This document shows positions 1 through 64,000 of a DNA stretch of 64,000 bases, one piece after another. The stretch's first letter is position 1, and every line of letters starts with the position of its first letter. Under the pieces are notes generated by a model. It saw only the letters and a program-made list of their open reading frames with translations, searched no databases and had not been told where the DNA came from. The DNA lies in NCBI GenBank assembly GCA_016191235.1, contig JACPOZ010000048.1, positions 1 through 64,000 of the forward strand, written 5' to 3'. The translations under genes and the position numbers were made by a program. This DNA comes from Gammaproteobacteria bacterium. GTDB lineage: Bacteria; Pseudomonadota; Gammaproteobacteria; Ga0077554; Ga007554.

Positions 1-343
1 CCCTCCTGTCTCTCGCTGATGGTTGTTTCGCAACTCCATCTTCTCAGAGATTGGGCGGGATGCCCTGCTTTTATGACTATTATCGCGCTTACGCCCGCAA
101 AATCTGGCTCAATTTACCCACAGATTTTGCTGAGGAGCCAACATTGGGAGCAAGGTTTTTCTAGCCGTCTTTCTCTCGGACAAGTCGCGCCCTTTTATTT
201 CCCTTCTCTTTTGGCTGATACCCCATAAATTTTTCAGCCGCTTCACGTAATCAGATTGTCATATTGCCAGACTATTATTGCCTTCAGGTTACATAACATT
301 CAAATGGCGTCACCACATTTTTAATAGTGGTCGCTGAATTTTA
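1..343. other. Left-edge region without a confident gene
   Basis: No gene here can be assigned with confidence. A plus-strand frame is open from base 3 to a TAG at 162-164; its last residues (DYYRAYARKIWLNLPTDF and onward) look protein-like, so the 3' end of a gene entering from the left is possible. The track ORF at 19-228 is in another frame and has no good ribosome site. Bases 165-343 are AT-rich leader DNA before the DsbA-like gene. I see no clear terminator or RNA gene. Confidence 0.3.
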
Positions 344-1129
344 ATGGAGATTTTCTTGATAAAATTATTATGTATCATGGCATGTGTGATTCTTTCTGCG
401 TGCTCCGTAAATCCGTCGACACGTGCCGACAATGAAGAAATTCTCAATAAACTTGGGGAGATGAGCAAGCAGATCAACACCCTGAGCGACGATGTGGACG
501 TGATCAAGCAAGGGTTGTCCACTGTGCTACGCGGCGCACCTGAGGCGCATAAACCTCCCGTTATTACAGAGATTGAACTCGATGACGCCTCCCCTGTGCG
601 GGGTGATGGAAATGCCATGGTGGCAATTGTTGAGTTTTCGGATTATCAATGCCCGTTTTGTGGCCGGTTCCATGCCCAGGTTCTGCCCAGCGTGAAGAAA
701 TCATATATAGATACCGGAAAGATTCGGCATATTTTTCGTGATTTTCCGTTGGATTTTCACCCTCAAGCAAAGAGTGCGGCCATTGCTGCAAATTGTGCGG
801 GTGAGCAGAAGGCCTACTGGCAGATGCACGATAGTTTGTTTTCAAATCAGAACCGCCTTGGCACCGCTTTATATGAAGAGCTTGCTAAAAAGATGAATAT
901 TAATATGGCCTCTTTTCAGGCTTGCCTGAAAGATGCCAAGCAGGCGGAGAAAGTAGAGAAAGACCTATCTTATGGGCAAAGCCTTGGGATAGACGGAACC
1001 CCCAATTTTTTCGTTGGGCGGATTGAAGGCAAGAAGCTTGTGGATGTTAAGCAGATAGTAGGTGCGCAGCCTCCGGCAGTGTTTTACCAAGCGATTGAGG
1101 CTGTTCTGGGAGGCGCGCCCCAAAATTGA
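344..1129 (+). CDS. DsbA-family thiol-disulfide lipoprotein
   Basis: A 261-aa protein with a lipoprotein signal (lipobox LSAC, Cys20), a short predicted coiled coil at about residues 30-60, and a thioredoxin-like DsbA domain with the active-site motif CPFC at about 103-106 and a cis-Pro loop (GTPNFF). It should be a membrane-anchored periplasmic oxidoreductase that forms or isomerises disulfides. It sits 52 bp upstream of the pilus/secretion operon on the same strand, so assembly proteins of that machine are plausible clients; that is inference. The ATG at 344 lacks a good ribosome site. A TTG at 356 preceded by GGAG would give a more typical short lipoprotein leader and may be the true start. 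Confidence 0.85.
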   Translation: MEIFLIKLLCIMACVILSACSVNPSTRADNEEILNKLGEMSKQINTLSDDVDVIKQGLSTVLRGAPEAHKPPVITEIELDDASPVRGDGNAMVAIVEFSDYQCPFCGRFHAQVLPSVKKSYIDTGKIRHIFRDFPLDFHPQAKSAAIAANCAGEQKAYWQMHDSLFSNQNRLGTALYEELAKKMNINMASFQACLKDAKQAEKVEKDLSYGQSLGIDGTPNFFVGRIEGKKLVDVKQIVGAQPPAVFYQAIEAVLGGAPQN

Positions 1130-1181
1130 TGGCTGTTTTATTTGCAAGATGAGCCGGCAGATTAAGTGATATTCGATTTGT

Positions 1182-2378
1182 ATGCCCATTTATCTTTATA
1201 GCGCCTTGACAGAAAACGGTGTTTTAGCCACAGGCGAGGGGGTTGCCACCTCAAACGAGGCTTTACGCCACGAGTTGGTGGCCAAGGGTCTGTTGGTACA
1301 AGACATCCGTCAAAAGAACGCTGGCTTGGGCTTACGCCGGAAGCGCATCAAGGCGGAGGAGTTTCTGCTATTCAATCAGGAGTTCGTGGCACTCATTCGC
1401 GCTGGTTTGACAATACCAGATGCCTTGAAAATAGCGGCAGATCGTCCTGATAGCCCGATGTTGGCCAGTCTCCTGCGGCACGTGGATGAAGAGGTGCATG
1501 GCGGTGCGCTACTTTCCGAAGCCTGTTCCAGGCATCCCGAGGTGTTCGACGGTCTTTACGTCTCTGCGATAAAGGCTGGCGAAAAGACAGGGGTGCTGGC
1601 GGCGGTTCTGGAGAAATACCAGGCCTATCTCAAGCGCCGGGTTGGTCTGCAGAAAACCATTTCACATGCGATGACCTATCCTGTGTTTTTGTTGCTGGTG
1701 TTAGGTACGGTGCTGGGTGTGCTGTTTTTGTTTGTCATGCCGCGTTTTGTGGCGATGTATACCGATTTTGGCGCTGAACTGCCGCTGCCCACACAAATTC
1801 TCGTTACGTTGGTAAATAATTTGCCTTTTTATTTGCCGGTAGTGTTATTGCTGGGCACGCTCGGATGGTTTGCCATCCAGGCTTGGGTAAAGACTGAGGC
1901 CGGGCGTCTGCGGGCAGATCACTTGAAGGGACGGCTGCCGATTCTGGGGAAGATCTATCAGGATATCGCCATCGTGCAACTGGTGAGGACGCTTGCCACC
2001 CTGCTCTCCGGCGGTACACCCTTGGTCGAGGCCATGCGCATCACGCAGGATGCGCTTACCAATCGCGCCAAGGCGCGTGCGTTGGCGCAGGCCGAAACCC
2101 TGGTGATGGGAGGTCAAAGCCTGGCGTCTGCCATGCACAGTACACAACTCATGCCGGGAACGGCAATAAAGATGGTCGAGGTGGGCGAGGCTTCGGGTGG
2201 TCTTGACGCCATGCTGGAGGAAATAGCCCAGTTCTATGAGGAAATATTGACTAATAAACTTACACGCATGACGGCATTGATCGAGCCTTTATTGATGCTG
2301 ATCATGGGTGTCATGATTGGTGGCACGATCATCGTGATGTATTTGCCGATTTTTCAGATCGCGGACATCGTCAAATGA
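1182..2378 (+). CDS. Type II secretion/type IV pilus inner-membrane platform protein (GspF/PilC family)
   Basis: A 398-aa polytopic protein with the two repeated cytoplasmic T2SSF domains of the GspF/PilC family and three hydrophobic segments (about residues 165-195, 210-240 and 370-395), the last followed by a short tail. Length matches the family. It would form the platform coupling the ATPase encoded next to pilus or pseudopilus assembly. The stop overlaps the start of the ATPase gene by 4 nt (ATGA), so the two are translationally coupled. Gene order F before E differs from classical gsp operons (E-F) and from pilB-pilC. PilC versus GspF cannot be decided from the sequence alone. Confidence 0.92.
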   Translation: MPIYLYSALTENGVLATGEGVATSNEALRHELVAKGLLVQDIRQKNAGLGLRRKRIKAEEFLLFNQEFVALIRAGLTIPDALKIAADRPDSPMLASLLRHVDEEVHGGALLSEACSRHPEVFDGLYVSAIKAGEKTGVLAAVLEKYQAYLKRRVGLQKTISHAMTYPVFLLLVLGTVLGVLFLFVMPRFVAMYTDFGAELPLPTQILVTLVNNLPFYLPVVLLLGTLGWFAIQAWVKTEAGRLRADHLKGRLPILGKIYQDIAIVQLVRTLATLLSGGTPLVEAMRITQDALTNRAKARALAQAETLVMGGQSLASAMHSTQLMPGTAIKMVEVGEASGGLDAMLEEIAQFYEEILTNKLTRMTALIEPLLMLIMGVMIGGTIIVMYLPIFQIADIVK

Positions 2379-4093
2379 GCCATCCCTTCAGCTACCGGAA
2401 GTTAGGGGAAATCCTGCTGGACAAGCAGTATGTCAGCCAGCATCAGATAGATGCCGCCCTGACTGGCAAAAATGGCCGGCTCGGCGAGGCGTTGCTTGAT
2501 GAAAGCCGCATTACGCCGGCACAATTGTCCGAGGCTCTGGCCGAACAGTGCGGCTTGCCCTATGTTGATCTGGAGGGATTTGTTATCTCGCCAGATCTGT
2601 ATAATTTGATATCCGCAACGCACGCCTATCAGCATGGGGTTGTTCCCTACCAGAGAGACGGCGAGGTGTTGATCGTTGTTGTTTCTCCCCCCTGCGATAT
2701 TACTTTGGCAGACCACCTGGAGCGTTTGAGCGGCATGCAGGTGCGCTTATTCGCTAGCAGTCCGCAGGCGATTGCAGCGGTGTTGAAGCGCAGCGAAGGC
2801 AATTCCGAGGTACTCAAAGGCGTTTCCGAGGACTTCAAGCTTGCCATCGTCAAGGAGAATGACGATGGCAAGGAGCAATACGTATCACTTGACGCGGCCA
2901 ATGATGATGCCGCAAGCCCGGTTATAAAGCTCATTAACAGCATGCTGTCGGCGGCCATTCAAAAGCGCGTCAGTGACGTGCATATAGAGACCTACGAAAA
3001 GGGCATCTCGGTCAATTACCGTATCGACGGTGTTTTATACCCCGCGACCGATACGCTCGACCGGCGCCATCAGAGCGCGTTGGTGTCGCGCCTCAAAGTG
3101 ATGGCGGAGTTGGATATCGCCGAAAAAAGGGTGCCTCAGGATGGACGCTTCAAGTTGCGTTTTGGTTCGCGTGACATAGATTTTAGGGTATCCATTCTGC
3201 CCAGCGTGTTCGGCGAGGATGTGGTTATCCGAATTCTGGACAAATCATCCATCACCGATGGGATGAAGAATCTACGTCTGGAAAGCCTGGGAATGGTGCC
3301 TGAGATCCTGAAAAAATTTCGCAAGAGTATCCATGAACCCTATGGCATGGTGCTGATTACCGGCCCCACGGGCAGCGGGAAAACGACTACGCTGTATGCG
3401 GCGCTCAGCGAATTGAACACCGGTGATGAGAAGATCATTACTATCGAAGATCCGGTCGAGTATCAATTGCACGGCATCGTGCAGATCGCGGTAAACGAGA
3501 AAAAAAATCTTACCTTTGCCAAGGGGCTGCGTTCCATTCTGCGGCATGATCCTGACAAAATCATGGTAGGTGAAATACGTGATGGAGAAACAGCGCAGAT
3601 TGCCGTGCAATCGGCGCTGACGGGTCATCTGGTATTCACAACGGTACACGCTAATAGTGCCTTCGATGTGCTCGGGCGCTTCAACCACATGGGGGTGGAT
3701 ACGTATAACTTCGTGTCGGCGCTCAATTGTGTCATGGCGCAGCGCCTGGTTCGAATCATTTGTCCGAAATGCAAGCGTCAAACCACGGTTGATGATGGCC
3801 TTCTGGAACTGTCTGGACTCGATCCTGCGCAATATCAAAATCAGGCATGGTACGAAGGTGCCGGCTGCGATTACTGCCACGGTACAGGTTATCGCGGCCG
3901 CGCCGCTGTTACCGAGTTCCTCGCTTTGTCGCCATCCATCCGCCAGATGATCATAGAGCGACGCCCGATCAATGAGATGCAGGCGGCGGCGGTGCAGAAT
4001 GGCATGGTCACATTACGTCAATCCGCGCTGGCGCTGGTGTTTTCAGGTCAAGCGACGTTGAAAGAGATTAATCGTGTCACTTTCGTTGAATAA
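2375..4093 (+). CDS. Assembly ATPase, GspE/PilB family
   Basis: A 572-aa secretion/pilus extension ATPase. An N-terminal GspE_N/MshEN-like domain (about 1-150) precedes the hexameric AAA-like core with Walker A GPTGSGKT at about 328-335 and Walker B region MVGEIRDGETAQ at about 395-405. The C-terminal zinc-binding tetracysteine (CPKC with CDYC) typical of GspE and PilB is intact. It should power polymerisation of the pilin-like proteins encoded at the end of the operon. It overlaps the F gene by 4 nt upstream and the PilM-like gene by 20 nt downstream. Confidence 0.95.
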   Translation: MSHPFSYRKLGEILLDKQYVSQHQIDAALTGKNGRLGEALLDESRITPAQLSEALAEQCGLPYVDLEGFVISPDLYNLISATHAYQHGVVPYQRDGEVLIVVVSPPCDITLADHLERLSGMQVRLFASSPQAIAAVLKRSEGNSEVLKGVSEDFKLAIVKENDDGKEQYVSLDAANDDAASPVIKLINSMLSAAIQKRVSDVHIETYEKGISVNYRIDGVLYPATDTLDRRHQSALVSRLKVMAELDIAEKRVPQDGRFKLRFGSRDIDFRVSILPSVFGEDVVIRILDKSSITDGMKNLRLESLGMVPEILKKFRKSIHEPYGMVLITGPTGSGKTTTLYAALSELNTGDEKIITIEDPVEYQLHGIVQIAVNEKKNLTFAKGLRSILRHDPDKIMVGEIRDGETAQIAVQSALTGHLVFTTVHANSAFDVLGRFNHMGVDTYNFVSALNCVMAQRLVRIICPKCKRQTTVDDGLLELSGLDPAQYQNQAWYEGAGCDYCHGTGYRGRAAVTEFLALSPSIRQMIIERRPINEMQAAAVQNGMVTLRQSALALVFSGQATLKEINRVTFVE

Positions 4094-5030
4094 TCTGTTT
4101 GACAGGATTACGCCACGCTCTAAAACCGTGTTTGGGATCGGCATCGGCAGGGATCGTCTTTCTGCCGCGCATGTTGTTACTACAAAACAGGCACGCCATA
4201 TCGAACGGATCAAGCAGATAAATCTGCCTTTCACGCTATTCAGCGGCACCCCTACGCCCGAGATAGGCCATGCGCTTTCATCCTTATTGGGCGAGTTATG
4301 TGGTGAAGTCAAGCGGTCGCACATCCCCATCCAGATTGCATTGCCTGACCCGGTGGTGAGCTTGCGTGTCTTCGAGTTGGATGCCATTCCTAAAACCAGA
4401 AAAGAGCAACTGGCGCTTGTCCACTGGCGGTTCAACAAGGAGTTGAATTTGGCGGGGCGCGCCATTGAATGCAGTTGCCAGCCTTTGGGCGTGAATAACG
4501 ACAAACATCTCTTGTTGGCGATGGCTATCGATCAGGCTTGGTTGCTGTGCCTGAAGGAGGCGTGCCGGGACGCTGGTGTGATCAGTACGGTTATAGACAT
4601 GGCGGCGTGTTATCGCTCTAACCGTTTTTACGAACGCTTCTCTTGCGATGGCGCCGATGTGGTTGTTATTTCTTTGGATGACGACGTCTGGACACTATCC
4701 ATTTCGGACGCGCAAGGTCGGTTGCGTTTTGTCCGCTCGCGTTGGCGTGAAGCTATGCCGGAGCGGACGAGGGAATATCATGAAATAGCCGCCGAGTCAG
4801 AAAGGATGGTTCGCATATATACGCATGCCGCCCCGGGGAGAATCATAAAAAATCTACACACGGTAGGTAATGCCCAGGATATCTCTGGAGTCGCGGATTT
4901 GCTGGACCAGCACATGGCAGGGAAATGTATCAGGGTGGCCGGAGGAGTCGAGTTCATGTCTAAGCAAGGCATTTCCGGAAATACTGTAGACAGCATGGTG
5001 TCAACCCTGTCGGCGGCGATGTTGCGATGA
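4074..5030 (+). CDS. PilM-like actin-fold assembly protein
   Basis: A 318-aa cytoplasmic protein placed by context and fold features as PilM or the cytoplasmic half of GspL. The N-terminus contains the GIGIGRDRL segment seen in PilM/actin-like ATPases, and it is followed by a PilN-like protein, as in pilMNOP. It is somewhat shorter than typical PilM. The start is GTG at 4074, inside the 3' end of the ATPase gene (20-nt overlap). It would dock the ATPase/platform to the inner-membrane PilN-PilO complex. Sequence similarity to canonical PilM is modest to my eye, so the call leans on synteny. Confidence 0.7.
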   Translation: MSLSLNNLFDRITPRSKTVFGIGIGRDRLSAAHVVTTKQARHIERIKQINLPFTLFSGTPTPEIGHALSSLLGELCGEVKRSHIPIQIALPDPVVSLRVFELDAIPKTRKEQLALVHWRFNKELNLAGRAIECSCQPLGVNNDKHLLLAMAIDQAWLLCLKEACRDAGVISTVIDMAACYRSNRFYERFSCDGADVVVISLDDDVWTLSISDAQGRLRFVRSRWREAMPERTREYHEIAAESERMVRIYTHAAPGRIIKNLHTVGNAQDISGVADLLDQHMAGKCIRVAGGVEFMSKQGISGNTVDSMVSTLSAAMLR

Positions 5031-5569
5031 AAATCAGAACAAATTTTTCGACGTCATCCGCCGGTATGGTGCCGCGGATCATGATGATTTTATGGGTGGC
5101 CGCGCTTCTAGCCGCGCTGCTAATCGCTTGGATGGCTATGCAAACATCCCAATTGAAACAGACGAAACTGGATTTGGAGCATCAGTTGTCCAAACTCCAA
5201 AACAGGCACGTCGCTGGGATACCGAAAGTATTTCCCCGCCAGGAAGAGCTTGCCACGTTAAAAGGGCGTATAGCCGCCATTTCATCCATATCAAATAATC
5301 GGGAAGGGTCGCTATCTGCATTCCTGAGAAAAATAGAGTTGTTACTCCCTGACGAAGCCTATCTTGTGACTCTTCATTACAAGGGCGACACCAGGGAGGC
5401 TCAGATCACGGCTGAGGCTGGCAGCGCAAAAATACTTACTGGGTTTTTACGTGATCTTGAAAAAGAGAAGGAATTCCTTGAAGTACTGTTGACAAAACAG
5501 TCGCAGCGCACATTGAACGATAAACAGATTGTTCAGTTCGATCTGCGTATAAAGGAGCGTCTTTCATGA
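5027..5569 (+). CDS. PilN-like inner-membrane alignment protein
   Basis: A 180-aa bitopic protein: short cytoplasmic N-terminus, one transmembrane helix at about residues 13-35, a helical segment with heptad-like character (about 40-65) and a small periplasmic ferredoxin-like domain. This architecture is that of PilN or the C-terminal half of GspL. The start ATGA overlaps the PilM-like stop. With the next two genes it would form the inner-membrane alignment complex bridging the cytoplasmic ring and the secretin. Confidence 0.75.
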   Translation: MKIRTNFSTSSAGMVPRIMMILWVAALLAALLIAWMAMQTSQLKQTKLDLEHQLSKLQNRHVAGIPKVFPRQEELATLKGRIAAISSISNNREGSLSAFLRKIELLLPDEAYLVTLHYKGDTREAQITAEAGSAKILTGFLRDLEKEKEFLEVLLTKQSQRTLNDKQIVQFDLRIKERLS

Positions 5570-6135
5570 TGGCGACGCATCCTTTTTCGGAAAACATATT
5601 GTATTCACTACGCCATCCCCTGATCAAGGCGGGGATGGTGGCTAGTGGCTGCGCCATAACCCTGGCCATTGTGGTTTGTTTTGGATATTGGATGCCCGTA
5701 CGTAGCGACATCAATAGTCTCGCGGAATCGGTTAATTACGAACGTAAGCGGATTATTGATGATACGCGATCCGTACAAATCTATAGCGCATATTTGAGCG
5801 CTACAAAACAACTTACGGCCATTGATAAAAAAATTAACAGCCCCGCCGGGCATGCTGATCTTGTTAATAACATTGATAATCTCGCAATACACAGAAAAGT
5901 AGCTATTATTTCTGAATCCTACGATGAGGGTAAGGAAAGGAATGGTTATACACCGCTTTATATGGAGTTGGCATTACAGGGAGACTATCAGGGGCTGAGG
6001 GAGTTTCTTGTTGATATTCGTAGCCTGCCAACCTGGACTGTTGTTGGAGAGGGTTCGATAAGCCGCTTGGCAGGACAGCGGGATTTGGTTAAGGCGCAAT
6101 TGCGCTTAATAACTTATCACAAGACGGGCAGATGA
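5566..6135 (+). CDS. PilO/GspM-like inner-membrane protein
   Basis: A 189-aa bitopic protein with a transmembrane helix at about residues 20-43, a periplasmic coiled-coil stretch (SVNYERKRIIDD region) and a C-terminal ferredoxin-like fold (MELALQGDYQGLREFL). The sequence LQGDYQGLREFLVDI is typical of PilO. It overlaps its neighbours by 4 nt on both sides. It should heterodimerise with the PilN-like protein. Confidence 0.78.
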   Translation: MMATHPFSENILYSLRHPLIKAGMVASGCAITLAIVVCFGYWMPVRSDINSLAESVNYERKRIIDDTRSVQIYSAYLSATKQLTAIDKKINSPAGHADLVNNIDNLAIHRKVAIISESYDEGKERNGYTPLYMELALQGDYQGLREFLVDIRSLPTWTVVGEGSISRLAGQRDLVKAQLRLITYHKTGR

Positions 6136-6764
6136 AACGTTACAAGGAAATTGCCATCAGGCATCGCAATGCAATATTGCTAGTGCTGGCATTTATCTTA
6201 ATGGTCGTAAACGTATTGAATTGGGGGGGCTGGAGTCAGGCCAATTCACAGGAAGGGCCTGAAAGGGGAACGATGGCAGGGGAATTTCAGGTTTCTGATT
6301 TTCAGATAAAAGATCTGAATTTTCCTGCGGAACAAGATGGGGAAATTGGCCGTGACTTGTTCTATCCAGTTTTTGAGGAAGAGTCAGAACCTGTTAATGA
6401 GATGGCGTCCATTGCGGTGGATAATGAAAATATTAAACAAATAACTAATGCCGATATACCCCCCCCGATTTCGCAAAAAACTCCTGAACAACTTGAAGAG
6501 GAGATCGTGCGGTCTGACTTGGCTAATTTTAAATATGTTGGTTCTATTTGGCGCGGAGGACAAGGCCAGGCGCTTTTATTGAACACGGACAAGCGTTATT
6601 TTGTCTTTTCTGGAGACAAGGCCGGTAGCCGCTTTGTCGTTGAAAGGATAACGACCGACGCGGTCTCTCTAAGAGACCCTGCCACAAATGTGACGGCTCA
6701 AATACTAATATCCGGAGGGGCCTCGATAAACGCGGCTCAAGAAATAAGTGATGTTGAAAGATAG
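6132..6764 (+). CDS. PilP/GspC-like periplasmic linker protein
   Basis: A 210-aa protein with one N-terminal transmembrane helix (about residues 14-32), a low-complexity acidic linker, and a C-terminal beta domain (about 130-200; GGQGQALLLNTDKRYFVFSG, then VSLRDPAT) resembling the HR domain of GspC/PilP that contacts the secretin N0 domain. Unlike classical PilP it shows no lipobox, so it is anchored like GspC. It lies directly before the secretin gene (6-nt gap). The assignment rests on architecture and position. Confidence 0.62.
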   Translation: MKRYKEIAIRHRNAILLVLAFILMVVNVLNWGGWSQANSQEGPERGTMAGEFQVSDFQIKDLNFPAEQDGEIGRDLFYPVFEEESEPVNEMASIAVDNENIKQITNADIPPPISQKTPEQLEEEIVRSDLANFKYVGSIWRGGQGQALLLNTDKRYFVFSGDKAGSRFVVERITTDAVSLRDPATNVTAQILISGGASINAAQEISDVER

Positions 6765-6770
6765 CGTCGG

Positions 6771-9053
6771 ATGAAACCGATGAAAAGAAGAATATGGTGT
6801 TTCATGGTTGTCGCGTTGTGCCTCTTGGTCGCGGCTTGTGCCGGTCCAATTCGCAAAGCGGAGATTTATGAAGATAAACAGGAATGGATAAGCGCTGTCA
6901 TTGAATACCGAAAGGCCTATAACGATGACCCAAGGAATGTGGAGTATAAGGCACGCCTAAAGCATGCTGAATTCAAGGCGGCTGATTATTATTACCGTCA
7001 AGGGATGCTGCTTTTAGAGCGGGAAAAGATCGATGAATCCATTGTTCAGTTTCAGCAGGGTTTGACGGCAATGCCGGGTGATGAGCGGTTAATGCAGGCA
7101 ATGAACAAGGCGCTTGCAAAAAGAGAGGCCAATAACCTTTATCAAGAGGGAGTTCTGATAAACGGCGCGGGTAATGTCGGCGAGGCGAAGCGTATATTTC
7201 AGAGGGCCATAAATGTCTATCCTGATCACAAAGCGGCATTAGAGGCCCTTGCCAATATTGAAAATAAAACCCCTGAGGAGCGTGATGGTGAGAAGTTTTC
7301 GTTGACTTCAACATCTCCCATATCGCTGAATTTCCGTCAAACCGATATGCGCTCTGTTTTTGAGTTCGTTGCCAAGTCTTTTGGCATAAATATTATATTT
7401 GATGAGGGTATCAAGACCATATCCCCTGTCACAGTATTTGCCAAAGATGTTTCTTTCGAGCAAGCTTTGGCCCTTATTAATGTGGCTACCAAGACTTTCT
7501 ATAAAAAAATCAGCAAAAATACCATCATTGTTGTGCCGGATTCGAAGGACAAGCGTGGTCAATATGAGGATCATGTGATGCGCACTTTTTATTTGAGCAC
7601 TATCCGGGCCAAGGAGGTGGCGGATATCCTGAGGGGTGTGATGACAATCAGGAAAATCATCGTCAACGAACAGTTAAATACACTGGTTGTCCGTGATACC
7701 GATGAGGTTATCAGGCAGGTGGCAAAGATTATTGATATCAACGACAGAAAGCCCGCTGAAATAGTTTTGGAAGTTGAAATTCTGGAGATGAATCGCACCA
7801 AGGCCGAGCGTCTTGGCCTTGATCTTGGGTCATATCAAATCAGCGCTACGGTTCCGTCAGCCATCGCTCTGAGTGGATCCATTAGCGGCGCGATTGAGAA
7901 AGCCTCCTTACTTACACTTCCTTCAGCGACCTTCCGTTTTTTTAAGCAGGATGTAGATGCCAGGACGCTTGCCAATCCCAAAGTAAGGGTTGTGAACGGA
8001 AAATCCGCAAAAATCCATATCGGTGACCGTGTTCCATTGCGTGTTTCCACTATCATCAATACGACGGGGCAGGTGAACACAACCTATGACTACAAAGACA
8101 TCGGCATAAAGCTTAACGTTGAGCCAACCATAAATCTGGATAACTCATCACTAGTAAAGCTTAGTTTGGAAGTGAGCTCCCTGGGGGCGAATCTGGGAAC
8201 GGCGACAGAGCCGGCATACCGTATTGGCACCCGGAATGCTGAGACACTTATGCTGTTGCGTGATGGTGAAACGGCGATTCTAGGTGGTCTTATTCGTGAT
8301 GAGGATCGCAAAACGGTAGTAAGGATTCCATTGCTGGGAGACATTCCTGCCGCAGGTTCTCTATTTAGTTCCTACGATATGTCAAAAGAGCGCACCGACG
8401 TATTGCTGACGATCACTCCTCGTGTTGTGCGAGGCTGGGATCTGCCCGCCAAGGAAGCTCGCCAATTTTATTCTGGAACGGAAGATAAATATCTTGATCA
8501 AGCCCCCTTTCAGAGCCTGGCTTCTCCATCATCGGCTGCGGCAAAGGAGAATGCCGGGATTCAGGAATCCCCGCAGGTGCCGGTTAATGAAAATCCGGCT
8601 GTACCCCCATCGTCGGGTCAGTCGATTGCGCCAGGTATTGGGGGGAATGTTATCCAGTCTCCCGCTCTCGTCTTTTCTAAGCCAGCTTATATGGCGATCA
8701 ATCAAGACGAGGTGGATGTTCAGCTTCTTTTTGACAACCCCTCAAAAAACAGGGAGATCGCGACGGAAATACAATTCAATCCAAAGGTTCTGCAATTTGT
8801 CGGGAGTGATGCGGGTGAATTCAATTTTGGGTTTTTCCAAGCCGACAAAAATGAGGCGGGAGATGTTGTACGTCTAAGCGCCGGGTTTGCAAATGATGCT
8901 CTCTCAAAAGAGAAAGGTATCCTGGCAACCCTCCGGTTCCGTGCGTTAAAGCCAGGTGTTTCCGCCCTGACGTATGGTGTCTCATCGGTCAAAAATGCAG
9001 CGGGTGACATCATTAGTCCGCAGTCAAATATCTCTCGTGTCATTGTACGGTAG
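6771..9053 (+). CDS. Secretin lipoprotein with TPR repeats and C-terminal cohesin-like domain
   Basis: A 760-aa outer-membrane secretin. The N-terminus has a lipoprotein signal (LLVAAC, Cys23). Residues 30-170 hold TPR-like helical repeats, 180-330 hold STN/N-domains, and about 330-600 form the secretin pore domain, with IPLLGDIP and the TITPRVV end. After a Pro/Ser linker there is a cohesin-like beta domain (about 630-755; VQLLFDNPSKN to ATLRFRALKPG). TPR plus secretin plus cohesin resembles MshL/PilQ-like secretins of environmental Proteobacteria rather than classical GspD. It is the outer-membrane exit of the machine in this operon. The cohesin-like domain could bind a partner at the pore; that is inference. 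Confidence 0.88.
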   Translation: MKPMKRRIWCFMVVALCLLVAACAGPIRKAEIYEDKQEWISAVIEYRKAYNDDPRNVEYKARLKHAEFKAADYYYRQGMLLLEREKIDESIVQFQQGLTAMPGDERLMQAMNKALAKREANNLYQEGVLINGAGNVGEAKRIFQRAINVYPDHKAALEALANIENKTPEERDGEKFSLTSTSPISLNFRQTDMRSVFEFVAKSFGINIIFDEGIKTISPVTVFAKDVSFEQALALINVATKTFYKKISKNTIIVVPDSKDKRGQYEDHVMRTFYLSTIRAKEVADILRGVMTIRKIIVNEQLNTLVVRDTDEVIRQVAKIIDINDRKPAEIVLEVEILEMNRTKAERLGLDLGSYQISATVPSAIALSGSISGAIEKASLLTLPSATFRFFKQDVDARTLANPKVRVVNGKSAKIHIGDRVPLRVSTIINTTGQVNTTYDYKDIGIKLNVEPTINLDNSSLVKLSLEVSSLGANLGTATEPAYRIGTRNAETLMLLRDGETAILGGLIRDEDRKTVVRIPLLGDIPAAGSLFSSYDMSKERTDVLLTITPRVVRGWDLPAKEARQFYSGTEDKYLDQAPFQSLASPSSAAAKENAGIQESPQVPVNENPAVPPSSGQSIAPGIGGNVIQSPALVFSKPAYMAINQDEVDVQLLFDNPSKNREIATEIQFNPKVLQFVGSDAGEFNFGFFQADKNEAGDVVRLSAGFANDALSKEKGILATLRFRALKPGVSALTYGVSSVKNAAGDIISPQSNISRVIVR

Positions 9054-9534
9054 GAAATACAAAGTCCGGGGAGTCACCTTCGTCGAGTTGCTGGTGACGT
9101 TGGTGATTCTTTCGATTCTCGCTGCGGTTGCATTGCCTTATGCGGAAATTACGGTGCGCCGCAACAAGGAGATAGAGTTGCGCCAGGCGCTGCGTGACAT
9201 GCGTGGTGCCATCGATCGTTTTCATCTTGATTGGGAAACTGCAAAAATATCGAAGCTGAATAATGCCGTTAGCGAAGATGGTTACCCAAAAACCTTGCAA
9301 GTATTGGTTGAAGGCGTGGGTGCTGATCAGGCCAAAGGGGGGAAGATTAAATACTTGCGCCGTATTCCTGCCGACCCGTTCTCCGACCCAGGTAAGCCAT
9401 CACTGGAGCATTGGGTGCTGCGCGGCTATCAGGATGCGCCCGATGCCACCTCGTGGGGAGGAACAGATGTTTACGATGTACGGTCAGCAAGCCGTCGCAA
9501 GGCGATTGATGGCAGCTTCTACAAGGATTGGTGA
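9037..9534 (+). CDS. Pilin-like protein 1 (class III leader, E5)
   Basis: About 165 aa with a prepilin-type N-terminus: basic leader, cleavage after Gly in RG|VTFVELL with Glu at +5, then a hydrophobic helix (VTLVILSILAAVALP). The soluble part resembles GspG-type pseudopilins. The track ORF begins at 8974, but that would give an overlong leader; GTG 9037 or TTG 9043, inside the 3' end of the secretin gene, gives a normal 10-12 residue leader. The start remains uncertain because none has a strong ribosome site. Function: minor or major subunit of the pseudopilus built by this operon. Confidence 0.8.
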   Translation: MSLYGRKYKVRGVTFVELLVTLVILSILAAVALPYAEITVRRNKEIELRQALRDMRGAIDRFHLDWETAKISKLNNAVSEDGYPKTLQVLVEGVGADQAKGGKIKYLRRIPADPFSDPGKPSLEHWVLRGYQDAPDATSWGGTDVYDVRSASRRKAIDGSFYKDW

Positions 9535-9535
9535 C

Positions 9536-9913
9536 ATGCGCCGCGATATTGTCCACAGCGCGCGCGGCTTTACCTTGGTGGAGCTGATGGTAGTGCTGGT
9601 TTTGATTGTCATTCTCGCCAGTCTTGCAGCACCCTTGGTAACAAGTTCAATACAGCGCGGCCGTGAGGCTGTGCTCAGGGAAGATTTGTTGGTGATGCGA
9701 AAAGCGATTGATAATTATTATGCGGATACGGGAAGTTATCCCGAGGATATGAAGCAACTGATGGAAAAACGTTATCTGAGGCAAATCCCGGTGGATCCTT
9801 TAACCGAACGAAGTGATACGTGGCGTGAGGTTCGTGATGATGCGGGGATTATTGATATAAAAAGCGGAGCGGATGGGAAATCCGCCAATGATGTGTCATA
9901 CAGCGAGTGGTAG
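9536..9913 (+). CDS. Pilin-like protein 2 (GspG-like)
   Basis: A 125-aa pseudopilin. Leader MRRDIVHSARG is followed by FTLVELMVVLVLIVILASLAAP, a textbook prepilin peptidase site with Glu at +5. The C-terminus (SGADGKSAND region) resembles the calcium-binding end of GspG. The track ORF starts at 9263, but ATG 9536, just after the stop of pilin-like protein 1, gives the correct leader. It requires a PilD-type peptidase, which is not encoded in this window. Confidence 0.85.
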   Translation: MRRDIVHSARGFTLVELMVVLVLIVILASLAAPLVTSSIQRGREAVLREDLLVMRKAIDNYYADTGSYPEDMKQLMEKRYLRQIPVDPLTERSDTWREVRDDAGIIDIKSGADGKSANDVSYSEW

Positions 9914-9953
9914 TTTTTTTATTCTAATCTGGTTTGATGTGAGGGGCTGATCT

Positions 9954-10388
9954 ATGAAAAAGAGCATGAGATGGTCTTTGGGTTTTACCATGATGGAGTT
10001 GCTGATTGTTCTGGTTATTATCGGATTGTTAGCGGCTTTGGTAGGCCCTGCGTTGTTCCAGCGCATCAATCCGGCAAAACAATCGGCGGCGCGCAGCCAG
10101 ATTGAAAATTTCATGACAGCTCTCGATACCTATTTTGTCGACAACGGACACTTTCCAACGACGCAACAGGGTTTTTTGGCGCTGCGTGTAAAGCCGGAAG
10201 GCGATGAAAAGTGGGCGGGGCCTTATCTTAAAAAAGACGTACCAAATGATCCATGGGGAAATCCATACCAATACCGTGCTCCTGGACACAATGGTGGCTA
10301 TGATATTTTATCTCTGGGCGCGGATGGTAAAGAGGGTGGCGAAAATGAAAATAAGGATATCAATAGCTGGGAGATCGACAAGAAATAG
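9954..10388 (+). CDS. Major pseudopilin GspG-like protein
   Basis: A 144-aa protein with all hallmarks of GspG: leader MKKSMRWSLG|FTMMELLIVLVIIG with Glu at +5, conserved WGNPYQYRAPG turn and the C-terminal calcium-site loop SLGADGKEGG followed by DINSWE. This is the best candidate for the major subunit of the pseudopilus. It starts 40 bp after the previous gene, with GAGG upstream of the ATG. The 3' end overlaps the next pilin-like gene by 44 nt. Confidence 0.93.
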   Translation: MKKSMRWSLGFTMMELLIVLVIIGLLAALVGPALFQRINPAKQSAARSQIENFMTALDTYFVDNGHFPTTQQGFLALRVKPEGDEKWAGPYLKKDVPNDPWGNPYQYRAPGHNGGYDILSLGADGKEGGENENKDINSWEIDKK

Positions 10389-10893
10389 CCAGGCTGGATT
10401 TACCTATGTAATGGTGCTGGTCGCGGTTGTAATAACCGGCCTGATGGCCGGGGTTGCAGCCACCATCACATCGCGGGTTATGCAGGCCGAGAGAGAGACG
10501 GAATTGCTTTTCCGTGGCCTGGCGTATCAGAATGCGATAAAAAGCTATTATCAGGCCGGCAAGCAACTTAATACGTTTACCTTTCCGCGCTCGCTAAACG
10601 ATCTACTGAAAGACCCGCGCTTTCCTGGCAAGCGTCACATTCGTGCCCTGTATGCGGACCCGATGGGTAGTGGTGAGCGGGAGTGGCGTGTAATCCGCGC
10701 AATTGATGGCGGTATCACCGGTGTTGTCAGCTCAAGCAAACAAAAATCTTTAAAGACCGCCAACTTTCCCGTCGGTCTGGAATCGTTGGCGGGCAAGAAA
10801 TCCTATGCGGAATGGATTTTCCTGTATAACGCCCCCGCAGCAATCCAAACCCCACGTCCCGTCATGCCACGTATACCTGTGCAGCGGAAATAG
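10345..10893 (+). CDS. Pilin-like protein 4 lacking Glu5
   Basis: About 182 aa from ATG 10345 (MKIRISIAGRSTRNSQAG|FTYVMVLVAVVITG). The leader Gly and hydrophobic helix are those of a type IV pilin-like protein, but position +5 is Met instead of Glu, as is known for the tip pseudopilin GspK. It overlaps the GspG-like gene by 44 nt and ends the operon. The soluble part (RALYADPMGSGEREWRVI) resembles proteins annotated as type II secretion pseudopilins. The track start at 10204 is too far upstream. It probably caps or initiates the pseudopilus. Confidence 0.75.
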   Translation: MKIRISIAGRSTRNSQAGFTYVMVLVAVVITGLMAGVAATITSRVMQAERETELLFRGLAYQNAIKSYYQAGKQLNTFTFPRSLNDLLKDPRFPGKRHIRALYADPMGSGEREWRVIRAIDGGITGVVSSSKQKSLKTANFPVGLESLAGKKSYAEWIFLYNAPAAIQTPRPVMPRIPVQRK

Positions 10894-10942
10894 ATGATTT
10901 GGGTATCCCCTTTGCCCCGTAAAAACCCCTGATATTTTTGTA

Positions 10943-11056
10943 ATGGTGAAGGGCATCCTCAAAAAGCATGGCTTCCCGCCGGACTTGCAGGACGAAGCGA
11001 CCAAGACGGTGCTGGCGCAGGCGGAGCTGCTATCGGCCATGTGGGCGGTGGCATAA
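10943..11056 (+). pseudogene. hsdR: Remnant of type I restriction subunit HsdR (C-terminus)
   Basis: A 37-codon fragment reading [20 protein letters not shown] and continuing to [10 protein letters not shown] and a stop matches, by my recognition, the extreme C-terminus of HsdR proteins (pattern ILRKHGYPPD...AT..VL.QAE.LS..W). Nothing else of the roughly 1000-residue protein, and no hsdM or hsdS, is present. It is a scar of a deleted type I restriction-modification system between the pilus operon and the miniature element. Confidence 0.6.
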
Positions 11057-11210
11057 GGATAGATAGACAGCGTTTGCCGATCCACGGGAGCAGCCTTTCA
11101 GAATCCTATGAACAAGGCGTTGTCACAGACGGCGCGAAATTCGGCTACTACTGCTACGCTGCTTAGACGGTACTGTGCAAGCTACTGAGCGACTGTCATT
11201 GAGAAATAAT

Positions 11211-11430
11211 CCTAAAAACGGCAGTTGACCGCTTCTCTGGACGGCTAGCAATATGTTTTGTGAGACTTTATCGCGCCCTGCGGGTTCACCTGTTTGGTGA
11301 AGCCCGCTACGGGGCGGATTGCACGATTTTCAGTGCGCATGGCAGCGTTGCAACTCCTTGGAATGGAACAACCATTCCGCGTCGTCGCCGAAAACCGCAC
11401 ACTCCACCCCGTCCAACTGCCGTTTTTAGG
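11211..11430 (-). mobile_element. Miniature inverted-repeat element, copy 1
   Basis: A 220-bp element bounded by perfect 17-bp terminal inverted repeats (CCTAAAAACGGCAGTTG) and almost identical, in reverse orientation, to the copy at 52777-53012. It has no coding capacity. Two internal hairpins are visible: a long one with arms around GGTTCACC/GGTGAAGCC and a second with GGAATGG/CCATTCC. The flanks ATAAT and ATGAT could be a decayed 5-bp target duplication. It ends 10 bp from the iclR stop. Relative to copy 2 it lacks about 16 bp. Confidence 0.85.
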
Positions 11431-11440
11431 ATGATGCCAG

Positions 11441-12208
11441 TCATGATCCCCCGCCAAAATACCCCAGCCGTGCGGAGAGCCGCTTGCCGGCGGTAATCGT
11501 CACCGCTATCCATTCGTCACTGCGCCGTGCAATGGGTGCGGAGACTGATAGGCCTGCGACCATTTTGCCGCTGGCATCCAGCACCGGCACGCCGATACAG
11601 CCGACGCCGGTTTCGGCCTCTTCGTTATCCAGGGCGTAGCCTCGTTCCAATGAGCGTTTTGCTTCATCCCATAATTGCTCGGGCTGGGTAAGGGTGGTGG
11701 GGGTGTAGGCGGGTAGGCGGGTGCGCCGGGCGTAGGCGAGGCAGTCTGCTTTTCCGTCAAATGCAAGAAACAGCTTGCCCACCGCGGTCACGTGCAGCGG
11801 TGCATGGCCGCCGATGACTTGCTCGACGCGGATCATTTTGTGGCTGGAGACCCGTTCCACGTAGACCACTTCATCGCCGTCGCGCACAGTGAGGTTGACG
11901 GTTTCGCCCAGTTCGCTGCGCAGCCATTCCATGATCGGCAAGGCCTCGCGTTTAAGGTCCACCCGCTGCTCCACCCGACTGGCAAGGCCAAGCAATTTGA
12001 TGCCCAGCCGGTAGTGACTGGCCTCGGTGCGCTCTACCAGCCCATGCTCGCCTAATGCCGCCAGAATACGGTGGGCTGTGGAGGGATGTAGCCCGGTTTC
12101 GGCGGAGAGAATCTTCAGGCTGACGGGGCCGTGCGCTTGGGCGATGGCGTCCAGCAGTTGGGCCATGCGGTCTATAACTTGTATGGAGCTGGTAGCTTTT
12201 TCTTTCAT
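11441..12208 (-). CDS. IclR-family transcriptional regulator
   Basis: A 255-aa regulator: N-terminal winged helix-turn-helix (about residues 8-70; TGLHPSTAHRILAAL) and C-terminal IclR effector-binding domain (about 80-250; GYALDNEEAETGVGCIGVPV). It is divergent from the transketolase-like gene, with 92 bp between start codons containing a TTTCA-N5-TGAAA palindrome and a promoter. It very likely controls the sugar-acid/glycolate operon in response to a small organic acid such as glyoxylate; the ligand is inference. The miniature element lies directly after the stop codon. Confidence 0.93.
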   Translation of the reverse strand: MKEKATSSIQVIDRMAQLLDAIAQAHGPVSLKILSAETGLHPSTAHRILAALGEHGLVERTEASHYRLGIKLLGLASRVEQRVDLKREALPIMEWLRSELGETVNLTVRDGDEVVYVERVSSHKMIRVEQVIGGHAPLHVTAVGKLFLAFDGKADCLAYARRTRLPAYTPTTLTQPEQLWDEAKRSLERGYALDNEEAETGVGCIGVPVLDASGKMVAGLSVSAPIARRSDEWIAVTITAGKRLSARLGYFGGGS

Positions 12209-12222
12209 TTCACATTATGAAA
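12208..12222. promoter_or_regulatory. Candidate IclR operator
   Basis: The palindrome TTTCACATTATGAAA (arms TTTCA/TGAAA) overlaps the first base of the iclR start codon and lies upstream of the promoter of the divergent gene. Position and symmetry fit an IclR-family dimer site controlling both directions. No binding data can be inferred beyond that. Confidence 0.4.
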
Positions 12223-12233
12223 ACTATTACATA

Positions 12234-12262
12234 TTGCGAGATAATATACGGGAGGATACTAT
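12234..12262 (+). promoter_or_regulatory. Candidate sigma-70 promoter of the transketolase-like gene
   Basis: -35 TTGCGA (12234-12239), 17-bp spacer, -10 TACTAT (12257-12262), followed 38 bp later by the ATG with TAGGAG as ribosome site. The operator palindrome lies just upstream. Confidence 0.45.
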
Positions 12263-12300
12263 ATTTTCAACATTCTTTTGCATAACTTAGGAGCGTCGCC

Positions 12301-14508
12301 ATGGGTACCCCAACCGCAACCAGCATCCCGGCTTTCTGTGAAGGCATTCAATACTTCGCGGAAGCCCTGCCCGGCTTTGAGGAATATGCCGCACATCCGG
12401 TCATCGCCGCAGGGCAGAACGCCGTGGCTGATCCCAGCGATTCGCGCGCGGTATTCCAAACCCTGCTGGGGGCGGATGCGCTACGCTATCTCACCCTGCA
12501 AATGACGGGCTCCAAGGCCTCCGGCCATCCGGGTGGATTTGCCAGCAGCGCCGAGGCCTACACCTCGCTGGTGATGCTGGGACACACCAATATCGTCACA
12601 GAGGTGGGACACCATGCCCCCGGTTTTTACAGCGCCATGTTCATGGATTCCTCGCTGGAGGAGATGGGCATCAATACGGTGCAAGACCTGCGTGCGCGCT
12701 TCCGCGAGAAGCACGGTTTGCTGGGTCACCTCTCTGGCGCCATCCCCGGCATTCTCGCGCCTGCGGGGCCACTGGGGCAGGGCCAGCATTTCGCCATGGC
12801 GGGGGCTATGCTGCACCCCGGCACGCTGTTCCCCTTCACACTCGGTGATGGCGGCATGGGCGAGCCGTACATCCTGAATGCCATGATGCACTTCCACGTT
12901 GCTTTTCCCACTATCACTAACTTCCTGCCGGTGCTGATCTGGAATGGCTACAGCCAGGAGCATCACGCAATGGTCTCGTTGTTCACCGACGAGGAGATGA
13001 TTGCCTACTGGAAGGGGCACGGCTTTGAGTCCGTGTATCTGGTGGATGCCAAGAATTTTGATGACGCGGGCCAAAGCGGTGCGTTTGTGGATAGTACCCG
13101 CTTCTCGATGGGCAATCGCCTGGCGTTCACCCGTGCCATGCTGGAAACCATGAATGAGGCGGCACAGTCCGCGCTGGGCGGCAAGCTCACGGCCTTTATT
13201 GTCAAGCAGCTCAAGGGCTCGGGGGTGCATGCGCTGGGCGCGAAATCACACAACCTTTATCCCCAGCACACACTTGAAAACGTCGATGTCGTGGAAGGAC
13301 TCAAGCGCCGCGCACTTGCCCCGCAAGCGTGGCAGATTGTGCGTGACAACTTCAGCCGCGCTGGTGGCGGTCCTGCCGCGCGCACCGCAGTGACAGAATC
13401 CGTGCTGGCGCTGACGCCGATCACCCATTTGCCCTTGCAGGAGTTTGCGCTGGGCGAGAACAAGCCGCCGACCACGGCGATGGGTGCGATGGTGGGTGCG
13501 GTAGGCAAGCAGGACGCGCGCTTTCTGGTGACCAATGCCGACGGCAACGAGGCTTCCGGTATCGGCAACATCAATGAGGCATTGAAGATTCGTCATCCCA
13601 CGGAAGATGCCCTGTATCACCAGACGCCTAACGGCCAGGTCTACGAGCCGCTCAACGAAGACGCCTGCGCGGGGCTGGCGGTGGGGTTGGCGCTGTTCGG
13701 CAGTCGCAGCCTGTGGTGCTCCTATGAGAGCTTTGCCATCAACGGCCTGCCGATTCTTCAGACCGTGACCCAGGCCATGGCCGAACTGCGCCGCAAGACA
13801 CCCAGCGTTGTCACGCTGTTTACCGCTGGCGCATTGGAGCAGGGCCGTAACGGCTGGACGCATCAGCGCCCGGAGATCGAGGCCTACTTCGCCGCCATGA
13901 TGCGCAACGGCAACCTGTTCCCGGTGTTCCCGGTGGACGCCAACATGATTCAGGCTGCCTATGCCTGGGCGCTGGACAGCTATAACAAGGGCATCATCAT
14001 CACGGCATCAAAGAGCCCGTTGCCGGTCCGCACCACGCTCGAACAGAGCCGCCGTGCGCTGGCGGACGGTGCCATCACGCTGTTTGAGCATTCCGGTGTG
14101 AAGACAGTGGTGTTCGCGGTGGTGGGTGACATGATCCTGCTGCCCGTGTTCGAGGCGGCGGAAAAATTGAAGGCTGCGGGCTTTGGCGTGAAGATCGTCG
14201 CCGTGGTCAACCCGCGCCGCCTCTATCGCCCCACCGATGTGGCCTGGGACACCTGTTCGGAGCCGGACAATCTGTTCCTCGACGACGACCATTTCAACGC
14301 ATTGTTCGATGGCGATGTTCTGTTGGGCGTGAGCGGCGGACCCAGTGGCACGCTGGAACCGGTCATGTTGCGTACCCGCGCGCCGAAGCGTGATGTGTTC
14401 GCCTGGAAGCGCGGCGAGACCACCGCCTCGCCCGCCGAGATCATGAGCTTTAACGGTCTGTCGGGAGATAATCTGGCGCAACGGGCACGGGATCTGGCAG
14501 GGGTTTGA
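12301..14508 (+). CDS. Transketolase-superfamily thiamine-diphosphate enzyme
   Basis: A 735-aa protein with a transketolase-like layout: a pyrophosphate-binding half with SKASGHPGGF near residue 75 and GDGGMGEPYI near 180, a pyrimidine-binding half, and a C-terminal domain. It is longer and divergent from TktA. From memory, close relatives are labelled phosphoketolase or xylulose-5-phosphate 3-epimerase in databases; I could not verify this, and the substrate is open. It is the first gene of an operon under IclR control with a DUF1537 kinase and glycolate oxidase genes, so it probably interconverts pentose or sugar-acid phosphates next to glycolate salvage. ATG 12301 has TAGGAG 8 nt upstream. 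Confidence 0.8.
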   Translation: MGTPTATSIPAFCEGIQYFAEALPGFEEYAAHPVIAAGQNAVADPSDSRAVFQTLLGADALRYLTLQMTGSKASGHPGGFASSAEAYTSLVMLGHTNIVTEVGHHAPGFYSAMFMDSSLEEMGINTVQDLRARFREKHGLLGHLSGAIPGILAPAGPLGQGQHFAMAGAMLHPGTLFPFTLGDGGMGEPYILNAMMHFHVAFPTITNFLPVLIWNGYSQEHHAMVSLFTDEEMIAYWKGHGFESVYLVDAKNFDDAGQSGAFVDSTRFSMGNRLAFTRAMLETMNEAAQSALGGKLTAFIVKQLKGSGVHALGAKSHNLYPQHTLENVDVVEGLKRRALAPQAWQIVRDNFSRAGGGPAARTAVTESVLALTPITHLPLQEFALGENKPPTTAMGAMVGAVGKQDARFLVTNADGNEASGIGNINEALKIRHPTEDALYHQTPNGQVYEPLNEDACAGLAVGLALFGSRSLWCSYESFAINGLPILQTVTQAMAELRRKTPSVVTLFTAGALEQGRNGWTHQRPEIEAYFAAMMRNGNLFPVFPVDANMIQAAYAWALDSYNKGIIITASKSPLPVRTTLEQSRRALADGAITLFEHSGVKTVVFAVVGDMILLPVFEAAEKLKAAGFGVKIVAVVNPRRLYRPTDVAWDTCSEPDNLFLDDDHFNALFDGDVLLGVSGGPSGTLEPVMLRTRAPKRDVFAWKRGETTASPAEIMSFNGLSGDNLAQRARDLAGV

Positions 14509-14592
14509 AGTAAGGTGTATAAAGTGTCAGACGCAGGCCCGGTGTGCTGCGCCTGATACATCGCTCCATCGACGTCTACGAAAGGAAATCAG

Positions 14593-14874
14593 ATGAAAAA
14601 ATTGTTCTCCGCAATTGTGTTCTCTGCGCTGGCCGTCCTCAGCATTAACGTTTCTGTTGCCGCGCCCGCTCCCGCCCAGGCAACCACCACGGAAAAGCTC
14701 GACATCAACACAGCCACCGAACAGCAGTTGACCACCTTGTCCGGCGTGGGTGAAGCCAGGGCCAAAGACCTTATTAAGGGGCGCCCTTACAAGGCCAAGG
14801 ATGATCTGGTGAAAAATAAAATCATTCCCCAGTCGGTCTATGACAAGATCAAAGACAAGATTATTGCCAAGTAG
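14593..14874 (+). CDS. ComEA-like helix-hairpin-helix protein
   Basis: A 93-aa protein with a cleavable signal peptide (ends near VSVAA) and a single helix-hairpin-helix DNA-binding domain (KLDINTATEQQLTTLSGVGE). The family includes ComEA, which binds incoming DNA in the periplasm during natural transformation, and proteobacterial homologues contain only this domain. A ribosome site (AAGGAAATC) precedes the ATG. It lies between metabolic genes with no functional link to them; cooperation with the pilus genes in this window is possible but unproven. Confidence 0.85.
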   Translation: MKKLFSAIVFSALAVLSINVSVAAPAPAQATTTEKLDINTATEQQLTTLSGVGEARAKDLIKGRPYKAKDDLVKNKIIPQSVYDKIKDKIIAK

Positions 14875-14901
14875 AAGTGATTCGGCAATAAAGTAGCCAA
14901 A

Positions 14902-14956
14902 GGTAGGGTGGGTTCGCGCTTTTTGCGCAACCCACCCAGCGTTGCGTAGCAACACA
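14902..14956 (+). repeat. Dispersed hairpin repeat, copy A
   Basis: Sequence GGGTGGGTTCGCGC, a short loop, then GCGCAACCCACCC forms a near-perfect hairpin and is followed by GCGTTGCGTAGCAACACAA. The same composite unit recurs in opposite orientation at 49299-49357, with about a dozen differences. It is a REP-like intergenic element, here between the comEA-like and DUF1537 genes. Confidence 0.7.
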
Positions 14957-14983
14957 ATAGCTTGAGTTTCCTAAGGCCGCGCA

Positions 14984-16291
14984 ATGACCACAACCAAAAT
15001 CATCGTCCTTGACGACGACCCCACCGGTTCACAGACCGTTCACGGTTGCCTGTTGCTGACGCGCTGGGATGTCGATGCCCTCAAAGAGGCATTGGCCGAT
15101 GCCGCGCCGCTGTTCTTCGTGCTTACCAACACGCGAGGCATGAGTGCCGAGCGTGCTGCGGAAGTGACGCGTGAAGTGTGCCGCAATCTGAAAATAGCGC
15201 TGACTGGGACAGGTATCAACCCGATGCTGGTGAGCCGCTCCGATTCAACGCTGCGCGGTCACTACCCGGTCGAAACCGATGTGATCGCCGCAGAGCTAGG
15301 GCCGTTCGATGCGCATTTTCTTGTCCCTGCTTTCTTCGAGGGCGGGCGCGTTACCCGTGACAGCATCCATTACCTCAAAGTGAATGGCGTGGATGTCCCC
15401 GTGCATGAAACCGAGTTTGCACGCGACTCGGTGTTTGGCTACCGTTACAGCTACCTCCCCGACTATGTGGAAGAAAAGACGGGCGATCGTACTTCAGCAG
15501 ATGAGGTCGAGCGCTTTCTGTTGGCGGATATCCGTCATGGCGTGCTTGACAGGTTGCTGGCCCTGGAAGGCAATCGTTGTGGCGTAGTGGATGCTGAGAA
15601 TTACGACGACCTGGCGCGCTTCACGGCGGATGTGCGTGTGGCGGCAGGTCAAGGCAAGCGCTTCCTGTTCCGTAGCGCGGCGAGCCTGGTGAAGGCATTG
15701 GCTGATTTGCCACCCCAGCCGGTGGCTGCCGAGGCAATGAGCCGTTTCACGCGCAATCACCGTCCCGGTGCCGTGGTTGTTGGTTCTCACGTAGACAAGA
15801 GCAGCCGCCAGTTGGCACGGCTGTTGGAGGAGGCCGGCGTTACAGGTGTTGAAGTCAATGTGCGGCGGATTCCGGCGGAGCGCGACATCGTGTTGAAAGA
15901 CACGTTAAAGCACATCAGTGCAGCGTATGAAGCTGGCAAAACAGCGGTGGTGTATACAAGTCGCGGCGAGGTGCAACTCCCCGATCAGGAATCACGCCTG
16001 GCCTTTGGCGAGGCCGTATCTGCCCTGTTAATGGACGTGATACGCAACCTGCCACAAGAACTGGGTTTCCTGATCGGCAAGGGCGGCATCACCTCCAACG
16101 ACATGCTGAGTTCTGGCCTTGCATTACGCGCCGCTCGCGTGCTCGGCCAGGTCGCGCCCGGTGTTTCGGTGGTGCGCTGCCCTGCCGATCATCCGCGCTT
16201 TCCGGATATGCCGGTGGTGATTTTTCCGGGGAATGTGGGGGATGACGATACGCTGGCGCTGGTATGCCGACGGTTTATGTTGCCCGGTTGA
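14984..16291 (+). CDS. Four-carbon acid sugar kinase family protein (DUF1537)
   Basis: A 435-aa protein with both halves of the DUF1537/four-carbon acid sugar kinase family: N-terminal substrate domain beginning IIVLDDDPTGSQT and containing SRSDSTLRGHYP, and a C-terminal nucleotide-binding domain ending GNVGDDDTLALVC. Characterised relatives (DtnK, OtnK) phosphorylate erythronate, threonate or related acids. Its TGA overlaps the glcD ATG by one base, so it is cotranscribed with glycolate oxidase. It may phosphorylate a hydroxy-acid that joins the same pathway; the substrate is unknown. Confidence 0.85.
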   Translation: MTTTKIIVLDDDPTGSQTVHGCLLLTRWDVDALKEALADAAPLFFVLTNTRGMSAERAAEVTREVCRNLKIALTGTGINPMLVSRSDSTLRGHYPVETDVIAAELGPFDAHFLVPAFFEGGRVTRDSIHYLKVNGVDVPVHETEFARDSVFGYRYSYLPDYVEEKTGDRTSADEVERFLLADIRHGVLDRLLALEGNRCGVVDAENYDDLARFTADVRVAAGQGKRFLFRSAASLVKALADLPPQPVAAEAMSRFTRNHRPGAVVVGSHVDKSSRQLARLLEEAGVTGVEVNVRRIPAERDIVLKDTLKHISAAYEAGKTAVVYTSRGEVQLPDQESRLAFGEAVSALLMDVIRNLPQELGFLIGKGGITSNDMLSSGLALRAARVLGQVAPGVSVVRCPADHPRFPDMPVVIFPGNVGDDDTLALVCRRFMLPG

Positions 16292-17760
16292 TGAAAACAT
16301 TGGCGTTCGATACTCAGGCATTAATCACTGCCCTGCACCGCATCCTGCCCTCCAGTGCCGTCTTGTCCGACGCGGAGGATCTGCGCCCTTACGAGTGTGA
16401 CGGTCTATCCGCTTACCGTGAACTGCCGCTGGCGGTGTGCCTGCCGGAGACGGTGGAGCAGGTGCGCGCGGTGTTGCGTGTGTGTCATGACACGAACGTG
16501 CCTGTGGTGGCGCGCGGTGCGGGCACGGGTTTATCGGGCGGGGCGCTGCCGTTGGCCAACGGCGTGGTGTTGAGCCTGGCCAAATTCATGCGCATTCTTG
16601 AAGTTGATCCTGCAAACCGCATTGCCCGTGTACAGCCGGGAGTGAGAAATCTAGCCATTTCGCAGGCCGCCGCGCCCTATGGATTGTATTACGCCCCCGA
16701 CCCTTCTTCGCAAATCGCCTGTACCATCGGTGGCAATGTGGCGGAAAACTCCGGCGGGGTGCATTGCCTGAAATACGGCCTCACGGTGAATAACGTGTTG
16801 GGGTTGAAGGTGCTGACCATGGATGGCGAGTTGCTGGAGATAGGAGGGGCCGCGCTGGATGCTCCAGGCTACGATCTGCTCGCGCTGATGACCGGCTCGG
16901 AGGGTCTGCTGGGAGTGATCGTGGAGGTCACCGTGAAGCTGTTGCCCAAGCCCGAGCGCGCCCAAGTGGTGCTGGCAGCCTTCGACGATGTGGTGAAGGC
17001 GGGCGAGGCGGTTGGCAGCATCATTGGCGCGGGCATCGTGCCCGGCGGCCTGGAGATGATGGACAACTTGGCGATCCGCGCCGCTGAAGATTTCATACAC
17101 GCGGGCTATCCGGTGGACGCTGCCGCGATTCTGTTGTGCGAGGTGGACGGCGCGAACGAAGAAGTGTCCGATCAGATACTCAAGGTGCGTGAGATAGTGA
17201 AGCAGGCAGGCGCGACCGAGGTGCGTACCGCGCGCGACGAGGCCGAGCGCCTCAAGTTCTGGGCAGGGCGCAAGGCCGCGTTTCCGGCGGTGGGGCGCAT
17301 CTCGCCTGATTATTACTGCATGGATGGCACTATCCCGCGCAAGCGTCTTTCTGAAGTGCTATCGCGCATCGCTGAGCTGTCGCAAGAATACGGCCTGCCG
17401 GTTGCCAATGTCTTTCACGCTGGAGACGGCAATCTGCACCCGTTGATCCTGTATGACGCCAACAAGCCCGGCGAGCTGGAGCGCACCGAAGAATTCGGCG
17501 GCAAGATCCTCGACCTGTGCGTCGCGGTGGGCGGCACCATTACCGGTGAACATGGCGTGGGCATGGAAAAGATCGGTCAGATGTGCCATCAATTCGCGCC
17601 CGCCGAGCTAACCCAGTTTCACGCGGTTAAACATGCGTTTGACCCGCAAGGCTTGCTCAACCCCGGCAAGGCTGTACCCACACTGCACCGCTGTGCCGAG
17701 TTCGGCGCCATGCATGTGCATGGCGGCAAGCTGTCTCATCCAGAACTGGAGCGGTTTTGA
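16291..17760 (+). CDS. glcD: Glycolate oxidase FAD subunit GlcD
   Basis: A 489-aa FAD-linked oxidase close in length to E. coli GlcD (499 aa). The FAD-binding_4 domain (about 40-180) contains ARGAGTGLSGGALP and VAENSGGVHCLKYG; the C-terminal oxidase domain has HAGDGNLHPLI and GEHGVGMEK. It oxidises glycolate (or D-lactate-like acids) to glyoxylate with GlcE and GlcF. ATG 16291 overlaps the preceding stop (TGATGA), which favours it over the track start at 16264. Confidence 0.95.
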   Translation: MKTLAFDTQALITALHRILPSSAVLSDAEDLRPYECDGLSAYRELPLAVCLPETVEQVRAVLRVCHDTNVPVVARGAGTGLSGGALPLANGVVLSLAKFMRILEVDPANRIARVQPGVRNLAISQAAAPYGLYYAPDPSSQIACTIGGNVAENSGGVHCLKYGLTVNNVLGLKVLTMDGELLEIGGAALDAPGYDLLALMTGSEGLLGVIVEVTVKLLPKPERAQVVLAAFDDVVKAGEAVGSIIGAGIVPGGLEMMDNLAIRAAEDFIHAGYPVDAAAILLCEVDGANEEVSDQILKVREIVKQAGATEVRTARDEAERLKFWAGRKAAFPAVGRISPDYYCMDGTIPRKRLSEVLSRIAELSQEYGLPVANVFHAGDGNLHPLILYDANKPGELERTEEFGGKILDLCVAVGGTITGEHGVGMEKIGQMCHQFAPAELTQFHAVKHAFDPQGLLNPGKAVPTLHRCAEFGAMHVHGGKLSHPELERF

Positions 17761-17761
17761 A

Positions 17762-18829
17762 ATGACACCTGATGCCGACATCAGTGCCGCGCTCCAGGCC
17801 AGCGTGCTTGATGCCATTGCACAAAACAGATCCTTGCAGATTGTAGGCGGCGGCAGCAAGACTTTTTATGGCCGCGCGCCACAGGGTGAACCCCTGTCTG
17901 TGACAGGGCACCGAGGCGTGATTAGTTATGAGCCGACCGAGTTGGTCATCACCGCCCGTGCGGGCACCACACTTGCCGATGTCGAGGCCTTGCTCGCCAA
18001 GCACAACCAGATGCTGCCCTTCGATCCGCCCCATTTTTCAGGTGCCGCCACCATGGGCGGCGCCATTGCCACTGGCCTGTCCGGCCCACGTCGTCCCTAT
18101 GCAGGCAGTGCGCGCGACTTCGTGCTGGGCGTCAAGGTGCTGACCGGCAAGGGTGAGATTCTGGGTTTCGGTGGACAAGTGATGAAAAATGTCGCGGGTT
18201 TTGATGTGTCGCGGTTTATGGCGGGTAGCCTGGGCACGCTGGGCATTTTGCTGGAGGTCTCGCTCAAGGTATTGCCACGTCCTGAGTCTGAACAGACCCT
18301 GCTATTCGAATGCTCAGCCCTTGACGCTATCCGACGTATGAACGCCTGGGCAGGCCAGCCGCTGCCGCTCTCCGGCGCGGCATTTGATGGTGGGAGGCTG
18401 TATTTGCGCCTTTCAGGAAGCACGGCGGCGCTGAATGCCGCGCGTGAAAAGCTGGGTGGAGAATTAGCTGCCGATGGCGCTGCCTTTTGGCGTGGAGTGC
18501 GAGACCACGCGTGTATCTTCTTTCAAGGCGATGCCCCGTTGTGGCGCGTATCGGTGCCCGCCGCGACACCGCCCCTCGACCTGCCTGGAGAATGGCTGCT
18601 AGACTGGGGCGGCGCGCAGCGCTGGCTCAAGACGAGCTGCGCACCCGCGACGATCCGTGAGCTCACCGCCAAGGCAGGCGGCCATGCCACCCTGTTTCGT
18701 GGCGGTGACCGCCAGGGGGCGGTGTTTCATCCCTTATCACCGGCTTTAATGGCCCTGCACCTGCGGCTCAAGGCGGCGTTCGATCCTCACGGGATACTCA
18801 ATCCGGGGCGGATGTATTCGGAGGGGTGA
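17762..18829 (+). CDS. glcE: Glycolate oxidase FAD-binding subunit GlcE
   Basis: A 355-aa protein, like E. coli GlcE (350 aa), with a second FAD-binding_4 domain (AATMGGAIATGLSGP; VAGFDVSRFMAGSLGTLG) and a short C-terminal part ending in FDPHGILNPGRM. It starts one base after the glcD stop. It forms the glycolate dehydrogenase complex with GlcD and GlcF at the inner membrane. The track start at 17633 lies within glcD and is not needed. Confidence 0.94.
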   Translation: MTPDADISAALQASVLDAIAQNRSLQIVGGGSKTFYGRAPQGEPLSVTGHRGVISYEPTELVITARAGTTLADVEALLAKHNQMLPFDPPHFSGAATMGGAIATGLSGPRRPYAGSARDFVLGVKVLTGKGEILGFGGQVMKNVAGFDVSRFMAGSLGTLGILLEVSLKVLPRPESEQTLLFECSALDAIRRMNAWAGQPLPLSGAAFDGGRLYLRLSGSTAALNAAREKLGGELAADGAAFWRGVRDHACIFFQGDAPLWRVSVPAATPPLDLPGEWLLDWGGAQRWLKTSCAPATIRELTAKAGGHATLFRGGDRQGAVFHPLSPALMALHLRLKAAFDPHGILNPGRMYSEG

Positions 18830-18862
18830 TCCGGTCATCAACGGTAAGCAAGGAGATTGCGT

Positions 18863-19516
18863 ATGAGCGAATTAACTCTTGTCATCGGCAACAAAAATTA
18901 CTCTTCCTGGTCATTGCGTCCCTGGTTGCTGCTGAAGCACGCCGGCATTCCGTTTAAGGAAATGCGAATCCCTTTGTATGTCGGGGACTGGCAAGCGGAA
19001 ATGCTCAAATATTCGCCATCGGGCAAGGTGCCCGCCTTGCGAGATGGCGGTCTGACGGTATGGGATTCGCTGGCGATCTGTGAATACATTGCAGAACAGT
19101 TTCCCGAGCACCTGCTCTGGCCAAAAGACATGGAAGCGCGCGCAGTGGCACGTTCGGTGAGTGCGGAGATGCACTCCGGCTTTGCCAATCTGCGGCAGAA
19201 TATGACCATGAATTGCCGGAAACACTATCCTGGCAAGGGCCGTGCGCCCGGCGTGCAGGAAGACATCGACCGCATCACGGCCATCTGGAATGACTGCCGC
19301 GCACGTTTCGGCCGTGACGGAGATTTTCTGTTCGGGCAGTTCAGTATCGCCGACGCCATGTTCGCGCCAGTGACCACGCGCTTTATTACCTACGACGTGC
19401 CGCTCGCTCCGGTCAGCGCCGCGTATGTCAATGCCGTGCAAGCCTTGCCCGCCATGCAGGAGTGGTATGCTTCGGCACGCGATGAAGCTGAAGTGATTGA
19501 GCAATACGAACACTAA
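18863..19516 (+). CDS. Glutathione S-transferase family protein
   Basis: A 217-aa cytosolic GST: N-terminal thioredoxin-like domain (about 1-80; SLRPWLLLKHAGIPF, GKVPALRDG, WDSLAICEYIAE) and all-helical C-terminal domain (FGQFSIADAMFAPV). It is inserted between glcE and glcF. The ATG at 18863 is preceded by AAGGAG and is preferred to the TTG at 18857. It may detoxify aldehydes or peroxides formed with glyoxylate; this is inference from position only. Confidence 0.9.
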   Translation: MSELTLVIGNKNYSSWSLRPWLLLKHAGIPFKEMRIPLYVGDWQAEMLKYSPSGKVPALRDGGLTVWDSLAICEYIAEQFPEHLLWPKDMEARAVARSVSAEMHSGFANLRQNMTMNCRKHYPGKGRAPGVQEDIDRITAIWNDCRARFGRDGDFLFGQFSIADAMFAPVTTRFITYDVPLAPVSAAYVNAVQALPAMQEWYASARDEAEVIEQYEH

Positions 19517-19581
19517 CACCCTACATCTGACCCCCGCCCCTCTTTATCCAAAGAGGAAAACGCGCATTTTGTGAAACATCC

Positions 19582-20805
19582 ATGAAAACCCAGCTTAGCG
19601 ATTCCATCAAAAACACCCCGCAAGGCCAGGAGGCAGACAGCATCCTGCGCGCCTGCGTGCATTGCGGTTTCTGCACGGCCACTTGCCCCACCTATCAATT
19701 GCTGGGCGATGAGCTGGATGGCCCGCGCGGCCGTATCTACCTCATCAAGGAGATGCTGGAAGGCGAGACAGTCAGCCGCAAGACCCAGCTCCACCTTGAC
19801 CGCTGCCTGACGTGTCGCGCCTGCGAGACCACGTGCCCTTCCGGTGTGCAGTATGGCCGGTTAGTGGATATAGGACGCGCCGTGGCGGAAGAGCGCGTGA
19901 CACGCCCATGGCAGGAGCGCGTCACGCGTCGTGTGCTGCGCGCGGTGATTCCTTATTCCAGCCGTTTCACGCCGCTGCTCAGGTTGGGTCAGATGGTGCG
20001 TCCATTGTTGCCGGCGGCGATGCGCGCCTCCATACCGTCGCGTCATCCCTCCACGTTCTGGCCCGCGCCACGCCACACCCGGCAAATGGTGGTGCTGGAC
20101 GGCTGCGCGCAACCTGCCATCGCCCCCAACATCAACGCCGCCACAGCGCGCGTGCTCGACCGTCTGGGCATCTCACTGCTACGCGCCGATAGGGCAGGCT
20201 GCTGTGGAGCGGTGAGTCATCATCTCAATGCTCACGAAGAAGGCATGGATTTCATGCGCCACAACATCGACGCCTGGTGGCCGCATATCGAAGCGGGTGC
20301 GGAGGCCATAGTCATGACTGCCAGCGGCTGTGGCGCCCTGGTGAAGGAATATGGCCACATCCTGCGTGATGATCCGGCCTATGCCGAAAAAGCCACGCGT
20401 GTTTCTGCGCTTACCCGGGATATTTCCGAAGTGCTGCTGGCTGAAAAGGACGGCCTGGCAAAACACTTCAGCAACGCTAAAGGCCCAAAACTCGCTTTTC
20501 ATTCGCCATGCACCTTGCAGCATGGCCAAAAACTGCCCGGCGTTGTGGAAAATATCCTGCAAACCTGCGGCTACGAGCTAACCCCCGTGCCTGACGCGCA
20601 TCTGTGCTGTGGTTCGGCGGGTACCTACTCCATCTTGCAAAAAGAGCTTTCCCAGCAACTGCTGCAAAACAAACTCGCCGCGTTGCAGTCCGGCGCGCCT
20701 GCTGTCATCGCCACTGCCAACATCGGTTGTCTGACCCATTTGCAAAGCCGGTCGGATGTGCCGGTCAGGCATTGGGTTGAGCTACTGGACGATATTTCTT
20801 TTTGA
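19582..20805 (+). CDS. glcF: Glycolate oxidase iron-sulfur subunit GlcF
   Basis: A 407-aa iron-sulfur protein of E. coli GlcF length. Two [4Fe-4S] ferredoxin motifs are intact (CVHCGFCTATCP near residue 27 and CLTCRACETTCP near 74), followed by two heterodisulfide-reductase-like CCG domains (AGCCGAVSHH, LCCGSAGTY). It passes electrons from the GlcD/GlcE flavins to the quinone pool. It completes the glcDEF set, separated from glcE only by the GST gene. Confidence 0.95.
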   Translation: MKTQLSDSIKNTPQGQEADSILRACVHCGFCTATCPTYQLLGDELDGPRGRIYLIKEMLEGETVSRKTQLHLDRCLTCRACETTCPSGVQYGRLVDIGRAVAEERVTRPWQERVTRRVLRAVIPYSSRFTPLLRLGQMVRPLLPAAMRASIPSRHPSTFWPAPRHTRQMVVLDGCAQPAIAPNINAATARVLDRLGISLLRADRAGCCGAVSHHLNAHEEGMDFMRHNIDAWWPHIEAGAEAIVMTASGCGALVKEYGHILRDDPAYAEKATRVSALTRDISEVLLAEKDGLAKHFSNAKGPKLAFHSPCTLQHGQKLPGVVENILQTCGYELTPVPDAHLCCGSAGTYSILQKELSQQLLQNKLAALQSGAPAVIATANIGCLTHLQSRSDVPVRHWVELLDDISF

Positions 20806-20976
20806 GGCGTTCTCCATTCAGCTTCGGTTCAGCTTGGCCGATGTAATCTGTGCCCAAGCTGGAGAGAAAACTTCAGCCAGCGGAAGGAACAACGAGAGCA
20901 GGCCATGCTCTCTATATGGTCGGTGAATACGTTGGGTCGCCGGTAAATTATTCGGTAATTTGATTAGGAGAAGATA

Positions 20977-21309
20977 ATGAAAGTTCAAGCGCTTGTTCTG
21001 GGTGCCGCTCTGTCGGTTGCTGCATTGCCGTCTTTTGCTTCTGAAGGCCTGGATCTGGCCAAGGCCAGTGGTTGCCTCGCTTGCCACAGCGTAGAGAAGA
21101 AGGTTGTTGGTCCTGCCTGGCAGGATGTTGCCAATAAGTACAAGGGTGATGCAGGCGCCAAGGCTGCCCTGATCGCCAAGGTCAAGGCTGGCGGCAAGGG
21201 CAACTGGACTGCCGTAACCGGCGGCGTCCCGATGCCTCCCTACTCCCCCCGCGTTGCCGATGCGGATATCGAGAAGCTGGTGACCTTCGTATTGGGTCTG
21301 GCCAAGTAA
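20977..21309 (+). CDS. Periplasmic class I cytochrome c (c551/c5-like)
   Basis: A 110-aa secreted monohaem cytochrome: signal peptide ending near SFAS, haem motif CLACH at about residues 34-38, and a Met ligand in the VPMPPYSPRV segment. Length and layout match cytochrome c-551/c-552 electron carriers. TAGGAGAAGATA precedes the ATG. It is followed by a strong terminator. It could carry electrons to a terminal oxidase; a direct role with glycolate oxidase is not implied. Confidence 0.93.
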   Translation: MKVQALVLGAALSVAALPSFASEGLDLAKASGCLACHSVEKKVVGPAWQDVANKYKGDAGAKAALIAKVKAGGKGNWTAVTGGVPMPPYSPRVADADIEKLVTFVLGLAK

Positions 21310-21351
21310 TAGCCGGATAACATCCCCCCTTACGGGGAAGGATGTCACCCC

Positions 21352-21400
21352 GCCTCCCTCATGCAGCGTCTTTTCGGGCGCCGCGTGAGGGGGGTTTTTT
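21352..21400 (+). terminator. Intrinsic terminator after cytochrome c
   Basis: A long stem (CCTCCCTCATGC pairing with GCGTGAGGGGGG) is followed by TTTTTT. It closes the cytochrome c transcript. Confidence 0.8.
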
Positions 21401-21556
21401 ATGGTCGACAAAAAGGATATTTATTTATATTTTTCAATATATTAAGATATATTTCAGCCTCCTTTTTGGTTTCATTCAGCCCCTGTTCATCCTCGATAGG
21501 ATAGTCTGTAATCGCCTGCAATGATCAGGCGTTCCAACTTACCGGAGGAGACAACA

Positions 21557-22171
21557 ATGAAGTCCTCAATGCTTGTTTTGGGTCTTGCCTTATCATCCCT
21601 TGCCGCTTCGTTTAATGCCGTCGCCGATAATGACAAGAATCGCTATGATCGCCATGACCGCTCCTATGACAGGGGCTATTACGATGGTGGTTATGGCCGT
21701 CATGAGCGTCACGGCCATGAGCGTCGTTATGATGATTTTGCCAGGGTTATCGATGTCGACCCCATCATCGAAATTTCACGCACGCCCTACGCCCGGCAGC
21801 AATGCTGGGATGAGCAAGTGGCTTATTCCGGGCGCGGTCACAATGATGCTGCAGGCGCGATGATTCTTGGCGGTATAGTGGGTGGCGTGGTCGGCAATCA
21901 GGTGGGTGAAGGGCGCGGCAGAGATGCCGCAACGCTGCTTGGGACGCTGGTGGGCGCGTCCATCGGCCATGAGATGAACGGCAGAAATGGGCGCCCCGCT
22001 CCCGTGGTGAATCAGCGCTGCCGCACCATCACCCAGTATGATGAAAGCGAGCGCGTCGCCGGTTACCGCGTCACGTACCGCTACAGAGGGCAAACCTATG
22101 TAACCCGTACCGATCGTCATCCCGGATCGACGATCAGGGTCGGCTCGATGATGGTGTCATATGATGATTGA
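21557..22171 (+). CDS. Glycine-zipper (17-kDa antigen-like) outer-membrane protein
   Basis: A 204-aa secreted protein: signal peptide (ends near NAVAD), a His/Tyr/Arg/Gly-rich stretch (YDRHDRSYDRGYYDGG) and a glycine-zipper 2TM domain (about 110-150; AMILGGIVGGVVGNQVGEG) typical of Rickettsia 17-kDa antigen-like envelope proteins. GGAGGAG precedes ATG 21557, so the track start at 21521 is rejected. Its stop overlaps the PepSY gene by 11 nt. Confidence 0.85.
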   Translation: MKSSMLVLGLALSSLAASFNAVADNDKNRYDRHDRSYDRGYYDGGYGRHERHGHERRYDDFARVIDVDPIIEISRTPYARQQCWDEQVAYSGRGHNDAAGAMILGGIVGGVVGNQVGEGRGRDAATLLGTLVGASIGHEMNGRNGRPAPVVNQRCRTITQYDESERVAGYRVTYRYRGQTYVTRTDRHPGSTIRVGSMMVSYDD

Positions 22172-22481
22172 TATACCGGAGTGGATCGCGCGTACATTAA
22201 AATGTGGCGGGCTGGCGGCGCTATTGGTAGTGTGGGTGATGCCCGTCCACGCCGCGCCATCCACAGCGGGTATGGACGCACATGGATCGGAACATCAACG
22301 GCGGCAATTGACGCTCGATGACGCTGCCGCCGAGGTGCGTCAGGCAACGGCGGGGCGGGTGGTGTCGGCAGATGCGGCGGAGATGCAAGGCCGAGCGATG
22401 TTCCGCATCAAGGTGCTCACCGCCTCCGGGCAGGTGCGCATCTTCATGGTCGAGCCAGAGGGCGGTAAACGGTTTGAATAA
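22161..22481 (+). CDS. Small secreted PepSY-domain protein
   Basis: A 106-aa protein with a signal peptide (VVWVMPVHAA) and a C-terminal PepSY-like module (about 48-106; LTLDDAAAEVRQATAGRVV, FRIKVLTASGQVRIFMV). It overlaps the glycine-zipper gene and is 17 nt upstream of the response regulator. Such small PepSY proteins often sit beside PhoPQ-type systems and may act as periplasmic modulators of the sensor; here that is inference. Confidence 0.75.
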   Translation: MMIDIPEWIARTLKCGGLAALLVVWVMPVHAAPSTAGMDAHGSEHQRRQLTLDDAAAEVRQATAGRVVSADAAEMQGRAMFRIKVLTASGQVRIFMVEPEGGKRFE

Positions 22482-22498
22482 AGAGCGAATGGTGGGCG

Positions 22499-23191
22499 AT
22501 GCGAATATTGGTCATTGAAGACGAAGCCTCGCTGCGCGAGCAGTTGCTGACACGGTTCCGCGAGGATGGCTATGCCGTGGATGCGGCATCAGACGGGGAG
22601 GAAGGCCTGTATCTGGGGTCGGAATTCCCCTTCGATGTTGCTGTGGTGGATCTGGGCTTGCCCAAGCTGTCAGGTATCGAAGTTATCCAGCGTTTGCGCG
22701 CTGCGGGAAAAACCTTCCCTATCCTGATTCTGACCGCGCGCGGGCGGTGGCAGGAGAAGGTTGAAGGGCTGGAGGCCGGCGGCGATGATTATCTGGTCAA
22801 GCCGTTTCACATGGAGGAACTGCTGGCGCGCATCAAGGTGCTGCTGCGCCGTGCGGCGGGCTGGTCGCAGCCGGTGCTGCGTTGTGGGCCGGTGGCATTG
22901 GATACCGTCTCCCAGCAGGTCAGCGCGTATGGCCAGGCTGTGGATCTGACAGCGTATGAATATAACCTGCTTGAATACCTGATGTTGCATAACGGTGAAG
23001 TCGTGTCCAAGGCCGAACTTACCGAACACCTCTACGATCAGGACTTCGACCGCGACAGCAATGTCCTCGAAGTGCTGGTGGGGCGCTTGCGGCGCAAGCT
23101 TGACCCGGAAGGGGTGCTCCAACCCATCGAAACCCTGCGCGGACGGGGCTATCGTTTTACCCTGGCGCGTAATTCCAATGTTCTCCCTTAA
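22499..23191 (+). CDS. OmpR/PhoP-like response regulator
   Basis: A 230-aa two-domain regulator: receiver domain with phospho-acceptor Asp in VVDLGLPK (about residue 51) and switch Lys in LVKPFH, then an OmpR-type winged helix (RDSNVLEVLVGRLRRKLD). It resembles PhoP. Its 3' end overlaps the histidine kinase gene by 14 nt. Probably responds to envelope conditions such as divalent cations or antimicrobial peptides. Confidence 0.93.
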   Translation: MRILVIEDEASLREQLLTRFREDGYAVDAASDGEEGLYLGSEFPFDVAVVDLGLPKLSGIEVIQRLRAAGKTFPILILTARGRWQEKVEGLEAGGDDYLVKPFHMEELLARIKVLLRRAAGWSQPVLRCGPVALDTVSQQVSAYGQAVDLTAYEYNLLEYLMLHNGEVVSKAELTEHLYDQDFDRDSNVLEVLVGRLRRKLDPEGVLQPIETLRGRGYRFTLARNSNVLP

Positions 23192-24536
23192 CGCCCGTTT
23201 GTTGATCGCGGGGAGCCTGGTGCTGGCGGCGTTCCTTGGACTCACCGGCTTTACGCTCGACAAGGCGTTTCGTACCAGCGCCGAAGCCGCCATGCGCGAC
23301 CGTCTGCAAGGCCATATCTATGCGCTGCTCGCCGCCTCCGAGCTGGACAAAAATGGTGTGATGAGCGTATCGAAGGAGATGCCCGACGCCGGATTTGCCA
23401 CGCCAGGGTCGGGTATTTACGGGCAGATAGCCTCGCATGATGGCAAGCAGGCGCTGCGTTCGCCTTCCATGGTGGGATTGACGATACCCTTCACTCTCGG
23501 CCTGGAGATGGGAACCAATCGCTTTGAACGCGTCATTGCCTCGGATGGCACACCCCTGTATGCGCTGGGTTTTGGCTTGTCCTGGAAAGTGAAGGGCAAG
23601 CAGCGTGGTTTTACCTTTAGTGTTGCCGAGAACATGAACAGCTTTTATGTGCAGGTCAACAGCTTCCGGCGCAGCCTGTGGGGCTGGCTGGGCGGTGTGG
23701 CGCTGCTGCTGCTGGCGGTGCAAGGCAGCATTCTGCGTTGGAGTCTTGCGCCGTTACGCCGCGTGTCCACCGATCTGGCGGCCATCGAGGCCGGGCAGGC
23801 TACCCAGCTGGGAGGCCGTTATCCGCAAGAACTGCGCGGCCTGACCGACAACCTCAATATTCTGATACGCGCCAGTCATGCGCAGTTGGACCGTTATCGC
23901 CATACACTGGGTGATCTTGCCCACAGCCTGAAGACCCCGCTCGCCGTCGTGCGCGGCTCCGTGGAAAGCGAAAGCTCCATCGAGGAGTTGCGCCGCACTG
24001 TGCAGGAACAGGTAGACCGCATGACACAGATCGTCGAATACCAGCTCCAGCGCGCCGCAGCGTCGGGCCGCACCGCACTCGCAGCGCCGGTGAACGTCAG
24101 CACGGTAGTGGAAAGGATCGCTGCTTCGCTGGGCAAGGTTTATGCCGACAAGGGCATTCACTTTTCCATCCAGATAGCGGAGGGCGCGGTGTTTTATGGC
24201 GACGAAGGTGATCTGATGGAGCTTTTGGGCAACCTGATGGATAACGCCTGCAAATGGTGCAATCACCGCGTTGTAATAACCGCCCGCCCCCTTGCCGACG
24301 CCTTTCACCGGCACTCCGGGCTGGAACTGCGGGTGGAAGACGACGGGCAGGGTATCCCCCTAGAAAATGCCGATCGGGTGTTGCAACGCGGTGTACGCGC
24401 CGACGAGACCATCAACGGCCATGGTATTGGCCTTGCGGTGGTGCAGGACATCCTGCGCGTGTACGATGGAAAGCTGGAAGTCGGCAAAAGTGAAATGGGC
24501 GGCGCGGGCTTTATAGTGCACATGCCAGGGACATGA
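23178..24536 (+). CDS. PhoQ-like sensor histidine kinase
   Basis: A 452-aa membrane kinase: transmembrane helix near the N-terminus (LIAGSLVLAAFLGLTGF), periplasmic PhoQ-like sensor, second helix at about 160-180, HAMP-like segment, phospho-acceptor His in LGDLAHSLKTPLAVV, and HATPase_c with NLMDNACKWC and DDGQGIP. ATG 23178 inside the regulator gene is used instead of the upstream track start. It partners the adjacent regulator. Confidence 0.93.
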   Translation: MFSLNARLLIAGSLVLAAFLGLTGFTLDKAFRTSAEAAMRDRLQGHIYALLAASELDKNGVMSVSKEMPDAGFATPGSGIYGQIASHDGKQALRSPSMVGLTIPFTLGLEMGTNRFERVIASDGTPLYALGFGLSWKVKGKQRGFTFSVAENMNSFYVQVNSFRRSLWGWLGGVALLLLAVQGSILRWSLAPLRRVSTDLAAIEAGQATQLGGRYPQELRGLTDNLNILIRASHAQLDRYRHTLGDLAHSLKTPLAVVRGSVESESSIEELRRTVQEQVDRMTQIVEYQLQRAAASGRTALAAPVNVSTVVERIAASLGKVYADKGIHFSIQIAEGAVFYGDEGDLMELLGNLMDNACKWCNHRVVITARPLADAFHRHSGLELRVEDDGQGIPLENADRVLQRGVRADETINGHGIGLAVVQDILRVYDGKLEVGKSEMGGAGFIVHMPGT

Positions 24537-24549
24537 TGGGTGGCGAGAT

Positions 24550-25449
24550 TTATTTTTGCCCGGCTGTCACGTGCGTGAAGCGGCTTAAAACGCTATGAAT
24601 CCACTCCGCGTAGCTGGACACCAACATCCCCCCGCCGCCTGAGCCGAACTTCGGCGCGGTCGCGCCGAGCTGAAAGGTATTGATGCCCGCAAGCATCCAG
24701 CGTCCACCTGATTCGACGAAGGCCGGGCTGCCCGAATCGCCGCCGCCCACCGTGGTTTCGATGCTGTTGCCCAAGGTGGAACCGCCACCCCGATTGGATG
24801 TTCCCTCCGGACCGTCAAAATCATATATATAGGCCTCCAGGCGCTTACTGCCCTCATCGTCTGGCACCACCCCGTCCACATTATTCTTGCCAGTCCTTTT
24901 TACGGTGGGATTACCGCCCATGGTGATGCCCTCCACGCCGTTTCCGCTGGCGCCGTATCCCACCAGTGTCAGCGTCATACCGGGCGCGGGAGGCGATGTA
25001 TTGAGGCCATAAATGGCCACACCCTCCGGTACCGCCTCACCGAGCTGCACCACGGCTATATCATCCCGGGTGATGTCATTTTTGTTGTAGCCGGTGTAAT
25101 CCGTGTGTACAAATACCGCCTTGGCCTGGATGCGGTGCGACAGATCGGCGCCGTAGTTGAGGTTAAACACAATTTTATCGGGCGCCACGCCATTCACCAC
25201 ATGGGCAGCGGTGAGTACATGGCGAGGGCCGATCACCACCGCGCTGAAGGTCCCGCCATTGACCGACAGGCTTCCGACACCTGACCAAGGCGAAGAAATG
25301 GTGTTGGGGTCAACACGTTGCGCCGGAGAGTCTGGCGCAGCCCCGGCCAGCAGGGCATGGGCGGGCAGGCTATGCGCAAACAAGAGCGCCATACCGAGCG
25401 CAAGGCGCAACACTATGAGATTGGGAAGCATCGGCGTGGGTAAGCGCAT
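24550..25449 (-). CDS. Secreted trypsin-like serine protease
   Basis: An S1-family protease of about 299 aa from ATG 25449 (the longer track ORF begins at 25530). It has a signal peptide (LLFAHSLPAHA), catalytic His in VLTAAHVV, Asp in DDIAVVQL and Ser in GGGDSGSPAF. All three triad residues are present. It is convergent with the phoQ-like gene. It is probably exported to the periplasm or medium; whether the secretion operon at 1-11 kb exports it is unknown. Confidence 0.88.
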   Translation of the reverse strand: MRLPTPMLPNLIVLRLALGMALLFAHSLPAHALLAGAAPDSPAQRVDPNTISSPWSGVGSLSVNGGTFSAVVIGPRHVLTAAHVVNGVAPDKIVFNLNYGADLSHRIQAKAVFVHTDYTGYNKNDITRDDIAVVQLGEAVPEGVAIYGLNTSPPAPGMTLTLVGYGASGNGVEGITMGGNPTVKRTGKNNVDGVVPDDEGSKRLEAYIYDFDGPEGTSNRGGGSTLGNSIETTVGGGDSGSPAFVESGGRWMLAGINTFQLGATAPKFGSGGGGMLVSSYAEWIHSVLSRFTHVTAGQK

Positions 25450-25530
25450 GTCGCTATTGTCCGCCAGTGGCGTTGTGGGCGCAATCAGGGGGACGGAAAG
25501 TATCCCCGGGTTACGCCGCAAAGCATCCAA

Positions 25531-25580
25531 CGCCAGTTAATTGGCGATAATTGACAAAAAATGTCAATAACATATATAAA
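25531..25580 (+). promoter_or_regulatory. Promoter with palindromes upstream of rloA
   Basis: -35 TTGACA at 25551-25556 and -10 TATAAA at 25575-25580 (18-bp spacer). A perfect palindrome ATTGACA-N5-TGTCAAT (25550-25568) covers the -35, and a second inverted repeat CGCCA-N6-TGGCG lies at 25531-25546. The layout suggests repression of the RloAB operon. Confidence 0.55.
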
Positions 25581-25643
25581 ATTAATGTAATATTGCTTGA
25601 TGGCTGTAATTGTGGCGTTTTTATGAATTTAAAGGAGGTGATC

Positions 25644-26924
25644 ATGTTGATTGAGTTCAGCGTGACGAATTTCAGGTCTATCCAATCGCGGCAAACATTA
25701 AGTTTGGCCAAATCCAAGCTTAAGGAATCCAAGGGGTTAGATCAGAACACCTTTACGCCAAGTGAGTTGCCTGGTTTGGGTTTGCTCAGATCGGCCGCTA
25801 TCTACGGCCCTAATGCGGCGGGTAAATCCAATCTGCTACTGGCGTTGCGCACTATGAAGGATATCGTCGTGGAGTCGGCCACCGAATGGCAGCGGGGCGA
25901 TGAAGTGCCAGTGAGTCCCTTCAGGCTTGATCCTCAATCTGCAATGGCGCCCACGGAGTTCGAGGTGATCTTTATCGCGGAGGGGGTGCGCTATCAATAT
26001 GGTTTTTCCGCGACACGGGTGCAGATTATCGAGGAGTGGCTGATCGCCTATCCCAAAGTGCGAGCCCAGCACTGGTTCGCCCGACGTTGGAATGAAAAGA
26101 AGGGGGGGTATGACTGGGATATGGGCAGCGCCCTGCAAGGACAAAAGCAGCTATGGGAGGATTCTACTCGTAGTAATGCGCTGTTCTTGTCTACAGCTGT
26201 TCAGTTAAACAGCCAGCAGCTACAGCCCGTTTATGATTGGTTCAAGAAAACATTGCGCACAACAAGCATTGCAGGTTGGGGGCCAGGTTTTACTGCGTCA
26301 TTGTGTGGTGAGTCTGTAAACAAGGCCAAAGTGTTGGCGTTTCTTAGAGCGGCGGATATTGATATTCAGGATGTGTTAATTGAGAGAAAAGTGTTCGATG
26401 CCAGCGATCTGCCCAAGGGTATGTCGGATGAGATCAAGGCAATGATTGTCAAAAAGATGGAAGGGAAGGAGGTGCTTGCTGAATTGAATACGGTGCATCA
26501 GGATTCCACCGGCAAGCCCATCGCTTTTGATTTTGAGGAGGAGTCCGATGGCACCCAAAAGCTCTTTTCGTTTGCAGGGCCGTGGCTGGATACGCTGAAA
26601 AATGGCTATGTGCTTTTCATTGATGAGTTGCACGACAACCTGCACCCCAAACTGGTGCAGTTTCTGGTGGAGCTGTTCCACAGTGACGAAACCAATCCCA
26701 AGAATGCCCAATTGGTGTTTACTACTCATGAAACCTCCATCCTGAATCAGGAGGTGTTTCGCCGAGATCAAGTGTGGTTCTGCGAGAAGAGCGATCATCG
26801 TTCCACGACCCTTTTCCCGCTGACGGACTTTAGTCCTCGCAAGGGTAGGGAAAATCTTGAGATGACCTATCTTGCCGGGCGTTATGGCGCTTTGCCTTAT
26901 GTACGCAAGTTAAAAGCAGGCTAA
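25644..26924 (+). CDS. rloA: RloA-like AAA-family ATPase
   Basis: A 426-aa SMC/ABC-like ATPase: N-terminal FSVTNFRSI, Walker A in YGPNAAGKSNLL (about residue 55), Walker B VLFIDELHDNLHP near 330 and a switch His in TTHETSIL. This is the overcoming-lysogenization-defect-like, AAA_15/21 layout seen in RloA and in the ATPase of PARIS-type defence. ATG 25644 is preceded by a perfect AAAGGAGGTGATC ribosome site, so the upstream track start is not used. It is 4 nt upstream of rloB. It probably senses phage or foreign DNA and controls the RloB effector. Confidence 0.88.
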   Translation: MLIEFSVTNFRSIQSRQTLSLAKSKLKESKGLDQNTFTPSELPGLGLLRSAAIYGPNAAGKSNLLLALRTMKDIVVESATEWQRGDEVPVSPFRLDPQSAMAPTEFEVIFIAEGVRYQYGFSATRVQIIEEWLIAYPKVRAQHWFARRWNEKKGGYDWDMGSALQGQKQLWEDSTRSNALFLSTAVQLNSQQLQPVYDWFKKTLRTTSIAGWGPGFTASLCGESVNKAKVLAFLRAADIDIQDVLIERKVFDASDLPKGMSDEIKAMIVKKMEGKEVLAELNTVHQDSTGKPIAFDFEEESDGTQKLFSFAGPWLDTLKNGYVLFIDELHDNLHPKLVQFLVELFHSDETNPKNAQLVFTTHETSILNQEVFRRDQVWFCEKSDHRSTTLFPLTDFSPRKGRENLEMTYLAGRYGALPYVRKLKAG

Positions 26925-26928
26925 CACC

Positions 26929-27600
26929 ATGGGTACGGATAATCTTCACCATAAACGCAAAGCCAGACAGGGCAGCGACCTTGCCCGTAAAAAAGCCAAG
27001 CGCGCATCCTATGCCAAAGTGTTGATCGTGTGTGAAGGCGAGAAAACAGAACCCAATTATTTCGAGGCGCTGAAAGACCATCTGGCGTTAAACAGCGCCA
27101 ATATTTATGTAACTGGCGAGTGTGGCTCCAGCCCCCTTTCTATTGTCGAATATGCCATGCAGCGTTATCGGGATGAGCAGCATGCGGGCGACCCATTTGA
27201 CAAAGTGTTTTGTGTTTTTGATAGGGATGCACACGACACCTATCAGCAAGCCCTGGATAAGATAGCCGCAGCCAAACCTAAAGATATCTTTGTGGCCATC
27301 ACTTCCGTCCCCTGTTTTGAATACTGGCTGTTACTGCACTTTGATTACACCACCGCGCCCTTTCGTGCTGCTGGAACAAAGAGTACAGGGGATAGGGTGG
27401 CAGATAAATTGCGGAAATATATTCCGGACTATCAAAAGGGCGACGGCTCTGTTTTCGACCGGCTAGTTGATCAATTGCCACGGGCCAAGGCGCACGCCTC
27501 CAAAGCGCTGATATATGCGAAGGCCAATAATTCAGATAACCCGAGCACCCATGTTCATGAGCTTGTTGAGTATCTGCAGAACATAAGGGCGGATCTATAG
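26929..27600 (+). CDS. rloB: RloB-family TOPRIM-like effector
   Basis: A 223-aa RloB protein: basic N-terminus (HHKRKARQGSDLARKKAKR), then a TOPRIM-like core with Glu36 in LIVCEGEKTEPNYF and the DxD pair Asp98/Asp100 in CVFDRDAH, plus the conserved CFEYWLLLHF. Glu and DxD are the metal-binding residues of TOPRIM nucleases, so a nuclease or tRNase-type effector is likely; the target is unknown. Partner of the ATPase upstream; rlo genes were first described as restriction-linked orfs in Campylobacter hsd loci. It ends 53 bp before the tRNA-derived repeat. Confidence 0.88.
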   Translation: MGTDNLHHKRKARQGSDLARKKAKRASYAKVLIVCEGEKTEPNYFEALKDHLALNSANIYVTGECGSSPLSIVEYAMQRYRDEQHAGDPFDKVFCVFDRDAHDTYQQALDKIAAAKPKDIFVAITSVPCFEYWLLLHFDYTTAPFRAAGTKSTGDRVADKLRKYIPDYQKGDGSVFDRLVDQLPRAKAHASKALIYAKANNSDNPSTHVHELVEYLQNIRADL

Positions 27601-27652
27601 GATAGAGGAGGTCTGAAACAACGCTTATCACATGGATAAGACAATATCGAAG

Positions 27653-27699
27653 ATGGTGCCGGCGGAGGGAATCGAACCCCCGACCTACTGATTACAAAT
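27653..27699 (-). repeat. att-like direct repeat, copy of tRNA-Thr 3' end
   Basis: 47 bp identical to 33171-33217, covering the CCA end, T-arm, variable loop and part of the anticodon stem-loop of tRNA-Thr. The rest of the tRNA is missing here. It is the distal boundary of the res-mod-abi island, as expected after site-specific integration into a tRNA 3' end. Confidence 0.9.
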
Positions 27700-27763
27700 T
27701 TTACAACCGCCCCTGTCGGGGCTGTAGTTACTTGGAGTTCTGTCAATAACTGTACGCAACGCA

Positions 27764-30418
27764 CTATCCAATAACAGCATCAAGCTGCTGGTAAACATTT
27801 CTGCCCTTTTGGTCGGATTCTTCCGCCATGAGGAAGAGGCACTTGCCACCGCTCTTCTCTGCCCAGATATTGCCCACGGCCTTTTTCTCGCGTGAGTCGT
27901 CATTGGTCTTGTAAGGTTCGCCCTTGTACTCGATCACGAACAGGCGGCCATCCTCCAGCTCTGCCACAAAGTCAGGATAGAACCAGCCATTGGCCAGCGG
28001 CAGACGGAAAGAAGCCTGTTGCCGGTCAACCAGATTCCTGGCCCAATGTTTAACCTTGGGGCTGGCATCCATCGCCTGGGCGCACAGAAACTCCTCACCC
28101 TCCACCTTCAAATCTTCAATGATGGGGTAATAGTGCTTCTTAAATTTGTAGCGCCCGCTATAAAAGGGGCTGCGGGCCGGATAAAGTCCCGGTTTGAATT
28201 CAAAGCTGTAACGGAAGCTGGACTCAAGCGGTACAACATTATCAAACATTGTTTGCTGAAACCCATTAGCCGCTGCTTTGCTTTGCAGTAACACCAGCCG
28301 CTGGCGCAAGGCACGTACTAACAGAAATTTACTACGAATCAATGCAGTTAATGTATAGCCCTTGTCTCGAATCAAATGAGATATTGTCGATATTAAAAAA
28401 CGATTAAGAATGCTCTGATTCAGAGTGGCGTTGCGGAGTTGCCGATCCAACCAACGTACCAAATCGTTTTCGGTAATCTCTGTTTCGACCAAGTCGAGGT
28501 TGTAAACCTCCTTTTCTTCGGCAATATGGTATGTGACCTTCTGCCCCTCCATATCCACCTCAAAGGTGGTATCGCTCTGTTTGAGCGAGAAGTTGGGCAG
28601 CTCAACGGCAAACTCCAGCGGCGACCAGTCACCATTCAAAAACAGAAAGGTCTCCGGCTCCAGCAGCTCAAGTTCACCCTGCTGTCCGGCGCACAGACGC
28701 GGCAACGGCGCAAAGGGGATGCCACGCTCAGAGGGTGAGAGTGTCGCCTCAACGCGGGCATTGTGTTGCTCTATCTGCCCCAGAAGCTCTTTTTTATCAC
28801 CGCCCTTGAATGGCTTCAGAATCTCATCATGCAAGGCGTCATCGAGCTTGCCCTTCACCTCCAGCCTGAAGCCACTCTCTGTTTCAATGATGGAGACATT
28901 GCTCAATAACGGTTCATGCTCTGGTTTGAATTCCGGTTTGCTGGGCAGATCAAGGGTAAGAGGTGGTTCAGGCGGCATAGCAACAGAATCACCACCGCCA
29001 AACAGATCATCGGGAACGCCATGACGAATATGAGCCGGAACCTCCATCGTCTCAAAGCCCATATCCACCAACTTATCAGCCAGCGTTTTCGCCACTTCCG
29101 AAAACTTTGGCGATGCCAGATGGGCATAGGCCCGGTTCAATGCCTCCACCTTGCGGCGGCGGGCAAAGGGCATGCGCAATACCCGCCCTAACAACTGCTC
29201 CGCATCCTTGCTGGAACGTACATCACGCACCGAACAAAAGACGTAGGCAAAAGAGCAGTCCCACCCCTCTTTCAGCGCCTCAATGGTAATGATGTATTCA
29301 ATCTTGCATTCGGGCGAAAAGAGGTTGATGCCGTCCAGCTCCCGCTGTGTGCCCGTCACCACGGCAATCCGTTCATCCTCAATCTTCAGCTCATCCATGA
29401 GATAAGCCTTCAATTTTTCCCACGGCACTTCGCCGTTCTTCTTGTCGGCCTGTAGCAGCACAATCGGGCGGATGTAGTCGCTATCCTTCTGCGCCTCCAG
29501 CGCCAGTTTGTTGCGCGTCAGCATCGCATCGCGCACAGCGGCCTGCCAGTCGTTATGCTCCGTCAGCATGATCGGCAGCTTGATCATATCCTCCGCCTTC
29601 AACTCAGAGGCGGAGACGTGATAGAGCATATTGGAGGCAGAGGTTGCCGATTGATCCGGCGTGGCGGTGAACTCGATCACCGCTGCCGGATGTACACGCT
29701 TCAACGTTTCAAAGGTCAGCGGCGTGCGGGCGTTGTGCGCCTCGTCCATGATCACCAGCGGATGTTTTAACGCCAGCAGATTGGCGAATGAATATTTGAT
29801 CTTGCCCAGCTGCGAAGGGCCAAGGCCATTCTCTTTCAGGTCAGCCTCCGTCACGCGCTCCAGCCGTTCATCTTTTGGATTCACACCGACAAAGTGCGGC
29901 TCAAAATCTTCGTGATAGGCATAGACCTTACGGGCACTGGTATCAGTCACGCGCAGATTGGCCAGGGTGCTCACCACCACAATCAACTGCGAACCAAGAT
30001 CGTGGTGGCGAATCTGTGTCACCTCATCCGCATCCAGCACCCGCACCCGCTGATCAAAGGCGCGGTCCAGCTCTGCGCGGTAGGGGTGGCCCGGCTGCTT
30101 CAACGCCTCCAGCGTCTGCTGCTGAATAGTGTTGGTCGGCACCAACCACAACACAATCGGGTAATCCTGTTCCAGATAGGCGCGTGTCGCCACCTTGATG
30201 GCGTGTGAAGCCAGCACGGTTTTACCACCGCCCGTCGGCAGGCGCAGGCAGACATAAGGCACTTCACCAAAACCATAACCACGATAGGTGTAGCTGCCCT
30301 TGCCTTGTGCCGCCAGGCTCTTGGAAAACGCCTGCTCGACGGGCATCAAACGGGCATCGGCCAAAAACTGTTCCAACGCTTTGATGGTCTGCTGTTGATA
30401 GTGTTTGAGGTTGAACAT
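27764..30418 (-). CDS. res: Type III restriction enzyme, Res subunit
   Basis: An 884-aa SF2 helicase-nuclease. Walker A is LPTGGGKT, the DEAD-like box is MDEAHNARTPL followed by EFTATPD, and motif VI is QLLGRVLRMP. The C-terminal endonuclease has Asp in YPDFVAEL and EYKG, a PD-(D/E)xK site. It translocates on DNA and cleaves between inverted sites in complex with Mod. The start codon directly abuts the mod stop. It lies within the tRNA-flanked island and shows no frame damage, so it is probably active. Confidence 0.95.
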   Translation of the reverse strand: MFNLKHYQQQTIKALEQFLADARLMPVEQAFSKSLAAQGKGSYTYRGYGFGEVPYVCLRLPTGGGKTVLASHAIKVATRAYLEQDYPIVLWLVPTNTIQQQTLEALKQPGHPYRAELDRAFDQRVRVLDADEVTQIRHHDLGSQLIVVVSTLANLRVTDTSARKVYAYHEDFEPHFVGVNPKDERLERVTEADLKENGLGPSQLGKIKYSFANLLALKHPLVIMDEAHNARTPLTFETLKRVHPAAVIEFTATPDQSATSASNMLYHVSASELKAEDMIKLPIMLTEHNDWQAAVRDAMLTRNKLALEAQKDSDYIRPIVLLQADKKNGEVPWEKLKAYLMDELKIEDERIAVVTGTQRELDGINLFSPECKIEYIITIEALKEGWDCSFAYVFCSVRDVRSSKDAEQLLGRVLRMPFARRRKVEALNRAYAHLASPKFSEVAKTLADKLVDMGFETMEVPAHIRHGVPDDLFGGGDSVAMPPEPPLTLDLPSKPEFKPEHEPLLSNVSIIETESGFRLEVKGKLDDALHDEILKPFKGGDKKELLGQIEQHNARVEATLSPSERGIPFAPLPRLCAGQQGELELLEPETFLFLNGDWSPLEFAVELPNFSLKQSDTTFEVDMEGQKVTYHIAEEKEVYNLDLVETEITENDLVRWLDRQLRNATLNQSILNRFLISTISHLIRDKGYTLTALIRSKFLLVRALRQRLVLLQSKAAANGFQQTMFDNVVPLESSFRYSFEFKPGLYPARSPFYSGRYKFKKHYYPIIEDLKVEGEEFLCAQAMDASPKVKHWARNLVDRQQASFRLPLANGWFYPDFVAELEDGRLFVIEYKGEPYKTNDDSREKKAVGNIWAEKSGGKCLFLMAEESDQKGRNVYQQLDAVIG

Positions 30419-31948
30419 CTAGCGTGTCCTCACGTCGTAGGGAATCTGTTTGAAGGTGATGCTCTCGCTCTGCAAACGCGCCGTACCCAAGCGGCTGCTC
30501 TCGCCATAGATCACCTTGGGGCCATCGTGCTCCGGCAACTCTGCCAGAACCGGGCCAGTCAGCACGTTGCCCCCTTGCGGGCGGCGATCACCGAGTACGC
30601 CGTTATAGAGCAGGTAATAGGCCGTGCCATTGTGTACACCCAGCAGCGGCGACTTGCTGCGCTTGCTCCATGGTGTGTGCGTCTCCAGATACCAGACATG
30701 GGCCGCCAATTCAGCAAAGCGAATGTCGGGACGAATCGCGCCAAACTCATCAAACACCGTTGGCCCCAGACGATAGAAATGGAAACCGCCACCGCCTTGC
30801 CACTCGACTGATTTGGATATGCCGCCTTGTTCGCCGTCCACCACCTTTTTCAAGCGTGGCTGGCAGTGGGTCTCCGCATGTTCACCCATCTCGATACCGA
30901 TGTAACGGCGGTTCATTTTGTGGGCGACAGCGGCGGTGGTGCCGGAGCCAAGAAAAGAATCCAACACTAATTCATTGGTGTTTGTTGCAATAGCGATTAT
31001 TTGCTCAATTAGCTTTTCCGGTTTTGGTGTCCCAAATGGCTCGGAGTTAACAAGAGTAAGTTGCTCCTTTCTACCATCCTGAGTGTGACCAACATCACCC
31101 CATAGCCAAATTGTTTGCGAGACAACGCCATCATCAGCAACAGTGGATAAGTGTCGTTTGAAAGCAGGGACTTTGCTTTTTCCATTTGTTCCCCACCAGA
31201 GTAGATCTTTTGCTTTATGTTCTTCGTAGGCATCTTTGCTATAAGCCCAAACGCGCGTGCGTTTAGGCCAGATTTCTTCACCAGTGACAGGATGAATAAT
31301 TGGATAATAGAGGTTTGGCCGTTCATCGGCGCTTTTTGCGCACGTGTAATCACCGGATTTCCATGGCCCTCTTGAATCATCGTCTGGGTTTTTGTAAGCA
31401 GAATTTGATTTTTCTGATCTTGATAGTTTGTTTGGTCTCCAGACAGTCTTGTTTTTTGCGTATATATGAATGTGGTCGTGGTTATCACTAAACCAAATAG
31501 CATCATTTGCCGGTGCATATTTCTTTTGCCACACTACATTTGCTATGAAGTTTCTCCGCCCAAACACCTCATCCATCATCACCTTCAGATAATGGGCCTC
31601 GTTGTCATCAATCGACACCCAGATGCTGCCATCCTCTGACAGCAGCTCCCGCAACAGCTCCAGCCGTGGGTACATCATGCAGAGCCACTGGCTATGCTCC
31701 AGGTTGTCGTCGTAATGTTCAAAGGCCGATTTGGTGTTGTAAGGCGGGTCGATGTAGATGCACTTCACTTTGCCCGCATAGAGCGGTAGCAGCGCCTTGA
31801 GCGCCTCCAGGTTGTCGCCCTGAATCAGCATGTTCTCGGTGTCGGCATCACCATAAGAAAGGTTCTTCACCCCTTGCAGCAGGCGGTAAGGTACGTGCCT
31901 GGCAGTTTTAACCGCCTCGCCTTTATTCAACCAATCAAGAATAGGCAT
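30419..31948 (-). CDS. mod: Type III DNA methyltransferase, Mod subunit
   Basis: A 509-aa beta-class amino-methyltransferase: motif IV DPPYNT near residue 69 comes before motif I DSFLGSGTTAAVA near 335, with the target recognition region between. It would methylate an asymmetric site (N6-adenine most likely) and give Res its specificity. Bases about 30960-31560, which encode the recognition region, look clearly richer in A+T than the flanking parts of the gene. No simple-sequence repeat for phase variation is visible. Transcribed mod-res, zero spacing. Confidence 0.95.
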   Translation of the reverse strand: MPILDWLNKGEAVKTARHVPYRLLQGVKNLSYGDADTENMLIQGDNLEALKALLPLYAGKVKCIYIDPPYNTKSAFEHYDDNLEHSQWLCMMYPRLELLRELLSEDGSIWVSIDDNEAHYLKVMMDEVFGRRNFIANVVWQKKYAPANDAIWFSDNHDHIHIYAKNKTVWRPNKLSRSEKSNSAYKNPDDDSRGPWKSGDYTCAKSADERPNLYYPIIHPVTGEEIWPKRTRVWAYSKDAYEEHKAKDLLWWGTNGKSKVPAFKRHLSTVADDGVVSQTIWLWGDVGHTQDGRKEQLTLVNSEPFGTPKPEKLIEQIIAIATNTNELVLDSFLGSGTTAAVAHKMNRRYIGIEMGEHAETHCQPRLKKVVDGEQGGISKSVEWQGGGGFHFYRLGPTVFDEFGAIRPDIRFAELAAHVWYLETHTPWSKRSKSPLLGVHNGTAYYLLYNGVLGDRRPQGGNVLTGPVLAELPEHDGPKVIYGESSRLGTARLQSESITFKQIPYDVRTR

Positions 31949-31972
31949 GAATCTGCTTCAACTTCCTTCTGT

Positions 31973-32869
31973 TTACTGTTGCCAGATCGGCAGGGCTTGC
32001 CAGCTAATTGGAAAGCCCATGGCTTTTGTGTCGATGGCGTGGTTGCCGATCAACGCCTTGAGGCGTGTTTTCCAATGGTGATTGGGGCTGATGGTGTCCA
32101 TGAAAAAGGCAACCATCACCAGTGTGTTATAGAGTTTTCTGTCCTGCTCTGGATTGAAATTTTGATGCAGCCCTTGGGGCTTGGTGCGCGGCAGTTCCAT
32201 GGTCTTGGTCATGCGCCGGTTCCACAAGCGGCTATGGTGGGCGCAGACGTTGCGGATGTAGGCCAGGTGCTCAATGAAACTTTCCAGCACCTTGTCGGAG
32301 AGTTGGTAAGTCCGGGCAATGGCGGCCCGGGTGTCCGCCGGTTTCAGGCTCTTGATCCAGCGGGATAGCTGCCCCAGTGACATGACTTCGCACACTGCCC
32401 AGACAGGCGGGGTGTCGGGATGGGTATAGGTGTTGTTGTAGTGGCCAACAAATACCTCATCCGATCTTTCCAGCTCTTTGTTTAGGGAGGCAAGGTTGCT
32501 CTCATGCCAATGGTTGTTTTTGCTCAATGCGGGTTCAAGGTAGGCGTGCGCGCCATGCTGATGGGCGAGGTGGTATGCCCATTGGGTGCGCAGTGAAACT
32601 TCAATCCGTTCTAGCGCATCAATCAGCAATAGGCGTAACTCCCGGTCGAAGATGTAAAGATTCAGCGCATCTTCAAAGGTGATGCCCGGCTTGAACTGGT
32701 GGCTTTGAAGATCAGCCTCCAGCGGCAACCAGTAGCCGCGCAGGCGGTAGTAATTGAGATGCTTCAGGTAGTGAATGGCGCTTTCATGGTCGGCGATCAC
32801 CATGCCACGCGTTTCTAAAAGGTCGAGCTGTTCCTGGAAGGTCTTGGGGAGTTTGGTGAAGTGCATCAC
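31973..32869 (-). CDS. Abi_2 (AbiD/AbiF-like) abortive infection protein, HEPN
   Basis: A 298-aa Abi_2-family protein: N-terminal TFQEQLDLLETRGMVI, HYLKHLNYYRLRGYWLP and the family signature IRNVCAHHSRLWNRR near residue 215, which contains the R-x4-H pattern of HEPN RNases. These proteins stop phage growth by cleaving RNA. Start is GTG 32869 or ATG 32866. It is 24 nt upstream of mod and may be cotranscribed. A compact small-RNA unit lies just upstream (32878-32972). Confidence 0.9.
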   Translation of the reverse strand: MMHFTKLPKTFQEQLDLLETRGMVIADHESAIHYLKHLNYYRLRGYWLPLEADLQSHQFKPGITFEDALNLYIFDRELRLLLIDALERIEVSLRTQWAYHLAHQHGAHAYLEPALSKNNHWHESNLASLNKELERSDEVFVGHYNNTYTHPDTPPVWAVCEVMSLGQLSRWIKSLKPADTRAAIARTYQLSDKVLESFIEHLAYIRNVCAHHSRLWNRRMTKTMELPRTKPQGLHQNFNPEQDRKLYNTLVMVAFFMDTISPNHHWKTRLKALIGNHAIDTKAMGFPISWQALPIWQQ

Positions 32870-32877
32870 TACCCCAG

Positions 32878-32937
32878 AAAAAAGTAACCCGCCGGTTTGA
32901 GCGTGCCCCGAAGGGTATAGGCTTGGCGGGTTTTGTT
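32878..32937 (-). ncRNA. Candidate small structured RNA upstream of the Abi_2 gene
   Basis: Predicted RNA of about 60 nt starting near 32937. Its outer 8-bp stem is AACCCGCC (32932-32925) with GGCGGGTT (32893-32886). Within the loop is a small CCC-UUCG-GGG tetraloop hairpin. The outer stem is followed by AC and then six T residues (32883-32878), as in an intrinsic terminator. It ends 9 nt before the Abi_2 start. A conserved abiF RNA motif has been reported from computational surveys (from memory); whether this belongs to it is not tested. It could be an RNA antitoxin or a leader attenuator. Confidence 0.55.
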
Positions 32938-32943
32938 AAAAAT

Positions 32944-32972
32944 ATTATCGGCCACTTTTCCCTGCATCTCAA
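32944..32972 (-). promoter_or_regulatory. Promoter of the small RNA upstream of the Abi_2 gene
   Basis: Reading the minus strand: -35 TTGAGA (32972-32967), 17-bp spacer, -10 GATAAT (32949-32944). The predicted start is 6-7 nt downstream, exactly at the 5' edge of the hairpin RNA. Confidence 0.5.
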
Positions 32973-32996
32973 GTTAAATTTTTCACTAAATGAATA

Positions 32997-33131
32997 CTAC
33001 TGATTACATCGGGGCACGTCTACTTTGATGATATATCCGGGATAAGGTGAGTTGCGAAGAATCTGCGCGGGGAATTTTGAGGGTTTAGAAGCTTGCGAAA
33101 ACACCACAAACCGTCTACATATTGTCTACAT
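32997..33131. other. Probable fossil attP arm region
   Basis: AT-rich non-coding DNA on the island side of the tRNA-Thr repeat. It contains a 12-bp match to the repeat core (CTACTGATTACA, 32997-33008) and three GTCTAC motifs (33018, 33113, 33124), the last two as the direct repeat GTCTACAT spaced by 3 bp. These look like recombinase arm sites left when the integrase gene was lost. No integrase coding sequence is visible here. Confidence 0.4.
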
Positions 33132-33170
33132 GTAAAAATCAAAATCGGATTTTTCAACCTATTGATTTTA

Positions 33171-33217
33171 ATGGTGCCGGCGGAGGGAATCGAACCCCCG
33201 ACCTACTGATTACAAAT
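33171..33217 (-). repeat. att-like direct repeat within tRNA-Thr
   Basis: The second copy of the 47-bp repeat at 27653-27699, here part of the intact tRNA-Thr gene. It marks the tRNA-proximal boundary of the res-mod-abi island. Confidence 0.9.
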
Positions 33218-33247
33218 CAGTTGCTCTACCAACTGTGCTACGCCGGC
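33172..33247 (-). tRNA. tRNA-Thr (anticodon TGT)
   Basis: A complete 76-nt cloverleaf on the minus strand including encoded CCA: acceptor GCCGGCG, D-arm AGCACAGTTGGTAGAGC, anticodon arm CTGATTTGTAATCAG with anticodon TGT, T-arm GGGGGTTCGATTCCCTC. It is the integration target of the defence island, whose DNA lies beyond its 3' end. Confidence 0.97.
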
Positions 33248-33396
33248 ATAATGACATTAAAAATATAAAAAACACGCTTCCGCATGATAGTAGCGGCACA
33301 TTCTATGGCACATGCCTCCTAAAGGCAATCTTCGCCAACAAGGTCCGCGCAAACCGGCGATGGGGAAAGCCAAGGTCGGAGGCTTCGCGGCCTTGC

Positions 33397-34533
33397 CTAT
33401 GTGTTTCTATTCGCAATTTGCCCTTTGATTTCTAGTGCCACGGCCAATGCTCTATCGACGGAGGCGTCCACGCAGGTGTAGTGCCCCATTTTGCGCCCAG
33501 GGCGGGCTTCGCGTTTGCCGTAGAGATGGAGTTTGGTTTGGGGGTGGTTAAGGAGGCGCCCCCACTGCGGCGCGCCCTCGCCCCACAGGTCGCCGAGGAG
33601 ATTGACCATCACGGAAGGGGTGAGCAGGCGGGTGTCGCCGAGCGGCAGGCCGCACAGAGTGCGTACCTGTTGCTCGAATTGATTGGTAACGCAGGCGTCT
33701 AGCGTGTAGTGGCCGCTGTTGTGGGGGCGCGGGGCCATTTCGTTGATGAGCAGGCGCGCGCCTTGCAAAACAAAAAACTCCACGGCCAGCACGCCGCAAT
33801 AATCGAGACGCTCCGCCAGTGCAACGGCAGTCTGCGTGGCCTTGAGTGCCAGGTCATCGGAGATGCGCGCGGGGGCGATACTCACGTCGAGGATGCCATC
33901 ACAGTGCTGGTTTTCGGCCACGGGATAGGCGGCGGTCTGGCCATCCGCGCCGCGCGCCAGCACTACGGAGACTTCCCGTTCCAGTGGCAGCAGCTCCTCC
34001 AGCACGCAGGGCGCGGCGCCCATTTCCTCAAAGGCTGCCCATGCCTCTTCAACACTGTTCACCCGCGCCTGGCCCTTGCCGTCGTAACCAAACTGGCTGA
34101 CCTTGAGCAGGGCGGGTACGCCGATCTGCTGCATCGCCTGGACTATATCTTGCCGTGAGTGGATCACCGCGAAGCGGGCACAGGGGAAACCGTTCGCCGC
34201 CAGGTAGCTCTTTTCCGTGATGCGATTCTGGGCTACCGCCACAGGCTCCGCCGCTGGGCGTACAGTGCAGAATTGGGCAAGAAAGCGCAGGGTATCTGCG
34301 GGAACATTTTCGAATTCAGTGCTGATGGCGGCACAGGTTTTACCTAGCTGCTCCAGCGCGCTCCTGTCAGAAAAGCCGGCAACAATATGGACATCGGCAA
34401 AGTGCGCCGCCGGACTGTCAGGGTCGGGGTCCAGCACGGTGACCTGATAGCCCATGGTACGCGCCGCGACGGTAAACATGCGGCCCAACTGGCCACCGCC
34501 AAGGATGCCTAACATCGCACCCGGCAGTATCAT
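33397..34533 (-). CDS. purK: N5-carboxyaminoimidazole ribonucleotide synthase PurK
   Basis: A 378-aa ATP-grasp enzyme: N-terminal [15 protein letters not shown]-grasp core ([16 protein letters not shown]), [14 protein letters not shown] motif and a C-terminal PurK domain (KMGHYT). It carboxylates AIR with ATP and bicarbonate to N5-CAIR in de novo purine synthesis. The start overlaps the purE stop by 4 nt. Confidence 0.97.
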
Positions 34534-35024
34534 TGCGGTGCGGGTAGTTCCATCGCCAAAACAGTTTCTTTCTGGCGGGCGCGAAAGGCGTTGAGGCGTT
34601 GCGCAAGATCGGGGTTGGTACGCGCCAGCAAGGCAACGGCAAACAAGCCGGCATTGACGGCACCCGCCTCGCCGATGGCGAAGGTAGCGACAGGAATGCC
34701 CTTAGGCATCTGCACGATGGAAAGTAAGGAATCCATGCCGTTGAGGTGTTTGGAAGGTACTGGCACGCCGAGCACCGGCACGATAGTTTTAGCGGCCAGC
34801 ATCCCCGGCAGATGCGCTGCGCCACCCGCGCCCGCGATGATGCAGGCGAGGCCGCGCGCCTCGGCAGTCTCGGCATAGTGGAAAAGGAGATCGGGCGTGC
34901 GGTGTGCCGACACCACTTTGGCTTCATACGGAATACCAAAGGCGTCCAACTGCCTGACGGCATGCTGCATGACATCCCAGTCACTGTTGCTGCCCATTAC
35001 CACGCCGACCAGGGGGTTGCTCAT
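34530..35024 (-). CDS. purE: N5-CAIR mutase PurE
   Basis: A 164-aa class I Pur[13 protein letters not shown] phosphate loop, SAHRTPDLL active-site His and [11 protein letters not shown]. It converts N5-CAIR to CAIR. It is first in a purE-purK operon with 4-nt overlap. Confidence 0.97.
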
Positions 35025-35059
35025 GTCTTCGATCTTTAATGTGTGCAGGATTTCTGTTG

Positions 35060-35136
<77 letters not shown>

Positions 35137-35308
35137 GGAATCGCATAGAATAACTTATTATTGGGGGCAACGTCCAGATACACCCCCACTCCCACGAGCG
35201 GGCACAGCGGGAGAAGAGCAATGATTCCGTGGGCGTGAATGGCGGCGTTCACCCCTCAAGGGGGTACCGAGGAGAATCGGGCTCATACCCAAGGGCACCA
35301 CGAAATGC

Positions 35309-35696
35309 TCATTTACATCGTGTAAACCCCGCTTTTTCGTCCGATTTTGTCTCATTGTCCCCTTGAATGCTAGCGACAATTGAGGTGGTCAGTCCCAGTA
35401 TCAGATTGATCCCGATGATGCGGCGGATTTGCCCCGGATGTTTACCCGCTGCAGCGAGCTCGCCTCGCGCAATTGCTGCGTTCAATCTCCGGTAGGGTAA
35501 GAAGAACACGTGCAAGAACAGGTAGAATCATCACTGTGCCCAGCGTCAGCATCAGGTGTATGTGTCCGCCGCTGTTTTTCATCCCGCCGAATTCCATAAA
35601 AATCATCCATAACCCTGTCGCAGGCAGTAGTACGATGGCTGCCCACACCCAGGGAAAGAAGTGGCCGAAGGTTTGTGTAGGGCGATGAGCATGGCT
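35309..35696 (-). pseudogene. Truncated, frameshifted CopD-like membrane protein
   Basis: Two minus-strand frames read as one family protein. The first (FGHFFPWVWAAIVLLPATGL through VLARVLL) shifts near base 35505 to a second (VFFLPYRRLNAAIARGELAA through GINLILGLTTSIVASI). The joined product resembles the C-terminal half of CopD-like/DUF2269-type multi-TM proteins, with the histidine-containing GHIHLML segment. The N-terminal half is missing because the frame runs into the 3' end of the DUF3530 gene. The gene therefore has two lesions. Confidence 0.65.
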
Positions 35697-35701
35697 ATTC
35701 C

Positions 35702-36541
35702 TTAGGGTTTTGTGGGTGCGGGCTGTGGTGATGATTGAGCCGTGGCGGCGTATTTTTTCAGCCAGCCGGTGATGCGTTTGGCCAGGATGGCATCGGAAGC
35801 GGTAAAAAGGTGGTCCGTGCCGGGAATTTCAATTTGGCGGTAGCGTAAGGTGTTTTCGGGGCGTTTGGCGGGGATATTTTCGCTGGCTCTGACGGCAGCG
35901 TTGCGGCGCTCGGCCCTGGCGCGGCTGCTGTCCTCATCTCTGCTGCCGTAGATGTCGAGGATCGGGAGTGAGATCTTTTCCAGTGCTGCGAGAAGCTGTA
36001 GCCGTGGCTCCTGGGCTTTTTCGATGCTCATGCCTATGCCTATCAGTGCTCCGATGCCGGATTGAGTGTCGTTGGCGAGGAAGGTTGCGCCCAGCGTGGC
36101 GCCCTGGCCATGGCCGATCAGTACGATCCGCGTTATATCTTTGGTGTGCAGAAATGCGACTGCCGCTTTGATCCGCGCCGGGGCTTGGTCAAGCAGCGCG
36201 CTATTATCTGCCTTAGCCTCGCCAGGCAGCGGCAATTGCACTGCAAGCGTGGACCAGCCGTGTTTGGGGAGTTCGCGGCGCAGTGGCGCGATGACGGCCG
36301 GCCAATCGGGGTGCATCCCCGCATCGTGCAGGATGATGGCGCCGCCTTGCGGTGTTCTGGTGGTTTGCCCGGTATACAGGCCGAGGAATTTGTCCGCCCC
36401 GGCGTCCAGCCAGACCGCCTCTCCTGTCAGGGTCGCGCTGGTGCTGAGCATGTCGCCCAGGCGCTTTTCCCTGTCGCTGTCTGCGGCAAATGCCAGCCCG
36501 GCAGAGAGGGTGAGAATCAGCGCCGCAAGGGTTTTTACCAT
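35702..36541 (-). CDS. Secreted alpha/beta hydrolase family protein (DUF3530)
   Basis: A 279-aa protein from ATG 36541 (MVKTLAALIL): signal peptide ending at AFA, then a DUF3530 alpha/beta-hydrolase fold with nucleophile elbow GHGQGATL, an Asp region LPILDIYGSRDE and His in GTDHLF. Substrate unknown. The much longer track ORF running to 37600 is antisense to rpe and gph upstream of this ATG and is rejected. Confidence 0.82.
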   Translation of the reverse strand: MVKTLAALILTLSAGLAFAADSDREKRLGDMLSTSATLTGEAVWLDAGADKFLGLYTGQTTRTPQGGAIILHDAGMHPDWPAVIAPLRRELPKHGWSTLAVQLPLPGEAKADNSALLDQAPARIKAAVAFLHTKDITRIVLIGHGQGATLGATFLANDTQSGIGALIGIGMSIEKAQEPRLQLLAALEKISLPILDIYGSRDEDSSRARAERRNAAVRASENIPAKRPENTLRYRQIEIPGTDHLFTASDAILAKRITGWLKKYAATAQSSPQPAPTKP

Positions 36542-36670
36542 CAGTTTGGCCTCGATGATCCGGCTGAAAGTGAAAATATTTCCATATTCAGGTAAAGTTA
36601 GCCGTTCGAATCCCGGAAGCGGGGCGGTGTTGGCCGCCACTGCATTGCACTTACTTTGATGAGGCCTCCT

Positions 36671-37345
36671 ATGCCAGATTATAAAATAGCCCCCTCCATC
36701 CTGTCGGCGGATTTTGCGCGCCTGGGGGAGGAAGTCAACAACGTGCTGGATGCCGGCGCGGATATCGTGCATTTCGACGTGATGGACAACCACTATGTCC
36801 CCAATCTGACCATCGGCCCGCTGTTGTGCGAGGCACTGCGCAAGCATGGCATTACCGCCCCCATTGATGTGCATCTGATGGTCAAGCCGGTGGATCGCAT
36901 TATCCCCGATTTCGCCAAGGCGGGCGCTACTTATATTACCTTTCACCCCGAAGCCAGCGAACATATCGACCGTTCGCTCGCCCTGGTGCGCGATTGCGGC
37001 TGCAAGTCCGGCCTGGTGTTCAATCCGGCCACGCCGCTGGATTATCTGAAATATGTGATGGACAAGGTGGATATGGTGCTGCTGATGTCGGTCAATCCGG
37101 GTTTTGGTGGCCAGAAGTTCATCCCCGCTACGCTGGATAAGCTGCGCGAGGCGCGCCGCCTGATCGACGAGAGCGGCTACGATATTCGCCTGGAGATCGA
37201 CGGTGGTGTGAATGTAAGCAATATCCGCGCGATTGCCGAGGCGGGCGCGGATACCTTCGTGGCCGGTTCGGCGATTTTCAACACCCCCGATTACAAGGCT
37301 ACCGTCGCAGCGATGCGCGCCGAGCTGGCCAAGGCCGGCAAATAA
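36671..37345 (+). CDS. rpe: Ribulose-phosphate 3-epimerase
   Basis: A 224-aa TIM-barrel epimerase: [38 protein letters not shown], and [14 protein letters not shown] all match Rpe. It interconverts ribulose-5-P and xylulose-5-P for the pentose phosphate or Calvin cycle. ATG 36671 has GAGG 8 nt upstream; earlier TTG/ATG codons in the track ORF are less likely. First gene of the rpe-gph-trp block. Confidence 0.97.
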
Positions 37346-37415
37346 AATACAGAGCTGATGTTGGGTGACGGTGCTGCGCACCTGACTCAACCTGCATGAA
37401 CCGTGGGCTTTTCGA

Positions 37416-38093
37416 ATGCTTAAAAAACCGCAGATGGTATTGGTCGATCTTGACGGCACGCTGGTGGACAGCGTGCCGGACCTGGCGTTTTGTGTGGATG
37501 CCATGATGCAACGCCTGGATATGCCGCTGCGCGGCGAGGCGCGGGTGCGTGAGTGGGTGGGCAACGGTGTCGAGCGTTTGGTGCGCCGCGCCCTCATCAA
37601 TCAACTGGACGGTGAGCCGGATGAGACTTTATATGAGAAGGCGCTGCCAGTTTTTATGGGACTCTATGCCGAGAACACCAGCAAGCGCAGCCATCTCTAT
37701 CCGGGCGTCCGTGAAGGGTTGGATTACCTGACGGGGGCGGGCTACAAACTTGGCTGCGTGACCAACAAGGCCGCGGCGTTCACCGAGCCGTTGCTCAAGG
37801 ATATGGGTATTTACGATTGTTTTTCGATTGTGGTCAGTGGTGATACCGTGCCGAAAAAGAAGCCTGATCCCATGCCGTTATTGCACGCGTGTGCGTTCTT
37901 TGGCGTGGACCCGCAGGATGCGCTGATGGTGGGCGATTCCATGAGCGATGTGAAGGCCGCGCGTGCCGCAGGATTCCAGATTGTGTGCCTGACCTATGGA
38001 TACAATCACGGCATTGATATCCGCGAGTCCCGGCCCGATGCGGTGATTGATTCCATGGCGGAGCTGCGGGGTTTGTTGGAACAGGCAGCCTAA
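37416..38093 (+). CDS. gph: Phosphoglycolate phosphatase
   Basis: A 225-aa HAD hydrolase with nucleophile motif VDLDGTLVDS, motif II near TNKA and motif III/IV KPDPMPLLHACAFFGVDP...MVGDSMSDVKAA. It dephosphorylates 2-phosphoglycolate to glycolate, which GlcDEF (16.3-20.8 kb) can oxidise. It is 70 bp after rpe and 15 bp before trpE, a gene order common in Gamma- and Betaproteobacteria. Confidence 0.95.
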   Translation: MLKKPQMVLVDLDGTLVDSVPDLAFCVDAMMQRLDMPLRGEARVREWVGNGVERLVRRALINQLDGEPDETLYEKALPVFMGLYAENTSKRSHLYPGVREGLDYLTGAGYKLGCVTNKAAAFTEPLLKDMGIYDCFSIVVSGDTVPKKKPDPMPLLHACAFFGVDPQDALMVGDSMSDVKAARAAGFQIVCLTYGYNHGIDIRESRPDAVIDSMAELRGLLEQAA

Positions 38094-38108
38094 GGAATAT
38101 CTCTGGCC

Positions 38109-39596
38109 ATGCTGCACGACGAATTTCAAACGCTCGCCGCCCAGGGCTACAACCGCATCCCCTTGATGCGCGAGGTGCTGGCGGATCTCGATACGCCGCT
38201 CAGCGCTTATCTCAAGCTGGCCGACGGCCCCTATTCCTATTTGTTCGAGTCGGTGCAGGGTGGCGAGAAGTGGGGGCGGTATTCCATCATCGGCCTGCCG
38301 TGCCGGACTATCCTGCGGGTTGCAGGGCATGACATTACTGTGGAGAAGGACGGTGCGGTGGTGGAAACCCTGCGCGTCACTGATCCCCTGGCCTGGATCG
38401 AGGATTTCCGCACCCGTTACCGGGTGCCGGAGGTCGCCGGTCTGCCGCGTTTCACCGGCGGCATGGTGGGCTATTTCGGTTATGACACGGTGCGCTATGT
38501 CGAGACTCGCTTGGCGAAGTGCGCCAAGCCTGATCCGCTCGGCACGCCCGATATCCTGCTGATGGTCTCCGATGAAGTGTTGGTGTTCGATAACTTGCGC
38601 GGCAAGCTGTATGTGGTGATCCACGTCAATCCCGACATCGACCAGGCATGGAACAAAGCGCAGCAGCGTCTCGATACGCTGGTGCAAACCTTGCGCGAGA
38701 CCACGCCCCGCCCGCCCGCGCCGCGCCGCACATTGCAGGTGAGCGAGGAAGATTTCGTTTCAGGGTTCACCCGGCAGGGTTTCGAGTCCGCCGTGGAGCG
38801 TGCCAAGGAGTACATCCTGGAGGGCGATATCATGCAGGTGGTGCTGTCGCAGCGCCTCTCCATCCCCTATCAGGCCGCGCCGCTCGATCTGTACCGCGCC
38901 CTGCGCAGCCTCAATCCCTCACCGTACATGTTTTATATGGATCTGGGTGGTTTCCATGTCGTCGGCTCCTCGCCGGAGATCCTGGTGCGCCTGGATGACG
39001 GCATGATCACGGTGCGCCCCATTGCGGGCACCCGTCGGCGCGGTGCCAGCGAGGCCGAGGATCGCACGCTGGAGCAGGACTTGTTGGCCGATCCCAAGGA
39101 GCGCGCCGAACACCTCATGCTCATCGACCTGGGGCGCAACGATGTGGGCAGGGTGAGCGAGACGGGCAGCGTAAAATTGACCGAAAAGATGGTCGTCGAG
39201 CGCTACTCTCATGTTATGCACATCGTTTCGAATGTCACAGGAAGGCTCACGCCGGGCATGACTGCCATCGACGTGTTGCGCGCCACCTTCCCGGCGGGCA
39301 CCGTGAGCGGTGCGGCCAAGGTGCGCGCCATGGAAATTATCGACGAACTGGAGCCGGTCAAGCGTGGCATCTATGCGGGCGCGGTGGGCTACATCGGCTG
39401 GAATGGCAACATGGACACCGCCATCGCCATCCGCACCGCCGTAATCAAGGATGGCATGCTGCACATCCAGGCCGGCGCGGGCATCGTCGCCGACTCCGTG
39501 CCGGCCATGGAGTGGGAAGAGACGATGAACAAGGGGCGGGCGATTTTCAGGGCGGTGGCCATGGCTGAGGCGGGGTTGGATGGCGTGCATCGCTGA
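38109..39596 (+). CDS. trpE: Anthranilate synthase component I
   Basis: A 495-aa chorismate-binding enzyme: N-terminal Anth_synt_I_N domain with FLFES-like [16 protein letters not shown], and the catalytic domain containing [25 protein letters not shown] and [19 protein letters not shown]. With TrpG it makes anthranilate from chorismate and glutamine. I see no leader peptide or attenuator in the 15 bp before it. Confidence 0.97.
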
Positions 39597-39617
39597 CCTA
39601 CTATTTGGAATGCTCAC

Positions 39618-40193
39618 ATGCTCTTAATGATCGACAACTACGACTCCTTCACCTACAACCTGGTGCAATATCTGGGTGAGCTGGGTGCGGATGTGCGCGT
39701 GTATCGCAATGACCAGATCACGGTGGATGAGATTGCGCGTCTGGCGCCGGATCATATTGTGATCTCGCCGGGGCCTTGCACGCCCAATGAGGCGGGCGTT
39801 TCGGTTGCAACCATCAAGGCCTTTGCCGGCAAGATTCCGCTCCTGGGTGTATGTCTGGGGCATCAGAGTATCGGCCAGGCATTCGGCGGGCGCATCATTC
39901 ATGCCAGGCAGATCATGCATGGCAAGACCTCCATGATTCATCACTGTGATGCCGGCGTATTCCATGGTCTGCCCAATCCCTTCGAAGCGACGCGATATCA
40001 TTCGCTGGTGATCGAAAGAGAGACGCTGCCGGATTGCCTGGAGATCACCGCCTGGACCGAAACACCCAACGGCGAGATGGACGAGATTATGGGCGTGCGC
40101 CATAAAGAGCACGACGTCGAGGGGGTGCAGTTCCATCCGGAATCCATCCTTACTCAGCACGGCCATGCGCTGTTGAAGAATTTTTTAGGTTAA
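39618..40193 (+). CDS. trpG: Anthranilate synthase glutamine amidotransferase
   Basis: A 191-aa class I glutaminase: [19 protein letters not shown], oxyanion [12 protein letters not shown], nucleophile Cys in [17 protein letters not shown], and the His-Glu pair in QFHPESIL. It delivers ammonia to TrpE. Confidence 0.97.
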
Positions 40194-40218
40194 ATTTTGT
40201 GTTGGGGTTTTAAGACAA

Positions 40219-41238
40219 ATGGACATGCCATCCGCCATCCGCGCCGTTACCGAGCGCCGTGATCTGACTTCCGTAGAAATGACAGACGTCATGAGCATGA
40301 TCATGAGCGGCGGGGCAACGCCTGCGCAGATCGGTGGATTTCTGATCGGTTTGCGCATGAAGGGCGAGACGGTGGACGAGATAGCCGCCGCCGCCCAAGT
40401 GATGCGCGAGCTGGCGGTCAAGGTGGAAATAAGCGGCCCGCATCTGGTGGATACCTGTGGAACGGGCGGCGATACCGCGCACACGTTTAATATCTCCACC
40501 GCCAGCGCCTTTGTGGCCGCCGCTGCTGGGGCGAGAGTGGCCAAGCATGGCAACCGCTCCGTGTCCAGCAAGTCCGGCAGCGCTGACGTGCTGGAGGCGG
40601 CGGGTGTGCGGCTTGATCTGACACCTCATGAAGTGGCGCGCTGTGTAAATGAGGTGGGTGTGGGGTTCATGTTCGCGCCTGCTCACCACGGCGCGATGAA
40701 GCATGCTATTGGCCCGCGCCGCGAGATGGGCGTGCGCACCCTGTTTAACGTGCTTGGCCCGCTTACCAATCCGGCGGGTGCGCCTAATCAGGTGATAGGC
40801 GTGTTCGACGATGCCTGGCTGGTTCCGCTGGCGCAGGTGTTGGCGCGGCTGGGCAGCGAGCACGTGCTGGTGGTGCACTCTGAAGATGGTATGGACGAAA
40901 TCAGTATCGGCGCCGTGACCAAGGTTGCTGAGCTAAAAGAGGGGAAGGTGTGTACCTATGTTGTAGCGCCGGAACAGTTCGGGATGCAACGTGCCGCTAT
41001 CGACGCGCTGAAGGTGAGCGACGCGCAGCACAGCCTCACCATGATACGCACGGCGCTGGACAATGCACCGGGTCCGGCGCGGGATATCGTAGCGCTGAAC
41101 GCCGGGGCGGCGATCTATGCGGCAGGCTTGGCCGAGACTCTGGAGCAGGGTGTGCGCAAGGCCCGCGATGCCATTGCCAGTGGCGCGGCGCGCGCCAAGC
41201 TGGAAGCGCTGATTAAATTCACTAACAGTTTTGTGTGA
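40219..41238 (+). CDS. trpD: Anthranilate phosphoribosyltransferase
   Basis: A 339-aa enzyme with the [21 protein letters not shown] loop, [18 protein letters not shown], and [12 protein letters not shown]. It transfers phosphoribose to anthranilate. It starts 25 bp after trpG and ends immediately before trpC. Confidence 0.97.
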
Positions 41239-41258
41239 TCCTAACCCGAAGAAAGACA

Positions 41259-42053
41259 ATGACCCAAACCCCCGACATCCTCAAAAAAATACTCAAGCGC
41301 AAGGCCGAGGAGATCACCGAGCGCAGTGCCGCACTTTCGATGCGCGAGCTGAGTAAACAGGTGGTCGCCGCGCCCGTGCCGCGCGATTTTGTGGGCGCGA
41401 TCGAGGCCAAGCTGGCAGCGCGTCTTCCTGCGGTTATCGCCGAGATCAAGAAGGCCTCTCCCAGCAAGGGCGTGTTGCGCGCGGATTTTCATCCCGGTGA
41501 GATCGCGGCCAGTTATGAGCGTGGTGGGGCGGCGTGCCTGTCGGTGTTGACTGATGCGGATTTTTTCCAGGGTTCCGAGGCCTATCTGCAACAGGCGCGC
41601 GCCGCCTGCTCATTGCCGGTGCTGCGCAAGGATTTCACCATTGATCCCTATCAGGTCTACGAGGCGCGGGTGATTGGCGCGGACTGCATTTTGCTGATCG
41701 TCGCCGCGCTGGGTGATGCTACCATGCTGGAGCTGGCACAACTGGCGGATCATCTGGGTATGGCTGTGCTGGTCGAGGTGCATGATGCGCACGAGTTGGA
41801 GCGGGCGCTGATGCTCGATACCCCGTTGATCGGCATCAATAACCGCGACCTGCGTACCTTCGATACAGATCTTCAAATTACGCTGGATTTGCTGGGCAAA
41901 ATCCCGCCGGATCGTATCGTGATCACCGAGAGCGGCATCCACACCGCGCAAGATGTCGCACTGATGCGGAGCCACAACGTTCATGCCTTTCTGATAGGCG
42001 AGGCGTTCATGAGGGCTCCGGATCCAGGCGAGGCATTGCGCAGCCTGTTTTAA
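41259..42053 (+). CDS. trpC: Indole-3-glycerol phosphate synthase
   Basis: A 264-aa TIM-barrel enzyme: [67 protein letters not shown]. It makes indole-3-glycerol phosphate. It is monofunctional (no fused TrpF). ATG 41259 (MTQTPDILK) has GAAGAAAG upstream and is preferred to the 41235 start that overlaps trpD. trpF, trpB and trpA are not in the window. Confidence 0.96.
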
Positions 42054-42073
42054 ACGCCGTTCACTTCCCCTCA

Positions 42074-42108
42074 CCCCAACCCTCCCCCTCGGGGAGAGGG
42101 GGTGATCA
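42074..42108. repeat. GC-rich hairpin after trpC
   Basis: CCCTCACCCCAACCCTCCCCCTCGGGGAGAGGGGGTGA can fold through CCCCCTC/GAGGGGG. There is no T-run, so it is more like an intergenic repeat than a classical terminator, though it may end trp transcripts. Confidence 0.4.
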
Positions 42109-42257
42109 GCAGCAATTGCGCCACACTATACTGGCAATCCCAAGCGCATTTTCGTGAACATCAGCTCTAAAGATATGTTATTGGGCGTCGATAAGTTAAA
42201 CGCGGACGGAGGCTTTGCGTCTCCTGGTAATGTTTAATCTTGTCGACGGGGTGTTTG

Positions 42258-42917
42258 ATGAAAAAAATCTATGTTGCAGGCATGGCGGCTGCGGCGCTGT
42301 TGTGTTCCTCGCTGGCTCATGCCGAGGGTGTCGGTGTGACGGCCAAGGCTGGCACGCTGGGTCTTGGGTTGCAACTCACGGCGGGGTTTTCGCCGGTATT
42401 TAACGGCAGGCTGGGCTTTAATAATTACACCTACAATTACAGCACCATCAAAGACAATATCAATTACGATGTCGCTTTGGGGTTGAAGTCCGGTGAGCTA
42501 TTGCTGGATTGGCATCCGTTTGCGGGCGGTTTCCGCGTTACGGGAGGCGCGATGTATAACAAGAATGCGCTGAACCTGACCGCCACGCCGGCGGGCACCT
42601 ACTCTGTTGGTAATAACACCTATACTGCCGCGCAAGTGGGTACGCTCACCGGTGTCGTCGACTTCAACAAGGTCGCCCCCTACTTTGGTATAGGCTGGGG
42701 CAATGCGGTGGAGAAGGGGGATCGCTTCAGCTTTGCTATGGATCTTGGTGTGATGCTCCAGGGATCGCCCAAGGCTGTCCTCAGTGCAAACGGTCCGGTG
42801 ACATCGTTGCCGACGTTTAAGGATGACTTGGCGCGCGAAGAGGCGAACCTGAATGCTTCATTGAAGGAGTTTAAATACTACCCGGTGGCGTCGGTGGGTA
42901 TAGGGTATCATTTTTGA
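42258..42917 (+). CDS. Outer-membrane beta-barrel protein
   Basis: A 219-aa protein with a signal peptide (AALLCSSLAHAE) followed by alternating amphipathic strands rich in Gly, Asn and Tyr and a C-terminal GIGYHF typical of outer-membrane porin-like barrels (terminal Phe). From ATG 42258; the track start at 42240 is a TTG. I do not recognise the specific family. Monocistronic between trpC and crp. Confidence 0.75.
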   Translation: MKKIYVAGMAAAALLCSSLAHAEGVGVTAKAGTLGLGLQLTAGFSPVFNGRLGFNNYTYNYSTIKDNINYDVALGLKSGELLLDWHPFAGGFRVTGGAMYNKNALNLTATPAGTYSVGNNTYTAAQVGTLTGVVDFNKVAPYFGIGWGNAVEKGDRFSFAMDLGVMLQGSPKAVLSANGPVTSLPTFKDDLAREEANLNASLKEFKYYPVASVGIGYHF

Positions 42918-42985
42918 GGGGTAGGGATAAAAACTCACGCGTCATACGTTAACGCATGGCGCGTGAGCCCCCTCCCACCGATACA

Positions 42986-43010
42986 GAAGCCGCTGAGAAA
43001 CAGCGGCTTC
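42986..43010. terminator. Terminator-like hairpin between barrel gene and crp
   Basis: GAAGCCGCTG-AGAAA-CAGCGGCTTC is a perfect 10-bp stem between the convergent barrel gene and crp. Only weak T content follows (CCTGGTTTGT), so it may work for both directions. Confidence 0.55.
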
Positions 43011-43016
43011 CTGGTT

Positions 43017-43037
43017 TGTACATTGTGGCAATGTACA
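43017..43037. repeat. Perfect 9-bp palindrome after the crp stop
   Basis: TGTACATTG-TGG-CAATGTACA lies one base beyond the crp stop codon. It could be a hairpin at the mRNA 3' end or a protein-binding site. Confidence 0.55.
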
Positions 43038-43038
43038 A

Positions 43039-43671
43039 TTATCGAGCTCCATTCACCACGATGGTCTTTCCCGTCGCGGTGATGAGATTCTGATCTTCCA
43101 GGCTTTTCAGCACCCTTCCCACCATCTCCCGCGAGCAGCCGACGATGCGGCCCAGCTCTTGACGCGTGATGCGTATCTGCATCCCGTCGGGGTGTGTCAT
43201 GGCGTCGGGTTCCTTGCACAGATCAAGCAAGGTGCGGGCTACGCGCCCTGCGACATCCATGAAAGCCAGTCGGCCAACCATACCACTGGTTCGGCGCAGA
43301 CGCAATGCCATCTGCGTGGCGAGTTCGAACAAAATATCGGGATCTTCCTTGGCCAGTTGGCGAAACCGGGGATAACCGATTTCCGCGACCTCGCATTGGC
43401 CACGGGCGCGCACCCAGGCGCTGCGTTTTTTCTGTTCGTCGAACAAGCCCATTTCGCCAAAGAAATCACCGGCATTCAGGTAGGAAAGCACAATCTCACG
43501 GCCGTCCTCATCCTCGATGAGCACCGTTACCGAACCATCGACAATATAGTAAAGAACATCGGGCGCATCCCCAGCATAGATCAGCACGCTCTTGGGGGGG
43601 TAGCGGCGCCGGTTGCAATGGGTGATAAAGCGTTCTATCGCGGGGCTTTTGAGAGGTTTCTTGATAATCAT
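43039..43671 (-). CDS. crp: cAMP-binding regulator CRP/Vfr
   Basis: A 210-aa CRP orthologue: cyclic-nucleotide domain with GEMGLF and the cAMP-contacting [15 protein letters not shown] helix, then the [33 protein letters not shown], nearly the E. coli/Vfr sequence. AGGAGATAATCC precedes the ATG. In relatives Vfr/CRP controls pilus, secretion and carbon genes. Confidence 0.95.
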
Positions 43672-43784
43672 GGATTATCTCCTAAGGGTAAACGTAGTCC
43701 TGTCAGTATTAGCGGCCAATGGTCAATGTCCCTGAAGTATCTTGTGATAAGCTTTGTGTTATTGAGTAATCAACGGGGGCTGCA

Positions 43785-44204
43785 ATGAAGGCGCGTATCA
43801 AATGGGTGCAGGATGTGATGTTTGTCGGCGAGTCAGAGACGGGGCATGCGATGGTGCTCGACGGCGCGCCGGAGATTGGCGGGCGCAATCTGGGTATGCG
43901 GCCCATGGAGATGCTTTTGCTGGGCATGGGCGGCTGTACGGCGATAGATGTCATGCTCATCCTCAAAAAATCGCGTGAACAGGTCAAGGATTGCGTGATT
44001 GAATTGCAGGCGCAGCGGGCCGACACCGATCCCAAGGTGTTTACCGCTATCCATGTGCATTTCATCGTTATTGGAAAGGGCCTGAAAGAGGCGACCGTCA
44101 AGCGCGCTATCGATCTTTCGGCAGAGAAATACTGCTCGGCGTCGATCATGCTCGGCAAGACGGCGAACATCACCCATGACTATGAGATCCGCGAGGAGGC
44201 GTAG
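43785..44204 (+). CDS. OsmC-family protein
   Basis: A 139-aa OsmC/YhfA-like protein with the two reactive cysteines in MGGCTAIDVMLIL and EKYCSASIML. OsmC enzymes reduce organic hydroperoxides; the YhfA branch is uncharacterised and this one resembles it. Divergent from crp, and 4 nt upstream of the VOC gene. Confidence 0.9.
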   Translation: MKARIKWVQDVMFVGESETGHAMVLDGAPEIGGRNLGMRPMEMLLLGMGGCTAIDVMLILKKSREQVKDCVIELQAQRADTDPKVFTAIHVHFIVIGKGLKEATVKRAIDLSAEKYCSASIMLGKTANITHDYEIREEA

Positions 44205-44208
44205 TGCG

Positions 44209-44613
44209 ATGCTCAAGCCTAAACCCACCGCCGGTATGCGCCATGTCGCCCTGTTTGTGAAAGACCTGGAGGCCTGCGAACATTTTTATGTGGACTTGCT
44301 GGGCATGACGGTGGAATGGCGTCCCGACCCGGACAATATTTACCTCACCTCGGGCAACGACAACCTTGCGTTACACCGCGCCCCGGCGGGATTCGCGCCG
44401 GATGGCCCGCAACGCCTCGATCATATCGGGTTTATTATTGAGTCCCCGCAAGAGGTGGATGTCTGGTATGACTTTCTTCGCGCCCATGACGTGCCGATGA
44501 AAACCGCGCCGCGTACCCACCGCGATGGCGCGCGCAGCTTTTATTGTCTGGACCCGGATGGAAATACGGTGCAGATGATTTATCACCCGCCAATAGCGGG
44601 TTCACGGCCGTAA
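44209..44613 (+). CDS. VOC (glyoxalase-fold) family protein
   Basis: A 134-aa vicinal-oxygen-chelate protein: MRHVALFVKDLEACEHFYVDLLGM, LDHIGFIIES and FYCLDPDGNTVQMIYHP. His and Glu/Gln positions of the metal site are partly present. The reaction is unknown. ATG 44209 follows the osmC-like stop by 4 nt; the earlier track start overlaps osmC and is unnecessary. Confidence 0.87.
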   Translation: MLKPKPTAGMRHVALFVKDLEACEHFYVDLLGMTVEWRPDPDNIYLTSGNDNLALHRAPAGFAPDGPQRLDHIGFIIESPQEVDVWYDFLRAHDVPMKTAPRTHRDGARSFYCLDPDGNTVQMIYHPPIAGSRP

Positions 44614-44646
44614 AAAAATACGGCGAGCCTTCCATGGCTCGCCGTA
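44612..44646. terminator. Bidirectional terminator between VOC and DUF5666 genes
   Basis: Stem TACGGCGAGCC-N6-GGCTCGCCGTA, with seven A residues on its left, which become a U-run for the minus-strand DUF5666 gene. A second perfect hairpin (GCAGGGTGCGC-CGT-GCGCACCCTGC) follows at 44662-44686. Confidence 0.8.
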
Positions 44647-44690
44647 GTTGCTGCTCGTTATGCAGGGTGCGCCGTGCGCACCCTGCGTCC

Positions 44691-45953
44691 TTACACCGAA
44701 TCTTCCAATTTGATGCGGATAGCGATGCGCTTGCCTTCTTGTTCACGGTAATAGACTTTAACGCCTTGTCCTGTGCCAAGATTGCTCAGGTTGAGCTTGA
44801 TGCCGTCTTCAAGGATGGTTGAGCTGTTGACGGTTATGCTTATCGTGCCGGCGCTATTCGTGATCGTAACCGTGCCGTTCGACGGGGTGACACTTACCCG
44901 GCCCTTGGTCTCCTTGTAAGGGCTGGATGAATCATCGTCTCCCTTGCTGTGATCGTCGCTACCCAGCTTGAAAGACACCTTTTTCGCCACCAGTACGCCG
45001 TCGCTGCCGATGAAACCTTCGGCTTCGACGCGGACATCGTTCTTGAGCATGCTCACGTCGGCGAACTGGTCTCCCATTTTATAGCGGGTGGCGCTGGTCG
45101 CGCGTACCGCCTGACCGTTGACTTTGAAATCGCTGCCGTTAAGGTCGCTGATATAGCCTTCGACCTCGACCTCCGAATCCGCGCTGATGCCGCCGCCGCT
45201 CAATGAGCAACTGTCTTCCAGTTTGACCAGGGTGGCATTCAGGGTGGTGCCAGTGATCGCCGATGTCTTGACCTCCACGCATGTGTTGCTGCCCCATGTG
45301 CCGCCGGGTACAGAGATGGCACTGCCATAGTTCACGGTGATCGCGCCGATGGTGAATGTCTTGGCCACGGGGTCGAAGTTGCTGATCACGCCTTTTAGTT
45401 CATACTCCGATGATGCCGACGTTCCTGTCTTGACTTCGATGCGCGTGGCGCGGATGGCGCCGCTGGCGTCCCTTAGTCCGCTGACTTCGACGACCTTGCC
45501 AGGCAGTGTTGCGTCGTTCAGGCCAGTGGTGTGCTCAAACATCGTCAGTCGATCGACGATGACGGTTTGTCCCAGTACAGTGAGCGTGCCAGCTGTTGGG
45601 TTAATGTTCTGTGCTGGCCCCTGCACATCATCGGCATACTTGATGCTCTTCGCCGCCGCTCTGCCGCTGGTGTCCTTCTCCCATTCGATCTTCACCACCA
45701 TGCCGATGCGCAGATCTTTCTCGGTTTTGCTTTCGCCCTCTACTTCGATGCGGGTTCCACTCGGGATCTCGATCTCGACGCCGTTGACGAACACGCTGCC
45801 GAAGCCGGTGATCGGCCCCTGGCTGAGGCCTCTGCTGGCGGTGGGGCTGCCCCCGGTGCCTGGCGCCGGGTCTCCCCCGCCTCCGCCGCACGCGACGATA
45901 GCGGGTACCGCCAAAGCGGCGGTGACTGCTCTAACCAGGGTTTTGATGTTCAT
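44691..45953 (-). CDS. DUF5666-type lipoprotein
   Basis: A 420-aa protein with a lipoprotein signal (AIVACGGGGG, Cys22) and repeated beta modules of the DUF5666 kind (GFGSVFVNGVEIEIPSG; VEGYISDLNGSDFKVNGQAV; VRVEAEGFIGSDGVLVAKKV). A Ser/Asp-rich insert (SDDHSKGDDDSSS) precedes the last module. It is probably displayed at the outer membrane; function unknown. AGAAGGAGATCACC precedes the ATG, and a strong palindrome-bearing promoter lies upstream. Confidence 0.8.
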   Translation of the reverse strand: MNIKTLVRAVTAALAVPAIVACGGGGGDPAPGTGGSPTASRGLSQGPITGFGSVFVNGVEIEIPSGTRIEVEGESKTEKDLRIGMVVKIEWEKDTSGRAAAKSIKYADDVQGPAQNINPTAGTLTVLGQTVIVDRLTMFEHTTGLNDATLPGKVVEVSGLRDASGAIRATRIEVKTGTSASSEYELKGVISNFDPVAKTFTIGAITVNYGSAISVPGGTWGSNTCVEVKTSAITGTTLNATLVKLEDSCSLSGGGISADSEVEVEGYISDLNGSDFKVNGQAVRATSATRYKMGDQFADVSMLKNDVRVEAEGFIGSDGVLVAKKVSFKLGSDDHSKGDDDSSSPYKETKGRVSVTPSNGTVTITNSAGTISITVNSSTILEDGIKLNLSNLGTGQGVKVYYREQEGKRIAIRIKLEDSV

Positions 45954-46292
45954 GGTGATCTCCTTCTGTATCTGTTCGGTGGGTCGGTCGCCGTCTTCGG
46001 CTTGATTGGGAATTTATTCCCAATTTATCGGGATGTCAAGCCTCTTGCCGGAAATTTTTCACATGATTGCAACAGCAGGAGGAGGGATGGGTAAGTTCAG
46101 CGGCAATGAGGGGGTGGGTTGCTGATGCCGGGCGCGAGGAAACAGTTGTTCACAAGAGGGAGTAAAAATAGTGCATAATACGCCGTTTTAGGATTGGCTG
46201 GCGCAGACGGGATGCTCCCGCGCGATGTGTGCTGGCCGGCTATTTTATTTTAGGGGTCTTTGTCGGACTCCTAAATCGCGGGAGGACGTGAC
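45954..46292. other. Intergenic region between DUF5666 gene and speD
   Basis: 339 bp between divergent genes. The left part holds the DUF5666 promoter and palindrome (46005-46039). The right part is a speD leader containing a possible extended -10 (TGCATAAT near 46172) and the ribosome site GGGAGGACGTGAC before the GTG. No gene is visible. Confidence 0.5.
46005..46039 (-). promoter_or_regulatory. Promoter with overlapping operator for the DUF5666 gene
   Basis: On the minus strand: -35 TTGACA (46039-46034), 17-bp spacer, -10 TAAATT (46016-46011). The perfect palindrome ATTGGGAA-TTTA-TTCCCAAT (46005-46024) covers the -10, a typical repressor arrangement. Confidence 0.65.
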
Positions 46293-47108
46293 GTGGTCAA
46301 GCCACTCAAAAAGCTCAAGCTGCAAGGCTTTAACAATCTTACCAAGTCGTTGAGCTTCAATATCTACGACATTTGCTACGCCAAGACGCCCAAACAGCGC
46401 GGCGAATATATTGAATATATTGACGAGGCCTACAACGCCGAGCGGCTAACGCAAATCCTGACCGATGTTTCCAATATCATCGGCGCCAACATCCTCAATG
46501 TCGCACACCAGGATTATGATCCGCAGGGGGCAAGCGTCACCATGCTCATCTCCGAGGAACCCGTGGTTGCGCAGGATTTGTCCAATACCGAAGCGCCGGG
46601 CCCACTGCCTGAGTCCGTTGTTGCGCATCTGGATAAAAGCCATATCACGGTGCATACCTACCCGGAGAGCCACCCTGTCAGCGGTATCAGCACCTTTCGC
46701 GCCGATATCGACGTTTCCACCTGTGGGCGTATTTCGCCGCTCAAGGCGCTGAACTACCTCATTCATCGCTTTGAGTCCGACATTGTTATCATGGATTACC
46801 GGGTGCGCGGTTTTACCCGTGACATTAACGGCAAAAAGCTCTACATTGACCACAAGATCAATTCGATCCAGAACTATTTGTCCGAAGATAGCCGGGATCG
46901 CTACCAGATGATCGACGTTAACGTCTATCAGGAAAACATCTTTCACACCAAGATGATCCTGAAAGAGTTTGATCTGGATAACTACCTGTTCGGCACGGGG
47001 CAGAAAGACCTGTTGCCAAGCGAGAGCAAAAAGATTAAAAAAATGCTGCGCCGTGAAATGGCTGAGATCTTTTACGGGCGGAACTTGAAGAAGGGGTTGA
47101 GGGTGTAA
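46293..47108 (+). CDS. speD: S-adenosylmethionine decarboxylase proenzyme (E. coli type)
   Basis: A 271-aa class 1A AdoMet decarboxylase. The autocleavage site, by comparison with E. coli SpeD, is LDK|SHI (Lys115-Ser116), producing the pyruvoyl group. The [20 protein letters not shown] and [11 protein letters not shown] segments are also as in E. coli. It makes decarboxylated AdoMet for spermidine. Start GTG 46293 with GGGAGGACGTGAC upstream. speE is not adjacent. Confidence 0.96.
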
Positions 47109-47125
47109 GACTCTTGAGTTTTATA

Positions 47126-47141
47126 GCGGGGGTACCCCCGC
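47126..47141. terminator. Palindrome between speD and the convergent protease gene
   Basis: GCGGGGGTACCCCCGC, a perfect 16-bp palindrome followed by CTATTTCT, lies between convergent stops and could terminate both. Confidence 0.5.
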
Positions 47142-47164
47142 CTATTTCTATCCATGATGATAGC

Positions 47165-49186
47165 CTAAGGCAGCACTACGACACGCTGGAGTAGTGTCTC
47201 AAATTTACGCTCGAAGGCCTCTTTGTTTTGATCCCCGCTCTGGCTATAGCCTGCAACGTAACAGCCTTCCTCGCCGACTTTATCTTTAGGGCACCCAATA
47301 TTCTTGTTGATGGAGGTGCGTCCATTGCCAATGATCGGCCGTCCATCGAAAGGGGTGTTGCCATTTGTGACATCCAGCCAGCGTTTCCGGAACTCTTCAC
47401 CCAGATCCTCCGGTGGATGGAGTACCCGCGACATAATTAATGTCTTATCCGCGCTGACGGACTCGAACAGGCCAACCGCTCCGATATTCAGCGAGGGTTT
47501 GTTGTCGTTGACGGCGAAGTTGAACCCAACGTCCAGGCGCGACCGCGCGCTGATGGACATGCAGTCAGTGGTGCATTCGAACGTGAATTGATTTGTACGT
47601 ACTGACAGCGAGCCATTGTTATCATAGTTGATCTTTAACGTGTTCAGCGGATCCGGCATCAGCTTGGGGAGTTTCAAGAACGTATTCCAATCGCTGATAG
47701 AGCCGCCATACATGAAGTACACGAAATTTACCAAGGCCTCGGTGTCTTTTTCGTAATCGGGTACGGCCTCAACTGGCGGAATGGATAGCAGGATCACGCA
47801 GCCCTCAGGGGTGGGTGAGATGTATGCAAGTAGTTTTCGATTGAGAAATGGGAGATCCCAGCTTTGCGCCTGCCAGGCGCGTCCGTAGTGATCGCGGAAC
47901 CACCGGCTTTGTTGCGCCTGGCCCAGTGATATTGCCCGCCTCGTTTCATATCCTGTGTCCCTTTTGATGGGGAATGTTTTCAGGAACAGGTCCATGAATT
48001 GTTTTGAATCGCCGATTAAATCCTGCAAGTCCATGTTGTCCGGTTTGCGTAGGCGAAACAGATAATAAGATGGGCTTATGTTTCCGCCAATCACAAATCC
48101 ATTCGCGCCCAAATCATTTCTGTAAAGTTGCCCTGCCTGGCTCGGTTCCCAGTCTCCATCCGGGCGTCTTGCGATCAGGGTGGGTTCCTTGACGGTCAAG
48201 GTTGTGGCGAGGAGTTTTCGTGCATTCGATCCCCGGGGAAAGATGTCGCCGCCATGACGATTGAAAATAGCCGCCAGTTGGGTGGCGGAGAATTGTGCCA
48301 AGCCGGGTTGCAATTTCTGCTGGAGATCCTGGGGAGACAAGGGGAGATCAACTTTTATATCGAGTGTATTCGTATCTGAAAAGTCCATATTAGGCAGCTT
48401 GTAACTCTGTAGCCGCTTTACTACGGCTTTATTGTCCGGCGCATCGAAGACTTCTTTCAGGGGTAACGCATAATTCAGGTTTTCATTGGGTGATTTGGCG
48501 ACGACAATGCCGAGTACGTTGCCGTTTTTATCCAGCAAGGGTCCGCCACTGTTGCCGGGTGAGGCTGCGGCGGAAAAGCGTATCCACTTCCATTCACCAT
48601 TACGATCCTCCGGCGTGTCGGAAGTATACGTTCCGTCACGAATCACGATGCCATCCCCCAAAGCATTGCCTACTGCGAACACGGGCTCGTTAATGGGTGA
48701 TGTCTGGGCGGGCGTTAAGGATTTGATTGGTTTGAAATCTTTTAAGGTAAATACAACGAAGTCACGCTGGTAGGAGTATTTAACGATTTTGTCGATCTCA
48801 TATATCGTCCCTTTGGTGTCGCGGAGCATTGGGACTCCATAGAGTGTTGGCGAATGCAGGCTGAGCACATGTGCTGCGGTTACCACGCGCCCATTGGGGA
48901 GCACAAAGGCGGTCCCGATGGAAACGTACTTGTCTTTCCGGTATGAAAAAGGCAGGAGATCAAAATTAATGGGTTGGTCATAAGTGATCTTTGTTTCGTC
49001 AGGCTTGGGTACGACCACCTCAAAAATGGTCTCCTTGATAAGGGCGACCTGCTCAGGCGGTAGAGTCAATGCGTTCGCCAGTCTGGGCATGAACATGCCG
49101 GCAAGAAGGTTTAGGGTTAGCAGGCTTGCCAGTATATATCCGGTGTGAGGGCAGTTTTTTATCGGCGTTTCGGGTGCAATGCTCAT
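47165..49186 (-). CDS. Trypsin-like protease with large uncharacterised C-terminal region
   Basis: A 673-aa protein from ATG 49186 (MSIAPETPIKN; AAGAGAAA ribosome site). It has an N-terminal membrane or signal segment (ILASLLTLNLLAGMFM), then an S1 domain with His in VVTAAHVLSLH, Asp in YQRDFVVFTL and Ser in ASPGNSGGPLL. From about residue 260 onward about 400 residues match no family I recognise; they contain several Cys (CTTDC, CPKDKVGEEGC) and a serine protease-independent fold. It may be a periplasmic sensor or processing protease. Confidence 0.72.
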   Translation of the reverse strand: MSIAPETPIKNCPHTGYILASLLTLNLLAGMFMPRLANALTLPPEQVALIKETIFEVVVPKPDETKITYDQPINFDLLPFSYRKDKYVSIGTAFVLPNGRVVTAAHVLSLHSPTLYGVPMLRDTKGTIYEIDKIVKYSYQRDFVVFTLKDFKPIKSLTPAQTSPINEPVFAVGNALGDGIVIRDGTYTSDTPEDRNGEWKWIRFSAAASPGNSGGPLLDKNGNVLGIVVAKSPNENLNYALPLKEVFDAPDNKAVVKRLQSYKLPNMDFSDTNTLDIKVDLPLSPQDLQQKLQPGLAQFSATQLAAIFNRHGGDIFPRGSNARKLLATTLTVKEPTLIARRPDGDWEPSQAGQLYRNDLGANGFVIGGNISPSYYLFRLRKPDNMDLQDLIGDSKQFMDLFLKTFPIKRDTGYETRRAISLGQAQQSRWFRDHYGRAWQAQSWDLPFLNRKLLAYISPTPEGCVILLSIPPVEAVPDYEKDTEALVNFVYFMYGGSISDWNTFLKLPKLMPDPLNTLKINYDNNGSLSVRTNQFTFECTTDCMSISARSRLDVGFNFAVNDNKPSLNIGAVGLFESVSADKTLIMSRVLHPPEDLGEEFRKRWLDVTNGNTPFDGRPIIGNGRTSINKNIGCPKDKVGEEGCYVAGYSQSGDQNKEAFERKFETLLQRVVVLP

Positions 49187-49298
49187 GATTTTCTCTTGCT
49201 GGGAAGCGGGTGGCGTATGGGTGAGGGGATTGCTGGACAAGCTTGCTCTTGATGTTTTACATCTCGCTACGCACCACGTGGAGGGCATAATCCTATAA

Positions 49299-49357
49299 TG
49301 CGTTGTGTTGCTACTCAACGCTTGGTGGGTTACGCAGAAAACGCTAACCCACCCTGC
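49299..49357 (-). repeat. Dispersed hairpin repeat, copy B
   Basis: Reverse-complement counterpart of 14902-14956: GCAGGGTGGGTTAGCG and GCGTAACCCACC arms, then AGCGTTGAGTAGCAACACAA. It lies between coq7 and the protease gene. Copies differ by about 12 bases but keep the pairing, as expected for a REP-like element under structural constraint. Confidence 0.7.
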
Positions 49358-49369
49358 ATTTGGATTAAC

Positions 49370-50008
49370 TTATACCCAAGACGCCGTTTTTGTCATCACG
49401 CGCGAAGTAAGCGCCATCAGTTTTTTGACCGGCCATGGCAACGCCGCGCCGCCTGCTTCGAGGGCGACGGTTGCATGGTGGGTTTCATCCTCTTTCATCT
49501 GCTCAAGTATCGCCCGGCTTTTCATGTCCTGGGGCGGCAGGTGCTGCAGGTGATCTTCCAGGTGTTTCACCACCTGATGCTCGGTCTCCGCCACGAATCC
49601 CAGGCTCCATTTGTCGCCTGCTGCACCTGCCAGTGCGCCGATGGCGAACGAGCCTGCATACCACGCCGGGTTCAGTACGCTGGTGTGGCTGCCCAGTTCC
49701 TTGATGCGTCCCTCGCACCAGTCGAGATGATCGTTTTCCTCCAGCGCCGCGCGTTCCATTTTTTCGCGTACCTCGGGCAATTTCGCGGTGAGAGCCTGTC
49801 CCTGGTAGAGCGCCTGAGCCGAGACCTCGCCCGCGTGATTGACACGCATCAGGCGCGCTGCGCGACGCCGTTCTTCCTCTGAAAGCTCGGAGTCCTCAAG
49901 AGTGTTGGCGGGATTGGGGCGTTCGGTGACCTGCGGTTTGCCGAACACGGTGCGTACCGCCTGGTCGAGATTGATGAGCAGGTGGTCAATGGGGGAGTAG
50001 TGGCGCAT
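49370..50008 (-). CDS. coq7: Ubiquinone biosynthesis diiron hydroxylase Coq7
   Basis: A 212-aa DMQ hydroxylase with the four-helix diiron ligands: [45 protein letters not shown] and [10 protein letters not shown]. It performs the last hydroxylation of ubiquinone synthesis, so the organism respires with ubiquinone. ATG 50008 is preferred to the TTG at 50023. Confidence 0.95.
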
Positions 50009-50067
50009 TTGATAAAGATACAAGAGTCACATGACAAGTAGCAAGTTGTGACAACGCTGACATGGCC

Positions 50068-51303
50068 TTATTTTATTACCCGCATCTGTCTTTCAAGCAA
50101 TGTCACAGGGTGGATCACTTCGACATCTGTGCCGGACTCGCGCAGCCCCGCCGCCAAATGTAAGGCGCAGCCTAGGTTGGAGCTAACCAGTATTTCTGCG
50201 CCCGCAGCCTTTAGCGCCTCCAGTTTGTCGTTACGCAAGCTGTCGGCAAGTGCAGGCTGGGTGATCATGTAGGCGCCCGCCGCGCCACAACACTGGGCGT
50301 TTCCCGGCAGGGGGATCAGCTCGATGCCGGGGATATGGCGCAGCAGTGTATACGGGTGAGCCTGCTGGTGCAGTACATGGCGCAGACTGCACGGGTCATG
50401 CACTGCGACCCGTTTGAGGAGCGGCGAGAATGTGATGTCCTCTGGCCAGGCGATGCCCGCCAGGAATTGGCTGATGTCCTGCACCGAGTGCGCGAAGGAT
50501 CGAGTCCGTTGATCGTCGGCGATGAGCTGATCATATTCGGCAAGCTGCGCGCCGCAGCCGCTGGCGGCTGAAATCACGGCGTCCACCTTCAGTGCCGCGA
50601 ATGCAGCAAGGTTTTTTTCTGCCAGTTGCCGCGCCTGTGCAGGTTGCCCATTGTGCAGGTGCAGCGCCCCGCAGCACGCCTGGGTGCGCGGCACGTGAAC
50701 TCCGTAGCCGCAGGTGGTCAGCAGGCGGATTGCCGCGCTCAGAGTGGCAGTGTCCATCACCTCGGCGACGCACCCGGTAAATAGCGCCACCGTGCCGCGT
50801 TTCTCGCCGCGTGGCGGATAATAGTCCTGCCAGGCAGGGGCTGGCGGGAGAGGCGGCAGCAGCGCGTCCAGCCGCCCGGTGCCCGCGAGCCGCGCCAAGC
50901 CGCTCACGCGTGCCAACCGCTGGAGCCCGGAGCGCTGGTAGAAGCGCAGCAGCCTGGCGGCGAATCGCAGCAGCGGCTTGCGGGAGATCAACCCGTACAT
51001 GGCTGCTTCGCGCGTCGACTGTTCCCGCTGGCTTTTTATGAGCGCACGCCCCGCGTCGATGATCGTCCCATAGTGCACGCCGGAGGGGCACACATCCTCG
51101 CAGGCGCGGCAGGTGAGGCAGCTTGCCAGATGCGCCTCCAGACGTGGCGTCAGCGCCAGCCGCCCGCCCGCCAGCCCCTCGATCAGGGCGATGCGCCCGC
51201 GCGGCGATTCACCCTCGTTGCGCGTCTTGGTGTACGTGGGGCAGTGCGGCAGACACAGCCCGCACTTCACGCAGAGGTCGGTTTGTTTTAACAAATCAGT
51301 CAC
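50068..51303 (-). CDS. Second GlcF-like (Fe-S)-binding protein
   Basis: A 411-aa paralogue of GlcF: ferredoxin motifs CVKCGLCLPHCP (near residue 11) and CLTCRACEDVCP (near 62) and two CCG domains (QACCGALHLH, QCCGAAGAY). It has no neighbouring GlcD/GlcE-like genes. It could serve another FAD dehydrogenase encoded elsewhere, such as D-lactate dehydrogenase. It is divergent from dusB. Confidence 0.88.
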   Translation of the reverse strand: MTDLLKQTDLCVKCGLCLPHCPTYTKTRNEGESPRGRIALIEGLAGGRLALTPRLEAHLASCLTCRACEDVCPSGVHYGTIIDAGRALIKSQREQSTREAAMYGLISRKPLLRFAARLLRFYQRSGLQRLARVSGLARLAGTGRLDALLPPLPPAPAWQDYYPPRGEKRGTVALFTGCVAEVMDTATLSAAIRLLTTCGYGVHVPRTQACCGALHLHNGQPAQARQLAEKNLAAFAALKVDAVISAASGCGAQLAEYDQLIADDQRTRSFAHSVQDISQFLAGIAWPEDITFSPLLKRVAVHDPCSLRHVLHQQAHPYTLLRHIPGIELIPLPGNAQCCGAAGAYMITQPALADSLRNDKLEALKAAGAEILVSSNLGCALHLAAGLRESGTDVEVIHPVTLLERQMRVIK

Positions 51304-51492
51304 AAGTCAAAAATTCTTTGTAAAACCAACATTATACGCGATCATTGCACGAATTTATGAAATATCCAGGCTAAATTATTATGGAGCAGCGCTGATTTCT
51401 CATGCGGTTGCTCTTTATCCATGGCTGGTTAAGGGGTATCATTTCCGCCCTTATACTTCGCGATTATTAGGGCATCATGCCCACAAAAAACT

Positions 51493-52479
51493 ATGCAGAT
51501 CGGTCCGTACAAGCTCATCAATAACCTGGTGCTCGCCCCTATGGCGGGCGTGACAGACCGCCCGTTCCGGCAGTTATGCAAGGAGCAGGGCGCAGGCATG
51601 GCGGTGTCCGAAATGGTGTCATCCAACTCGTTGCTGTGGGGCAGTGCCAAGACCTTGCGCCGTTCCAACCACGAGGGTGAGACCGAGCCCACATCGGTAC
51701 AGCTCGCCGGGGCCGATCCTGCCATGATGGCCGAGGCGGCACGCTATAACGTGGACAATGGCGCGCAGATCATCGATCTCAACATGGGCTGCCCGGCGAA
51801 GAAGGTGTGCAATGTCATGGCCGGTTCGGCGCTGCTGCAGGATGAGCTGTTGGTGGGACGGATTCTCGATGCCGTGGTGGCTGCCGTGAATGTGCCGGTA
51901 ACGCTCAAAATCCGCACCGGCTGGGACAAGAACCACCGCAACGGCGTGGCCATCGCGCGCATCGCCGAGCAGGCCGGCATCCAGGCGCTGGCGGTGCATG
52001 GCCGCACCCGCGCCTGCGGTTACACGGGGGATGCGGAATATGACAGCATTGCCGCCATCAAGGCCGCCATCAACATTCCAGTGATCGCCAACGGCGACAT
52101 CACCACGCCTGAAAAAGCCAAATTCGTGCTCGACTATACGCGCGCCGATGCCGTTATGATTGGCCGTGCCGCGCAGGGGCGGCCGTGGTTGTTCCGCATT
52201 ATTGATCATTATCTGAAAACCGGCCAAGTGCTTCCCGATCCCTCGGTGCCGGAGATACGCCACATCATGATGAATCACCTGCACAGGCTCTACGAATTCT
52301 ATGGCGAGCGCACCGGCGTGCATATGGCGCGCAAGCATATCTCCTGGTACAGCAAGGGCCAGCCGGGCGGTGGCGCGTTCCGACATGAGGTCAATAAGCT
52401 GGAAACCATCGAACAACAACTCGCCGTGACGCGCGACTTTTTCGATCGCCTGGAGATGGGCCTGGAACTGGCCGCATGA
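51493..52479 (+). CDS. dusB: tRNA-dihydrouridine synthase B
   Basis: A 328-aa flavin enzyme: VLAPMAGVTDRPFRQLC, NMGCPAKKVCNVMAGSALL with the catalytic Cys, KIRTGWD, VHGRTR, MIGRAAQGRPWLF. It reduces U17 of tRNA. It overlaps fis by 4 nt, the conserved gammaproteobacterial dusB-fis operon. Confidence 0.96.
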   Translation: MQIGPYKLINNLVLAPMAGVTDRPFRQLCKEQGAGMAVSEMVSSNSLLWGSAKTLRRSNHEGETEPTSVQLAGADPAMMAEAARYNVDNGAQIIDLNMGCPAKKVCNVMAGSALLQDELLVGRILDAVVAAVNVPVTLKIRTGWDKNHRNGVAIARIAEQAGIQALAVHGRTRACGYTGDAEYDSIAAIKAAINIPVIANGDITTPEKAKFVLDYTRADAVMIGRAAQGRPWLFRIIDHYLKTGQVLPDPSVPEIRHIMMNHLHRLYEFYGERTGVHMARKHISWYSKGQPGGGAFRHEVNKLETIEQQLAVTRDFFDRLEMGLELAA

Positions 52480-52757
52480 GCATGTCTCCAACAGAAATGT
52501 CGTCATCCGTTGTACGTGAACGCCGCAAAAAACCGCTGTCTGGTTGTGTCGAAGCCGCCCTGGTGCGTTATTTCAAAGACCTGGACGGGCATGCGCCTGC
52601 CGGTGACCTTTATCAGATGGTGATCAGCGAGGTGGAGCGCCCCTTGCTGGCCGCAGTGATGCAGCATGCGCGCGGCAACCAGAGTCTGGCCGCAGAAATA
52701 CTCGGCATTAATCGCGGCACCCTGCGTAAGAAGCTACAACAATACGGTCTGGAATGA
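52476..52757 (+). CDS. fis: DNA-binding protein Fis
   Basis: A 93-aa nucleoid protein: N-terminal variable part and C-terminal helix-turn-helix HARGNQSLAAEILGINRGTLRKKLQQYG as in Fis. It bends DNA, stimulates stable RNA promoters and recombination. Overlaps dusB by 4 nt. The miniature element sits 19 bp after its stop. Confidence 0.95.
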   Translation: MSMSPTEMSSSVVRERRKKPLSGCVEAALVRYFKDLDGHAPAGDLYQMVISEVERPLLAAVMQHARGNQSLAAEILGINRGTLRKKLQQYGLE

Positions 52758-52776
52758 TGCCTTACTCCATTTTCAA

Positions 52777-53012
52777 CCTAAAAACGGCAGTTGGACGGGG
52801 TGGAGTGTGCGGTTTTCGGGGTGCAGGGCAAGGCGCGACGATGCGGAATGGTTGTTCCATTCCAAGGAGTTGCAACGCTGCCATGCGCACTGAAAACCGC
52901 GCAATCCGGCCCCGTAGTGGGCTTCACCAAACAGGTGAACCCGCAGGGCGCGTAAAGTCTCACAAAACATATTTCTAGCCGTCCAGAGAAGCGGTCAACT
53001 GCCGTTTTTAGG
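52777..53012 (+). mobile_element. Miniature inverted-repeat element, copy 2
   Basis: A 236-bp element with 17-bp perfect terminal inverted repeats (CCTAAAAACGGCAGTTG) flanked by TTCAA direct repeats (5-bp target duplication). It is about 95% identical to copy 1 (11211-11430), read in reverse, apart from an extra stretch of about 16 bp after the left end. The same two internal hairpins occur. No reading frame is convincing. The terminal sequences could be recognised by a transposase elsewhere in the genome. Confidence 0.88.
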
Positions 53013-53130
53013 TTCAATCCAATGGTGTATTTTATACCCTCCCCCGCCCGGTGATGACGGGGACGCAGAATCCCTGCCGTCTCTGTGAGTTCTGCGGTTT
53101 TTAGGATCACCGGGGCAATAAGGAAATCTC

Positions 53131-53679
53131 ATGCAGCGACGCGCCATTTTCATTGACCGTGACGGCACCATCAACGTCGAGAAAAATTACCTCTTCAAGT
53201 TCGAGGACTGGGAGTGGATTCCCGGCGCTGTTGACGCGATTCGCATGTTTAATGAGGCGGGGTTTCTCGTGATCGTCATCTCCAATCAGGCCGGGGTTGC
53301 GCGGGGTTATTACGGCGCTGACGATATCGAAAAACTGCATGCATCGGTGACGCGCGTATTGGAAAGCCAAAATGCAAAGGTCGACGGTTATTATTATTGC
53401 CCCCATCACCCGGAATTTGGTGATAACCGGGAATGCGACTGCCGCAAACCCGCCCCTGGAATGATCCTGGAGGCCCAGCGGGATTGGGACATAGACCTCG
53501 CTCATTCTTATATGATCGGCGATAAAGCCAGCGACATCGAGGCTGCTCTTGCTGCGGGTGTCCATCCTGTCATGGTCGCTACAGGCTATGGCTCCGCTGA
53601 ACGTAACTCGATTGATAGCAGGGTACCCTATGTTGCGGATTTGCTGGCGGCGGCAAGGTTTATATTGAGCGAAAAATAA
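53131..53679 (+). CDS. gmhB: D-glycero-D-manno-heptose 1,7-bisphosphate 7-phosphatase
   Basis: A 182-aa HAD-IIIA phosphatase: IFIDRDGTINV nucleophile and acid/base Asp, SNQAGVARG, the zinc-binding loop CPHHPEFG with CDCRKP, and YMIGDKASDIEAA. It makes heptose-1-phosphate for ADP-heptose, matching the adjacent waaC/waaF core genes. It is on the opposite strand from waaC. Confidence 0.93.
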   Translation: MQRRAIFIDRDGTINVEKNYLFKFEDWEWIPGAVDAIRMFNEAGFLVIVISNQAGVARGYYGADDIEKLHASVTRVLESQNAKVDGYYYCPHHPEFGDNRECDCRKPAPGMILEAQRDWDIDLAHSYMIGDKASDIEAALAAGVHPVMVATGYGSAERNSIDSRVPYVADLLAAARFILSEK

Positions 53680-53699
53680 CCCCCAGCGGCTGCTTGTAA

Positions 53700-54722
53700 T
53701 CAGGCCGCGCTATCCCCTGCCGTGGCCGCCTGTTTGGTCAGCCACGGGTGGAGGCGCAGCATGATACTGTCCTCCGTCAGGTCACCCTGTTGCAAAGAAA
53801 GATTGCATGCCAAGGCCCCACTTTCTCCCGCCAACACGCCGGTCAAACCGGGGGCCGTGGTCAAATACAGGGCCACCGTGGGCCGGCCCAGCGCTGCCGC
53901 TAGGTGGACCAGGCCGGTATCCACTCCTATCACCGTTTGCGCCCCGCTCAGCACCTGCGCCATTTGATTCAGCCCCAGGCGCGGCAATACCAAGGCGTGA
54001 TCAAGACCTGCGGCAATCGCCTCGGCATTGGCATGCTCGCGTTCGCTGCCCCAGGGCAGCAGCACGTGCATGCCCAGCGCGTTCATCCGGTGGCCCAGCG
54101 CGATCCAGCGCTGAATCCCCCATTCCTTGTCGCGGCGGGATGTGGCGTGCAGGAAGAGCGTATAACGTGTGGGCAGTACCACCGGCACCACCGGCGTCAG
54201 CCTGCCCGCCCGGCTCACCAAGCCCCCCAGACCATAGTCCAGCGGCAAGGTTGTGTTGTCGTAGCCAAGTGCTTGGGCCAGTAGATGACGGTTGCGCGCG
54301 ATGGCGTGAGCGTCCCTCGCCACGGAGATTCGGTGGTCATAGAACAGCGATGCCAAGGGCTCGCGGACACTGCTTTGGTCGTAACCCGCTTTGAGCCCGC
54401 GCGCCCAGGATGCCAGCCAGGCGCTTTTCAGCAGGCCTTGGCTATCCACCACCCAATCGTAATACTCTTCGCACAGGCGCGCGTGCGCCTGTGCGATCTC
54501 GCGCCACGTGTCTTTTTGCAAGGGCCGCTTGCGCCAGCGGCGGATCGCTACCGGGATCACTTGCCGCACCGCAGGATGCCAGGCCGGGATGGCGGCGAAC
54601 GGCTCTTCCACCACCCAATCGAGCACCAAGCCGGGGCAGGCTCTGTGCGCGTCGGTCACGGCGGGCAACATGTGGATCACATCGCCCATGGAGGAAGTCT
54701 TGACGATCAGCACTTTGGTCAT
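53700..54722 (-). CDS. waaC: Lipopolysaccharide heptosyltransferase I
   Basis: A 340-aa GT9 enzyme: KVLIVKTSSMGDVIHMLPAV, YDWVVDSQGLLKSA, HATSRRDKEW, IGVDTGLVHLAAALG. It adds the first heptose to Kdo. It is the last gene of the minus-strand core locus. Confidence 0.93.
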   Translation of the reverse strand: MTKVLIVKTSSMGDVIHMLPAVTDAHRACPGLVLDWVVEEPFAAIPAWHPAVRQVIPVAIRRWRKRPLQKDTWREIAQAHARLCEEYYDWVVDSQGLLKSAWLASWARGLKAGYDQSSVREPLASLFYDHRISVARDAHAIARNRHLLAQALGYDNTTLPLDYGLGGLVSRAGRLTPVVPVVLPTRYTLFLHATSRRDKEWGIQRWIALGHRMNALGMHVLLPWGSEREHANAEAIAAGLDHALVLPRLGLNQMAQVLSGAQTVIGVDTGLVHLAAALGRPTVALYLTTAPGLTGVLAGESGALACNLSLQQGDLTEDSIMLRLHPWLTKQAATAGDSAA

Positions 54723-54725
54723 GGG

Positions 54726-55550
54726 CTAGGTGCCGGAGGGCAGATATTGGTCCACGCCGCGCACGGCGCGGATCTCGGTACCGGCGAGCACTTGATTCAA
54801 GCGCGCGATATTCTCCGGAGTTAGACTACGGTCGTGCTCAGCATGCCACAGGTGCAGCACGGGAGCGCCAAACCGGCCGTCCTTGCGCCGGATGCCGGCA
54901 CGGATCAGGCGCACTGCCAGATCGGCATCCTCATGGCCCCACCCCTCGTAGCGCTCGTCCAAGCCGTTGACCCGCAGCAGATCCTCTCGCCAGGCGCCGA
55001 GGTTGCAGGTTTTGGCGCCGCGCCACTCCGTAGGCCGGGCGCAGCGGAACCGGTTGTCGGGCAGGGTAAACAACGGGGCAAAGCGGTTGATCCAACCGCG
55101 TGCGCGGGCGTACAGCCAGAAGGTCCGGGGTTTTACATGCACCGCGATCCGCTGTTCGAGCACGCGCTGGGAGAACTTGCGGCTTAGCAGCAGGCGATTG
55201 CCCGCCACGAACCAGCCGCTTTGGGCCAGACGCAGGTGGGCGCTGACGAATCCCGGAAGCGGCACGCAGTCGCCATCCACGAAAATGACATAATCGCCTT
55301 GGGCGCGGGCCAGGGCGCGGTTGCGTGCTTGCGCGGCGCGAAAGCCCCGGTCCTCCTGCCAGACGTGGATGAGGGGAAACGGCAACTGTGGGCGCAGGTC
55401 TGCGAGCAACTGTGCCGTCTCCTGCGTGGAGCCGTCGTCCGCGATCAGTACCTCGAAGCATGCGCAGTCTTGGGCGCTGAAACCCTGCAACACCACGCGC
55501 AGCGTATCGGGACGGTTGTAAGTGGTAATGATGACGGAGGCGGTGATCAT
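54726..55550 (-). CDS. Family 2 glycosyltransferase, galactosyltransferase-like C-terminus
   Basis: A 274-aa GT-A enzyme from ATG 55550 (MITASVIITTYNRP). DDGS and DGDC near 105 are the nucleotide-sugar binding motifs, and GWGHEDADLAVRLIRAG near 215 is the GT7C-type acceptor segment. It probably adds a sugar to LPS core. It starts 7 nt after the previous gene. Confidence 0.87.
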   Translation of the reverse strand: MITASVIITTYNRPDTLRVVLQGFSAQDCACFEVLIADDGSTQETAQLLADLRPQLPFPLIHVWQEDRGFRAAQARNRALARAQGDYVIFVDGDCVPLPGFVSAHLRLAQSGWFVAGNRLLLSRKFSQRVLEQRIAVHVKPRTFWLYARARGWINRFAPLFTLPDNRFRCARPTEWRGAKTCNLGAWREDLLRVNGLDERYEGWGHEDADLAVRLIRAGIRRKDGRFGAPVLHLWHAEHDRSLTPENIARLNQVLAGTEIRAVRGVDQYLPSGT

Positions 55551-55557
55551 GGGGCTG

Positions 55558-56322
55558 TCAGGGTCTGTCCGCGCCATTGCCGGATTGCAGATAGAGCAGT
55601 TTCAGATAGCGGTAATACGTTCCTTCGGCATTGGAGACCGCCAACATGAAGCCTTCCCGGCCGTCCAGAAAGCCGGCTTTCAAAAAATAGGTGCGGAAAA
55701 AGGCCCATAACCCGCTGGCCACGGCGCGGGACAGCGAGCCGCGGCGGCCACGCGCCTGCTGCATCGCTGCTGTAGCGCTAGAATAGCGGTTTACCTTGTC
55801 CAGCACCTCCTCAAGGTTCTTGAAGCTGTGATGCAGCAAGGGCGCCCGCAAGCGCCCCGCTATGCCGTCAAACAGCAGCCTTTCATGTACCAGATCGTCG
55901 CTGAAGCGCGCCCGCCCGCGCTGGAACAGCCGCGGCACATGATCTGGCCACCAGCCGCTATGGCGGATAAAGCGTCCGCAATAGCTCGACAGGCGCGGCA
56001 GACTGTACACCGCGTGGTCGGCGCGCTGCATCGCTTGTGTCATTTCCGCGCGCAGTTCGGGAGTGACACGTTCATCGGCATCAAGGGCGAGCACCCACTC
56101 GCCCGTGGCCTGCGCCAGGGCAAAGTTTTTCTGCGGCCCGAAACCCGGCCAATGCGCCGTCACATGTACCTTGCCGGTAAACTGACGGCAGAGCGCCACT
56201 GTGTCATCCTCGCTGCCGGCATCCACTATCACGATCTCGTCGGCCCATGCCACCGACTCGAGACAGGCGCGGATATCCTCCGCTTCGTTTTTGGTGATGA
56301 TAATAACGCTCAGATGCGGCAT
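55558..56322 (-). CDS. WaaE/KdtX-like beta-glucosyltransferase
   Basis: A 254-aa GT2 enzyme: MPHLSVIIITKNEAEDIRACLESV, WADEIVIVDAGSED, LDADERVTPEL, and HHSFKNLEEVLDKVNRYS, resembling WaaE/KdtX which adds glucose to heptose I. ATG 56322 is chosen; the longer track ORF extends into the waaL gene in another frame. It is 8 nt downstream of waaL. Confidence 0.87.
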   Translation of the reverse strand: MPHLSVIIITKNEAEDIRACLESVAWADEIVIVDAGSEDDTVALCRQFTGKVHVTAHWPGFGPQKNFALAQATGEWVLALDADERVTPELRAEMTQAMQRADHAVYSLPRLSSYCGRFIRHSGWWPDHVPRLFQRGRARFSDDLVHERLLFDGIAGRLRAPLLHHSFKNLEEVLDKVNRYSSATAAMQQARGRRGSLSRAVASGLWAFFRTYFLKAGFLDGREGFMLAVSNAEGTYYRYLKLLYLQSGNGADRP

Positions 56323-56330
56323 GGCAAGTT

Positions 56331-57578
56331 TCAAGAATGCACGCCTCGCGCCGCCCTGCCTGGTTCCGGAGTAGACACGACCAGGCCTGGTGCAGCCGCT
56401 GGCCGCGCCAGGCCCGCATACAGCAGGGCGCAGAAGTACACGAAGAAATGGCCCTCCGAGAAATCCATCAGCAGCGAATTGAACAGGCTGCCGACACCCA
56501 TTGTCACCAGCAGCCCCTGCGCCGCGTGGCGATAGTGCGGCGCGAGGTGCCGGCTGTGTACCCATAGCTTATAACCCAGCGCCAACAGCAGCGCTAACCC
56601 TGCCAAGCCCAGCTGGGTGGTTACCATGAAATACTCATTGTGCGGGTTGTTGGTGGGATGCAGGTGCTGCGCCTCGACTAGTTGGGCATACTCGGGCACG
56701 AAGCTGCCAGTGCCGCCCCCCAGGAAGGGGTGCGTGGCGATCAGGCGCAGGGTGTTTTGATAAAATTGCAGCCGCATTCCCACGGACGTGCCCGTCTTGT
56801 CGACCCCGGACTGTTGGAGGTTGTCGGCCACCGCCGTTATGCGTGTTTTAAACACGGGGGAGGCCAAAAAGGCGCCGCCGCCCAGCAGCGCCGCCGCCAC
56901 GACCGCGATAACCAGTCCGCGCCAGCGCCAGAGCTGACAGGCAAACAACAGCAGCAGGCCGAAAAATGCTGCGTAGCCGGTGCGGCCCTCGTTCATGAAC
57001 AGCAGATTATAAAGCGCCAGCCCCAGCAGCAACGCCCACAGCCAGCGCAGACGGGGCTGGGTGCGCAGGTGATGCGCCAGCAGGTAGACGGTGAATGCCA
57101 GGAACAGCCCGAAGGCGATTCGGCCCTTGAACAGGGTGTAATCCTGTCCCGGCGGCCCGAGCGGCACCCAGTCGAGGAGTTGCCCGTAGGACAGCAGGAG
57201 CATGACGATCATTATCGCCAGGAAAGCGTAATAAGCGCGCCGCTGCCAGGCGGACTCGTAAAACACCGAGAACAGCAATGGGATGTAGAGCAGCTTGGCG
57301 TACTTGCCGAAGATCTCCAGGGCCAGTTCCCGGCTGGCGCTGGTGTAGGTGAGGCCGACGGTAAACAGGGCAAACAGGGCCAGCACCCAAGGGGTGAGGG
57401 GATTGGCGCGCACTCGGGCAAGTTTCTCCCGCCAGTTCCCGCCCGCTATCCAAAAGAGCAGGAACAGCGCCAGTGAGATATTGACCCAGGCGGCTGGCAG
57501 CAGCAGTGCCACGGCGGTAAACACTGCCATCGTCTTGGCGGCGTTGTCCATAGTGCGAGCGAAGGTTGGTCCCGTCAT
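56331..57578 (-). CDS. waaL: O-antigen ligase WaaL family protein
   Basis: A 415-aa membrane protein with about 10-12 hydrophobic helices and a Wzy_C domain: a large periplasmic loop and HPFLGGGTGSFVPEY, NPHNEYFMV. The Arg/His pattern (NNPHNEY) is typical of WaaL, which transfers O-antigen from undecaprenyl diphosphate to core. It is in the core locus, supporting WaaL rather than Wzy. Confidence 0.85.
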   Translation of the reverse strand: MTGPTFARTMDNAAKTMAVFTAVALLLPAAWVNISLALFLLFWIAGGNWREKLARVRANPLTPWVLALFALFTVGLTYTSASRELALEIFGKYAKLLYIPLLFSVFYESAWQRRAYYAFLAIMIVMLLLSYGQLLDWVPLGPPGQDYTLFKGRIAFGLFLAFTVYLLAHHLRTQPRLRWLWALLLGLALYNLLFMNEGRTGYAAFFGLLLLFACQLWRWRGLVIAVVAAALLGGGAFLASPVFKTRITAVADNLQQSGVDKTGTSVGMRLQFYQNTLRLIATHPFLGGGTGSFVPEYAQLVEAQHLHPTNNPHNEYFMVTTQLGLAGLALLLALGYKLWVHSRHLAPHYRHAAQGLLVTMGVGSLFNSLLMDFSEGHFFVYFCALLYAGLARPAAAPGLVVSTPEPGRAARGVHS

Positions 57579-57583
57579 GATTT

Positions 57584-58450
57584 TTATTTTCTCACTAGGT
57601 GGAAATGTTTCTTGCTGAAATCCAGCCCAAACCAGCGTTCTAGGTGCATTAGCACACGGTGGCGGCGGTCACGCCGGGTCGGCCGGTACTGCAGGGGCGG
57701 CGTAAATTCACGTTCGGCCTCGTTGGTCAGCCAGTCGGCCATGATCGCCGGATGGTTGCCCGCAAAGCGGCGAACGGCCAGGGGATCAATCGCATAGGCA
57801 TCAAACGCGGGCGGTTGATGGCCCCAGTAACGGCTCACCTGGCGCAATTTCTCCTGCATGCGCTGATGCGGGCGCACGTGGCCGTAGTGGTAGATGGTCG
57901 CGCCGGCAAGCGCGGCGCGTGGGTAGCGGCCGCGCTTGTTCTTATCCATCACCACGAAGAACAGGCCGTCGGGTGAATAATTGCGCACACTGTTGCGGAT
58001 GATGCGCGGTGCGCGACGGTACCAGCCGGGGCTGACGGCTACCCACTGCGGACTGCCGTAAAAGTGGTGATAGTCGAATACCAGTGACTCTACCTCGGGA
58101 TCGTTGCGCAACTGCAAAAGACGCTCGCGCAGCGCGGGGAGATCGGCTTCATGCAGCACCTCGTCGCCTTCGAGATAGAAGGCCCAGTCGCCCCGGCAAT
58201 TGAACTGCGCGATCATCTTCTGCTGGGCGTATACGTAGCCGCGGTCGGCCATCTTTTCATTCCAGGTTGTTTCTATGATGCGCAGCCTGGGATCGCCGAT
58301 GGCGCGCAGGCGTTCGAGCGTGTCGTCATCGCTCTTGCCGACTGCAATGACAAATTCATCACACAAGGCAAGAGCCGAACGGATGCTTTCCTCGTAAGGA
58401 TAGCCGAGCATGGTGCCGTTGCGGACAAAGGTAAAACCGCTCACTAACAT
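57584..58450 (-). CDS. GT2-like glycosyltransferase
   Basis: A 288-aa protein from ATG 58450 (MLVSGFTFVRNG). It has GT-A features: CDEFVIAVGKSDDDT, YLEGDEVLHEAD, and a family motif YHHFYGSPQWVA. It is similar to proteins annotated as glycosyltransferase family 2. It overlaps the waaF end by 7 nt. Sugar specificity is unknown. Confidence 0.78.
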   Translation of the reverse strand: MLVSGFTFVRNGTMLGYPYEESIRSALALCDEFVIAVGKSDDDTLERLRAIGDPRLRIIETTWNEKMADRGYVYAQQKMIAQFNCRGDWAFYLEGDEVLHEADLPALRERLLQLRNDPEVESLVFDYHHFYGSPQWVAVSPGWYRRAPRIIRNSVRNYSPDGLFFVVMDKNKRGRYPRAALAGATIYHYGHVRPHQRMQEKLRQVSRYWGHQPPAFDAYAIDPLAVRRFAGNHPAIMADWLTNEAEREFTPPLQYRPTRRDRRHRVLMHLERWFGLDFSKKHFHLVRK

Positions 58451-59475
58451 GGGGATGCCTCTTGCCAAGGAATTTCTTGCAGCACCTGAAGTACCCGCTC
58501 GGGCGGCAGCTCCCGCAGGCATTTCAGATGTCCCAACGGACACTCGCGCTGGAAGCATGGGCTGCATTCCAGGCCCAAGCGCAAGATGCGCGCCGTGTCG
58601 CTCAGCGGTGGGGTGAAGCCGGGGTCGGATGAACCATAGATCGCAATCAGCTTGCGCCCCAGCGCCGCAGCCACGTGCATCAGGCCGGAATCGTTGGTCA
58701 CCACCAACGTGGCCAGAGACAGCAAATCCACCGCTTCTGCCAGTGTGGTGCGGCCCGCCAGGTCGATGCAGGCTGCGCCCGTCTCACGATTAATCGTAGT
58801 GGTAATGGCAATATCTTTGTCGGAGCCGAACAACCACACCTGCCAGCCGCGCGCTATCAAGGATTTCGCAACTTCGGCGTAATGCTCCTCAGGCCAGCGC
58901 TTGGCCGCGCCAAACTCAGCGCCTGGGCAGAGGGCCAGAATCGGCCGCGAATCGAGTTCGAGTTGCAGGCGCTGAGCAGCCTGAGTCACGGATGATTGAG
59001 TCACGGAAAGTGCAGGAAGCGGTTGCGGTTCGGCCAAGTGTTGCCCTGGCTCAAGGCCCAGGGCAACAAAACGCTGCACAGTCATTGGCAAGGCCAATTT
59101 ATCAAGGCGTCGGGCATCGTTGAGCAATCCCCAGCGCGCTTCGCCCAGATAACCGGTGCGGCGCGGAATGCCAGCGAAAAAAGGAATCAACGCGGACTTC
59201 CAGGAGTTGGGCAGCACAATGGCTTGTCCATAGCCCGCCGCTCGCAGGTCGCGTCCAAGTCGATACCTCTCACGCAACTGCAACTGGCCATGCCCCAGTG
59301 GCATCACGATGGAGCGCCGCACCTCGGGCATGCGTGTAGTCAGTGCCTCGCTCCAGGCCGGTGCCAGCACATCGATGGGCGCTTCCGGGGAACGTTGCTT
59401 CAGCGTTTTGAATAAACTCTGCGCCATCACCATATCGCCTACCCAAGAAGGGCCGACGACTAATATGGGCGACAT
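58444..59475 (-). CDS. waaF: Lipopolysaccharide heptosyltransferase II
   Basis: A 343-aa GT9 enzyme: ILVVGPSWVGDMVMAQSLF, LPNSWKSALIPFFAGIPRRTGY, ALCPGAEFGAAKRWP and VTNDSGLMHVAAALG. It adds the second heptose. It starts the minus-strand core operon. Confidence 0.95.
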   Translation of the reverse strand: MSPILVVGPSWVGDMVMAQSLFKTLKQRSPEAPIDVLAPAWSEALTTRMPEVRRSIVMPLGHGQLQLRERYRLGRDLRAAGYGQAIVLPNSWKSALIPFFAGIPRRTGYLGEARWGLLNDARRLDKLALPMTVQRFVALGLEPGQHLAEPQPLPALSVTQSSVTQAAQRLQLELDSRPILALCPGAEFGAAKRWPEEHYAEVAKSLIARGWQVWLFGSDKDIAITTTINRETGAACIDLAGRTTLAEAVDLLSLATLVVTNDSGLMHVAAALGRKLIAIYGSSDPGFTPPLSDTARILRLGLECSPCFQRECPLGHLKCLRELPPERVLQVLQEIPWQEASPC

Positions 59476-59496
59476 CGCGCACGCGGCATAGGCCGG

Positions 59497-59712
59497 TTAG
59501 TCTTTGAGTGCATACTCCGCCCCGCAATACGGACACTTCGCTTTGCCCGTCGCCTCAATCGGCAGGGACACGCGCGGGTGGGAGTTCCACAGACTCATGC
59601 TGTCCATCGGGCAATGCAGGGGCAGGTCGGCGCGCGTTACCTCGTAGTGGTTCTGTGCGTTGGGTTCGATGCGCTTGGTCTGACTGGAAGCGGCGGTATT
59701 GTGCTGTGACAC
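59497..59712 (-). CDS. zf-CHCC zinc-finger protein
   Basis: A 71-aa protein with the CHCC zinc site (HCPMDSMSLWNSHPRV ... KCPYCGAEYAL), as in bacterial relatives of the mitochondrial complex I subunit NDUFS6. These proteins are widespread in Proteobacteria; the role is unknown. It is 12 bp downstream of ilvE. Confidence 0.85.
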   Translation of the reverse strand: MSQHNTAASSQTKRIEPNAQNHYEVTRADLPLHCPMDSMSLWNSHPRVSLPIEATGKAKCPYCGAEYALKD

Positions 59713-59724
59713 TCGGTTCTCCTT

Positions 59725-60645
59725 TTACACCAATGTTAGCCATTCGGGGTGATCTTCCCGGCGCCCATGCACCTGATCGAAATAGAGCGTCTGCAAACGC
59801 TCGGTGATGGGTCCGCGGCTGCCGTTGCCAATGGCGCGCCCGTCCACTTCGCGGATCGGTGTTACCTCGGCGGCGGTGCCGGTGAAGAACGCCTCGTCAG
59901 CAATATACACTTCATCACGGGTGATGCGTTTTTCATGCACTGGCAGGCCGATCTCGGCAGCCAGGGTAAAGAGAGTGTCGCGGGTGATGCCGTCCAGTGC
60001 CGAGGTCAGTTCCGGCGTGTAGAGCATGCCGTCGCGTATGATGAAGATGTTTTCACTGCTGCCTTCGGACACATAACCCTCGGCGTCGAGCAGCAGGGCC
60101 TCGTCGCAACCGCATGACAGCGCCTCGCGCAGGGCCAGCATCGAGTTGATGTAGTTGCCATTGGCCTTGGCCTTGCACATGGTGATGTTGACATGGTGGC
60201 GAGTGAAAGATGAGGTCTTCACGCGCAGGCCCTTCTCCATGTTTTCCGCGCCCAGGTAGGCGCCCCACGGCCAGGCCGCGATCATGACATGTACCTTCAG
60301 ATTGTCGGCGCGCAATCCCATGCCCTCGGCGCCATAAAAGCACATGGGCCGGATGTAGCCCGAATCCAGGCCATTCTCATGCACCACGGCGCGGGTGGCC
60401 TCGTTCAGCGTGGCCTTGTCGTAGGGCATCGCCATGCCCATGATATGCGCGGAGCGGAACAGCCGGTTGGTATGGGCGTCAAGCCGGAAAATCGCCGCGC
60501 CCTGGCTGGTCTGATAGGCACGCACGCCCTCGAATACCCCCATGCCATAGTGTAGCGTATGCGTCAGCACATGTACCTTCGCCTCGCGCCAGGGGACCAT
60601 TTGCCCGTCCAGCCAGATCACGCCGTCGCGGTCAGCCATTGTCAT
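59725..60645 (-). CDS. ilvE: Branched-chain amino-acid aminotransferase
   Basis: A 306-aa fold-type IV PLP enzyme: VIWLDGQMVPWREAKVHVLTHTLHYGMGVFEGVRAY, the PLP Lys in CKAKANGNYINSMLA, and GSSENIFIIRDG. E. coli IlvE is 309 aa. ATG 60645 has GAGGAG about 10 nt upstream; 60639 is an alternative. Confidence 0.95.
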   Translation of the reverse strand: MTMADRDGVIWLDGQMVPWREAKVHVLTHTLHYGMGVFEGVRAYQTSQGAAIFRLDAHTNRLFRSAHIMGMAMPYDKATLNEATRAVVHENGLDSGYIRPMCFYGAEGMGLRADNLKVHVMIAAWPWGAYLGAENMEKGLRVKTSSFTRHHVNITMCKAKANGNYINSMLALREALSCGCDEALLLDAEGYVSEGSSENIFIIRDGMLYTPELTSALDGITRDTLFTLAAEIGLPVHEKRITRDEVYIADEAFFTGTAAEVTPIREVDGRAIGNGSRGPITERLQTLYFDQVHGRREDHPEWLTLV

Positions 60646-60678
60646 TATGCAGGTGCTCCTCAATGCTACGTGATAACT

Positions 60679-63564
60679 TCACTCTTCCATCACCCTGCGC
60701 CAGATTCCTTCAACTCCATCCCGGTATTCCCGAAACTCGCTATCGGCTACCACTGCCGGTTCGTCCTGCAAGGTGAGGCGGTGCATGGCCGCGCGGTAGG
60801 CGCGGTAGGCATCGCTCAGCAGCCGCACATCCGCCTCCGGCATCAATCCGGCGTCAAGAAAGCCCTGTAACTGGCGGATATTATCGGTAAAACGCAGTAG
60901 CGCGGGGTGATCGCAGGCCCAAGCCAAAACCCCATATTGGACCATAAATTCGATGTCCGCGATACCTCCCGGGTGCTGTTTGAGGTCAAAACAACCGGGA
61001 TTGCGGCTGGCGAGTTCGCGGCGCATGCGTTCGCGCATCTCGCGCACTTCGCGCCGCAGCGTGGCGGCATCGCGGTGGCGCGAGAGGATTTCATGGCGCA
61101 AGGTGGTAAAACGTTCGTTAATCTCGCTATTCCCGGCCACTATCCGCGCCCGCACCAGCGCCTGGTGTTCCCAGGTCCAGGCCTGGCTGCGTTGATAAGC
61201 ACTGTAAGCCTCCATATCGCTTACCAGAAGACCGGAGGCGCCGCTCGGGCGTAGCCGCGTATCCACTTCGTAGAGCACGCCTGCCGGTGTCTGGGTATTG
61301 AGGATGTGGATGATGCGCTGGCCGAGGCGGGCGAAAAATACCGCGTTGTCGATGACTTTGGGGCCGGTCGTGTATTGCTCTTCACCCGCGCTGTCGTGCA
61401 GGAACACCAGGTCCAGATCGGAACCGTAGCTCAGTTCGATGCCGCCCAGCTTGCCATAGCCAACAATGGCAAAGCCAGGCGCGCGGATTTGTCCGTCGCT
61501 TTTGTACCGAGGTTGGCCATGGCGCTCTGTGAGGTGATGCCAGGCCAGCGCCAATACCTGCGCCAGCACCACTTCGGCGATCTCGGTGAGGTGGTCGCTG
61601 ACCACCATCAGCGGCATCGCGCCCGCCACATCCGCCGCTGCCACGTGCAGCACGGCGGCCTGCTTGATCTGGCGCAACGCCTCCATCTGTTGCTCCAGAT
61701 CCCCGGGCGGGATGGCGTGCAGGCGCACACTCAGATCGTGCTCCAGCTCTGTCCGGCCCAGCGGTGTGTAAAGGGTGCGTGGGTCAAGCAATTCATCAAG
61801 CAGTAGCGGATGGCGGGTCAGCAGGCTGGCAAGCCAGGGGCTCGCGGCGCATAGCTTGACCAGTTGCGATAGCGCCAGCGGATTTTCCACCAGCAGCGCC
61901 AGGTAAGCAGTGCGCCGGGCGACGGCCTCCAGCAGGCCGGTCAGGCGCAGCAGCGTGGCAGTGGGCTGGAGCGTCATAGCTACCGCGCCGAGCAGCAACG
62001 GCATCAAGCGATCCATACGCTCGCGGCCCTGGGCGCTCAGGGCGCGGTAGGTATGGCCTTCGCGCAGGCGTGCGCACAGGCGCAGCACCTCTTCAGTGTC
62101 GGTAAATCCCGTGGCCTGGAGCGCGGCGCGTGCCTGGGATTCATCCAAGGCGCCGCGCCAGACGGCGGCGAGATCCGGCACCCCGGTCTCGGTGCGTGTC
62201 TCGACCGTTTGAGGGGCGGCGAAGACTTGTTCGAAATGCTCATGCACCACACGTGTATGCTTCTCAAGAGCACGCGAAAAAGCCGCCCAATCATCATGTC
62301 CCATTGCAGCCGCCAGACGCAGGCGGCCTGCGTCATCAGTTGGCAACGAGTGGGTCTGTTGATCGGCGAACTCCTGCAAACGGTTTTCGGTGCGGCGCAA
62401 GAATACATAGGCCTCAGTTAATGCGCGCGTGACATACTCCGGCAGGTCACTGCGGCTGGCGAGCAGTTTCAACACGCGCAGGATCTGCCGCTCCTGTAGT
62501 TCCGGTTCGCGCCCGCCGCGTATCAACTGGAAGGCCTGGCCGATGAATTCGATCTCGCGGATGCCGCCCGAACCGAGCTTGATGTTGCCGTGTAGCCCTT
62601 TGCGCTCGATCTCGCGGCGGATCATTTCCTTCATCTCGCGCAATGCCTCGAAGGTGCCGAAATCCAGGTAACGGCGATAGACAAACGGGCGCAGGCGCTG
62701 CATAAGCTGTTCCCCGGCTGCTATATCACCGGCCACGGCGCGCGCCTTGATCATCGCGTAGCGCTCCCATTCGCGCCCATGGGTCTGGTAATACTCCTCC
62801 AACGCGTCAAAACTCATGGCGAGCGGCCCACTCTCGCCATAAGGGCGCAGGCGCATATCGACGCGGAACACGAACCCTTCGGCGGTGAAATCACTGATGG
62901 CGCTGATCAGGCGCCGGCCAAGGCGAGTGAAATATTCCTGATTGCTCAAGGTGCGCGGCCCATTGGTCTGGCCTTCTTCGGGGTAGGCGAAAATGAGATC
63001 GATATCCGAAGAAAAATTCAGCTCCTGTCCGCCGAGCTTGCCCATGCCCAAGACGACGAGCACTTGCGGGCTACCGTCCTCTGCCAGCGGGTTGCCCCAC
63101 TCTGTGCGCTGCCAGTCATGCAGATGTTGCAAGGCAGCATCCAGGCAGGCCTCCGCCAGCCACGATTGTTCACGCAGGGTTTCCTCCAGCTCCGCCCAGC
63201 CCGCCAGGTCACGGCAGGCAATACGCACCATCTCGCGCCGCCGCAGGATGCGCAGCACAGCGCTGAGACGTTTTTCATCGTGGACGTCATCAAGTGCAAT
63301 CTGGAGCTTGAGCCGGTATTCCTCTGGCGGATAGGCCCTGAGCAGGTCGCCGCCGTCCAGAAGATCACCGAGCATCTGCGGATGGCGCACGCAGTTTTGC
63401 GCCACAAAGTCGCTGTAGGCCCAGGCCTCATGGATCTTCGGCAACAGTTCTGCATGGCCGGAGATATGAACGCCTGCACTGTTCGCAGCCTCTGCAAAAG
63501 CCTCCAGGTAGCCATCAATGCGTGCCTGCAATGCCGCGGGCAGGGGTTTAATGTTGTCCGTCAT
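60679..63564 (-). CDS. glnE: Glutamine synthetase adenylyltransferase/deadenylase
   Basis: A 961-aa bifunctional nucleotidyltransferase with two catalytic domains: GKLGGQELNFSSDIDLIF (deadenylylase half, near residue 180) and GKLGGIELSYGSDLDLVF (adenylylase half, near 700), with a PII-binding central region. It controls glutamine synthetase activity in response to nitrogen. ATG 63564 (MTDNIKPLP) is chosen over the 63645 start. It is the first gene of the minus-strand glnE-ilvE group. Confidence 0.97.
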   Translation of the reverse strand: MTDNIKPLPAALQARIDGYLEAFAEAANSAGVHISGHAELLPKIHEAWAYSDFVAQNCVRHPQMLGDLLDGGDLLRAYPPEEYRLKLQIALDDVHDEKRLSAVLRILRRREMVRIACRDLAGWAELEETLREQSWLAEACLDAALQHLHDWQRTEWGNPLAEDGSPQVLVVLGMGKLGGQELNFSSDIDLIFAYPEEGQTNGPRTLSNQEYFTRLGRRLISAISDFTAEGFVFRVDMRLRPYGESGPLAMSFDALEEYYQTHGREWERYAMIKARAVAGDIAAGEQLMQRLRPFVYRRYLDFGTFEALREMKEMIRREIERKGLHGNIKLGSGGIREIEFIGQAFQLIRGGREPELQERQILRVLKLLASRSDLPEYVTRALTEAYVFLRRTENRLQEFADQQTHSLPTDDAGRLRLAAAMGHDDWAAFSRALEKHTRVVHEHFEQVFAAPQTVETRTETGVPDLAAVWRGALDESQARAALQATGFTDTEEVLRLCARLREGHTYRALSAQGRERMDRLMPLLLGAVAMTLQPTATLLRLTGLLEAVARRTAYLALLVENPLALSQLVKLCAASPWLASLLTRHPLLLDELLDPRTLYTPLGRTELEHDLSVRLHAIPPGDLEQQMEALRQIKQAAVLHVAAADVAGAMPLMVVSDHLTEIAEVVLAQVLALAWHHLTERHGQPRYKSDGQIRAPGFAIVGYGKLGGIELSYGSDLDLVFLHDSAGEEQYTTGPKVIDNAVFFARLGQRIIHILNTQTPAGVLYEVDTRLRPSGASGLLVSDMEAYSAYQRSQAWTWEHQALVRARIVAGNSEINERFTTLRHEILSRHRDAATLRREVREMRERMRRELASRNPGCFDLKQHPGGIADIEFMVQYGVLAWACDHPALLRFTDNIRQLQGFLDAGLMPEADVRLLSDAYRAYRAAMHRLTLQDEPAVVADSEFREYRDGVEGIWRRVMEE

Positions 63565-63708
63565 CGTGTGTCTCGTTTCTCTCATGGGCCATGCGGGTCG
63601 GGTGGCGTGAGCTTTTTTGCCGTCGCTTAAGCTGTACCTGCTCAACGCCGATAGTACTTATTGAACTATAACCCAACAGGCCATCAGAATGCTTTTGGAG
63701 AAGGACGT

Positions 63709-64000
63709 ATGGAATTCAAAGATTACCTGAAAATCATGGTCATGAAAGACGCTTCGGATCTTTATCTGACTACCGGCGCGCCGCCCAGCGCCAAAATCCA
63801 GGGCGTACTTACTCCTCTTGAGCCTGCCACGATGCGTCCCAACGCGGTCAAGGAAATCGCATATAGGGTGATGGATCAGGAACAGATTATGGCCTTCGAG
63901 AAAAAACCGGAAATGAATCTTGCTATCTCCGAGCCGGGCGTGGGCCGTTTCCGCGTCAATATTTTCAAGCAGCGCAATCAAGTGGCGATGGTGATTCGCA
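63709..64000 (+). CDS. pilU: PilU/PilT-like retraction ATPase (5' part)
   Basis: The first 97 codons of a twitching-motility ATPase, cut by the window edge. The start MEFKDYLKIMVMKDASDLYLTTGAPP matches the PilU/PilT N-terminal domain, and PilU is favoured by the MEF...LLMV start; PilT is the alternative. GGAGAAGGACGT precedes the ATG. It is divergent from glnE. The Walker motifs lie beyond the window. Confidence 0.85.
   Translation, partial: MEFKDYLKIMVMKDASDLYLTTGAPPSAKIQGVLTPLEPATMRPNAVKEIAYRVMDQEQIMAFEKKPEMNLAISEPGVGRFRVNIFKQRNQVAMVIR

Follow-up and report, generated by a model that had tools for sequence, protein, structure and literature searches.

Eleven tightly packed genes lie between positions 1182 and 10893, all on the forward strand of the 64,000-nucleotide stretch analysed here (hereafter the window). 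According to open reading frames and Pfam/NCBIfam matches, they run in the order F-E-M-N-O-P-Q-G1-G2-G3-X. An earlier reading made from the sequence only had described an order F-E-M-N-O-P-Q-pilins and the absence of a substrate gene, and both hold: all genes are conserved in the same order on independent contigs, and the operon encodes no substrate. The same arrangement was found again in other Gammaproteobacteria, Rhodobacteraceae and FCPU426, and the genome itself carries a second complete copy of the system (contig C72) together with a separate Gsp operon (L017). A gene for a DsbA-like lipoprotein with a thioredoxin fold (344..1129, forward strand; Pfam Thioredoxin_4, 1e-32; lipobox VILSAC read from the sequence) ends 52 bp upstream of F, and it is a neighbour of the machine genes at four of the family's loci (L020/L032, L033, L034). 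Because the contig starts where the window does, the genes upstream of this lipoprotein, visible in relatives, are absent here.

The first six genes encode an inner-membrane platform and its ATPase. F (1182..2378) is a GspF/PilC-type platform protein (PF00482, 2.4e-52) that reached 296 bits with the GspF model TIGR02120, below the cut-off of 424, and also remained below the cut-offs of the PilC models. E (2375..4093) is a GspE/PilB-type assembly ATPase (PF00437, 5e-130; PF05157, 8e-17) whose top-scoring ATPase model was PilB (557 bits, cut-off 676), followed by GspE (545 bits, cut-off 630), both below threshold. It contains an MshEN domain at residues 60-144 and an MshE-like c-di-GMP motif at residues 9-58 (NF053729, 41.2 bits, above the cut-off of 38). 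M (4074..5030, GTG start) had no match in Pfam or NCBIfam and was assigned as a PilM-like cytoplasmic protein on two grounds: in relatives it sits between E and N, and its family profile A3 hits PilM 3jc8 in the PDB (E=2e-4). N (5027..5569) is a PilN-like bitopic membrane protein (PF05137, 4e-8), and O (5566..6135) a PilO/GspM-like one with weak matches (PF04350 at 0.001, just below the cut-off; XpsM at 0.0028). P (6132..6764), identified by profile and fold as a PilP/GspC-like linker, consists of an N-terminal transmembrane helix, as in GspC, a linker and a C-terminal HR beta-domain; its profile matches PilP 2ivw (3e-4) and the model of the HR domain matches the folds of PilP and GspC 3oss_C (TMt 0.80, rmsd 1.7). 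PDB searches with the single sequence of P, or of the cohesin domain described below, gave nothing useful; profiles and folds alone worked.

Four pilin-like genes follow Q. G1 (9058..9534; PF07963, 6e-7) has a conserved N-methyl motif with Glu5; its coding region was taken from 9058, and a longer open reading frame from 8974 overlaps it. Glu5 is also present in G2 (9536..9913; PF07963, 1.5e-7) and in the major pseudopilin G3 (9954..10388), which scored 165 bits with the GspG model TIGR01710, above its equivalog cut-off of 88.9. X (10345..10893) lacks Glu5, shows a weak GspG match and is kept at the same place in relatives, where the orthologs with an alignable N-terminus have no Glu at +5 either; it is the probable tip (GspK-like) pseudopilin. 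The previous description of the pilins as GspG-like is thus right for G3 and too narrow for the set.

The secretin and its C-terminal domain

Q (6771..9053) is a secretin and predicted lipoprotein (PF00263, 4e-38; PF03958; TPR_2) with PilQ and GspD matches in the PDB. Its scores with GspD (170 bits, cut-off 351), PilQ (150, cut-off 284) and MshL (91, cut-off 250) were all below threshold. From the N-terminus, it comprises a lipobox, TPRs (about residues 40-165), N-domains, the Secretin domain (residues 392-554), a Pro/Ser linker and a C-terminal cohesin. In relatives with an intact N-terminus the lipobox is kept (LVAAC, LVSAC, IIAAC, etc.), and lipidation is predicted. The TPR_2 match confirms the N-terminal TPRs that the sequence-only reading had proposed, and structure prediction agrees with the cohesin-like domain that it had placed at the C-terminus (residues 629-760; 8655..9050). 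The AlphaFold model of this domain reached a pLDDT of 93.6 and a pTM of 0.87, Foldseek gave 2xdh as the best match (E=2e-9, TM 0.83), and among the best 50 PDB fold matches listed, 50 were cohesins or cohesin modules. The PF00963 sequence score alone (23.7 bits) falls just below the Pfam cut-off of 24.1. The cohesin is retained in 13 of 13 window-type members scanned and in 11 of 20 Burkholderiales members, with no evident correlation between its presence and the type of neighbour. We did not find a cohesin-tailed secretin described in the literature searched.

Neighbouring genes and candidate substrates

Large secreted proteins adjoin 13 of the 20 Burkholderiales loci of the clade, the other seven having no obvious substrate neighbour. 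Across relatives, the Sec-type neighbours include RHS/FG-GAP/TIG (Ig-repeat) proteins, multicopper oxidases (in C. metallidurans and Paraburkholderia), M4 and S8 proteases and GH2/discoidin proteins. The second copy of the system in the genome lies directly behind a 1180-residue Ig-repeat protein with a signal peptide and an RHS motif at its end. Since these neighbours are large proteins of the Sec-dependent secreted type, protein secretion is favoured over a pilus function. A few of the neighbouring genes, namely those for FHA/TpsB found upstream in the genus, come with an export route of their own.

Two more specific candidates were discarded. The multicopper oxidases of the genome are CopA-like or nitrite-reductase-like, lie on other contigs and offer no clear cargo for the window copy. 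The C-terminal RHS motif was rejected as a general sorting tag because it occurs just three times in the genome, twice at places already found by the RHS_repeat model.

Type VI secretion is the usual context in which RHS/FG-GAP proteins of Gram-negative bacteria are considered; the neighbours described here suggest a secretion route for those that carry signal peptides. It is possible, and we propose it tentatively, that the clade with TPR-secretin-cohesin proteins is specialised in exporting giant repeat proteins that depend on Sec (RHS, FG-GAP/SpvB, Ig-repeat) and multicopper oxidases, in which the cohesin on the pore would act as a receptor for a substrate or anchor through a non-dockerin ligand.

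Placement and alternative readings

In the ATPase tree, the window-type systems cluster with the Burkholderiales group in a single clade (support 1.0) that excludes the GspE of standard T2SS (0.998), MSHA (1.0) and T4aP/PilB. This separate ATPase clade, and the scores of F, E and Q below all GspD/E/F, PilB/C/Q and MshL equivalog cut-offs, speak against the window system being MSHA or a standard T2SS; placement within one of these, named beforehand as the result that would speak against a distinct subtype, was found neither in the tree nor at the cut-offs. These comparisons support a distinct subtype within the T2SS/T4P superfamily, from a little-studied branch. Its kind is probably not new: the subtype most likely corresponds to the already described Xcm and Pul/Oxp pathways. 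We consider it likely that the window holds a complete protein-secretion machine of this atypical type II (Xcm/Pul-Oxp) clade, a membership based on composition, duplication and published homology scores rather than on an alignment with Xcm or Oxp sequences.

The PilM-N-O-P-Q-like platform in place of GspL/GspM/GspC, the MSHA-like MshEN ATPase and the top score with PilB would also suit a true surface type IV pilus, adhesive or for DNA uptake, but we regard this as unlikely: the major pilin is a GspG equivalog, X without Glu5 resembles GspK, the operon has no PilT-type gene (PilT-like matches lie elsewhere), E falls outside the PilB and MSHA clades, and next to the clade's loci lie genes for secreted enzymes and giant repeat proteins. 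The GspG-type major pilin, together with the GspF-like platform and the GspC-like topology of P, could instead indicate a diverged canonical Gsp system. That reading is highly improbable given the position of the ATPase outside the GspE clade, the scores of F, E and Q below the GspF/E/D cut-offs and the lack of any model above cut-off for GspL, GspH, GspI, GspJ, GspK and GspN, in a genome that has a separate Gsp operon.

A further alternative concerns the cohesin, which might be a scaffold for cellulosome-like display on the cell surface with dockerin-bearing partners. Its high-confidence fold and its retention among relatives agree with such a role, but the C-terminal region of solved secretins is on the periplasmic side, and surface display is therefore improbable. 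The dockerin-like partner that the sequence-only reading suggested seeking did not appear either: PF00404 found none in the 78.6%-complete assembly or among the neighbouring proteins scanned.

Proposed mechanism and comparison with known systems

In the protein-secretion reading that we prefer, E, possibly tuned by c-di-GMP via its MshEN motif, and F would build a short pseudopilus in the periplasm by polymerising G3 beneath a tip of G1, G2 and X. The pseudopilus would push Sec-exported substrates, folded in the periplasm perhaps with the help of the DsbA-like lipoprotein, through the Q pore. Q would reach the outer membrane by its own lipid anchor, its TPRs replacing a TPR pilotin, and P would link Q with the platform in the inner membrane. 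Carried on a flexible tail, the cohesin may keep a partner at the pore, most likely a substrate or an outer-membrane anchor. Across the clade, the substrates would be secreted proteins of large size, often the products of adjacent genes. The cohesin would offer a concrete handle on cargo recognition, an open question for all T2SS.

We take PP3483 to be the Xcm ATPase. The homology table of PMC1569441 (2006) groups it with GSU1783, NE1609, RSp0148 and Pcar_0131 at 1e-129 or better, the next hit being at 1e-91. This published BLAST gap is consistent with an Xcm/Pul-Oxp ATPase grouping, as is the single clade formed by the window and Burkholderiales systems. Xcm of Pseudomonas putida GB-1, which secretes a Mn-oxidising factor, is summarised as a 'novel Gsp-related' pathway (PMC4509608, citing de Vrind 2003) and as a T2SS distinct from Xcp, detected only when Xcm is the bait. 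The Pul/Oxp pathway of Geobacter is called 'atypical type II' (PMC3543383, PMC5566968, citing Mehta 2006); in G. sulfurreducens, where GSU1783 is PulE and OxpG is also present, the Pul system is reported as needed to secrete the multicopper oxidase OmpB. The branch of the window system is probably the one by which Pseudomonas and Geobacter export metal-oxidising enzymes. If so, two so far separate reports, on Mn-oxidase secretion in P. putida and on OmpB secretion linked to Fe/Mn-oxide reduction in Geobacter, would join one widespread subtype, possibly with many unclassified 'generic' systems, its signature being a lipidated TPR secretin, often cohesin-tailed.

Pul/Oxp shares with the window system few pseudopilins (PulG, OxpG, TklG) and a complete second copy in one genome, that of Pelobacter carbinolicus; it differs in that no OmpB-type gene adjoins the window operon. 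In most Burkholderiales relatives G3 precedes F at the start of the gene order, whereas the window operon begins with F. The canonical Gsp T2SS has in common a GspG-type pseudopilin, GspF and GspE family proteins, a secretin and an HR-type linker, whereas it has GspL in place of the PilM/PilN-like split and five pilin-like proteins instead of four. The window system further departs from it in its secretin, which combines TPRs, a predicted lipid anchor and a cohesin, and in its separate ATPase clade. MSHA and type IVa pili share the PilM-N-O-P-like platform and the MshEN ATPase, but the window system has no MshL-type match above cut-off. Finally, Q resembles HxcQ, a lipidated self-piloting secretin, in its lipobox, and the TPR pilotins PilF/PilW in its repeats, but joins both in one protein and adds the cohesin.

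A conserved operon of pilus and secretion parts

The sequence-only reading had proposed a hybrid pilus/secretion operon at positions 1182-10893 (forward strand), with the order F-E-M-N-O-P-Q followed by pilins. The operon is real, its neighbouring genes overlapping or lying 1-40 bp apart, and the order was borne out by a second genomic copy and by independent relatives. The full order, F-E-M-N-O-P-Q-G1-G2-G3-X, runs from the platform protein (F) and assembly ATPase (E) through inner-membrane parts (M to P) and the secretin (Q) to pilin-like proteins, and is repeated across relatives, with some members undetected in the most distant contigs. The second complete copy lies on contig C72 (locus L016) of the window's own genome and its secretin is 67% identical to Q. 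The same order occurs in two species of the window's genus, in other gamma- and betaproteobacterial MAGs, on plasmids of the Rhodobacteraceae Yoonia and Aliiroseovarius, and in two further contigs labelled FCPU426 or uncultured bacterium. The Aliiroseovarius plasmid has its own A24 prepilin peptidase gene immediately 5′ of F; in a related Burkholderiales set, G3 is mostly relocated ahead of F.

Domain profile searches identified F and E unambiguously. In E there is an MshEN domain, accompanied by a c-di-GMP motif of MshE type whose score exceeds the curated cut-off; the motif is kept in the window subgroup and is missing or degenerate in Rhodobacteraceae and Burkholderiales. In profile searches N is PilN and O weakly PilO/GspM, and M is PilM-like by profile only. 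P shows GspC topology, with an N-terminal TM helix followed by the HR fold common to PilP and GspC, in agreement with the GspC-like linker expected earlier. The expectation of GspG-like pilins stood in part: G3 is a GspG equivalog and Glu5 is present in G1, G2 and G3, but X lacks it, as it does in family members having an alignable N-terminus. GspK, the tip pilin of type II secretion systems (T2SS), likewise lacks Glu5, and in this respect X resembles the GspK of the canonical system.

Elsewhere in the window, a type III restriction-modification-like pair (27764-31948, reverse strand) comprises a ResIII helicase-nuclease and an N6/N4 DNA methylase; the nearby AbiEii/OLD-like AAA_21 ATPase (25551-26924, forward) is possibly a defence gene.

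A cohesin domain on a TPR secretin

Q is composed of a lipobox, TPRs, N-domains, a secretin core, a Pro/Ser-rich linker and a 130-residue C-terminal domain. The TPR repeats claimed for its N-terminus are thus present, between lipobox and N-domains. By single-sequence Pfam search the C-terminal domain was a borderline cohesin (23.7 bits versus a cut-off of 24.1). Its AlphaFold model, built with 15 aligned family members, reached a pLDDT of 93.6, and the best 50 PDB matches were all cohesins or cohesin modules, headed by 2xdh (E 2e-9, TM 0.83), a non-cellulosomal cohesin from Archaeoglobus; structure prediction and fold search together confirm the cohesin-like domain. An iterated profile detected it in every one of the 13 window-type secretins it was run against; among Burkholderiales secretins 11 of 20 had it, and the window genome's own GspD and PilQ gave no match. 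PGAP already annotates some plasmid-borne members as 'cohesin domain-containing protein'. A full-text search, with subscription journals mostly outside its scope, returned no paper on a cohesin domain, a secretin and type II secretion together. The dockerin-like partner that had been suggested was not found by a PF00404 search of the 78.6%-complete assembly.

Secreted neighbours and a proposed mechanism

Upstream of the window copy the sequence is cut off by the contig end. At the second copy (L087, 635-4174, reverse strand; L016), F follows a 123-aa secreted protein, and 5′ of this, on the same strand, lies a 1180-residue secreted protein with twelve Big_7 Ig domains and one C-terminal RHS motif (YTYDELGRLIGVQH). 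Two sister species (genomes G304 and G302; loci L151, 158-14643, and L152) have upstream of the machine a ∼3450-residue FHA of TPS type with its TpsB, together with an ExbB-DUF2341-LamG protein, TonB and a porin; ExbD was seen in G304. An FHA gene and a POTRA/TpsB gene also lie near the machine in Aquabacterium (L147, 23142-31875), this TpsB being homologous to that of the genus (35% identity). Within the window, a trypsin-like protease with a hydrophobic segment (47165-49318, reverse strand), away from the operon, is a candidate secreted substrate.

Large secreted proteins adjoin the machine in 13 of 20 Burkholderiales loci. Giant RHS/FG-GAP/SpvB or RHS-TIG proteins flank it in Janthinobacterium (both sides), Eleftheria (two plasmids), Burkholderia ambifaria and Caballeronia, and on one Burkholderiales-type chromosome all RHS matches of the 5.4-Mb genome fall within ∼10 kb of the machine. 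Loci with such neighbours are L084, L085, L101, L102, L103 and L145 on Burkholderiales plasmids and G246, C1:2562-2577 kb. The five Burkholderiales-type genomes searched, 23 Mb in all, contained about six clusters of RHS genes, so adjacency to RHS genes in 7 of the 20 loci is far above chance, though the loci are partly dependent and plasmids may differ. A role of the TPR-secretin machine as secretion route for signal-peptide RHS proteins is possible. Multicopper oxidase genes adjoin it in Cupriavidus metallidurans CH34 and in Paraburkholderia, the latter also with a MauG-type dihaem cytochrome gene (L149, 20401-22092; L146, 23339-30160); other secreted neighbours are M4 and S8 proteases and GH2/discoidin proteins. 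A DsbA-like lipoprotein gene (344-1129, forward strand, in the window) adjoins the machine in four family loci, and its product may serve cargo folding.

In the mechanism we propose, cargo would be exported by Sec and fold in the periplasm. ATPase E, tunable by c-di-GMP, would power the lengthening of a short pseudopilus made of G3, with G1, G2 and X as its cap, and P would couple to the pore of Q, which would pilot itself by its own lipid and TPRs. Close to the pore the cohesin, a module that binds proteins and is carried on a flexible tail, would hold cargo or an envelope anchor; this step is the weakest, because the PF00404 search of the 78.6%-complete assembly found no dockerin.

A distinct subtype and its probable relation to Xcm and Pul/Oxp

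A tree of 83 ATPases, based on one gene and midpoint-rooted so that its unrooted split is what counts, compared the machine ATPases with E. coli GspE and HofB, with T4aP PilB-like proteins, and with MSHA references picked by adjacency to MshL. The 14 sequences of the window family and the 20 of the Burkholderiales group formed a single clade (support 1.0). GspE (0.998) and the MSHA references (1.0) lie outside it, and so do the main PilB groups (0.947). In this one-gene tree the machine ATPases thus lie outside MSHA and standard GspE, which upholds the earlier suggestion of a distinct subtype. F, E and Q each score under every curated equivalog cut-off for GspD/E/F, PilB/C/Q and MshL. Protein PP3483 of P. 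putida we take to be part of xcm. Denise et al. 2019 left 884 systems as 'generic' (PMC6668835), and the window-type machine may be among them.

The Pul system of Geobacter is needed for secretion of the multicopper oxidase OmpB, has the pseudopilins PulG, OxpG and TklG, and is wholly duplicated in Pelobacter (PMC3543383); its ATPase is GSU1783 (PMC8557921). In a 2006 table, the ATPase NE1609 of Nitrosomonas has as its near relatives GSU1783, Pcar_0131, PP3483 of P. putida and RSp0148 of Ralstonia, reaching down to 1e-129 before a gap to the next match at 1e-91 (PMC1569441). In P. putida GB-1, secretion of the Mn-oxidising factor is attributed to the Gsp-related Xcm pathway (PMC4509608). From gene composition and these published homology scores, we infer that the window operon is a member of the Xcm/Oxp clade.

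What the first reader, a model, noticed from the sequence alone, without database searches (positions are those of the whole stretch)
25531..27600. RloA-RloB pair next to, but outside, the tRNA-bounded island
An ATPase with Walker A/B and a TOPRIM-like RloB (Glu36, Asp98/Asp100) form a two-gene unit of the type found in restriction-linked loci and PARIS-like defence. It lies 53 bp beyond the distal repeat, so it arrived separately or the island inserted in tandem. Three defence modules therefore share 8 kb.
Basis: partly seen in the sequence, partly recalled or inferred. Interest (0 to 1): 0.7.

Follow-up and report, generated by a model that had tools for sequence, protein, structure and literature searches.

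The report
AbiL-type RloA–RloB phage-defence gene pair
The sequence holds an intact, horizontally acquired two-gene cassette of a known kind (RloA–RloB, the AbiL abortive-infection type): an ATPase that probably restrains a toxic nuclease until a phage attacks, sitting beside but separate from a mobile island with two other defence systems.

Summary
rloA (25644-26924, +) and rloB (26929-27600, +) are intact, tightly coupled, and end 53 bp short of the distal copy of a 47-bp tRNA-Thr repeat (27653-27699 / 33171-33217). Family profiles file them as AAA_21 ATPase + RloB, best matching AbiLi/AbiLii of lactococcal AbiL. The predicted RloB topology, conserved Glu36 and Asp98/Asp100, and a register-true profile alignment to OLD-type TOPRIM support a TOPRIM nuclease. 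It is not PARIS: the defining DUF4435 partner was tested and is absent. Elsewhere the pair is a mobile stand-alone cassette: RloB follows RloA in 144 of 160 fetched loci, it occurs in prophages and plasmids, and few immediate neighbours are restriction genes. All seven same-family genomes searched lack it. The adjacent tRNA-Thr island (abiF RNA + AbiF + type III restriction-modification, no integrase found) has related loci elsewhere without RloAB, so separate arrival is favoured over tandem insertion. Most likely mechanism (inferred): RloA holds RloB inactive; a phage signal releases it and it cleaves RNA, probably tRNA, stopping translation. An ordinary new member of a known kind; the tRNA-Thr/abiF island next door is the more curious object.

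The parts
25644..26924 (+). rloA: ABC/OLD-type ATPase (AAA_21; AbiLi-like), 426 aa, predicted sensor/inhibitor
   Evidence: PF13304 E 2.6e-36; PADLOC AbiLi E 2e-99; AlphaFold pLDDT 96.6; Foldseek hits to Rad50, OLD nuclease and PtuA
26929..27600 (+). rloB: RloB-family TOPRIM-like nuclease, 223 aa, predicted effector (AbiLii-like)
   Evidence: PF13707 E 2.5e-43; AbiLii E 1.5e-31; AlphaFold pLDDT 93.4 with beta1(E36)-alpha-beta-alpha-beta3(D98/D100)-alpha-beta4; profile alignment to OLD-type TOPRIM with E and DxD in register
25551..25580 (+). candidate promoter TTGACA-18-TATAAA, with the -35 box inside a perfect ATTGACA/TGTCAAT inverted repeat (25550-25568)
   Evidence: read from sequence; the stricter consensus scan does not score it: suggestive only
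25631..25643 (+). strong Shine-Dalgarno sequence AAAGGAGGTGATC directly before the rloA ATG
   Evidence: read from sequence
27653..27699 (.). distal direct repeat (3' half of tRNA-Thr) bounding the neighbouring island; RloAB lies outside it
33172..33247 (-). tRNA-Thr(TGT), the island's integration target; proximal repeat copy at 33171-33217
27764..30418 (-). neighbouring island: type III restriction enzyme (Res)
   Evidence: PADLOC REase_III E 8.9e-242
30419..31948 (-). neighbouring island: type III methyltransferase (Mod)
   Evidence: PADLOC MTase_III E 5.8e-206
31973..32869 (-). neighbouring island: AbiF/AbiD-type Abi_2 gene
   Evidence: PF07751 E 2.6e-59; PADLOC AbiD E 5.2e-80
32887..32930 (-). 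abiF RNA (RF03085) just upstream of the Abi_2 gene
   Evidence: 38.1 bits, gathering score 37

Best explanation
A complete RloA-RloB (AbiL-type) abortive-infection cassette, acquired horizontally and independently of the neighbouring tRNA-Thr island. Shown here: two intact coupled genes with family-conserved catalytic residues, an ABC/OLD-type ATPase fold, a TOPRIM-type arrangement in RloB, and a patchy mobile distribution. Inferred: RloA assembles into an ATP-bound multimer that senses an infection product and holds RloB inactive. On triggering, RloB is released as a metal-dependent TOPRIM nuclease and nicks RNA, most likely tRNA, so that translation and phage growth stop and the cell is arrested or killed. 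The trigger is unknown.
For: Family assignment. Conserved residues over 122 RloB and 93 RloA sequences. Confident models. RloB profile against OLD-like TOPRIM scores 22.7, against at most 15.95 in 60 column shuffles, with E36 and D98/D100 in register; against DUF4435 20.8, shuffles at most 17.7. RloB directly follows RloA in 144 of 160 loci; of the other 16, about seven end within roughly 250 bp of rloA at the contig end. In two distant loci the second gene is a HEPN ribonuclease instead, pointing to an exchangeable RNase-type effector. GC 0.49-0.50 against 0.59 around. Absent from 7 of 7 same-family relatives. Found in a P2-like Klebsiella phage and on mobilizable plasmids. Literature: AbiLii of F. 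nucleatum inhibits growth of E. coli (PMC3985639); a Clostridium TOPRIM_OLD (D44, RloB-type):AAA pair was validated as toxin and neutralizer (PMC10440598); AriB of PARIS is a TOPRIM tRNA nuclease paired with an ABC ATPase sensor (PMC12409363).
Against: No activity was measured. Foldseek of the RloB model gives no PDB hit below 1e-3; the first hits are generic Rossmann-like proteins, and retron Eco2 (a TOPRIM effector) is rank 15 at 4.7e-3. No AriA is among the top RloA structure hits. PMC3985639 saw no antitoxin effect of AbiLi for the F. nucleatum pair, and lactococcal AbiLii was not toxic in E. coli. The tRNA target is by analogy only.
Confidence: 0.72

Rival explanations
1. RloAB is a defence pair, but RloB is a DNA nuclease/nickase (as OLD and Gabija GajA are), degrading phage or host DNA rather than tRNA.
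For: The best-scoring TOPRIM profile tested was OLD-like; OLD-class TOPRIMs are DNA nucleases (PMC10568477).
Against: Two-gene separate TOPRIM layout as in PARIS; HEPN ribonuclease replaces RloB in two loci.
Confidence: 0.2
2. RloAB functions as a guard of the adjacent type III restriction system or AbiF, sensing anti-restriction proteins as PARIS senses Ocr.
For: 53 bp spacing to the island; OLD-ABC + nuclease modules occur as backups at BREX loci (PMC12839542).
Against: Only a few of 134 immediate neighbours of homologous pairs are restriction genes; related abiF loci at tRNA-Thr carry no RloAB in the stretches held; a P2-like phage carries RloAB on its own between replication and portal genes.
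Confidence: 0.08
3. RloAB and the tRNA-Thr island form one tandem accretion: RloAB entered at the same att site and its outer repeat decayed.
For: RloAB fills exactly the gap between conserved flank (to 25491) and the distal repeat (27653); tRNA-Thr 3' ends carry integrases in two relatives.
Against: No third repeat within 3 mismatches in 64 kb; left-boundary alignment no better than shuffles; 27601-27652 lacks the arm sequence found beside the tRNA.
Confidence: 0.15
4. The junctions are an assembly artefact of a draft genome, e.g. misjoined at the 47-bp repeat.
For: The genome is 78.6% complete in 73 contigs; neither the trypsin-side nor the purK-side junction is seen in relatives, where tRNA-Thr lies elsewhere.
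Against: Left flank runs 10 kb at 90% identity into a same-genus genome and the composition shift fits a real insertion; the genes themselves are unaffected.
Confidence: 0.1

Closest known systems
AbiL (AbiLi/AbiLii), Lactococcus lactis abortive infection system
   Same: two-gene ATPase + RloB-family protein; best profile match for both genes
   Different: divergent sequence, Gram-negative host, chromosomal rather than plasmid-borne; no tested phenotype here
RloA/RloB of Campylobacter hsd loci (origin of the family name; location from memory and PMC10440598)
   Same: same Pfam families and order
   Different: not inside a type I hsd operon; beside, but outside, a type III island
PARIS (AriA/AriB)
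   Same: ABC ATPase + separate TOPRIM nuclease; E and DxD motifs in comparable register
   Different: RloB is not DUF4435 (PF14491), the family used to define AriB
OLD / Gabija GajA
   Same: OLD-type ABC ATPase and TOPRIM-like partner
   Different: TOPRIM is a separate gene, not fused; no GajB helicase beside it
Septu PtuA/PtuB
   Same: RloA fold resembles PtuA
   Different: partner is TOPRIM-like, not HNH

Membership tests
AbiL / RloAB | adjacent ATPase (AbiLi) and RloB-family (AbiLii) genes in one transcription direction | tested here: met
   4-bp gap between genes; pairing in 144 of 160 homologous loci
AbiL / RloAB | intact catalytic residues in both genes | tested here: met
AbiL / RloAB | abortive-infection phenotype / RloB toxicity | not testable with these tools
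   needs phage challenge; toxicity known for one homologue (PMC3985639)
PARIS | AriA-type ATPase (AAA_15/AAA_21) | tested here: met
   (generic profile, not discriminating)
PARIS | AriB with DUF4435 (PF14491) | tested here: not met
   no PF14491 match to RloB at E up to 0.1; none in this genome
TOPRIM superfamily | Glu after beta1 and DxD after beta3 of a beta-alpha-beta-alpha-beta-alpha-beta core | tested here: met
   AlphaFold topology and residue positions; profile alignment in register
TOPRIM superfamily | significant structural match to solved TOPRIM proteins | tested here: inconclusive
   retron Eco2 at E 4.7e-3, rank 15, behind generic Rossmann-like hits
OLD / Gabija | ATPase and TOPRIM in one polypeptide | tested here: not met
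   two ORFs separated by a stop codon
Septu | HNH partner PtuB | tested here: not met
   partner is RloB, no HNH match

The most novel reading that the evidence does not exclude
The RloAB pair has joined an integrase-less mobile family of tRNA-Thr islands (conserved arm sequence + abiF RNA + AbiF + type III restriction) that are moved in trans, and works as a guard that fires when phages disable those systems.
Probability: 0.06. Interest if true: 0.6.

Novelty: new member of a known kind. Interest (0 to 1): 0.27.

Why it matters
RloAB/AbiL is fairly common (28 of 369 genomes sampled from this class, against 7 of 274 for the DUF4435 family of PARIS), yet no solved relative was found by sequence search and the papers read name neither its trigger nor its target. 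A compact, intact pair with conserved residues is a usable test case for whether RloB is a tRNA nuclease like AriB. The locus also shows independent defence cassettes accumulating at one site.

Tried and rejected
Looked for a third tRNA-Thr repeat or a decayed outer att left of rloA: none. Looked for an integrase in the island with three tRNA-Thr-site integrases as queries: none. Looked for an RloA-RloB fusion: one read-through frame (L143), but the RloA end looks frame-shifted, so not counted. Tested linkage of RloAB to type III restriction: one Mod-like neighbour among 160 loci. Association of RloAB with tRNA-Thr elsewhere: not evident beyond a few distant prophages. PDB sequence search for both proteins: no hit. 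The abiF hairpin is not more stable than shuffles, so its identification rests on the Rfam model. The sigma-70 scan finds no promoter by its rules. A scan of viral contigs for the island's arm sequence found nothing.

Full report
OBSERVATION. Two + strand ORFs, 25644-26924 and 26929-27600, are separated by 4 bp. Pfam gives AAA_21 (E 2.6e-36) and RloB (E 2.5e-43); PADLOC gives AbiLi (2e-99) and AbiLii (1.5e-31). The 47-bp repeat at 27653-27699 and 33171-33217 is the 3' half of tRNA-Thr(TGT) and occurs only twice in 64 kb. RloAB ends 53 bp outside it.

THE PROTEINS. RloA was modelled from 93 sequences (pLDDT 96.6). Foldseek finds Rad50-like ABC ATPases, OLD nuclease 6p74 and PtuA of Septu and retron Ec78. 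Walker A, Walker B, signature-like ESxGT and the H-loop histidine are conserved. RloB was modelled from 122 sequences (pLDDT 93.4): E36 follows beta1 and D98/D100 follow beta3, the TOPRIM arrangement. E36, D98, D100 (Asp or Glu), E131 and H137 are near-invariant or invariant. Foldseek alone is inconclusive. A profile alignment to OLD-like TOPRIM domains puts E36 on E and DxD on DxD with score 22.7, where 60 column shuffles reach at most 15.95; against DUF4435 the score is 20.8, shuffles at most 17.7. PMC10440598 reports the same RloB-TOPRIM relation by HHPred.

DISTRIBUTION. RloB is absent from all three same-genus and four other same-family genomes and present in 28 of 369 genomes sampled from the class. 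The best class match is 66% identical and lies in another family. GC is 0.49-0.50 against 0.59 in the flanks. RloB follows RloA in 144 of 160 loci from genome and viral contigs. About seven of the remaining 16 are cut off by a contig end soon after rloA. In two (L280, L282) the second gene is a RiboL-PSP HEPN protein. The pair occurs in a P2-like Klebsiella phage between the replication and portal genes and on small mobilizable plasmids. Immediate neighbours are very diverse; ResIII matches 4 and HSDR_N 2 of 134. So it travels as a stand-alone cassette.

THE SITE. Left of 25491 the window is collinear with a same-genus genome for 10 kb at 90% identity. Right of 33411 purK is conserved. In that relative (G003) the trypsin gene, purK and tRNA-Thr lie in three other places. 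The 7.9 kb between, with RloAB, island and tRNA, is specific to this genome. The genome is an incomplete draft (78.6%), so a misassembly at the 47-bp repeat cannot be excluded.

THE NEIGHBOUR ISLAND. It holds type III Res and Mod, an Abi_2 gene and an abiF RNA (RF03085, 38.1 bits). No integrase was found. AbiF relatives lie within about half a kilobase of tRNA-Thr (TGT or CGT) in five other genomes of several families (L081, L322, L324, L325, L327), in three of them with a Mod-like N-terminus next; several of these contigs end early. None of the stretches held there has RloAB. One genome (G262) has both RloAB and an abiF/tRNA-Thr locus, on different contigs. This favours separate arrival of RloAB.

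MECHANISM. Shown: intact coupled genes, conserved active-site candidates, folds, mobility. Inferred: RloA restrains RloB; a phage product releases it; RloB cuts RNA, most likely tRNA. The basis is analogy with PARIS AriB (PMC12409363), toxicity of a Fusobacterium AbiLii (PMC3985639), toxin-neutralization of a Clostridium RloB-type pair (PMC10440598), and the HEPN swap. A DNA target remains possible.

VERDICT. Interest is low to moderate.

Noticed in passing
window 32887-32930 (-), gene 31973-32869: The island's Abi_2 gene carries an upstream abiF RNA (RF03085), so it is probably an RNA-regulated AbiF system (PMC12373285 treats one in C. difficile; PMC12737573 discusses links of toxin-antitoxin systems to CRISPR-Cas; both seen in a search listing only).
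   Followed up: partly
window 32869-33247; L081, L322, L324, L325, L327: AbiF relatives lie within about half a kilobase of a tRNA-Thr gene (CGT or TGT) in five other genomes of several families, some followed by a type III Mod-like N-terminus: a recurrent tRNA-Thr island type without a recognised integrase.
   Followed up: partly
window about 32997-33130: The tRNA-proximal arm, conserved at 67% in G007, holds an extra CTACTGATTACA (part of the repeat) and repeated GTCTAC motifs, possibly recombinase arm sites.
   Followed up: partly
L079 (G000:C41:38566-48519): The same genome has an apparent filamentous prophage (Zot-domain protein, secretin, tyrosine recombinase) bounded by tRNA-Thr(CGT) repeats; its recombinase could act in trans on the island.
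   Followed up: partly
L280:6384-7094, L282:7214-7948: Distant RloA homologues paired with a RiboL-PSP HEPN protein instead of RloB.
   Followed up: partly
window 33334-33411 and 25491: tRNA-Thr with 160 bp upstream is joined to purK here, but sits next to other genes in relatives: rearrangement or assembly join.
   Followed up: partly
window 1-11000: GC falls to 0.46-0.54 over the first 11 kb against about 0.6 beyond, suggesting another foreign segment.
   Followed up: no
G000:C1:22921-23121 (L312): The same genome also encodes an OLD-like TOPRIM protein (PF20469, 667-codon frame).
   Followed up: no
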